Below, one piece after another: positions 1-32,142 of a stretch of DNA of 32,142 nucleotides. Position 1 is the first letter of the stretch. Each line of letters opens with the position of its first letter. The notes beneath the pieces are model-generated. The model saw nothing but the letters and a program-made list of their open reading frames with translations. It made no database searches and had not been told where the DNA came from. The DNA comes from Gemmatimonadota bacterium (GTDB lineage Bacteria > Gemmatimonadota > Gemmatimonadetes > Longimicrobiales > Gaopeijiaceae), in the NCBI GenBank assembly GCA_009840215.1, contig VXOC01000261.1, forward strand, positions 1 to 32,142, read 5' to 3'. A program made the translations under genes and the position numbers.

Positions 1-837
1 ATTCGCCGCCGCGGGGGCTGGCCGGGCGGGGGTGCGGGGCTGAGCCGGCGGGGTCTGCGCTTGCTGAGCCTGGGCGCGCGGCTCCTCTTCCTCCTCCTCC
101 TCTTCGGGCTCTTCCGCGGCGGCCCGCACACGCCGGCGCTGCTGCTGCTCGGCGCGCCACGCGGTGCTGATGGCCGGGTAGTCCTTGAGCGCGGTCGTCA
201 GCGCGGGGTCGGCTCCGGCCGCCAGGAGGGCGGCGAGGGCGGCGTCGGCTCCGCGGACGGACGCGAACATGAGGGGGGTGCGTTCGGAGAAGGTGTCGCG
301 GGCGTCGACCTCGGCGCCGTGTGCGGCGAGGAGGGCCACGACCTCGGGCGCATCGGCGTCGGCTGCGAAGTGCATGGCCGAAACGCCGGTGGAGGTGTAG
401 ACGTTCGGGTCCGCCCCCGCCTCGAGGATCTGTTTCGCCACCTCGGGGCTGCCGGCGCGGCTGGCCAGGTGCAGCGGCGTGTACCCGCCCAGACGTGTGG
501 TCGCGCGCACGGTCGCGCCGGCGTAGAGGAGCGCACGGGCGATCTCGGCGTCGTTGCGGCTGGCGGCCCAGTGGAGCGCGGTCATGCCGTCGCTCTGGGC
601 CGTGTTGACGTCGGCTCCGTTCCTGAGAAGAGCGCGCACCGCCTCCAGGTCGCCCCGTTCGGCCGCGTCGGCTACCGGAGAATCGGCCGGCCCGCTGGCA
701 CCGAGGACGGCGAACGCCAGCACGAGCGCCGACAGCCTGGCGGTCCAGGGCCGCTTCAGCCCCCGGCCGACAGATTCCGTGACAGATTCATGCCGGAATC
801 TGTCCGCTGGGCCCTTGCCAGTGCGTTGAGTGGTCAT
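1..837 (-). CDS. Exported ankyrin-repeat protein (partial, C-terminus off left edge)
   Basis: The minus strand is open from an ATG at 837-835 to the window edge (279 codons, no stop seen). An excellent AAGGAGG lies 6 bases upstream (850-844), which fixes the start. The protein has an unusually long N-terminal extension of about 28 residues, then a hydrophobic stretch (LSALVLAFAVLGASG) that looks like a signal peptide, then about five ankyrin repeats marked by ADVN, TALHWAA, TPLHLAS, AMHFAAD and TPLMFAS. The tail is acidic (a run of seven Glu) followed by an Ala/Pro/Gln-rich segment of low complexity. Ankyrin repeats bind other proteins, and here the site would be periplasmic or extracellular. 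It is the third gene of an operon with the DUF1592 and DUF1552 genes, 131 bases after the latter, so a shared process is likely. Bases encoding the N-terminal extension contain a palindromic repeat (769-804). The specific partner is unknown. Confidence 0.85.
   Translation of the reverse strand, partial: MTTQRTGKGPADRFRHESVTESVGRGLKRPWTARLSALVLAFAVLGASGPADSPVADAAERGDLEAVRALLRNGADVNTAQSDGMTALHWAASRNDAEIARALLYAGATVRATTRLGGYTPLHLASRAGSPEVAKQILEAGADPNVYTSTGVSAMHFAADADAPEVVALLAAHGAEVDARDTFSERTPLMFASVRGADAALAALLAAGADPALTTALKDYPAISTAWRAEQQQRRRVRAAAEEPEEEEEEEEPRAQAQQAQTPPAQPRTPARPAPAAAN
769..804. repeat. Three-half-site palindromic element, copy 1 (inside ankyrin gene)
   Basis: Two direct copies of gacagattc (769-777 and 781-789) are followed after a 6-base loop by the inverted copy gaatctgtc (796-804), giving a perfect 9-bp stem. 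The element lies within the coding sequence just after the ankyrin start codon and encodes part of the N-terminal extension before the signal peptide. Its architecture matches copy 2 at 854-889. Confidence 0.8.
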
Positions 838-843
838 CTTCAG

Positions 844-850
844 CCTCCTT
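844..850 (-). promoter_or_regulatory. Ribosome binding site of the ankyrin gene
   Basis: On the minus strand AAGGAGG sits 6 bases before the ATG at 837. It is a near-perfect Shine-Dalgarno sequence. It shows that the long N-terminal extension, including the palindromic repeat, is really translated, and it lies between the two repeat copies. Confidence 0.8.
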
Positions 851-853
851 GGT

Positions 854-889
854 GACGGATTCCTGCCAGATTCTACCGGGAATCTGGCA
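854..889. repeat. Three-half-site palindromic element, copy 2 (upstream of ankyrin gene)
   Basis: gacggattc (854-862), then gccagattc (865-873), a 6-base loop (taccgg) and the inverted gaatctggc (880-888). With the flanking t864 and a889 the stem is 10 bp and perfect. The order of half-sites and the 6-base loop match copy 1, which starts 85 bases away. It lies between the DUF1552 stop and the ankyrin ribosome binding site, so on the transcript it precedes the binding site. Confidence 0.8.
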
Positions 890-968
890 CGAGCGCGTTT
901 TGGTGTTGCCGGTGGCCCGTCGTAGGCGACCCCGACATTTCCGAGTGGCGATGGCATCCCGGACGGTC

Positions 969-2357
969 TCAGATGTCGAATCGTCCCGTGCTGTCCCCGA
1001 ACTTCTCGATGTCCTCCGCGCCGAACTTGTGAAGCAGGCTCAGCATGACGTTCGCCATGGGCGTCCCGGGCTGGGCGCGGATGTGCTGCTCGCCCTCCAG
1101 GATGCCGCCCGCGCCCCCGACCAGGAAGAGCGGGCAGCGGATGTGGTTGTGCAGGTTGCTGTCGCCCATCGCGGAACCGTACATGAGCATGGTCTTGTCG
1201 AGGAGCGTTCCGTCGCCCTCGGTCGATTCCTGCAGCTTCTCGAGGAAGTAGGGGATCAGGGAAATGTGGTACTCGTTGATCCGCCCGAACTGCTCGACCC
1301 TCTCCGGCCGGCCGCCGTGGTGCGAGGCCGCGTGGAAGGGCGTCTCCACACCCGATTCGGGGTAGACGCGGGGAGACGCGTCGCGGCCCAGCTTGAGCGA
1401 GAAGACCCGGGTCGTGTCCGACTGGAATGCGAGCACCTGCAGGTCGAACATGAGCTTGACGTGATCCGCGAAGGAGTCGGGCACGCCGACCGGCGCCTCG
1501 GGGATCTGGCGCTCCTCGCCGCTGATGTTCTGCGCCTCGATGCGCTGGATGCGCTGTTCGAGTTCGCGGATGTTCTGCGCGTACTGGTCAAGGCGCTGCA
1601 CGTCCGCGGGATCCAGTTGCCGCCTCATGGACGACATCTCGCCCATGACCCAGTCCAGGATGCTGCGGTTGGTGGTCAGGCGCTCGGCGCGCTGCTCGGC
1701 GGTGCCGCCCGCCCCGAAGAGCTGCTCGAAGACGGCGCGCGGATCCCGGATCATGGGGAGCGGCTGGGTGGGTGTGGCCCAGCTGATCGTGTCGGTGTAG
1801 ACGCAGGCGTAGCCGTAGGCGCACCCGCCCGCCTGGTCCACATTCTCGATCGAGAGCTGCAGCGACGGTATCGGCGTGTCCTGGCCGAAGCGCTGCACGA
1901 AGAGCTGGTCGAAGGAGGTCCCCACGCGCACGTCCGACCCCTGCGTCTGCTTCGGGCGCGCCTGGGTGAGGAAGACCGCGCTCGTGCGGAAGTGGTCCCC
2001 CCCGATCTCGGCGGGCGCGTAGGCGTCGGCCATGCGCGAGTCGGTGTCGCTGACGATGGTCAGGTACTTCCGGAAGGGCTCGAGCGGCTTGAGGTTGCTG
2101 GGCGACAGGTCGAAGTTCTTCCCCGTCTCGGCAGGGGACCAGAGATTCTGGCTCGCGCCCCAGTCGTTGCACCCCGCGGCCCCGTGCACCTGCTCGATGC
2201 AGACGAGGCGGGTGCGGTCGGCGGCCTTGCCCGCCGCGGTGGACGCCCACAGGCGGCCCGCGGGGATCATGGCGTCGAGGAGGGGCAGGCTGATGGCGGC
2301 TCCGGCTCCCTTGAGCATGGTCCGCCGCGAGATGTGCTTGCCGCTGAGGTATTTCAT
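969..2357 (-). CDS. DUF1552 domain protein with Tat signal
   Basis: 462 residues. The N-terminus has a twin-arginine signal (SRRTMLKGAGAAISLPLL, Arg-11/Arg-12), so the protein is probably exported folded through the Tat system. The rest matches the DUF1552 family: an EQVHGAAG segment after the signal, repeated GG.DHFR- and GTSFDQL-type motifs, an HHGG motif near the middle and a C-terminal segment with GS.MGDSN..H. The biochemical function of DUF1552 is not established; the fold resembles sulfatase/DUF1501-like proteins by family lore, which I cannot test here. The gene follows the DUF1592-type gene by 50 bases on the same strand, the usual pairing for these families in planctomycete- and Gemmatimonadota-type genomes, and precedes the ankyrin gene. 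The start ATG at 2357 is chosen because it gives the complete Tat signal. Confidence 0.92.
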   Translation of the reverse strand: MKYLSGKHISRRTMLKGAGAAISLPLLDAMIPAGRLWASTAAGKAADRTRLVCIEQVHGAAGCNDWGASQNLWSPAETGKNFDLSPSNLKPLEPFRKYLTIVSDTDSRMADAYAPAEIGGDHFRTSAVFLTQARPKQTQGSDVRVGTSFDQLFVQRFGQDTPIPSLQLSIENVDQAGGCAYGYACVYTDTISWATPTQPLPMIRDPRAVFEQLFGAGGTAEQRAERLTTNRSILDWVMGEMSSMRRQLDPADVQRLDQYAQNIRELEQRIQRIEAQNISGEERQIPEAPVGVPDSFADHVKLMFDLQVLAFQSDTTRVFSLKLGRDASPRVYPESGVETPFHAASHHGGRPERVEQFGRINEYHISLIPYFLEKLQESTEGDGTLLDKTMLMYGSAMGDSNLHNHIRCPLFLVGGAGGILEGEQHIRAQPGTPMANVMLSLLHKFGAEDIEKFGDSTGRFDI

Positions 2358-2407
2358 TCGAATCAGTCCTCTTGGAGTGGGTGACTCGTGCTATTCATTG
2401 GACACCG

Positions 2408-4888
2408 TCAGTTGCCCCGCTGTTGGGGTTCGTGGCCGGGGTCGCCCTCCTCGGCCACGGGGGTGCCGGCCCGGGCCATCCGGAAGGCGTCGCTGCCCAC
2501 TACACCCAGCACGAAGGACGATATGCGATAGTCGTTCTTCGCGGCCTGGCGGGTGATGGCACGGACGGTGGGCTGATCGTAGTACTCGACCCGGCGGCCG
2601 AGCGCGAAGGCCATGAGGTTTTCGGTGAAGGTCCGCAGCACGACCTCGGGGATGTCGAGGAGCGCGTCGCGGAGGTCTCCCGGGCCGGTGAGCTCCCGGC
2701 CGTTGTACATCTCGCCGACCGGATCGACCGGGTTGCCCTCGTCGCGGATGCGCCAGACGCCGGTCACGTCGAAGTTCTCGAGCGCCAGCCCCAGGGGGTC
2801 CATCACGATGTGGCAGGAGCGGCACTGCGGGTTGTTGCTGTGCTCCTCCAGACGCTCGCGCACGGTCAGGAAGCGCCCCTCCTCGGCGGCCGCGGTTTCC
2901 TCGAAGGCGGGGATGTCGGGGGGCGGGGGAGGTGGCGGCGTGCCGAGCAGCACTTCGAGGACCCACTTGCCGCGCAGCACCGGCGAGGTGCGGTCGGGGT
3001 GTGAGGTCAGGGTGAGGATGCTGCCGTGCCCGAGCAGGCCGCGGCGATGCTCGGTGGGGTAGGTGACCCTCTTGAAATCAGGTCCGGTGACGCCGGTGAT
3101 GCCGTAGTGCCGCGCCAGACGCTCGTTGGCGAAGGTGTAGTCGGCGGTGAGCATCTCCAGTACGGAGCGGTCCTCCTCCACCAGGTGGTGGAAGAAGAGT
3201 TCCGTCTCGCGGTGCATCGCGTCGGCCAGGGTCTGGTCGAAGTAGGGGTAGGTGAGCGCGTCGGGGTGGATCTTCTCCAGATCCTGCAGGCGCAGCCACT
3301 GCGCGGCGAAGCGGGTGGCGAGGGCCTCGGCGCGCGGGTCGCCCAGGAGCCGGCGGGCCTGGCGTTCGAGCTCGGCGGGGTCGGAGAGGGCCCCGGACCG
3401 GCCCAGCTGCTGGAGTTCGCCGTCGGGGGGCGCGCCCCAGAGGAAGAAGGAGAGCCGGGACGCGAGGTCCGGTCCGGCGATCTCGTAGATGCCGTCGGGT
3501 CCCGCGTCGGCCGGTGTCCGTTCGACGCGGAAGACGAAATGGGGGCTGGCCAGGATCGCCTGCAGGGCGGTGCGGATGCCCTTTTCGAAGCCGCCGTCCT
3601 CCGCACCCATCTCGTAGAAGGGGAGGAGGCCTTCGACGTCGCTCCCGGTGGCGGGGCGGCGGTAGGCGCGGGTGGCGACCCGTTCGATGATCTCGCGGGC
3701 GCAGGGCACGGCCTCCTCGGGGAGGGTGGGGCGGCAGGTGAAGACGGCACGCCGAGCGGGGGTGTCCGAGATGCCGGTCACATCGAAGGGGCCGAGCACG
3801 GTGAGCCGCTGCAGGTGCTGCTGGGTGGTGACGCCGTAGCCGATTCCCATCTGCCCGTCGGCGAGGGTGTGGTCGATGGGGCGGATCAGGTCGTCCACGA
3901 CCCCTTCGAACTGGCGGATGAAGGCCGCCGACACCCGCTTCTGCCCGGCCGTCACGTAGATCGAGTCGGTGCGGATGTTCAGCCCGGTCGGCTCCGATTC
4001 CGACATCCAGCGGTCCACGGTGAGGAGCGCCACGCGGGCACCGTCGATCGAGACCTCGATCTGCTCGGTCCCGAAGGTGCGGCCGAAGACCTCTCCCTCC
4101 ACCGCGTTGTACGGCATGATGTGGAAGACGTACTTGCCGTCCGCGGGGAAGTTGTGCATCACCGAGAGTCCGCCGCGCGTCCCGATCGGCGCCCCCTCCA
4201 CCTGCTCCTTCTGCGACTGCACCCGCGGAATGCGGTATTCGGTGGACGAGACCTCCGCCTCGGCGTCGCCCAGCGCCAGCCGGCTGATCTGGCCGGCGGC
4301 GCGCAGATACCCCTCCATCACCGTCGCCGAGGGCATCTGAACGTCGGCGATGTTGTCGAAGTTGGCGCTCTTGGTGTCGAGTGGGAGGAAGGTGGCGACA
4401 TCGATGTCGATTCCCAGCAAGTCCCTCACCGCGGCGGCGTACTCGGCCCGGTTGAGGCGCTGGAAGGTCCTCCGCCCCGGGTTCGGGTCGCTGGCCGCGA
4501 TCCGGTCCATGGTGGTCTCGAGTTCGGTGACCATCGCCGCGAGGTCCTCCGGCTCGGGGCGCGGCATCCCCGAGGGCGGCATCATGCCGGCGCGGAGTTT
4601 GCGGATCATCTTCTCGATCGTGGGGCGCCGCTGGGCCGCGTCGGCGATGTCGAAGCCCTCGAGGACGAGGTTCTGGATGCGGCGGCTCTCGTTGTGGCAG
4701 CGGACGCAGTATCGCGCGACGATCTCGTTGGGACCCGCGGCGGCCGGATTCTCCGTCGCAAACGACGCTTGTGCGGCCGTCCCGGGAACCGCAGCCGGAG
4801 GGACGGGGTATGAGACCGGGGTCTCCCGCCCGGCGATGCCGATACCGACCGCACCGGCCAGGAGGAGCGCAATGGCGTATCTGCTCAT
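2408..4888 (-). CDS. DUF1587/DUF1592/DUF1588/DUF1585-type cytochrome-like protein
   Basis: 826 residues from the ATG at 4888. The reading frame stays open far upstream, but only this start gives a hydrophobic export signal (residues 4-20) directly before the mature part. A CxxCH heme-c motif (CVRCH, Cys-61/Cys-64/His-65) opens the protein and a second one (CRSCH, Cys-689/Cys-692/His-693) lies in the C-terminal third. Between them are recognisable blocks of the multi-domain planctomycete-type family: FQRLNRAEYAAAVRDLLG (DUF1587), then the DUF1592/DUF1595 regions, YGITG (DUF1592 end), RRGLLGHGSILTLTSHP.RTSPVLRGKW (DUF1588) and the final DUF1585. The family is thought to be periplasmic or exported and redox active, with unproven substrate. 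It is the first gene of the minus-strand operon (then DUF1552, then ankyrin) and is divergent from the plug-like paralog array. The ribosome binding site is weak. Confidence 0.92.
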   Translation of the reverse strand: MSRYAIALLLAGAVGIGIAGRETPVSYPVPPAAVPGTAAQASFATENPAAAGPNEIVARYCVRCHNESRRIQNLVLEGFDIADAAQRRPTIEKMIRKLRAGMMPPSGMPRPEPEDLAAMVTELETTMDRIAASDPNPGRRTFQRLNRAEYAAAVRDLLGIDIDVATFLPLDTKSANFDNIADVQMPSATVMEGYLRAAGQISRLALGDAEAEVSSTEYRIPRVQSQKEQVEGAPIGTRGGLSVMHNFPADGKYVFHIMPYNAVEGEVFGRTFGTEQIEVSIDGARVALLTVDRWMSESEPTGLNIRTDSIYVTAGQKRVSAAFIRQFEGVVDDLIRPIDHTLADGQMGIGYGVTTQQHLQRLTVLGPFDVTGISDTPARRAVFTCRPTLPEEAVPCAREIIERVATRAYRRPATGSDVEGLLPFYEMGAEDGGFEKGIRTALQAILASPHFVFRVERTPADAGPDGIYEIAGPDLASRLSFFLWGAPPDGELQQLGRSGALSDPAELERQARRLLGDPRAEALATRFAAQWLRLQDLEKIHPDALTYPYFDQTLADAMHRETELFFHHLVEEDRSVLEMLTADYTFANERLARHYGITGVTGPDFKRVTYPTEHRRGLLGHGSILTLTSHPDRTSPVLRGKWVLEVLLGTPPPPPPPDIPAFEETAAAEEGRFLTVRERLEEHSNNPQCRSCHIVMDPLGLALENFDVTGVWRIRDEGNPVDPVGEMYNGRELTGPGDLRDALLDIPEVVLRTFTENLMAFALGRRVEYYDQPTVRAITRQAAKNDYRISSFVLGVVGSDAFRMARAGTPVAEEGDPGHEPQQRGN

Positions 4889-4943
4889 GTTGACGCTCGC
4901 ATGATGATGATCCTCGGGACGGGGTCTGGAGCCGGGCTCATCG

Positions 4944-4959
4944 CCAGCCTTCGGGCTGG
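4944..4959 (+). other. Stable UUCG-capped hairpin in divergent intergenic region
   Basis: ccagcc-ttcg-ggctgg forms a perfect 6-bp stem closed by C(UUCG)G, one of the most stable RNA tetraloops, when read on the plus strand. It lies 58 bases before the start of the first plug-like paralog, in the 129-base gap between divergent operons. If it is transcribed it would sit in that operon's leader; no promoter could be assigned with confidence. Confidence 0.55.
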
Positions 4960-5017
4960 AGACGCGATCCGGCCGCGGTCCTTGTCCGGCATGTCCACAT
5001 CCGTACAGGGTAAAGAT

Positions 5018-6007
5018 ATGCGACTCGCACCGTCTTTCGCTACTGCCGCGGCGGTCGTCTGCATGCAAATCGGTATCCCGGCACTCGCCGGGCCGCTCGC
5101 CGCGCAGGAGACCACCGGGGATGAGGATCCCGTTCGCCTGACCGTCCGTGTCACGGACCGCAGGAGCGAGGAGGGGTTGCTGGGCGCGGTGATCGAACTG
5201 TCCGGAGTGGTCGCCCGGTACGTGACCGGCGTGGACGGGCGTGCCGACGTGGAGGTCCCGCCCGGGCGTTATACGATCACGGTGCGCCGGAGCGGGTACG
5301 AGGTGCTGTCGGGAGACCTGGAGGTGTCCGAACCGGGCGATTTCACGCTTCCATTGGAACGCGTTCGGGCGATGGATCCCAATGCGACGGCCACGCTCGA
5401 GGTCAGGGTCGTGGACCACGAGTCCGGGGCCGGGATCGAAGGGGCGCGCGTATCGGTCCTGGAAGGTCCGAGCGGCACGGCCGACAGTTGGGGCTACGTC
5501 CAATTCAGCGGGCTGGACATGCTGGTCGCCGAAGTCTCGGTGGAGACGGGCGGCTATGCGAGGCGAACGGCGCCTGTCGCGCTGCATCCGTTCCGGACGG
5601 CAGCCGCGCGGTTCGCCATGACGCGCGCGGCGGACGGACCCGTACCGATCGAGGTCCGGGTGCGGACCCGCGCCATGGACGGGATCTACGCCGGTGCCGT
5701 GTGGCGGCGCGGGCGCCGGGTGGCGTCGCTCACCCGTAGAATGCTCGAGGAACTCGCCGCCGTCAGGGTCTCGGACGGGCTGGCGACCCTGGAGGGGTTC
5801 CGGGTGGGGCGCCCCGGCCCGGACACGGCGTATCTCGTGTCGCCCCGGCAATGCGTGCTCGGCGTGTACGTGGATGGCGTCAACAGGTGGCCGGACCGGA
5901 GGAACCGGGCCAATGTCGACGTTGTCCCGGTCAGCCAGGTGGAGAGGGTGGAGATTCACCTGTTCCGGCGGGGCTGCGGCACCGTCCTTATCTGGACACG
6001 GCGTTGA
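5018..6007 (+). CDS. Secreted CarboxypepD_reg x2 plus TonB-plug-like protein, paralog 1 of 5
   Basis: 329 residues from the ATG at 5018, chosen over earlier in-frame ATGs because AGGG lies 7 bases upstream and a clean signal peptide ending in LAAQ follows. Two carboxypeptidase-regulatory (Ig-like) domains come next: about residues 37-115 (RYVTG.DG, PPGRYTITV) and 126-205 (IEGARVSV, GYARRTAPVALH). The C-terminal about 120 residues resemble a TonB-receptor plug: LTRRML, then C279-VLGVYVDG and C320-GTVLIWTRR at the very end, where a normal receptor would continue into its barrel. The mature chain has only these two cysteines. It is the most divergent of the five: it lacks the PGVRV and ELAEVYWGL motifs seen in other copies and has RVEIHLFRRG instead. 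Function unknown; outer-membrane or periplasmic location inferred. Confidence 0.85.
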   Translation: MRLAPSFATAAAVVCMQIGIPALAGPLAAQETTGDEDPVRLTVRVTDRRSEEGLLGAVIELSGVVARYVTGVDGRADVEVPPGRYTITVRRSGYEVLSGDLEVSEPGDFTLPLERVRAMDPNATATLEVRVVDHESGAGIEGARVSVLEGPSGTADSWGYVQFSGLDMLVAEVSVETGGYARRTAPVALHPFRTAAARFAMTRAADGPVPIEVRVRTRAMDGIYAGAVWRRGRRVASLTRRMLEELAAVRVSDGLATLEGFRVGRPGPDTAYLVSPRQCVLGVYVDGVNRWPDRRNRANVDVVPVSQVERVEIHLFRRGCGTVLIWTRR

Positions 6008-6065
6008 AGACGCGCGCTATCTTGAGAGAATCGGCTTCCAGTCCCTTGCACCAGGAGATCGCGAC

Positions 6066-7118
6066 ATGATGAGCCCCCGGTGGGCCTCTTTCCCCGGCGG
6101 AAAACGACGGAGCCGGGCACGGGCCGCGGTGCCGGCGCTGGTCGCCATTCTCCCGCTCTGCATGCCGATGTCCGCACCACCGGCCGCTGCCCGGGAGATC
6201 GCACCCGACCAGGAACTCATTTCCCTGACCGCCCTGGTGCGCGATGTCTTCGACGACCGCGGATTGCAGGGAGCGGTGATCCAACTGGACGGCGTAGTGA
6301 CCCGCTACGTGACCGGCGAAGACGGACGCGCCGAGATGCAGCTCCCTGCGGGGACCTACCTGCTGACGGTGCGCAAGGGGGGATACGCGGAACTCGTCGG
6401 CGACCTGCAGGTCTTCGAGCCCGGCGAGTTCACGCTGGACATGGAGAGGGTACGCGATGTCGACATGCGCGTGCCGCCGAAGCTGCTGGTCCGAGTCGTG
6501 GACGGCCGGTCCGGGGAAGCGATCGAGGGAGTGCGGGTATCGCTAGAGGAAGGCGGGACCCGGATGACCGACCAGCAGGGCCGCACGGAGTTCACGGATC
6601 TCCAGCCGGGGGTCGCCCGGGTCGGCGTCGAGATGATCGGCTATGCGCAGCGGACGGAGCCGGTGGCGTTGCACCCGGACCGCACGACCTCGGTCGTGGT
6701 CGCGATGTCGCCCCGGGCGATCGAACTCGAACCCATTGTGGTCAACGTGCGTTCGCCCCGCCTGGAACGGTGGGGCGTCTACGATCGCCTGGACCGCGGC
6801 GAGCCCCGCCGGGTCCTCACCCGCCGCATGATCGACCAGCGCGCGGTGGGCAGGCTCTCGGACGCGTTTTATGCAGTGCCCGGTGTTCGGGTGAGACATC
6901 GTTCGATCAGCTCCACGCGGCTGGTGGCGCGCGCGAACTGTACCCTCAGCGTGTATGTGGACGGGTTTCGCTGGGGGACCAACATCGACGCCGTTCCCCC
7001 GGACTGGGTCGAGCTGGCCGAGGTCTATTGGGGATTGAGCACGCCGATCGAGTACACCGGGATGAGAGGGGGCGGCTGCGGCGCGGTGCTGATCTGGACC
7101 CGGCTCGGGGCGGCGTAG
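6066..7118 (+). CDS. Secreted CarboxypepD_reg x2 plus TonB-plug-like protein, paralog 2 of 5
   Basis: 350 residues. The start ATG at 6066 has AGGAG 8 bases upstream; the frame is open further upstream but that part overlaps the preceding paralog. After a basic n-region and hydrophobic core the signal peptide ends near PPAAA. Two carboxypeptidase-regulatory domains follow (RYVTGEDGRA, VRKGGY; then LLVRVVDGRSG, GYAQRTEP), and then a plug-like region: LEPIVVNVRS, GVYDRLDRG, VLTRRMI, LSDAFYAVPGVRV, C292-TLSVYVDG, ELAEVYWGLSTPIEY and C338-GAVLIWTR six residues from the end. Those two are the only cysteines in the mature chain. It lies 58 bases after paralog 1 and 51 before paralog 3, consistent with one transcript. 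Truncated-receptor or regulatory roles are possible but unproven. Confidence 0.87.
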   Translation: MMSPRWASFPGGKRRSRARAAVPALVAILPLCMPMSAPPAAAREIAPDQELISLTALVRDVFDDRGLQGAVIQLDGVVTRYVTGEDGRAEMQLPAGTYLLTVRKGGYAELVGDLQVFEPGEFTLDMERVRDVDMRVPPKLLVRVVDGRSGEAIEGVRVSLEEGGTRMTDQQGRTEFTDLQPGVARVGVEMIGYAQRTEPVALHPDRTTSVVVAMSPRAIELEPIVVNVRSPRLERWGVYDRLDRGEPRRVLTRRMIDQRAVGRLSDAFYAVPGVRVRHRSISSTRLVARANCTLSVYVDGFRWGTNIDAVPPDWVELAEVYWGLSTPIEYTGMRGGGCGAVLIWTRLGAA

Positions 7119-7169
7119 TCGCACACCGGGCCAGATGACGACACCGGCGGACCGGCGGCGGAGGCGGCG

Positions 7170-8255
7170 ATGAGTTCGTTTGGGTGCGCCGGGAGGGTCG
7201 GGATGGACAGTTGCCGACCGCTCGTGGCGGCGGTTTCGGCGTGCCTGGGCCTCGGTTCATTGGTGTTCGCCTTCGACCTGGCCGGCCAGGAGCCCGATCA
7301 GGAACCGGAGGTTGTCCGCATTACCGCACATGTTCGCGACGCGGACACGGACGGGGTGCTTCTCGGCGCGTTGATCGAGTTGTCGGGCCACGCTCGGAGG
7401 TACGTCACCGGCATGAACGGGCAGGCCTCCTTCGACATCCCGGTGGGCGACTATACCTTCACCGTGCACAAGGGCGGATACGCAACGGTGCTGGGCGGTT
7501 TCCGGGCGGTGTACAACGGCGACCTCACCGTCACGATGCATGAGCTGGGCGACGTCGACACAAGCATCTCCGAGCGGCTCCTGGTGCGGGTCGCGGAGTT
7601 CGGATCGGGGCGGCTGATCGAAGGAGCGGCCGTCTCGCTCACCGGAGGCCGGGCGCGGATGACGGACGGCGAGGGGTGGGTCGAGTTCACCAACCTGAGC
7701 GGGACGGCCGCCGAGGTCACCATAAGGAGCTTCGGCTACCTCGCGCGCACCCAGGCCATCCCGCTGCTCGAGGGGCGCACGACGGTCGTGGAGGTGGCGA
7801 TGGCGATCGACGCGGTGGTCCTCGCACCCCTCGAAGTGACCGCCGAGTCCCGGTTTTTGGAGCAACAGGGCGTCTACTGGCGGATCGACCGCGGCTGGCC
7901 CAGGAAGCTCCTGACCCGAAAGGAACTCATGGAGAAGTCCGTTCCGCGCCTGGCGGATGCATTCCGCGACCTCCCGGGGGTGCGGGTGGACTACTGGGGG
8001 CCGTTCGCCTTCCTCAAGACGCACACCGGATGTCCGATCCCCGTGTTCCTTGATGGGCGGCAGCTGGGGTCCAACATCACGGCGTTGAATTTCGCCGTGG
8101 GACTGAACATTGACGATATTGAGGCGGAGGAGGTGGAACTGGCCGAGTACTATGAGCCGGGCCGGGTGCCGGCGCGATTCGTGAAGCCGTCGGTGGACAA
8201 CTGCGGCGCCGTCCTGCTCTGGTCACGGGAGCGGGCCGGGAAGGGGGAGGGATGA
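7170..8255 (+). CDS. Secreted CarboxypepD_reg x2 plus TonB-plug-like protein, paralog 3 of 5
   Basis: 361 residues from ATG 7170 (GGAGG 5 bases upstream). An internal ATG at 7203 also has a good site (GGGAGG, 6 bases), so the true N-terminus is uncertain by 11 residues. The signal peptide ends near LAGQ. The domain order is the same as its neighbours: first regulatory domain (RRYVTGMNGQ, HKGGYATV), second (LLVRVAEFGSG, IEGAAVSL, FGYLARTQ), then plug-like (LAPLEVTAESRFL, GVYWRIDRG, LLTRKEL, LADAFRDLPGVRV, C288-PIPVFLDG, EEVELAEYYEPG, C345-GAVLLWSR). The stretch HELGDVDTSI through RLIEGAAV is almost identical to paralog 5, pointing to recent duplication or gene conversion between non-adjacent copies. 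The plug segment is about 11 residues longer between the cysteines than in paralogs 2 and 4. Confidence 0.87.
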   Translation: MSSFGCAGRVGMDSCRPLVAAVSACLGLGSLVFAFDLAGQEPDQEPEVVRITAHVRDADTDGVLLGALIELSGHARRYVTGMNGQASFDIPVGDYTFTVHKGGYATVLGGFRAVYNGDLTVTMHELGDVDTSISERLLVRVAEFGSGRLIEGAAVSLTGGRARMTDGEGWVEFTNLSGTAAEVTIRSFGYLARTQAIPLLEGRTTVVEVAMAIDAVVLAPLEVTAESRFLEQQGVYWRIDRGWPRKLLTRKELMEKSVPRLADAFRDLPGVRVDYWGPFAFLKTHTGCPIPVFLDGRQLGSNITALNFAVGLNIDDIEAEEVELAEYYEPGRVPARFVKPSVDNCGAVLLWSRERAGKGEG

Positions 8256-8307
8256 GCGCATGTATCACGAGCCGGGTGACCGCACCCGGAACAGGAGGTC
8301 GAAAACG

Positions 8308-9372
8308 ATGAGTCGCCAGACAGCACGATGGGAGGACGGGCGGGCCCCGAACGGTGGACGGACCATCCTCCTCTGGGTCGTCACTTCCCTGTCCGCCGGC
8401 TGGTTCGTACCCGAGCCGTCTCTGCGCGCCCAGGAACCTGGCCAGGAAGTGACGACGGTGCGCGTCACCTTGCAGTTGCGCGACGCGGAGGGCCAGGCAC
8501 CGCTGATGGGCGCTCTGGTCCGGGTGCCCGGCCAAGCCAGACCCTACATCACCGGTGTCGACGGGCAGGTCTCCTTCGACGTGCCGGTTGGGAACTGGGT
8601 CATCACGGTACGGAAGGGCGGATACACGACGCTGACCCACGAACTCGAGGTCGCGCAGCCGGAAGAGGTCACGCTCCAGCTCAAGAGGTTGGAGGAGGTG
8701 GAAGCCGGCCTCCCCGCGACGCTGCTGGTGCGGGTCCGGGAAGCGGAGTCGGGGCGGGCGATCGAGGGGGCGGCGGTCTCGCTGGTGGGAGGCGAGACCC
8801 GATTGACGGGCCGGAGCGGGAACGTCCAGTTCACGACCCTGTCCGGCGAGGCGCGGCTCAACGCGGAGATGATCGGCTATGCGGATCGGACCGAACCGAT
8901 CACCGTGCACTCGGACGGATTGACCGTCGTCGACCTGGTCATGGCGGTGGACGCGGTGGTCCTCCCGCCCATCGAGGTCCAGGTGCGCTCACAGTTCCTG
9001 CTGGCCAACGGCGTGTACCGGAGGATCGACAGCGGACAGGTGATGCGGCTGCTCACGAGAGAGGACCTCGAGAAGTTCCCCGTGAGCTTCCTGTCGGACG
9101 CGTTTTCAAATGTTCCGGGCGTGCGCGTGGACCGGCAGACCCTGGGCGACACCAAGCTCATGGGACCGGGCAGGGGGAACCCCGACGGTTGCGAGTTGAC
9201 CGTCTACGTGGACGGATTGCCCACGGAAATGAACATCGACGCCTTCTCGCCGGAGATGGTGGAGCTGGCCGAGGTCTACTGGGGGCTGCGCACCCCCATA
9301 CAGTACCGCGGTGTGAACGCGAGTAACTGTGGCGTCGTGTTGCTCTGGACGCGGCGGGGAGGCGGGGAGTAG
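8308..9372 (+). CDS. Secreted CarboxypepD_reg x2 plus TonB-plug-like protein, paralog 4 of 5
   Basis: 354 residues from ATG 8308, preferred over the upstream in-frame ATG at 8260 because AGGAGG (8293-8298) sits 9 bases before it. The signal peptide has a hydrophobic core ILLWVVTSLSAGWFV and ends near LRAQ. Two carboxypeptidase-regulatory domains (PYITGVDGQ, VRKGGYTTL; LLVRVREAESG, IEGAAVSL, GYADRTEP) are followed by the plug-like region: LPPIEVQVRS, GVYRRIDSG, LLTREDL, LSDAFSNVPGVRV, C295-ELTVYVDG, ELAEVYWGLRTPIQY and C341-GVVLLWTRRG at the end. Only these two cysteines occur. It resembles paralog 2 most in the plug part. The preceding gene ends 52 bases upstream. Confidence 0.88.
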   Translation: MSRQTARWEDGRAPNGGRTILLWVVTSLSAGWFVPEPSLRAQEPGQEVTTVRVTLQLRDAEGQAPLMGALVRVPGQARPYITGVDGQVSFDVPVGNWVITVRKGGYTTLTHELEVAQPEEVTLQLKRLEEVEAGLPATLLVRVREAESGRAIEGAAVSLVGGETRLTGRSGNVQFTTLSGEARLNAEMIGYADRTEPITVHSDGLTVVDLVMAVDAVVLPPIEVQVRSQFLLANGVYRRIDSGQVMRLLTREDLEKFPVSFLSDAFSNVPGVRVDRQTLGDTKLMGPGRGNPDGCELTVYVDGLPTEMNIDAFSPEMVELAEVYWGLRTPIQYRGVNASNCGVVLLWTRRGGGE

Positions 9373-9415
9373 GGTTTCGAGCCGGCCATTCGTACAGGGA
9401 GAAGGGAGACCGTCG

Positions 9416-10498
9416 ATGGTGACATGCGGCTCGGTGCGGGTCCGGGGATCGCGCCGCCGGGTGCGTTGCCCCGGTGCCGTGCCTGCGCTCATGGCCATGC
9501 TGTCCCTCTGCGCGTCACCGGGCGGTGTGGTGCGGGCCCAGGAACCGGAACGGCAGGCGGAGACGTTCGACGTGACCGTGCAGGTGCGCGACGCGGAGAG
9601 CGACGCCCCGTTGCTTGGAGCGCTGATCGAGCTGTCCGGCGTGTCCAGACGCCACGTCACGGGGGTGAGAGGAGAGGTCACCCTGGAGATCCCGGCGGGG
9701 TACTACACCTTTACCGCGCAAAAGGGCGGTTATGCGACGCTGCGAGGTGACTTCGGCGTGATCGGCCCGAGCGAGCTCACGGTCGTGATGCATGAACTGG
9801 GCGACGTCGATACGAGCATTCCCGGAAGGCTGCTGGTGCGGGTGGCCGAGTTCGGATCGGGGCGCCTGATCGAAGGGGCGGCGGTTGCGCTTTCCGAGAG
9901 GCAGGGGGGGCTCACCGACGGGAGCGGATGGGTCGAGTTCAGCGATGTGGACGGGCCGGTGGCCGAAGTCACCGTTGAGATGCTGGGCTACCGGAAGCGG
10001 ACCGAACCGGTAACGCTGCACGAGGGACGAACGACGGTTGTCGAAGTGGCGATGTCGATCGACGCCGTGGTGCTCGCGCCCCTCGAGGTGGAGGTGCGTT
10101 CAGGGTTCCTGGAGGCGCACGGCGTGTACTGGAGGATGGATCACGGTCATGCCATGCACGTCTTCGACAGCGAGGATCTCATCGAGCGCGGCGGCGTCCC
10201 CTACCTCACGCAGGCTTTCACAAGGATCCCGAATCTCCACGTGTTAGGCGATAGCATCCTCGGGCGTCGCCGATGCCGGATCGCAGTATACTGGGACGGA
10301 GTACCCACGGAATTTGGTGATCAGATCGTGAGACCCATCCCGGGGGGCCTGGACTTTCTCGCGCCGGAGGAGATCGAACTGGTCGAGATCTATACGGGCC
10401 TGCGGACGCCCTTGCGCTTCAGCCGGTGGCCGGGGGACAGCAACGACTGCGGCGCCATCGCCGTCTGGTCGAAGCGCCGCGCGGACCGGAGCCGTTAG
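9416..10498 (+). CDS. Secreted CarboxypepD_reg x2 plus TonB-plug-like protein, paralog 5 of 5
   Basis: 360 residues from ATG 9416 (GGGAG 7 bases upstream), 43 bases after paralog 4. The signal peptide ends near VRAQ. The regulatory domains are well conserved and nearly identical to paralog 3 over HELGDVDTSI to RLIEGAAV. The plug-like region has drifted: LTRE is replaced by FDSEDL, the PGVRV motif by IPNLHV, and ELAEVYWGL by ELVEIYTGL. The two cysteines (C287-RIAVYWDG and C345-GAIAVW) are kept and are the only ones in the mature chain. Retention of both cysteines despite drift suggests a structural disulfide. It is the last copy of the array; the next gene is a peroxiredoxin about 70 bases downstream. 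Confidence 0.86.
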   Translation: MVTCGSVRVRGSRRRVRCPGAVPALMAMLSLCASPGGVVRAQEPERQAETFDVTVQVRDAESDAPLLGALIELSGVSRRHVTGVRGEVTLEIPAGYYTFTAQKGGYATLRGDFGVIGPSELTVVMHELGDVDTSIPGRLLVRVAEFGSGRLIEGAAVALSERQGGLTDGSGWVEFSDVDGPVAEVTVEMLGYRKRTEPVTLHEGRTTVVEVAMSIDAVVLAPLEVEVRSGFLEAHGVYWRMDHGHAMHVFDSEDLIERGGVPYLTQAFTRIPNLHVLGDSILGRRRCRIAVYWDGVPTEFGDQIVRPIPGGLDFLAPEEIELVEIYTGLRTPLRFSRWPGDSNDCGAIAVWSKRRADRSR

Positions 10499-10560
10499 TT
10501 TTCGGGGGATCCAACGACCACGGCGACGACGCCGGCACATTCCCAAACACGCAACACAAT

Positions 10561-10565
10561 GGAGG
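10561..10565 (+). promoter_or_regulatory. Ribosome binding site deciding the peroxiredoxin start
   Basis: GGAGG lies 5 bases before a TTG codon at 10571. The only nearby in-frame ATG (10559) overlaps this GGAGG and has no binding site of its own, so TTG is the likelier initiator. Confidence 0.6.
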
Positions 10566-10570
10566 CAGCC

Positions 10571-11044
10571 TTGAGCGGGCTCGAAGCAGGAACCAACGCG
10601 CCGGATTTTTCCCTTCCGCGGGTGCTGGGCGAAGACCCGGTCACACTGTCCGAACACCGGGGTGAGCCGGTGGTGCTGATGTTCGTGCCGCTGGCGTTCA
10701 GCGGCGTCTGTACGAAGGAGTTCTGCCATGTGGCGGAGAACTGGGAGGTGTGGGGCGCGATGGGGGCGAAGGTCTACGGGATCAGCATCGACTCGCCGTT
10801 CGTCAACGTGAAGTGGGCGGAGGACATGGGGGTGCCGTTCCCGATCCTCTCCGACTTCAACAAGACGGCGGCGGCCGCGTACGGCGTGCTGCGCGAGGAG
10901 ATCGCGGGGTTGCGCGGCGTCGCCAACCGCTCGGTGTTCGTCGTGGACGCGGGCGGGCGAATCCGGTATGCGTGGGTGAGCAAGGACCCGCACGTGCTGC
11001 CTCCCTTCGACGAAGTCGTGAGTGCGGTGCGCGCGTTGTCGTAG
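10571..11044 (+). CDS. Peroxiredoxin (AhpC/TSA family, AhpE/Bcp-like)
   Basis: 157 residues if started at TTG 10571 (161 from ATG 10559). This is a thioredoxin-fold thiol peroxidase that reduces hydroperoxides. The conserved start APDFSLP is followed by the active-site block PLAFSGVCTKE, where Cys-47 is the peroxidatic cysteine (P-x3-S-x2-C, with Ser in place of the more usual Thr). A second cysteine, Cys-52, lies five residues on, as in Bcp-type atypical two-cysteine enzymes. GISIDSPF, PFPILSDF and the Arg in NRSVFVVD are also typical. There is no signal peptide, so it acts in the cytoplasm. It follows the plug-like array on the same strand and may be the last gene of that transcript, although its product acts in a different compartment. 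The gene end converges on the release-factor-like gene. Confidence 0.93.
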   Translation: MSGLEAGTNAPDFSLPRVLGEDPVTLSEHRGEPVVLMFVPLAFSGVCTKEFCHVAENWEVWGAMGAKVYGISIDSPFVNVKWAEDMGVPFPILSDFNKTAAAAYGVLREEIAGLRGVANRSVFVVDAGGRIRYAWVSKDPHVLPPFDEVVSAVRALS

Positions 11045-11065
11045 CAGTCTGTGAAATCGGCGGAT

Positions 11066-11094
11066 CCGGCCCAGGTCCTGGACATCCGGGCCGG
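11066..11094. terminator. Possible hairpin between convergent genes
   Basis: ccggccc (11066-11072) can pair with gggccgg (11088-11094) in the 60-base gap between the peroxiredoxin stop and the release-factor-like stop. There is no T-run on either side, so intrinsic termination is only a suggestion. Confidence 0.25.
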
Positions 11095-11104
11095 CCGGTT
11101 CCAG

Positions 11105-11509
11105 CTAGTCTTCCCGATCCGGGGTCGCCCGAAGGCGCTTGGTCCGCGAGCGGCGCTTCTTGTCCTCCAGCCGCCGCCGCTTCTCCCCCCGCGGCACCCG
11201 GGTGGGCACGCGCGCCTTTTGGGGGCGGTCCCTCGCTACAAGCTTCCGCCTCAGCCGCTCCAGCGCGTCCTCGCGGTTCCGGTGTTGCGACCGATGTTTC
11301 CGCGACACCACCACCAGCCCCGTCGGCCGGTGGGTCAGGCGGACTCCCGACTCGACCTTGTTCTGGTGCTGGCCGCCCTTTCCACCGCTCCGGAAGGTGT
11401 CCACGCGGCATTCGGCCAGCAGCCCGGGGCCCTCGAGGGGGCCGGCATCAGGCTTGCCGCCCGCATCCGCGGACGGGGCGGGGCCTTTTCGGGACGGCGC
11501 CTTGCTCAT
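11105..11509 (-). CDS. Peptide chain release factor-like protein (GGQ, ribosome rescue type)
   Basis: 134 residues. The core is the class I release-factor catalytic domain with the segment [20 protein letters not shown], in which Gly-45/Gly-46/Gln-47 form the GGQ motif that promotes peptidyl-tRNA hydrolysis in the ribosome. Codon-recognition domains are absent, and the C-terminus is a strongly basic tail ([19 protein letters not shown]). This is the layout of ArfB/YaeJ-type rescue factors, whose basic tail sits in the empty mRNA channel of stalled ribosomes. The sequence after GGQ ([13 protein letters not shown]) is closer to the stand-alone release-factor-like branch than to ArfB itself, so the exact role is inferred. 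The N-terminal 30 residues are Pro/Gly/Ala rich and probably disordered. The gene is divergent from the AI-2E family gene. Confidence 0.88.
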
Positions 11510-11550
11510 AGACTCAAGATCAACTCTGAGGGAGAGCGTTCGCTACTGAG

Positions 11551-12663
11551 GTGATGTTTTTCGATCAACAGGACAAGACTCCGGGTCTTCGTTTCCTCTT
11601 CACACTCGCGGTAGGGGTCATTCTGATCCAGGGCTTGCGCTTCGCGGAGCCCATCGTGCTGCCGGTGGCGCTGGCGGGTTTCCTCGCGGTGATCTGTCTT
11701 CCGATCGTGCTCTGGATGAAGAGCAAGCGAGTCCCGGTCTTCGTGGCCGTACCCGTGACCGTGCTGGCCGTGGCCGGTGTGTTCGGCCTGCTGATCGTGT
11801 TGGGAACCCAGCAGTTGACCGGTCTGCAGGCACGCCTGGTCGAACAGGGCGAGGCGATCCGGCCGGCGCTGGACGGATGGATGGACGAGATCGCGGCGCG
11901 CTTTACCCTCCTGGACGCGGAGGAGCTCAGAGCGACCGTGTGGGGCCTGTTCGACCTGTCCAGGCTGGCGTCCATGGCGGCGGGAGTCACCACATGGGCG
12001 CTATCCTTCGTGTCGAGCACCTTTCTGGTCTTCCTCATCCTGGCCTTCGCGCTCGGCGAGGCCGTGGTCTTTCCGCAGAAGCTGGGGGTCATCGCGGGTG
12101 ATGCGGTCGCGTCCAACGAGCGCCTGACCGCGATCGTCGACGAAGTCCAGGGGTACCTCGTAATCAAGACACTGGTCAGTCTCACCACCGGCATGCTGCT
12201 CGGTCTGTGGACCTGGGCGATGGGCCTTGAACACTGGCTCCTCCTCGGCCTCATCGCCTTCGTTCTGAACTACATCCCCACAATCGGGTCGGTCCTCGCC
12301 TCGGTGCCCGCGCTGGCGCTGGCGCTCATCCAGATCGATCCCTTGAGCGGTGCCTTCGTGGGTGTCGACATTCAACACGCCGTGATCGTGAGCCTGGGAT
12401 ACATGGCCGTCAACATCCTCTTCGGGAACTGGCTCGAGCCGACCCTCATGGGGCGCCGGCTGGGACTGTCGACGCTGGTCGTGGTGCTCTCGCTGGTCTT
12501 CTGGGGATGGCTCTGGGGACCGGTGGGGGCGGTGCTTTCGGTCCCCCTCACCATGGTGGTGAAGATCATGCTGGAGAATACAAAGGACCTTCAGTGGGTG
12601 GCGGTGCTGCTGGGCAAGGCGCCTCCGCCGGAGCCTCCGGCAACCGGAAGGAGTCCATCGTGA
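11551..12663 (+). CDS. AI-2E family transporter (PerM/UPF0118-like membrane protein)
   Basis: 370 residues read from GTG 11551; the adjacent ATG at 11554 is an equally possible start, and no ribosome binding site decides. About seven to eight hydrophobic segments are visible: two near the N-terminus (residues about 13-55), one at 63-85, then after a soluble stretch (about 90-130) several more to about 345. Family signatures are the VLNYIPTIGSVLAS-type loop and the C-terminal GNWLEPTLMGRRLGLSTLVVVLSL and WGPVGAVLSVPL blocks. Members include AI-2 exporter TqsA and Na+/H+ antiporters, so the substrate cannot be named from sequence. The stop codon overlaps the start of the next gene (TGATG), implying translational coupling. 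Confidence 0.92.
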   Translation: MMFFDQQDKTPGLRFLFTLAVGVILIQGLRFAEPIVLPVALAGFLAVICLPIVLWMKSKRVPVFVAVPVTVLAVAGVFGLLIVLGTQQLTGLQARLVEQGEAIRPALDGWMDEIAARFTLLDAEELRATVWGLFDLSRLASMAAGVTTWALSFVSSTFLVFLILAFALGEAVVFPQKLGVIAGDAVASNERLTAIVDEVQGYLVIKTLVSLTTGMLLGLWTWAMGLEHWLLLGLIAFVLNYIPTIGSVLASVPALALALIQIDPLSGAFVGVDIQHAVIVSLGYMAVNILFGNWLEPTLMGRRLGLSTLVVVLSLVFWGWLWGPVGAVLSVPLTMVVKIMLENTKDLQWVAVLLGKAPPPEPPATGRSPS

Positions 12664-13193
12664 TGATGACGAGGAGCCCGGGGGGAAGGCCCTCCCCCCA
12701 TCGGGGTGACGCCGGTCTGGAGGACTTTCCCGGAAGCGCCAGGATCTGGATCTTCGGCACGGATCGCGCACTCGAGGCGCGGGAGGCCGAGGACCTGCTC
12801 GGGTCGGTCGACGAATTCCTGCAGGCGTGGGCCGCGCACGGCGTCCCGCTGCGGGCGGCCCGAACCTGGCGGCACGGACGTTTCCTCATCGTCGCCGTGG
12901 ATATGGAACGGGTGCCGCCTTCGGGATGTTCCATCGACTCGCTGGTTCATGTGCTGCGGGATCTGGAGGGCCGGCTGGGGGCGCGTTTTCTGGGGAACGA
13001 GGCGGTGTGGTACCGGGACGAAGGCGGGGTCATCCAGCGGGCGTCGCGTCCGGAGTTTCGCGAACTGGCGCGGCGGGGCGGCGTGACACCACACTCCGTG
13101 GTCTTCGACAACTCCATCACGGCGCTCTCCGAGTTGCGCGCGGGTCGCTGGGAAGGGCCCGCCTCGGAGCGCTGGCATGCGGCCCTCTTTTGA
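12663..13193 (+). CDS. Conserved protein of the family mislabelled 'ABC transporter ATPase'
   Basis: 176 residues from the ATG at 12663, which overlaps the AI-2E gene stop as TGATG; GGAAGGAG lies 9 bases upstream. It matches my recollection of a small family widespread in Bacteroidetes: a start with RIWIFGTDR, a QAWAAHG block, RFLIVAVD followed by SGCSIDSLVHVLRDLE (Ser-Gly-Cys-Ser-Ile-Asp at 87-92), then VWYRDE and a late VVFDNSI motif. Databases often call these ABC transporter ATPases, but there is no Walker A, Walker B or ABC signature, so that name is wrong. No function is known to me. The conserved GCSID core with a Cys suggests a possible active or binding site. Coupling to the AI-2E membrane protein suggests a shared role. 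Confidence 0.8.
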   Translation: MMTRSPGGRPSPHRGDAGLEDFPGSARIWIFGTDRALEAREAEDLLGSVDEFLQAWAAHGVPLRAARTWRHGRFLIVAVDMERVPPSGCSIDSLVHVLRDLEGRLGARFLGNEAVWYRDEGGVIQRASRPEFRELARRGGVTPHSVVFDNSITALSELRAGRWEGPASERWHAALF

Positions 13194-13274
13194 CCGGCAG
13201 CCTCGTCTCGCCTCGCGCCAGTCCGGCCCCTCACCCCCGGCCGCGGATTCGTCCACGCACCGCCGGCAACAAAA

Positions 13275-13309
13275 GAAGAGGCCGGCGGTTCAACCCCGCC
13301 GGCCTCTTC
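13275..13309 (-). terminator. Intrinsic terminator of the cold-shock gene
   Basis: A perfect 14-bp stem (gaagaggccggcgg at 13275-13288 with its complement at 13296-13309) and a 7-base loop. Read on the minus strand it is followed at once by TTTTGTT. It lies 40 bases beyond the cold-shock stop, and on the other side 80 bases beyond the stop of the coupled AI-2E operon. Confidence 0.88.
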
Positions 13310-13349
13310 ACGTGATGGGTACGAAGCGGATGCTTCGCGAGTGGCTACT

Positions 13350-13562
13350 TCAGTTTCCCACGCGGATCACGTTCTCCGCTGCGGGTCCCTTGGGACCGTT
13401 GACCATGTCGAACTCGACCTGGTCGCCCTCGGCGAGGCTCCGGAAGCCCTCGCCCTCGATGGCCGAATAGTGAACGAAACAATCCCGCTCACCGGCCGTG
13501 GGGCTGATGAAACCGAATCCCTTGGCGTCATTGAACCACTTGACGGTTCCCGTGGTCCGCAT
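13350..13562 (-). CDS. csp: Cold-shock protein (CspA family)
   Basis: 70 residues from ATG 13562; AAGGAG lies 6 bases upstream on the minus strand, so the longer reading frame upstream is not used. This is a single cold-shock domain with RNP1 (KGFGFI, residues 14-19) and RNP2 (CFVHYSAI, residues 28-35). It binds single-stranded RNA or DNA and acts as an RNA chaperone in the cytoplasm. The opening [15 protein letters not shown] and closing AENVIRV are typical. The RNP2 Cys replaces the usual Val or Ile, a small oddity. A possible -10 element (TATAGT, 13592-13587) lies upstream and a strong terminator downstream, so this is a monocistronic gene. It is divergent from the efflux operon. Confidence 0.97.
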
Positions 13563-13586
13563 CCTCTGCTCCTTCAGGTAAGCTGT

Positions 13587-13592
13587 ACTATA
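13587..13592 (-). promoter_or_regulatory. Likely -10 box of the cold-shock gene
   Basis: TATAGT on the minus strand ends 24 bases before the cold-shock ATG. No good TTGACA-like -35 is present at 16-18 bases; the sequence there is GTCGCA, within a small cgtcgc/gcgacg hairpin. The -10 is the only convincing part. Confidence 0.45.
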
Positions 13593-13783
13593 CTCCGGCC
13601 GTCGCCATTTGCGACGACCGTCCGGCGGCACGTTGCGAGAGCGCAACACGCCACCGACTACATGTGTCTGACCCTATGTGAAGGTGCAGAATCAGTCAAG
13701 GACTTCGAGAGGCATTCAACGAAGTTCCGGCGGCGGGTGTCCCGGTTTCTGGCAATACTCTCGGGAAAGGGCAAGTTGTTGGT

Positions 13784-15370
13784 ATGGATACATATATGGA
13801 TACACGTGACAGCCTGATCGTCACATCGGAGGACCGCTCTCGAACGCTGCGGGGCGGGCTCCCGCGACTGGTTCCGAGCGTCACCATCCCCTTGCTGGCC
13901 GCGCTTGCCGGCGGCGCTGCCTCGGGAGCGGGCGCAGAGGCCCAGCAACGGTCCGCTCCTCCGGGGTTCGGTGACGCACCCGTCCTCCTCAGCACCGCGG
14001 TCACGGTGGCGCTGGATCGCAACCGCGACGTCCTGGACGCCGAGTACCAGGTGGCCCTGGCGGGTGAGCAGGTGGCCGAAGCGTGGAGCAGCGTCTATCC
14101 GTCCCTGGATCTGTCGAGTTCCTTTACCCGCAACGTGGCGCCCCAGGTGAGCTTCCTGCCGGCGCAGATCTTCAACCCGAACGCCAACGAGGGCGACTTC
14201 ATCCCGGTGCAGTTCGGGGCCGACAACATCTGGAACCTGTCGATCAACGCAGAGCAGAAACTCTTCGATCCCAGGGTCTTCGTCGGTGTGGGTGCCGCGG
14301 CTGGCTTCGAACGTGTGCAGCGCGAGGCGCTTCGCGCAAGGACGCAGCAGGCGGTCACCCGCGTCCGGCTGGCCTTCTACGACCTCCTGCTCGGGCAGGA
14401 GGAGGTGCGCCTGACCGAGAATTCGCTGAAGCGGGTCCGCCAGTCGCTCGACGAGACCCGGGCGATGCAGGAAGCGGGCCTCTCGCCCGTGTACGACGTG
14501 TTGCGTCTGGAAGTCGAGCTGGCCAACCTGGAGCCCAACCTGAGGCGCGCCCGCAACAGGATGCGGTCGGCCCGCAGGGAGCTGGCGGTCGAACTCGCGC
14601 TGGACCCCGAGTCCCGGTTCGAAGTGGCGGGCTCACTGGCGCAGATCGACCTGGAGAGCCTCGACGCCAACACTCCCGCCAATCGCAACATCCTGGCCTT
14701 CAACGGTGTGCCGGAGGTTGACGAAGCCGAGGTCGCGGCGTTCGTGCGCAGTAGCGCAGCCGGCCGGTCCGACATCCGGCAGCTGGAGATGACTCGCGAC
14801 CTGCGCCACTCCGAACTGCGGATCGAACAGGTCGAGTATCTGCCCAAGGTCTTCGCCTTCGGGAGCTACGGATTGGCCGCGCAGCAGAATGGCACGCCGG
14901 ACTTCTTCGGAAGTCAGGCCCAGCGCGGTTCATCCAAGCAGGTGGGGCTCCGGGTAACCATTCCCATCTTCTCGGGGTTCGGGCGCGACGCCAGGATCGA
15001 TCAGAAGCAGGCCGCACTGCGCCAGGCCGAGACGCAGACCCGCGTTGCGGCGGCCCGGGCGGAGGTGCAGCTGCGCAACCTGGTGGACGAGGCGCACGAG
15101 GCGCACGCCCGCACGATTGGCCAGCGTCTGGCCGTCGCGCAGGCGCAGCGGGGGTTCGAGATCGCGAGTGCGCAGTACCGGGAGGGACTGGGGAGCCAGC
15201 TGGAGCTGACGGACGCCGAAGTGGCGCTGCGGCAGAGCGAGTTCAACTACGCGCAGGCGGTGTATGACTATCTTGCGGCGCGGGCACGCCTGGACGAGGC
15301 GGCCGGCCGGGTGCCGCTGGTCGATGTGGATCCGCAGGTGGGCGGAGCGGAGGGCGCACCACGACGATGA
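13784..15370 (+). CDS. TolC-family outer membrane efflux channel
   Basis: 528 residues. This is the outer-membrane component of a tripartite efflux pump, forming a trimeric channel with a periplasmic alpha barrel. The hydrophobic signal segment (VTIPLLAALAGGAASGAGAEAQQ, about residues 32-54) follows an unusually long n-region beginning with a duplicated MDTYMDT, so the real start may lie downstream; I found no clear ribosome binding site. Two homologous outer-membrane-efflux repeats follow, at about residues 65-290 and 320-520, with long heptad-like helices (QQAVTRVRLAFYDLLLGQEEV; ARAEVQLRNLVDEAHEAHA), a GLSPVYDVLRLEVELA block, and EGLGSQLELTDAEVALRQSE near the end, which is typical of TolC/OprM proteins. 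It is the first gene of the efflux operon; the stop overlaps the adaptor start by 4 bases (ATGA). Confidence 0.92.
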   Translation: MDTYMDTRDSLIVTSEDRSRTLRGGLPRLVPSVTIPLLAALAGGAASGAGAEAQQRSAPPGFGDAPVLLSTAVTVALDRNRDVLDAEYQVALAGEQVAEAWSSVYPSLDLSSSFTRNVAPQVSFLPAQIFNPNANEGDFIPVQFGADNIWNLSINAEQKLFDPRVFVGVGAAAGFERVQREALRARTQQAVTRVRLAFYDLLLGQEEVRLTENSLKRVRQSLDETRAMQEAGLSPVYDVLRLEVELANLEPNLRRARNRMRSARRELAVELALDPESRFEVAGSLAQIDLESLDANTPANRNILAFNGVPEVDEAEVAAFVRSSAAGRSDIRQLEMTRDLRHSELRIEQVEYLPKVFAFGSYGLAAQQNGTPDFFGSQAQRGSSKQVGLRVTIPIFSGFGRDARIDQKQAALRQAETQTRVAAARAEVQLRNLVDEAHEAHARTIGQRLAVAQAQRGFEIASAQYREGLGSQLELTDAEVALRQSEFNYAQAVYDYLAARARLDEAAGRVPLVDVDPQVGGAEGAPRR

Positions 15371-16509
15371 CGAGGAAGCAATCGGGAAACGGAGTGAAAG
15401 AGATCGTGAGTCGGAGAATGGATGTAGCGACGGCCAGGGTGCTGTTGCTGGCCGGGATCGCCGGCGGCGTGGCAGCCTGTGGAGGAGCACAGGGCGAACC
15501 GCCGGAGGAGGTGGCGGACAGGGGCGATGGCTACCGCCGGGTGGTTAATGTCGAAGTACAGCGCGTCGAAACGACGAACTTCACCAGCACCATACCCCTC
15601 ACGGGCGTGGCCCTGGCCATGCGCGACGTGATGGTGTCGGCCGAGGAGGCGGGGGTGGTGCGGCGGGTACTGCGTGACAAGGGGAGCCCCGTTCGGGCGG
15701 GCAACGCGATTCTGCGCCTGGACGATACAATCCTGAGGGCCCAGGTCCGGACCGCGACCGCAAAGGCCGAGTACGACGATGAAGTGTGGGAACGCCGCAG
15801 GAAACTCTACGAAGAGGACGGTATCGGCTCGGAGGTGGCCTACCACGAAGCCCGGGCCACCGCCGAACAGAGCCGGGGAAACCTCGAGGCGCTGCAGGCG
15901 CGTCTCGACCGCACGACGATTCGGGCACCCATCCGCGGGACCCTGAACGACCGCCTCGTGGAGGTGGGCACCATGGTGTCGCCGGGGACGGTCGTGGCCA
16001 GGGTCGTCCAGGCGGATACGATCAGGATCATGTCCGGGGTCCCTGAACGGTACGCGCTCCATGTGGCCGTGGGGGCCGACGCATCCGTGTCCTTCGATGT
16101 GCTCCCGGGCGAGGTCTTCGCCGGTTCCATGACCTACGTGGGCGCGGTGGTGGATCTGGACGCCCGCACCTTCCCGGTCGAGCTGACGCTCCCCAATCCG
16201 GGCGGGCGGATCAAGCCGGGCATGGTCGCCGACGTGTCGGTGACGCAGGGCGAGATGGCCGCCGCCATCGTGGTGCCGCGGCAGGCGCTCGTGTCGATGG
16301 AGGACGGACAGGTGGTGTTCGTGGCCGAGGAGGCCGGGGGCGAGACGGTCGCGGTCGCGCGCAGGGTGGAGGTGGCGGCGAGCCAGGGCAACGACGTCGT
16401 CATCGGGTCGGGACTGGCGCCGGGTGACCGGCTGGTGGTGGTGGGGCAGCAGGGGCTGACCGACGGAGACCGCGTGCGGGTGGTGGCCGGGGAAGGCGGT
16501 GCGTCGTGA
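15367..16509 (+). CDS. RND efflux periplasmic adaptor (membrane fusion protein), lipoprotein
   Basis: 380 residues from ATG 15367, overlapping the channel gene stop by 4 bases. The signal segment ends in GVAAC, a lipobox, so Cys-38 is probably lipidated and anchors the protein to the inner membrane. Next come the barrel-sandwich (lipoyl-like) halves around GVVRRVLRDKGSPVRAGNAI and RTTIRAPIRGTLNDRLVEVG, a short alpha hairpin between them (about residues 125-175), a beta-barrel domain and a membrane-proximal domain near GGRIKPGMVADVSV and VVPRQAL. It links the permease to the TolC-like channel. The stop overlaps the permease start (GTGA). A later ATG at 15418 would give a shorter signal peptide and remains possible. 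Confidence 0.93.
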   Translation: MTRKQSGNGVKEIVSRRMDVATARVLLLAGIAGGVAACGGAQGEPPEEVADRGDGYRRVVNVEVQRVETTNFTSTIPLTGVALAMRDVMVSAEEAGVVRRVLRDKGSPVRAGNAILRLDDTILRAQVRTATAKAEYDDEVWERRRKLYEEDGIGSEVAYHEARATAEQSRGNLEALQARLDRTTIRAPIRGTLNDRLVEVGTMVSPGTVVARVVQADTIRIMSGVPERYALHVAVGADASVSFDVLPGEVFAGSMTYVGAVVDLDARTFPVELTLPNPGGRIKPGMVADVSVTQGEMAAAIVVPRQALVSMEDGQVVFVAEEAGGETVAVARRVEVAASQGNDVVIGSGLAPGDRLVVVGQQGLTDGDRVRVVAGEGGAS

Positions 16510-19500
16510 CCGGCCGCGGGCATGGGTCCCCCGAGGGACGCGACCCGCGCTCCTTCAAGGAATTCGCGCTGACCTCGCTGGCGGTCGAGAACCGCACCTC
16601 GGTCGTGGTCCTCTTCGCCTTCATCACGATTGCGGGGCTGGTCTTCTATCGCGCCATCCCGAAGGAGTCGTTTCCCGAGACCGAAATCCCCTCGATCGCC
16701 GTCAACACGGTCTATCCCGGCGTGTCGCCAACGGATATCGAGACCCTGGTCACACGCAAGATCGAGGAGGAACTCAACACGATCTCCGGGCTCAAGGAGC
16801 TCACCTCGACCTCGGTCGAGGGGTACTCTTCGATCATCGCCGAGTTCGAGACCTCGACCAACATGGACGAAGCGCTGCGGAAAGTGCGGGCGAAGCTGGT
16901 CGTGGCCCGCCGCGAAATCCCCTCGGACGCCGAGGATCCGGCCATGTTCGAGTTCTCGATGAGCGACGCGCCGGTCATGCAGGTCAACATAGCGGGCGGC
17001 TACGGCCTGGTCAGGCTCAAGGAGCTGGGCGAGGATCTGCAGGAGCGCATCGAGGCGATCCCGGCGGTGCTGAGGGTGGACCTGCGCGGCGGCCTGGAAC
17101 GTGAAGTAAAGGTTGAAGTCAACCTATCCAAGTTGCAGTACTACAACGTTTCGTTCGACGATGTACTGAGCGCCATCCGGCAGGAGAACGTGAACATCCC
17201 GGGCGGGTCGATCGACGTGAACGGGGTGAACTACCTGGTGCGTGTGGACGGAGAGTTCGACGACCCGTCGGTGGTGGGGGACCTGGTCATCACGACGGTC
17301 GGGGGCCGCCCCATCTACGTTCGCGACGTGGCCGAGGTGGACTTCGGCTTCTCGGAGCGCACGAGCTTCGCCCGCCTCGACGAGGAACCTGTCGTCACCC
17401 TGGACGTGGTCAAGCGCTCAGGCGAGAACATCATCGCGACGGCCGCGGCGGTGCGCACCGAGATCGACGCCATGCGGCCGCTCTTCCCCCCGTCCACCGT
17501 CATCTCCATCACCTCGGACATGTCCGCCGACATCGGCGACATGGTGAGCAGCCTGCAGAACAACATCATCTCGGGGCTGATCCTGATCGTGGGCGTGCTC
17601 CTCTTCGTGCTCGGCCTGCGCACCTCGATCTTCGTCGCGATCTCGATCCCGACCTCGATGTTCCTATCCTTCATCGTGCTCTGGGCGCTGGGCGTCTCGA
17701 TGAACATGGTGGTGCTCTTCTCGCTGATCCTCGCGCTGGGGATGCTCGTCGACAACGCGATCGTGATCGTCGAGAACATCTACCGCTTCATGGAGGAGGG
17801 GTGGGACCGCCGGACGGCCGCGAAGAAGGCGACCGGCGAGGTGGCCGTTCCGGTCATCGCAGCCACCGCCACCACTCTGGCGGCCTTCACCCCGCTCCTC
17901 TTCTGGCCCGGCATGGCCGGACAGTTCATGCAGTACCTGCCGCTCACCCTCATCGTGACGCTGTCGAGTTCGCTCTTCGTGGCCCTGGTGATCGTGCCGA
18001 CGCTCTGCTCGCTCTTCCTCGATCCGGAGAGTTCGCGTCCGCGGCGGCTTTCACGGCGGGCGCGGGTGCTACTCATCTGCCTTGCCGGCCTCGCTCTGCT
18101 CCCCGTGGGGATCGCGAATCCGCTCACTCCGCTCCTCTTCGTGGTCACCGCGGCGGCGCTCTGGCTCCTGCACGCGAAGGTGCTGGACCGGATCGGCAAG
18201 GCCTTCATGGCGCGCGGCTTCCCGCGCCTGGTCGGGTGGTACGAGCGGCGGCTGCGCTGGGCGCTGGAACACCGCGCGCTGGTGCTCACGGGTTCGGTCC
18301 TCGCCCTGGTGGGCACGGTCATGATCTACGGCAGGTTCGCGGCCCCGGTCGAGTACTTCCCCGAGGACATCCCGCCCGCGACCGTCTACGTGGCCGTCGA
18401 AGCCCCGGTGGGTACTGCGGCGGAGGTGACCGACGGCTATGCGCGCCGGCTAAAGGCGGAGCTCGCGGGGATCGCCGGGCTCGAGGACGCCGAGACGGTC
18501 GTGACGACGGTGGGGTCGGGAGGTGGGGGCGGCGGGTTCATGGACGGCGGCGGACCATCGGGCCCGGAGGCCGGCCGGATCACCGTGAGCATGGTCGACT
18601 ACCAGGACCGCCGATTCGATGTCTTCGGCACGCTGGCCGATATGCAGGAACAGGTGGGACGGGACCTGGCCGGCGCCGAGATTCAGGTCGACAAGGTCAC
18701 CGAGGGACCGCCCTCGGGGCCTCCCGTCAACATCGAGATCAGCGGCGAGGATCCGGTGCTGCTCGAGGAATTGGCGAACCGGGCGGTTGACCTGATCGAG
18801 GGCGCGCCGGTCTATTCGCGCCTGGTCGGTCTCGAGAGCGACATGGACGACGCGCGGCCCGAGCTGCGGGTCGAGGTGGACCGGGAAAAGGCCAGCCTCT
18901 ACGGCCTTTCAACGAACGACGTGGGGTTCGTCGTGCGGGGGGCCATCAACGGGCTGGAGGCGGCCAAGTACCGCACCGGCAACGACGAGTACGACATCGT
19001 CGTGCGCCTGCGCGAGGAGGATCGCCGCGAACTGACGGACCTCAACGAGCTCACGGCGTTTGCCGACGGAGTGCAGATCCCACTGCTGTCGGTGGCCGAC
19101 TGGACGGTGAGCGAGGGATACAGCTCGATTCGCCGCAAGGACATGGACCGGGTCGCCACGGTCAGCGCCGAGGTCGCGGCCGGCTACAACAGCAACGCGG
19201 TGCGCGGCGAGGTGGAGGCTCTGCTGGCGGAGTTCGCCGCGGGGCTCCCTCCCGGCTACGCCCTGGCCTTCACCGGCGAACAGGAGGACCAGCAGGAGGC
19301 GCAGGAGTTCCTCATGACCGCCTTCATGATGGCGCTGATGCTGATCGCCCTCATCCTGGTCACGCAGTTCAACTCCGTCGTCAAGCCGCTCATCATCCTG
19401 TCGTCGGTGATCATGTCCACGATCGGCGTCCTGATCGGCCTCCTGGTCTTCCAGATGCCCTTCGTGATCATCATGACCGGGGTGGGCGTGATCTCGCTCG

Positions 19501-19985
19501 CGGGGATCGTGGTGAACAACGCGATCGTGCTGATCGACTACATCGACGTGCTCCGCAAGCGTGATGGCCTGAATCGCCGGGAGGCGGTGGTGCAGGGGGG
19601 CAAGACGCGGCTGCGGCCGGTGCTGCTCACCGCGCTGACCACCGCACTGGGACTGGTCCCGCTCGCCGTCGGTCTCAACTTCGACTTCTTCGGGCTCTTC
19701 GCCAGCCTGTCCCCGGAGCTGTTCTGGGGCGGAGAGCAGGCGGCGTGGTGGGGACCCATGGCGGTGGCGGTGATCGTCGGCATCATCTTCGCGACCTTCC
19801 TGACGCTGATTCTGGTGCCGGTGCTCTACAGCGTAGTGAGCGATCTGGCCCGGTTCTTCCGGCGCAGCGAGCCGGAGGAGGGGGCCGGGGTCACGGCTGC
19901 CGACGGCGATTCCGCCATGCTGGTGCCGCCGCTGGTTCCCGACCCGGAGCGCGAGGGCAAGGTGGCCGCGATCGCGGGAAGCTGA
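16506..19985 (+). CDS. RND efflux permease (AcrB-like)
   Basis: 1159 residues from GTG 16506, which overlaps the adaptor stop as GTGA. This is an inner-membrane proton-driven drug or metabolite exporter. TM1 (SVVVLFAFITIAGLVFY) is followed by the PEIEIP-like FPETEIPSIAV and the first porter domain, a TM2-6 cluster at about residues 350-500, a second porter half after about residue 610, and TM8-12 at about 935-1120. The TM4 relay segment reads LVDNAIVIVENI (Asp-416, Asn-417), where AcrB has two Asp. TM10 reads VVNNAIVLIDY (Asn-1004), where AcrB has Lys. A Gly-rich insertion (GSGGGGGGF) lies in the second porter half. The protein has an extra hydrophobic pair around residues 518-560 between TM6 and TM7. 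Substrate unknown. Confidence 0.94.
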   Translation: MTGRGHGSPEGRDPRSFKEFALTSLAVENRTSVVVLFAFITIAGLVFYRAIPKESFPETEIPSIAVNTVYPGVSPTDIETLVTRKIEEELNTISGLKELTSTSVEGYSSIIAEFETSTNMDEALRKVRAKLVVARREIPSDAEDPAMFEFSMSDAPVMQVNIAGGYGLVRLKELGEDLQERIEAIPAVLRVDLRGGLEREVKVEVNLSKLQYYNVSFDDVLSAIRQENVNIPGGSIDVNGVNYLVRVDGEFDDPSVVGDLVITTVGGRPIYVRDVAEVDFGFSERTSFARLDEEPVVTLDVVKRSGENIIATAAAVRTEIDAMRPLFPPSTVISITSDMSADIGDMVSSLQNNIISGLILIVGVLLFVLGLRTSIFVAISIPTSMFLSFIVLWALGVSMNMVVLFSLILALGMLVDNAIVIVENIYRFMEEGWDRRTAAKKATGEVAVPVIAATATTLAAFTPLLFWPGMAGQFMQYLPLTLIVTLSSSLFVALVIVPTLCSLFLDPESSRPRRLSRRARVLLICLAGLALLPVGIANPLTPLLFVVTAAALWLLHAKVLDRIGKAFMARGFPRLVGWYERRLRWALEHRALVLTGSVLALVGTVMIYGRFAAPVEYFPEDIPPATVYVAVEAPVGTAAEVTDGYARRLKAELAGIAGLEDAETVVTTVGSGGGGGGFMDGGGPSGPEAGRITVSMVDYQDRRFDVFGTLADMQEQVGRDLAGAEIQVDKVTEGPPSGPPVNIEISGEDPVLLEELANRAVDLIEGAPVYSRLVGLESDMDDARPELRVEVDREKASLYGLSTNDVGFVVRGAINGLEAAKYRTGNDEYDIVVRLREEDRRELTDLNELTAFADGVQIPLLSVADWTVSEGYSSIRRKDMDRVATVSAEVAAGYNSNAVRGEVEALLAEFAAGLPPGYALAFTGEQEDQQEAQEFLMTAFMMALMLIALILVTQFNSVVKPLIILSSVIMSTIGVLIGLLVFQMPFVIIMTGVGVISLAGIVVNNAIVLIDYIDVLRKRDGLNRREAVVQGGKTRLRPVLLTALTTALGLVPLAVGLNFDFFGLFASLSPELFWGGEQAAWWGPMAVAVIVGIIFATFLTLILVPVLYSVVSDLARFFRRSEPEEGAGVTAADGDSAMLVPPLVPDPEREGKVAAIAGS

Positions 19986-19996
19986 GCGTCGGCACG

Positions 19997-20033
19997 GTCA
20001 ACCACGCTTTCCATTTTGTCAACCACGGTTGAC
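19997..20033. promoter_or_regulatory. Operator-like palindrome with an extra half-site
   Basis: gtcaacc-ac-ggttgac (20018-20033) is a palindrome with 7-bp arms. A further direct copy of gtcaaccacg begins at 19997, exactly 21 bases (two helical turns) upstream. The site is in the gap between the RND permease and the gamma-glutamyltransferase gene. The form resembles TetR-type operators, but no regulator gene is adjacent. Confidence 0.5.
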
Positions 20034-20038
20034 CTGTC

Positions 20039-20067
20039 TTGTGGACCGGCAACCCGGTGCACACTAT
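20039..20067 (+). promoter_or_regulatory. Possible sigma-70-type promoter of the GGT gene
   Basis: TTGTGG (20039-20044) and CACTAT (20062-20067) are 17 bases apart and lie 57 bases before the GGT start. Both boxes are weak matches. The palindrome at 20018-20033 would sit just upstream of the -35, a position typical of activator sites. Confidence 0.35.
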
Positions 20068-20123
20068 TGGGTCTGCTCAAGGCCACACTCCCACCGGGGA
20101 ACAAACGGAGATTGAAGAACCAG

Positions 20124-21848
20124 ATGAACCCGCGCCCATTCCCGCAATTCGTGCCACTCCTCGTGGCCCTGCTCGCCACCGCCTGCACCGCCCCCGCCGC
20201 CGAAACCCCCGAGATCACCGTCGCACAGGCCACCCTCGAGTCGGGCGGGGGAATGGTCGTCTCGGCCTACCCGCACGCCAGCCGGGCCGGGGCCGAGGTG
20301 CTGCGGGCCGGCGGCAACGCCGTCGACGCGGCGATCGCCACCGGATTCGCGCTGGCGGTCACGCACCCCGTGGCGGGCAACATCGGGGGCGGCGGCTTCA
20401 TGGTGATCCGCTTCCCGGACGGGTCCTCGACGGTCATGGACTTCCGGGAAAAGGCGCCGCTCAGGGCCCACCCCGAGATGTTCCTGGACGAGGACGGCGA
20501 GTACTCCTTCCAGATCCACCACCGCAGCCACCTGGCGGTGGGCGTCCCGGGCACGGTGGCGGGCTTCGCCCAGGCCCACGAGAAGTACGGCTCCGCGGCG
20601 TGGGCCGGCCTGGTCGAACCGGCGGTCGCCCTGGCGCGCGACGGCTTCGAGGTGAGCGAACGCCTGGCGGGCTCGCTGGCCGGACGGCTGGAGGCGTTCC
20701 GCGGCTACCCGGCCACCTTCGCCCAGTTCTTCCGCGACGGCGAGCCCTACGCCCCGGGCGACACCCTGGTGCAGGCCGACCTGGCGTCCACGCTGGCACG
20801 GATCCGCGACCAGGGACGCGACGGGTTCTACGCCGGCGAAACCGCACGCCTCCTCGCCGAGGAGATGGAGCGCGGCGGCGGCTGGATCACCGAGGAGGAC
20901 CTGGCCCGCTATCAGGCCGTGGAACGGGAGCCGGTGCGCGGCACCTACCGCGGGTACGACATCATCAGCATGGCGCCGCCGTCTTCCGGCGGGACGGCGC
21001 TGGTGGAGATGCTGAACGTACTGGAGGGCTTCGACGTGGCCGCGATGGGCGCGAACAGCCCCGCCCACGCACACCACCTCATCGAGGCCATGCGGCGCGC
21101 CTTCCGCGACCGCGCCACACACCTGGCCGATCCCGACTTCTCCGACGTGCCGGTCGCGCGGCTGACCAGCAAGGAGTACGCGGCCGAGATCCGGGCCACG
21201 ATTCAGGCCGATGCCGCGAGCGTGTCAGACCCGGACGACGTGGCGGGCGATCCCGGCTGGGAGAGCTCCGAGACCACGCACTATTCCGTGGTGGACGGCG
21301 ACGGAATGGCCGTTTCGGTCACCTACACCCTCGAAGGGGGGTACGGGTCGTACATCACCGTACCCGGCGCGGGCTTCCTGCTGAACAACGAGATGGGGGA
21401 CTTCAACGCGCGCCCCGGCCTCACCACCGACCGCGGCCTGATCGGCACCGAGCCGAACCTGGCGCGCCCCGAACAGCGCATGCTGTCGTCGATGACCCCC
21501 ACCATCCTGGCCCGCGGCGGTGAGCTGGTCGCTGTGGTCGGTAGCCCCGGGGGACGCACGATCATCAACACCGTGCTCCAGATCGTGGTGAACGTGGTCG
21601 ACTTCGGGATGTCCCCTGCCGACGCGGTGGCAACGAAACGGCTGCATCACCAGTGGCTCCCCGATGCGGCCCGGCTCGAGGACGGCTACATGAGCGAGGA
21701 GGACGCGGCCGTGCTCACTGCGATGGGGCACCCGATCTCGTGGAGCGGCCGCCAGGGGATTGCGCACTGCATCTTCACGGGGGAGGGCGGGGTGCTGGTG
21801 GGAGTTCCCGACCCTCGGGACTCGGACGGGACGGCGGCGGGGTACTGA
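20124..21848 (+). CDS. ggt: Gamma-glutamyltransferase (lipoprotein)
   Basis: 574 residues from ATG 20124; the frame is open upstream but only this start gives a clean signal peptide, ending in LLATAC (Cys-21), a probable though slightly atypical lipobox. The enzyme cleaves or transfers the gamma-glutamyl group of glutathione and related compounds, normally in the periplasm, after self-cleavage into two subunits. The catalytic nucleophile is Thr-384 in TTHYSVVDGDGMAVSVTYTL, very like E. coli Ggt Thr-391. MDFREKAP carries the substrate-binding Arg, NNEMGDF and GSPGGRTIINTVLQ match the small-subunit active-site loops, and GGNAVDAAIATGFALAV is the usual large-subunit start. All key residues are present, so an active enzyme is likely. 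It follows the RND operon by 138 bases and may have its own promoter. Confidence 0.95.
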   Translation: MNPRPFPQFVPLLVALLATACTAPAAETPEITVAQATLESGGGMVVSAYPHASRAGAEVLRAGGNAVDAAIATGFALAVTHPVAGNIGGGGFMVIRFPDGSSTVMDFREKAPLRAHPEMFLDEDGEYSFQIHHRSHLAVGVPGTVAGFAQAHEKYGSAAWAGLVEPAVALARDGFEVSERLAGSLAGRLEAFRGYPATFAQFFRDGEPYAPGDTLVQADLASTLARIRDQGRDGFYAGETARLLAEEMERGGGWITEEDLARYQAVEREPVRGTYRGYDIISMAPPSSGGTALVEMLNVLEGFDVAAMGANSPAHAHHLIEAMRRAFRDRATHLADPDFSDVPVARLTSKEYAAEIRATIQADAASVSDPDDVAGDPGWESSETTHYSVVDGDGMAVSVTYTLEGGYGSYITVPGAGFLLNNEMGDFNARPGLTTDRGLIGTEPNLARPEQRMLSSMTPTILARGGELVAVVGSPGGRTIINTVLQIVVNVVDFGMSPADAVATKRLHHQWLPDAARLEDGYMSEEDAAVLTAMGHPISWSGRQGIAHCIFTGEGGVLVGVPDPRDSDGTAAGY

Positions 21849-21877
21849 CCCGGCAGTTCCGGCGTGTCAGGCCAGGA

Positions 21878-21919
21878 GCCGACCCCCGGCGGCGTGGTAG
21901 CGCCGGGATGGGAGTCGGC
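21878..21919. terminator. Two-step hairpin between convergent GGT and GlnRS genes
   Basis: An inner stem cccggcg/cgccggg (21885-21891 with 21901-21907) lies inside an outer gccgac/gtcggc pairing (21878-21883 with 21914-21919). It fills the 83-base gap between the two stop codons. Without a T-run on either side, a terminator role is inferred from position only. Confidence 0.4.
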
Positions 21920-21931
21920 CGCCGGCGCCCT

Positions 21932-24247
21932 TCAATCGCCAGGAGCCGAGAGAATCGCTTCCGCCAACCGGCTCGCCGCCTTCGGATCGGCCTTGCCCCG
22001 CGTCCGGCGCATCACCTGTCCGACGAAGAACCCCAGCAGGCCGGTGCGTCCCTCCCTGAACGCAGCCGCCTTGTCGGGAAACTCCTCCACGAGACCCTCC
22101 AGCATGTCCCGCAGCGTCCCCTCGTCGTCGATCTCCGCGAGGTCGGCTGCGGCCCGGGCCTCCTCGAAGGAGCCTCCGCGCGTGAGCAGCGCGGCGAGAA
22201 CCGTGCGGCCCTGACGGTGGGACAGGTCCCCTGAATCCACCGCACGGACCAGGTCGGCGAGGGCCACCGGATCGAGCCGGGCCGCATCGGCGCTTCCGTC
22301 GCTGCCGAGCAGCCTTGTGAAATCGTTCACAAGCCAGGCCGCGATCGATGCCACCCCCTCGGGATAACGCGCCCCCGCAGCCTCGAAGAGCTCCAATGCG
22401 GTGGGTGACCGCACCAGGCTCGCCGCCGCCGCCGCACTGACGCCGAGCGATCGGAGGTCCCGGAACCGGCCCCTCTCCTCGTCGGAGCCGAGCGTCTCCT
22501 CGGGCGAGAGCGGGCGCTGGGCGGTCCCGCCGTCATCCCCATCGGCCCGGTCCCGGTCGGAAGCGCGGCGTCCGTCGATGCCCGGCGACCGCTTCCGCAA
22601 ACGCGCGCCCCAGCTGTCCCGCATGGTGACGGTGCGGTTGAAGACGAGCCGGTCCCCCCCCGAGTCGACGGGATCGGTGAAGAAGTACCCGTGTCGCTCG
22701 AACTGGTAGTGCGTACCCGGAAGCGTCCCCGCCACCCCCGGCTCCACCATCGCGCTCTCCACCACCCGTTCCGAATCGGGATTCAGCGCCCCGACGATGT
22801 CGTCCGGTGGCGGTTCCGGCACCGCGAACATCCGGTCGATGAGCCGCACCTCCGCGCGCACCGCCCGGTCCGCCTTCAGCCAGTGGATGATCCCTCGCAC
22901 GCGCCGTCCCCGCGGGGCCAGACCGCCCCGGGTCGCGGGGTCGAAGGAGCAGCGCAGTTCGGTCACCCGGCCCGCCTCGTCCTTCACCACCGCGTCGCAA
23001 CGGATCGTACACGCGTACTTGAGCCGGACCTCGCCCCCCGGACGCAGCCGGTGGAAGCCCGGGGGCGGGGTCTCGGCGAAGTCCTCCCGGTCGATGTACA
23101 GGACGCGTCCAAAGGGAAGCTCGCGGGTCCCGCGATCACCATCCTCGCCCGGCATGCGCGGCGCACTGAAGATCTCCTCACGCCCCGCCGGGTAGTTCGT
23201 CAGCACCACCTTCAGCGGATCCAGCACGCAGAAGGCCCGCGGCGCCCGCCGGTTCAGATCGTCGCGCACCGCGAATTCGAACTTCCCGAAGTCCACGCGC
23301 GACTGGGTCCGGGCGACCCCCACCATGTCGCACAGCTTCCGGATCGCCTCCGGCGTGACGCCGCGCCGCCTGAGGCCCGCCAGCGTCGGCATGCGCGGGT
23401 CGTCCCAGCCCCGCATGTGCCCGGTCCGCACCAGCTCCTTCAGCTTGCGCTTGCTGGTGATCACGTAGTCGAGGACCAGGGGGGCGAACTCGGTCTGTTC
23501 GGGGCGGGGGACCGGCGCGTCGACGTGCACCAGGAGCCAGTCGTAGATCTCGCGGTTGTTCTCGAATTCGAGGGTGCAGAGGGAGTGGGTGACCCGCTCC
23601 ACCGAGTCCGACAGGCAGTGCGCGAAGTCGTACATCGGGTAGATCGGCCAGTCGTCGCCCTGCCGGTAGTGGTGCGAGTGCCGGATGCGGTAGAGCAGGG
23701 GATCGCGCATGATCATGTTGCGGTGGGCCATGTCGATCTTCGCCCTGAGCACGTGGCTCCCGTCGGGGAACTCGCCCGCGCGCATGCGCCTGAAGAGGTC
23801 GCGGTTTTCCTCGCGGGAGCGGTCCCGGTAGGGGCTGTTGACGCCCGGCTCGGTCACGCTCCCGCGCCGCTCGCGGATCTCCTCCTCGGTCGACGAGTCC
23901 ACGTAGGCGAGCCCCTTGTCGACGAGAACCAGCGCGTAGCGGTACAGCTGCTCGAAGTAGTCGGAGGCGTGGTAGAGGTGTTCCTCCCAGTCGAAGCCGA
24001 GCCAGCGGATGTCGCGCTTCATCGCCTCGACGAACTCGGCCTTCTCGGTGTCCGGGTTGGTGTCGTCGAGGCGGAGGTGGCAGCGGCCCCCGGCGTGCTC
24101 CGCGGCGAGCCCGAAGTTGAGGCAGATCGACTTGGCGTGGCCGATGTGCAGGAAGCCGTTGGGTTCGGGGGGGAAGCGGGTGACGACGCGGCCGTCGTAC
24201 TTCCCCGTCTTCAGGTCCCGCGAAATCATGCTTCGGATGAAGTCCAT
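21932..24247 (-). CDS. glnS: Glutaminyl-tRNA synthetase with C-terminal GatB/YqeY domain
   Basis: 771 residues from ATG 24247, where the sequence starts FIRSMISRDL as in other GlnRS proteins. It charges tRNA-Gln with glutamine in the cytoplasm. The class I motifs are present: PPEPNGFLHIGHAKS with HIGH at 34-37, and the KMSKS-type loop VITSKRKLKEL at about 262-272. Glutamine-pocket blocks LRLDDTNP and YDFAHCLSD and the beta-barrel anticodon domain extend to about residue 550. After a charged linker (about 550-590), residues about 590-771 form a GatB/YqeY-like helical tail with LGVSAAAAASLVRSP, GLLGFFVGQVMRRTRGKADPK and similar blocks. Such a fusion is known from Deinococcus GlnRS, where the tail aids tRNA binding. 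The gene is convergent with ggt and divergent from the BlaI-like gene. The ribosome binding site is weak. Confidence 0.96.
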   Translation of the reverse strand: MDFIRSMISRDLKTGKYDGRVVTRFPPEPNGFLHIGHAKSICLNFGLAAEHAGGRCHLRLDDTNPDTEKAEFVEAMKRDIRWLGFDWEEHLYHASDYFEQLYRYALVLVDKGLAYVDSSTEEEIRERRGSVTEPGVNSPYRDRSREENRDLFRRMRAGEFPDGSHVLRAKIDMAHRNMIMRDPLLYRIRHSHHYRQGDDWPIYPMYDFAHCLSDSVERVTHSLCTLEFENNREIYDWLLVHVDAPVPRPEQTEFAPLVLDYVITSKRKLKELVRTGHMRGWDDPRMPTLAGLRRRGVTPEAIRKLCDMVGVARTQSRVDFGKFEFAVRDDLNRRAPRAFCVLDPLKVVLTNYPAGREEIFSAPRMPGEDGDRGTRELPFGRVLYIDREDFAETPPPGFHRLRPGGEVRLKYACTIRCDAVVKDEAGRVTELRCSFDPATRGGLAPRGRRVRGIIHWLKADRAVRAEVRLIDRMFAVPEPPPDDIVGALNPDSERVVESAMVEPGVAGTLPGTHYQFERHGYFFTDPVDSGGDRLVFNRTVTMRDSWGARLRKRSPGIDGRRASDRDRADGDDGGTAQRPLSPEETLGSDEERGRFRDLRSLGVSAAAAASLVRSPTALELFEAAGARYPEGVASIAAWLVNDFTRLLGSDGSADAARLDPVALADLVRAVDSGDLSHRQGRTVLAALLTRGGSFEEARAAADLAEIDDEGTLRDMLEGLVEEFPDKAAAFREGRTGLLGFFVGQVMRRTRGKADPKAASRLAEAILSAPGD

Positions 24248-24421
24248 CGTCGCGCCTGGTCGGATTGGAACGCTGCTGGGAACGCCCGAAAAAGTAATCG
24301 AACCGGGCGGGGTCCCGCAGGCGGATCCTGTCCGGGGCCGGCCTGTCTCCGGGCCACAGAACGGACGCTCGAAGCTCAGGGAGCGGGGCCGCAAGTTGCG
24401 GAGCCACAGGTCACAAAGGTG

Positions 24422-24450
24422 TTGAATTTTCACCGCCCAAGACGTATCTT
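24422..24450 (+). promoter_or_regulatory. Promoter of the BlaI-M56 operon, with inverted repeat
   Basis: TTGAAT (24422-24427) and TATCTT (24445-24450) are exactly 17 bases apart, a good sigma-70-like pair in an otherwise GC-rich region. gttgaa (24421-24426) and ttcaac (24449-24454) are inverted repeats that bracket the two boxes, a possible site for repressor autoregulation. Confidence 0.6.
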
Positions 24451-24515
24451 CAACGGAAATGAGCGTCGAATCCCCTTCGACTGCTTCCCGTCCACTCCTG
24501 ACAGAGGGAAGAGCA

Positions 24516-24899
24516 ATGGCCGAGATGCCGCCGCTCAGCCGGCGAGAGCGACAGGTCATGGACATCATCCACGAACTGGGTGGAGCGACCGCGGTACAGA
24601 TCCGCGAGCGCATGTCCGATCCGCCCACGGACTCCGCCGTGCGGTCGGTGCTGCGGATTCTTGTCCGGAAGGGCCACCTGGCGAAGGAGTACGACGCTCC
24701 CCGTTACGTCTACACGCCTCGCATTCCGGCAGGCGCGGCCCGGCGCAGCGCGATGAGGCATGTCCTCAAGACCTTCTTTGGAGGCTCGGTGGAGGGAGCC
24801 GTTGCCACGCTCATTACACTGGAGGACGGCCCGCTCGACGATGACGAGCGTGAACGCATCATGAGGATGATCGCAGAGGCCTCGGAGGAAGGACGATGA
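24516..24899 (+). CDS. BlaI/MecI/CopY-family transcriptional repressor
   Basis: 127 residues from ATG 24516, preferred over ATG 24459 because a GAGGGAAGAG purine tract precedes it and the length then matches the family (about 125); the upstream start would lie almost on top of the promoter. It has a winged-helix DNA-binding domain: LSRRERQVMDIIHELGGATAVQIRERM with the recognition helix near DSAVRSVLRILVRKGHL and the wing YVYTPRI. The C-terminal helical dimerisation region includes HVLKTFFGGSVEGAVATLI and DDDERERIMRMI. BlaI proteins dimerise on promoters and are inactivated when a partner M56 sensor is triggered. The stop overlaps the M56 start (ATGA), so the two are co-produced. The regulon is unknown; nothing nearby is a beta-lactamase. 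Confidence 0.94.
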   Translation: MAEMPPLSRRERQVMDIIHELGGATAVQIRERMSDPPTDSAVRSVLRILVRKGHLAKEYDAPRYVYTPRIPAGAARRSAMRHVLKTFFGGSVEGAVATLITLEDGPLDDDERERIMRMIAEASEEGR

Positions 24900-27745
24900 C
24901 TGACTTCCAGTGGGTGGCCGAATCGGCACCGCTCCCCGGCTTCGTGATCCGGGCTACGGTCGTGCTGGCGACGGGAATCGCCCTTGCCTGGCTCATGCGG
25001 AAGAGGTCGGCCCAGGTGCGTCACGGCCTTTGGACAGCGACCCTGCTGCTGCTCCTCCTCCTGCCGGCGCTGACGTTCTGGGCTCCCCAGTGGGAGATGC
25101 CTCTGCTTCCTGTCGCAACGCGTCCGGCCGCGGAGGCGGAAGCCAGGGGGTTGCCGCTCACCTCGCCCGTGACAACGGAGGCGGAAGCCATGGGGTTGCC
25201 GAGCACCTCGCCCGGGGAGTTTGCCGCGGCATCGGCCTCCAGAGCCGCCGCCACAACGCCTCAGCGTTCCGAGGTCACACTAACCGCGTCGGAGTCTTCA
25301 GACCTGGCGGGGAAGGCCGCTGTCGTGCCGACGCGCGACGTCGCGGCGGCACCGGCCACAGGCCCGGACCCGGAGTCCGCCAGTGCACGACACGCGAAGT
25401 TCGATCACGGCTCAATGCCACCGACGGGATCCGCTTCGGAGCCCGCCGCCCCGCGCGACGTAGGGCCCATCGTCCCTTCGGGTCCACGCGCGCAACTACT
25501 GCTGCTATGGGCGATCGGATCCCTGGGCGGCCTGGTATCTCTTGCCGTTGGACACCTCCGCTTCCGCACCCTGGTCCGGCGGGCACATCCGATCGACGAC
25601 TCCCTCTGGATCCGTGACCTGCGAGCTGTCGGATCCCGGCTCGGCCTCCGTCGAGAGGTACGGCTGCTCGTTAGCGAGACTGCCGGAACTCCGATGACCG
25701 GCGGCTTCCGGAAGCCGGTGATCCTCCTTCCGGCGTCCTCGGCGACGTGGGAACCGGAGCGAAGGACGGTGGTGCTGATGCACGAGGTGGTACACGTCCG
25801 CCGGGGCGACGCTCTCCGCCAGCTGCTGAGCGGGATCGTGCTCTCGCTCTACTGGTTTCACCCGCTCAGCTGGGTGGCGTCCAGGCTGGCGGCGGCCAGC
25901 CGCGAGGAGGCATGCGACGAGCGGGTCTTGGAACTCGGCTCGCGGCCTTCGGAGTACGCACGACACCTGATGTCCCTGGCCACGGAAACCACCTCCGCAC
26001 GCCTCCCCGTCGCCGCCCTCTCGATGGCCCGGCAATCCCCTTCACGACTGGAGAGAAGAATCATGGCCATACTCCGACCTCGCCGCGCGCGCACCAGCGC
26101 ACTCGTCTCCGGAGCGCTCCTGACGGTGACCGGCCTGCTGGGACTGTCCGCCGCCATCGCCCATCCGGTTCCCAGGGAACAGGCCGGCGCCCCCGCCATC
26201 CGGGCCCACCAACCCTCCTCTCAGGAGATCGGCGAGGAGAACCCGGCCCCTGCCGTCGCTGCGGCTGACAGGCAGCCCGAGGCTCAAGCCTCCGGTTACA
26301 CGGCTGAGGAGACCGCCGAAAGCGCCGGCCGAGGGCCTGCCAAACCGGAAATGGAGGACGGTGGGAATGGTAAGCCGGGACCGGACATCGGCGACGGAGC
26401 TTCGATCACCGGAGCGGTCGACCGCGGACGGAGTGTGGTCTCCGATGCGCCGGGCATCGTCACGGCCGGGTACGACCTGGCCGCGCCCCCGCCCGTGGAT
26501 TTGCAGGAGATGAGCTGCTGGCCTCCGTCCGCAGGCCGGGAGGAAACCGGAGACACCGTCCAGGGAGGCACTCCCGTCCCTGCCTTCAACGTCGGGACCG
26601 TGCCTATCGGTGTCGTGTGGAAGGGTGAGGACCGGTTTGCCGTGACCTCCGTCGAAAGGGTGCTACTCTGCATGCGGCTGCACGGCGAAGTGCATCTTGG
26701 GTCCGGCGGGATCCCAACCATCGCCGAGGACGGCTGGATCCTCCTTGAGTCCGAAGGTGAGAAGCTCCATCGACTGATCCTGCGGCCGGTGACCAGGCCG
26801 CCGGGCGAAGTCGGAATCGAACACTGGTGGAGCGTGGGACATGAGAATCGGCCCTTCGACGAACGGGCCCGGCAGTGGCGGGACGGGATGCTCACCGTGC
26901 TCAGAGGCCTCATGGAGATCGATCGGATCCATCATGAGAAGTCAGCGCTTGAGCGCCGGATATCGCAGCGTCTGGGTGCGGTGCCGGGACTTGAGGACCA
27001 GGCTGCATCGGACCGCGGCGTCGTCGCGGGCCTCCAGCGCCAGGTCGCGTACCACCAGAGCGTCGTCACGGACCTGCTGGACGAGATCTCGTACCACCAG
27101 GAGGTGCTGTCGGGCATGCGCGGCGAGATCGCCTATCACCGCGATGTCGTCTCCGGGATGCGCGCCGAGATCGTCATGCACCGTGCCAGGGTCGCGGCGT
27201 TCCAGGAGGTGAAGGCCACATACGAGGCCGAGATCACCGCAATCATCCCGCGCCTGAAGACCGCGTCCTCGAGCGAGAGGGAATCCATCGACCGGAGCAT
27301 CAAGGCCTGGGAGGAGCGCATCAAGGGCATCGAGGCGCAGATCTCGGCGTACGGCCTGTACGGGAAGGTCCGGAAGGTCGAGGATTGGATCAAGAACTAC
27401 ACTCTCGACAGGAGAGTGCGGACGATCGAAGACCAGATCGCGGCCTACGAGGACTACGCGGGGTTGCAGAAGATCGACGCGGAAATCGCGGAAGAGACCG
27501 CGCGCCTCGACGAAGTGACCCGGCGCGCCGACCAGGCGGTCATGGCGCGGGCGCTGCGGATCCGGGATACCGGGAAGGACGCTGCCGCGCCCGCCGCCAC
27601 GGAAGTGGAGATCGCGAGGCTGGACGAGATCGCGAGACTGGAACAAGAGCTTCGGGATCTGAACGCCGATGGGCTTATGGAGATGATCCGGCAGTCGGTC
27701 GAACAGGCGCGCAAGGATCTGCTCGAGCTGATTCGGACCCTCTGA
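24896..27745 (+). CDS. M56 (BlaR1-like) membrane metallopeptidase with long repeat-bearing coiled coil
   Basis: 949 residues, much longer than BlaR1 (about 600). Two N-terminal membrane helices (about 14-33, 43-62) are followed by a Thr/Ser/Ala-rich linker containing a 15-residue tandem duplication, a third helix (LLLLWAIGSLGGLVSLAVG, about 202-220) and the M56 peptidase. The zinc site is His-296-E-V-V-His-300 with a downstream REEACDE motif (about 336-342). A further helix lies near SALVSGALLTVTGLLGLSAA. The extracytoplasmic part has a small domain of unknown type (about 540-660) and then a 280-residue coiled coil, including five 14-residue repeats (709-778) with a Tyr-His signature. A penicillin-binding domain like that of BlaR1 is absent. 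The likely role is to sense an envelope signal and destroy the BlaI partner. The start overlaps the repressor stop (ATGA). Confidence 0.88.
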   Translation: MTDFQWVAESAPLPGFVIRATVVLATGIALAWLMRKRSAQVRHGLWTATLLLLLLLPALTFWAPQWEMPLLPVATRPAAEAEARGLPLTSPVTTEAEAMGLPSTSPGEFAAASASRAAATTPQRSEVTLTASESSDLAGKAAVVPTRDVAAAPATGPDPESASARHAKFDHGSMPPTGSASEPAAPRDVGPIVPSGPRAQLLLLWAIGSLGGLVSLAVGHLRFRTLVRRAHPIDDSLWIRDLRAVGSRLGLRREVRLLVSETAGTPMTGGFRKPVILLPASSATWEPERRTVVLMHEVVHVRRGDALRQLLSGIVLSLYWFHPLSWVASRLAAASREEACDERVLELGSRPSEYARHLMSLATETTSARLPVAALSMARQSPSRLERRIMAILRPRRARTSALVSGALLTVTGLLGLSAAIAHPVPREQAGAPAIRAHQPSSQEIGEENPAPAVAAADRQPEAQASGYTAEETAESAGRGPAKPEMEDGGNGKPGPDIGDGASITGAVDRGRSVVSDAPGIVTAGYDLAAPPPVDLQEMSCWPPSAGREETGDTVQGGTPVPAFNVGTVPIGVVWKGEDRFAVTSVERVLLCMRLHGEVHLGSGGIPTIAEDGWILLESEGEKLHRLILRPVTRPPGEVGIEHWWSVGHENRPFDERARQWRDGMLTVLRGLMEIDRIHHEKSALERRISQRLGAVPGLEDQAASDRGVVAGLQRQVAYHQSVVTDLLDEISYHQEVLSGMRGEIAYHRDVVSGMRAEIVMHRARVAAFQEVKATYEAEITAIIPRLKTASSSERESIDRSIKAWEERIKGIEAQISAYGLYGKVRKVEDWIKNYTLDRRVRTIEDQIAAYEDYAGLQKIDAEIAEETARLDEVTRRADQAVMARALRIRDTGKDAAAPAATEVEIARLDEIARLEQELRDLNADGLMEMIRQSVEQARKDLLELIRTL
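25132..25221 (+). repeat. 45-bp imperfect tandem duplication in M56 linker
   Basis: ggaggcggaagcca starts at both 25132 and 25177, and the following bases match closely for the whole 45-bp unit. It encodes two 15-residue units beginning EAEARGLPLTSP and EAEAMGLPSTSP in the linker after the second membrane helix. Confidence 0.8.
27020..27229 (+). repeat. Five 42-bp (14-residue) coding repeats in M56 coiled coil
   Basis: Units at 27020, 27062, 27104, 27146 and 27188 encode VVAGLQRQVAYHQS, VVTDLLDEISYHQE, VLSGMRGEIAYHRD, VVSGMRAEIVMHRA and a degenerate RVAAFQEVKATYEA. The period of 14 is two heptads. A Tyr-His pair recurs at positions 11-12 of the first three units. Confidence 0.85.
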
Positions 27746-28035
27746 AGGGGGGTCGGTGGCGGGTGAATGCTCGCGGCCCCGACGCGCCTCGACCTGCACA
27801 TATACTCATATACTCATGTGCACAGCTGCCGGGTGGTCACAAGCGACGAGGACGCCTGCCTCCAATCGGCCGAAGCGAGTAATCCCCGCATGACATTTTG
27901 TAAAGCCGGGTTGACAGTGTGACCCTCCCGCTGGCGCCGGAATGACCTTGCTGGTAGGCTACCAGCCGGTCCCGGCGGCCCCGCAATCCTCGGCGGGATA
28001 GCGCGCAGACAGCACACGAACCCGGAGTCCCACTC
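27746..28035. other. 290-base intergenic region before the second GGT-family gene
   Basis: No convincing gene. It holds a tandem catatact-type repeat within gcacat...atgtgc (27796-27821), a lone TTGACA (27911-27916) with no matching -10 at 16-18 bases, and a perfect 15-base palindrome ctggtag-g-ctaccag (27951-27965), which may be an operator or a leader hairpin. The promoter of the next gene presumably lies here. Confidence 0.5.
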
Positions 28036-29889
28036 ATGCCCGGCAAATCAACCGTTTCCCGTCTCCTCCTCCTCGGCGCCCTCGCTGCCGCCTTCACCCC
28101 CCCGGCAACCGCCCAGCGCACCCAGAAACCCGTCCTGCACGGCAAGGACTGGATGGCGATCACCGGCAAACCCCTCGGCGCCACCGCCGGCGCCATGATG
28201 TTTCTCAAGGGCGGCAACGCCGTCGACGCCGCGGCCGCCATGCTCGGCGCCACCGCCACCATGTGGGACGTGCTCGGCTGGGGCGGCGAGACCCAGGCGC
28301 TCATCTACAACCCCGAGACCGGCGAGGTGATCGGGATCAACGCGCTGGGGGTCGCACCCACCGGTGCCACGCCGGAGTTCTTCCACGAACGGGACATGGA
28401 CATCCCGCCCGCGTACGGCCCACTCGCCGCGGTCACCCCCGGCACTCCCGGCGGCCTCATGGTGATGGTGGCCGAGTATGGCCGCCTCAGCCTGGCCGAA
28501 GTCCTGGCCCCCTCGATCGACATGGCGCGCGGCTACCCCATCGAGGCGCAGGCAGCCGACGCCCTCGAGCGCGAGAAGGAGCGCCTGGCGGGGTGGCCGT
28601 ACTCCAAGGAGATCTTCCTGCCCCACTTCGGCGAAGAACGCGCCGCCCCCGCCCCCGGCGAGATCTTCGTCCAGGAGGACCTCGCGCGCACCCTCGAAAA
28701 GCTCGTCGAGGCCGAGGCCGAGGCGCTCGCGGCCGGTGCCTCGCGCAGGGAGGCCATCATGGCCGCCTACGACCGCTTCTACCGCGGCGACATCGCCGAG
28801 GAGTTCGTGCGCGGCTCGCAGGAGCAGGGCGGTCTCCACACCATGGAGGACCTGGACAGCTGGCAGGTCTACCTGGAGGAACCCGTCACCACCTCGTACA
28901 AGGGCATCGACGTCTACAAGCTGACCACCTGGGTCCAGGGCCCCGTCCTCCTCCAGGCGCTGAACATCCTCGAAGGGCTGGACGTGGCCGCGATGGGCTA
29001 CAACTCCACCCGCTACATCCACGCCGTCTACCAGGCCATGAACCTGGCCTTCGCCGACCGCGACTTCTACTACGGCGACCCCTACTACCCACCCGAGGAG
29101 CCGATCGCCGGGCTGCTCTCGAAGGACTACGCCGCCGCGCGCGCCGCCGAAATCGACTGGGAGCGGAACAACCCGGATGTCCTCCCCGGCGACCCCTATC
29201 CCTTCCAGAACGGCACCAACCCCTTCCTGCACCTGATCGAAACGTGGAACGCGGAGCCGGTCGCGACCCCCGAGTCGGCGGGAATGAGCTCCGAAGAAGC
29301 CTTCTACGCCGGCACAACCTCGATCCAGGCGGCCGACGCCGACGGCTGGGTGGTGTCTATCACCCCGTCCGGTGGCTGGATTCCGGCGGTCATCGCGGGC
29401 AGGACCGGGATCGGCATGAGCCAGCGCATGCAGAGCTTCGTCCTCGACGAGCGCGCGGGTCCGTACAATGTGGTCGAGCCCGGCAAGCGCCCCCGCGCCA
29501 CACTCACCCCCTCGCTCGCCCTCAAGGACGGCCGGCCCTTCCTCTCCTTCGCGGTGCAGGGGGGTGACGGGCAGGACCAGAACCTGCTCCAGTTCTTCCT
29601 GAACATGGTCGAGTTCGACATGAACGTTCAGCAGGCGGCCGAGGCGGCCAACTTCAACAGCTACCAGATGCGCAGCTCCTTCGGCGCGCACGAATCGCAG
29701 CCGGGACGCCTCCTTCTCAACGACGGGGTCTCCGCCTGGGTCCGCGCCGAACTCCGGGAGATGGGGTACGACCTCACCTTCTCCGCGCGCACCTCCGGTC
29801 CCATCAACGCGATCTTCTTCGACGCCGCGACCGGCACGATGTGGGGCGGTTCCAGCAACCACGGCGAGGACTACGGCATCGCATGGTGA
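28036..29889 (+). CDS. Divergent gamma-glutamyltransferase-family protein (Ntn hydrolase)
   Basis: 617 residues with a Sec signal peptide ending in ATAQ, so exported but without a lipobox. It keeps the GGT fold markers GGNAVDAAAAMLGATA near the start, AVTPGTPGGL, and a self-cleavage site with a likely nucleophile Thr-427 in GTTSIQAADADGWVVSITPSG. It lacks key substrate residues of true GGT: the DFRE.AP motif is replaced by INALGVAP, TTHYS by TTSIQ, and the GSPGG loop by QGGDGQ. It therefore belongs to the broader GGT-like family, with probably a different amide or acyl substrate. It shares low overall similarity with the ggt gene at 20124. The stop overlaps the start of the alpha/beta hydrolase by 7 bases, so the two are probably co-translated. 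Confidence 0.9.
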   Translation: MPGKSTVSRLLLLGALAAAFTPPATAQRTQKPVLHGKDWMAITGKPLGATAGAMMFLKGGNAVDAAAAMLGATATMWDVLGWGGETQALIYNPETGEVIGINALGVAPTGATPEFFHERDMDIPPAYGPLAAVTPGTPGGLMVMVAEYGRLSLAEVLAPSIDMARGYPIEAQAADALEREKERLAGWPYSKEIFLPHFGEERAAPAPGEIFVQEDLARTLEKLVEAEAEALAAGASRREAIMAAYDRFYRGDIAEEFVRGSQEQGGLHTMEDLDSWQVYLEEPVTTSYKGIDVYKLTTWVQGPVLLQALNILEGLDVAAMGYNSTRYIHAVYQAMNLAFADRDFYYGDPYYPPEEPIAGLLSKDYAAARAAEIDWERNNPDVLPGDPYPFQNGTNPFLHLIETWNAEPVATPESAGMSSEEAFYAGTTSIQAADADGWVVSITPSGGWIPAVIAGRTGIGMSQRMQSFVLDERAGPYNVVEPGKRPRATLTPSLALKDGRPFLSFAVQGGDGQDQNLLQFFLNMVEFDMNVQQAAEAANFNSYQMRSSFGAHESQPGRLLLNDGVSAWVRAELREMGYDLTFSARTSGPINAIFFDAATGTMWGGSSNHGEDYGIAW

Positions 29890-30680
29890 TCGAGGGGAAG
29901 GGCCACACCCCCGTCTCGGGGCTCCTGACCGAGGCGCGGTCCCCCACCTGCCTCCTGGTCCTCGGACACGGGGCCGGCGCGCCCATGACGCATCCGTGGA
30001 TGGAGGCGGCGGCTGAGGCGCTCGCGGGCGAGGGGATCTCCACGCTGCGTTACAACTTCCAGTATGCGGAGGCGGGACGCAGGCGGCCCGATTACCTCCG
30101 CCGGCTCCTCGCGGTGGTGGCTTCGGCGTTGCGCGCGGGGGCAGAGTGCGCGGATGGGTTGCCTCTTTTCGCGGGTGGCAAGTCGATGGGAGGGAGAATG
30201 AGTTCCACGCTGGTGGCGGAGCGGGCGCGGGCGGCGGCGCTGGTCGGTGCGGACGCGATCGGCCGCCCCCTGCAATCCGTCGATGAATCCCGGGCGCATC
30301 GCCGCTCGAACACCGAGGAGGCCTTGTCCCAGGCCGCGGGGGGCGACGCCGAGTGCCCGGCGGGGCTGGTCTTTCTTGGCTTCCCCCTCCACGCCCCGGG
30401 GCGTCGTGAGAGCGTGCGCGGCGACCACCTCATGCACATCCCCTGTCCCATGCTCTTCCACCAGGGCACGCGCGACCGCCTCGCCGACCTGGAGCTGCTC
30501 CGGCCCCTTCTGGAGCGGGTCGGGCCGCACGCCACGCTGCACGTTCTGGAAGGGGGCGATCACTCGCTCAAGATGCTGAAGCGCTCGGGGCGGACGCAGG
30601 GGGATGTCCTCGCGGAGGTGGCGCGGGTGACGCGGAGATGGGTGGACGAAGTGGTTGCAGGAGCCGGCAGCACGCAGTGA
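29883..30680 (+). CDS. Alpha/beta hydrolase (KANL3/Tex30-like, dienelactone hydrolase type)
   Basis: 265 residues from ATG 29883, which overlaps the preceding stop by 7 bases. The longer upstream frame lies inside the GGT-like gene and is not likely to be used. The fold is clear: LLVLGHGAGAPMTHPWM (oxyanion loop), STLRYNFQYAEAG, and the nucleophile elbow GGKSMGGRMSS with Ser-101. Asp-198 in HQGTRDRLADLE and His-227 in EGGDHSLK complete a Ser-Asp-His triad. There is no signal peptide, so it is cytoplasmic. Members of this family are esterase-like with unknown substrates. A Ser/Arg/Glu-rich insertion at about 131-155 after the elbow may shape the active site. Coupling to an exported GGT-like enzyme suggests use of the same pathway. 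Confidence 0.88.
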   Translation: MVIEGKGHTPVSGLLTEARSPTCLLVLGHGAGAPMTHPWMEAAAEALAGEGISTLRYNFQYAEAGRRRPDYLRRLLAVVASALRAGAECADGLPLFAGGKSMGGRMSSTLVAERARAAALVGADAIGRPLQSVDESRAHRRSNTEEALSQAAGGDAECPAGLVFLGFPLHAPGRRESVRGDHLMHIPCPMLFHQGTRDRLADLELLRPLLERVGPHATLHVLEGGDHSLKMLKRSGRTQGDVLAEVARVTRRWVDEVVAGAGSTQ

Positions 30681-30801
30681 ACGGAGCGCTCCGGATTCAC
30701 CACGTGCGCGCGTTCGGCCAACCCGCCCGGCCCCGCCGCCCCCCCACCGCGAACATCGCTGCCCGGCAAGCGTGCCGTCCCTCCATCGTCCGGCGCTTCC
30801 C

Positions 30802-32142
30802 TTGAGCGACCAACCCAACCCCCTCCTCGACCGCACCTTCCCGGTCCCCTTCGACTGCATCGAACCCGGCGCCGTGGGCCCCGCGGTCGCCGAGGTCCTC
30901 GCGCGGGCCGGCCGGCGCATCGAGGAACTGGGCGCGGGAGCGGGCGGCTCGTACGGCGAAGTAGTCGGCGCACTCGACGTGATCAACGAGGAGGTGGAAC
31001 GCACCTGGTCCCCCGTCTCCCACCTACACAACGTCGACGCCACTCCCGAGCTTCGCGAAGCCTACGCGGGCGCGCTCCCCGAGATCACCCGCTTTTCCAG
31101 CCGCCTCCACCATCACGAGGGGCTTTACCGCCGCCTGCGCGACTTCGCGGCCTCGCGGGCGGGCGCCTCCCTGACCGGCCTGCGCCACCGCCACCTCGAC
31201 CGCACCCTGCGCGACTTCCGGCGCGCCGGCGCCGCCCTGAATCCCGCCGACAAGAAGACGCTGGAGGACCTGCGCCTCGAACTCTCCGAACTCGGCCGCA
31301 GTTTCGAGGAGAACCTCCTGGAGGAGACCGCCGCCTACGGCAAGGTGGTCACCGATTCGGATACGTTGGCGGGTCTCCCGGAGACCGCCCTCGAACGAGC
31401 GGCCCAGCTGGCCGCCGCCCGCGGCGAGGAGGGCTGGCTCATCACCCTCGACATGCCCAGCGTGCAGGCCGTCCTCCAGCACGCCGACGACCGCGCGCTC
31501 CGGCGCGAGATCCACTCGGCCTACCTGGACCGCGGCACGGCCGGAGACCGCGACAACCGCCCGCTGGTCGCCCGCATCCTCGAACTGCGCCGCCAGGTCG
31601 CCGAACTGCTCGGCTACCCCGACTTCCCCGACTACCGCCTCGAAACGCTGATGGCGCGTTCGGGCGGCCGTGTCCGCACCTTCCTCGACGAACTCATCGA
31701 CCGCACCCGCCCCTTCCACGACCGCGACACCTCGGAGCTGGAGGGTCACGCGCGCCGTTCCGGCCTGGACGCCCTCGAGCCCTGGGACGTGGGATGGCTC
31801 ATGGAGAAGCTGCGAAAGGAGCGCTTCGACGTGGACGACGAGATGCTCCGTCCCTGGTTCCCCCTCGAAGAGGTCCAGTCGGGACTCTTCGAGATCGCCG
31901 ACCGCCTCTTTGGCCTGCGCGTGCGGCGCGTGGACAACCCGGCCGTCTGGCACCCCGATGTCGGCTTCTACGAAGTCCACGACGAAACCGGAGTCCACCT
32001 CGGCTCCTTCTACACCGACTGGTTTCCCCGCGAGACCAAGCGCCAGGGAGCGTGGATGGACAGCCTCGTCTCGGGCGGCCCCACCCGGGACGGCGGCTTC
32101 GACCCCCACCTGGCCTTCATCGGCGGCAACTTCACCCCGCCC
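30802..32142 (+). CDS. prlC: Oligopeptidase A (M3 family), partial at right edge
   Basis: 447 codons are visible and the frame is open to the last base. Sequence close to E. coli PrlC: NPLLD at the start, a WSPVSHLHNVDATPELREAY block, HHHEGLYRRLRDF, RTLRDFRRAGAAL, ITLDMPS, LLGYPDFPDYRLETLMA, LEPWDVGWLMEKLRKERFDVDDEMLRPWFP, and VWHPDVGFYEV then GSFYTDWFPRETKRQGAWMDS. The HExGH zinc site should lie about 25 residues beyond the edge. It is a cytoplasmic zinc peptidase that degrades short peptides, including cleaved signal peptides. No in-frame ATG precedes the similarity, so I take TTG at 30802; GTG at 30772 is another option, and neither has a good ribosome binding site. Confidence 0.93.
   Translation, partial: MSDQPNPLLDRTFPVPFDCIEPGAVGPAVAEVLARAGRRIEELGAGAGGSYGEVVGALDVINEEVERTWSPVSHLHNVDATPELREAYAGALPEITRFSSRLHHHEGLYRRLRDFAASRAGASLTGLRHRHLDRTLRDFRRAGAALNPADKKTLEDLRLELSELGRSFEENLLEETAAYGKVVTDSDTLAGLPETALERAAQLAAARGEEGWLITLDMPSVQAVLQHADDRALRREIHSAYLDRGTAGDRDNRPLVARILELRRQVAELLGYPDFPDYRLETLMARSGGRVRTFLDELIDRTRPFHDRDTSELEGHARRSGLDALEPWDVGWLMEKLRKERFDVDDEMLRPWFPLEEVQSGLFEIADRLFGLRVRRVDNPAVWHPDVGFYEVHDETGVHLGSFYTDWFPRETKRQGAWMDSLVSGGPTRDGGFDPHLAFIGGNFTPP

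Follow-up and report, generated by a model that had tools for sequence, protein, structure and literature searches.

The window, a 32,142-nucleotide stretch of DNA from a Gemmatimonadota genome of 4.1 Mb (contig C55), carries a tandem array of five intact genes on the forward strand (positions 5018-10498) that encode proteins of 329-361 amino acids. Gene 1 (5018-6007), gene 2 (6066-7118), gene 3 (7170-8255), gene 4 (8308-9372) and gene 5 (9416-10498) are spaced by 58, 51, 52, and 43 nt, respectively, and share a single layout. All five proteins begin with a hydrophobic stretch that ends in an A-x-A/QE-like site, recognized by eye in the sequence as a signal peptide, continue with two stretches matching the Pfam domain CarboxypepD_reg (PF13620), and finish in a region resembling the plug of TonB-dependent receptors (5627-6001, 6714-7103, 7806-8228, 8965-9354, and 10049-10474 in genes 1 to 5). 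Upstream on the reverse strand is a divergent gene for a DUF1587/1592/1588/1585/1595 (PSD/PSCyt) protein (2408-4888), which forms a left border conserved in genomes G001, G007, G018, G021, and G181. An AhpC/TSA peroxiredoxin gene (10559-11044, forward strand), 60 nt past gene 5, is the conserved right border. A DUF1552 protein accompanies the DUF1592-type protein on the left side. The array genes adjoin no receptor or TonB gene.

The first-pass annotation of this DNA had described five tandem secreted proteins, 43-58 nt apart, with two CarboxypepD_reg domains and a plug, the N-terminal arrangement of SusC-like receptors. Pfam searches, alignment, and structure prediction agree with that description. 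Matches to Plug (PF07715) exceed the gathering score of 23.9 in gene 2 (28.2 bits) and gene 4 (32.1 bits), and gene 1 is borderline (23.4 bits in one search and 24.8 in the genome search). Genes 3 and 5 fall under this cut-off (13.3 and 15.5 bits); we assign them to the plug domain because they align with the other three genes and because the family profile matches solved receptors. Specifically, a profile made from 30 barrel-less plug segments and compared with PDB sequences retrieved TonB-dependent receptors, among them CirA (3e-7) and BtuB (5e-6). Modelled alone with AlphaFold2, the 130-residue plug of gene 4 is predicted to adopt a compact, receptor-like fold (pLDDT 91.7, pTM 0.84). All 50 Foldseek matches listed for this model are TonB-dependent receptors, with TM scores of about 0.5-0.65, and the best of those listed is the SusC of the dextran utilisome (8aa4). 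The full-length gene 4 model consists of two seven-strand sandwiches and the plug, and fold matching relates the sandwiches to transthyretin-like domains, including the crystal structure of a SusC NTE (9hfj). The full-length SusC/RagA model TIGR04056 (threshold 368 bits) is matched by gene 4 only, at 21.7 bits and over the NTE region.

The array proteins nevertheless fail the definition of a receptor at its main feature, the 22-strand C-terminal barrel. In genes 1 to 5, the stop codon follows 1, 4, 8, 5, and 7 residues past a CG.xxxW[ST][RK] strand that aligns to GVIxIxTK, the plug-closing strand of true receptors. The beta-barrel profile (PF00593) has no match anywhere on the contig of the array, and the 26 matches in this genome all lie elsewhere, in frames of at least 700 amino acids (three of these frames, two on C164 and one on C5, have no Pfam plug match). 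Both the early stop and the missing barrel had been noted at first pass, and both hold. A receptor split by sequencing error is ruled out by the contig's lack of PF00593 together with intact orthologous arrays elsewhere. An assembly artefact is likewise excluded because orthologous arrays are found in three other genomes, one of which is a single-contig assembly. Barrel-less copies stop 0-42 residues past the plug, and family members elsewhere either end at the plug or add something other than a barrel.

The mark that defines these proteins against receptors is an invariant pair of cysteines, one located a few residues before [YFV]xDG and the other opening the closing strand (CGxxxxW[ST][RK]). 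In the alignments of gene 4, these are Cys295 (9190-9192, forward strand), which precedes VYVDG, and Cys341 (9328-9330, forward strand), within CGVVLLWTR. The first-pass annotation correctly placed the CG motif at the end of the plug but missed the pair as the defining feature. Alignment shows the pair in all five array genes, and the phylum survey recovers it in 66 of 66 complete barrel-less copies, a count that includes two (L158.02 and L159.04) missed by the regular expression and in which both cysteines were found on reading. None of the ten barrel-bearing plugs compared has it, whereas every complete barrel-less plug in that comparison does. The family profile (A2) was built from segments chosen with a pattern requiring the cysteines; among copies chosen by their profile A1 score alone, with truncated and frameshifted copies set apart, the pair occurs in every one that is complete at the C-terminus. 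Exactly two cysteines follow residue 45 in 43 of 57 family proteins, and usually the mature protein has no cysteines besides the pair.

A VKOR gene adjoins a DsbA-like gene in this genome (C165), and thus oxidation is available. The two invariant cysteines may form a disulfide. According to a review, the isolated plug of FepA behaves as unfolded and retains binding of ferric enterobactin at 5 uM, and engineered intraplug disulfides stop transport in FepA (PMC11658791). Thus, a plug pinned by a disulfide should be stable on its own and would make a poor gate. This bears on the proposal that the proteins act in trans, closing or completing plug-less barrels or replacing the plugs of receptors. 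The plug fold is retained, as the Foldseek matches indicate, and FhuA has reportedly been rebuilt in E. coli from separately expressed plug and barrel. However, all 26 barrels of this genome sit in the large frames described above, even if three of these show no Pfam plug match, and the effect of disulfides on FepA transport also speaks against such a role. We therefore consider trans-acting plugs improbable, and the idea of a gate for true receptors, raised at first pass, is weakened.

Taken together, the array proteins are, with good support, exported barrel-less TonB-receptor plugs belonging to a phylum-wide Gemmatimonadota family. After the signal peptide, family members have one or two CarboxypepD_reg sandwiches resembling the SusC NTE, then a flexible TonB-box-like linker, and finally the plug, with which the protein ends. 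Taking a profile match at E <= 1e-9 as presence, we found the family in 310 of the 395 Gemmatimonadota genomes sampled, spanning 103 of 138 genera, often with at least ten matches per genome. With the family profile, plugs that carry a barrel get far lower scores. A scan of genome contigs returned ten plug-bearing loci, nine titled as Gemmatimonadetes/Gemmatimonadota or a member of this group and one as “uncultured bacterium”; a single Flavobacteriales match was limited to the sandwich. These titles agree with the phylum given at first pass. The first-pass view that a stand-alone plug has been multiplied at this locus thus stands, whereas a local invention is contradicted by the distribution.

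The plug is the last or nearly the last domain across the phylum, and four kinds of addition were seen. A C-terminal membrane helix follows the plug in about 9 of 66 copies, and a TonB_C domain does so in 3 of 66 (31.8-40.5 bits; cut-off 24.6). Some members have Sel1 repeats N-terminal of the plug, and in others a long CarboxypepD_reg chain and a stretch judged LolA-like by eye, rather than by a tool, precede it. A short form is encoded behind a SusC-SusD pair both in this genome (C155) and in its congeners.

The site between the DUF1592 and AhpC genes holds one copy in G001 and also one in G181, a genome from another genus. In G007, G018, and G021, it holds about five to seven copies, some of them broken. 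In the phylogenetic tree, read with a G018 fusion left out, each array type clusters with its counterparts from sister species (support 97-100/92-100). Gene 1 groups with orthologues from G007 and G021 (100/100), gene 2 with one from G007 (100/99), gene 3 with those from G021, G007, and G018 (97/92), gene 4 with those from three species (98/100), and gene 5 with those from G007, G018, and G021 (99/97). Recent amplification by unequal crossing-over was rejected as the main story, since the tree sorts paralogues by type rather than by species and single copies occupy the same locus in G001 and G181. Local amplification, as claimed at first pass, is thus upheld for the multiplicity of copies but not as a recent event, the paralogue types being common to related species.

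Between orthologues, dN/dS ranges from 0.18 to 0.38, and the plug shows no stronger constraint than the sandwiches (0.22 versus 0.21-0.29). These values rule out decay, and so bear on the notion that the array consists of receptor remnants that lost their barrels and are degrading in place. Frameshifts do occur in some of the array copies of sister genomes, as they might in remnants. Against this are the purifying selection, a cysteine pair foreign to receptors, and a uniform end point in a family found in 103 of the 138 genera, and we regard this explanation as scarcely credible.

The linker between the second CarboxypepD_reg domain and the plug of gene 4 (8947-9036, forward strand; residues 214-243) contains a TonB-box-like L-x-P-I-x-V motif. 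Its pLDDT is low around residues 218-225, yet it is 86% identical among orthologues, a conservation equal to that of the folded core. In 14 full-length copies, the P and V of L-x-P-[IL]-x-V are invariant, although the likeness to a TonB box is weakly defined. The plug loops are the most divergent and length-variable parts of the paralogues, at 16-22% identity, whereas the sandwiches and the VYVDG strand reach 44-59%. In receptors, the apical plug loops are the part that touches the substrate. Because of the type-wise tree, the dN/dS values, the shared locus, the linker identity, and the divergent loops, the array is an old and maintained set, and its members diverge at the places where, in a receptor, the plug would contact the substrate.

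Such loops might also be expected of soluble or surface ligand binders, in which they would recognize a glycan, a metal chelate, or some other small molecule, with the sandwiches as spacers and a different ligand for each paralogue. The ferric enterobactin binding of the isolated FepA plug (PMC11658791) agrees with this possibility, as does the presence of SusC next to family copies at several loci. However, no ligand residues are conserved beyond structural ones, no outer-surface sorting or anchoring signal is seen, and the inner-membrane-like C-terminal helix or TonB_C of some forms points to the periplasm. Ligand binding as the main role is therefore possible, if unlikely. For the adhesive polymer subunit also envisaged at first pass, the sole backing is the generic pilin-like fold predicted for the CarboxypepD_reg sandwiches.

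We examined gene neighborhoods across the family. SusC is encoded in 10 of the 40 neighborhoods sampled, compared with 1.3 expected. The tool used may undercount the density of SusC, and when a threefold density is assumed and seven independent groups are counted, the excess is no longer significant (P 0.09); we take the enrichment as suggestive only. SusC/SusD is the sole widely recurring neighbor in the neighborhoods fetched, and no fixed operon partner was found in them across the phylum.

Another role to weigh is that of periplasmic sensors for inner-membrane signaling, as in the M56/BlaR1-type proteins encoded by the same genome. Two of its M56 peptidases (C238 and C228) bear C-terminal plug repeats (57.1 and 40.4 bits), one of them beside a BlaI-like repressor, and the cysteine-pair family itself includes versions with a C-terminal membrane helix. 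However, the half-plugs of the M56 proteins belong to a different subfamily without the cysteine pair, and the cysteine-pair copies are mostly soluble and have no recurrent regulator neighbor. A sensor function is thus rather doubtful, more so than ligand binding.

The explanation we prefer, while giving it somewhat less than an even chance, is that the proteins are free, disulfide-pinned periplasmic plugs acting as TonB- or SusCD-linked adaptors or regulators and not as gates. The disulfide would join the cysteine before the VYVDG strand to the one before the closing strand. In true receptors, the plug sits in a barrel and is remodelled there; pinned in this way, it would instead support itself in the periplasm and be hard for TonB to pull apart. 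The exposed TonB-box-like linker would stay open to C-terminal domains of the TonB type (PF03544, with nine matches in this genome), and a partner or ligand could be held by the variable plug loops. Old serial duplications within the genus may have given the five copies, which differ mostly in these loops, and the loop divergence suggests that the copies have different partners. We place the proteins on the periplasmic side because of the forms with a C-terminal membrane helix, and propose a TonB link because three family members carry TonB_C. More broadly, and a little more tentatively still, the Gemmatimonadota plug may be a free, disulfide-locked periplasmic module that defines a pore-less class of TonB-linked adaptor or signaling proteins, with soluble, membrane-anchored, and TonB_C-fused forms. 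Weighing against the adaptor explanation are the rarity of TonB_C in the family (3 of 66 copies), the weakly defined linker motif, and the setting of the array, whose conserved neighbors encode a DUF1592 protein and a peroxiredoxin and no receptor or TonB protein.

The plug has been understood as a gate that is meaningful solely within a barrel. With a natural family of free plugs under selection, one can test directly what the plug fold, the NTE domain, and the TonB box are capable of by themselves. Many Gemmatimonadota genes, often at least ten per genome, could pass for broken or partial receptors and thereby inflate receptor counts. The array genes are presumably labelled “TonB-dependent receptor plug domain-containing” or “carboxypeptidase regulatory-like domain-containing protein” in public annotations, and these labels are domain names with no described family behind them. 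In the literature searched, which largely comprised journals outside subscription, we found neither a paper on a barrel-less plug family nor a described function; the first-pass annotation likewise gave no described function.

Three known systems invite comparison. The isolated plugs made in the laboratory from FepA, and also FhuA, are likewise barrel-less. The laboratory plugs are artificial, and that of FepA behaves as unfolded (PMC11658791), whereas the array plugs occur naturally, are conserved, and should fold by themselves according to prediction. In the M56/BlaR1-type peptidases (G000:C238 and C228), a plug-derived domain also occurs outside a barrel and is probably periplasmic, but it consists of repeats of the plug's second half alone, is fused to a peptidase, and lacks the cysteine pair. 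The closest known protein to the array proteins is SusC, the NTE of which has an unknown function (PMC7782687). SusC/RagA transporters (TIGR04056; for example, Bt1763 and the dextran SusC) resemble them in domain order, with a CarboxypepD_reg NTE first, then a TonB-box-like linker, and then the plug. The array proteins differ from these transporters in having no barrel, a terminal WTR instead of xTK, often two NTE-like domains, and the cysteine pair.

Frameshifted array copies occur in sister species (L065 7705-8805, L066 7365-8513, L067 7537-8532), so array copies undergo loss too. The secreted Ankyrin, DUF1552 and DUF1592-type proteins of planctomycete kind encoded at 1-4888 of the window are kept next to the array locus in several species. 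Other species also encode a barrel-less CarboxypepD_reg + plug protein 3' of the peroxiredoxin (L066 13500-14312, at 31.4 bits; L067 13682-14404; L071 8988-9761; L129 6833-7603), which has a differing cysteine pattern and a P[IL][IV]C ending and is missing from the window.

A second, distinct employment of plug parts without a barrel is found in two M56/BlaR1-type peptidases from contigs of the window's own genome (L169 754-2457 on C238; L170 139-1683 on C228). Both carry repeated half-plug units at the C-terminus (PF07715, 57.1 and 40.4 bits, respectively) that lack the cysteine pair. One of the two adjoins a BlaI-like repressor gene. At 24558-27745 of the window, a gene for a BlaI-like repressor precedes one for an M56 peptidase of 949 aa that has no plug; a gamma-glutamyltranspeptidase gene adjoins this pair (28036-29889), and a second gamma-glutamyltranspeptidase gene lies at 20016-21848.

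The cysteine-pair plug is naturally fused to a TonB C-terminal domain in L153 (5607-6359, -), L160 (5498-6604, -), and L165 (5640-6830, -), with no membrane helix between the two domains. It also forms the C-terminus of exported proteins of ~800-1000 aa (L060, on contig C172 of the window's genome, L068, L069, L158, and L162), in which CarboxypepD_reg is followed by a conserved middle region, further CarboxypepD_reg and the plug. Judged by eye from sequence, this middle region appears to resemble LolA-type half-barrels.
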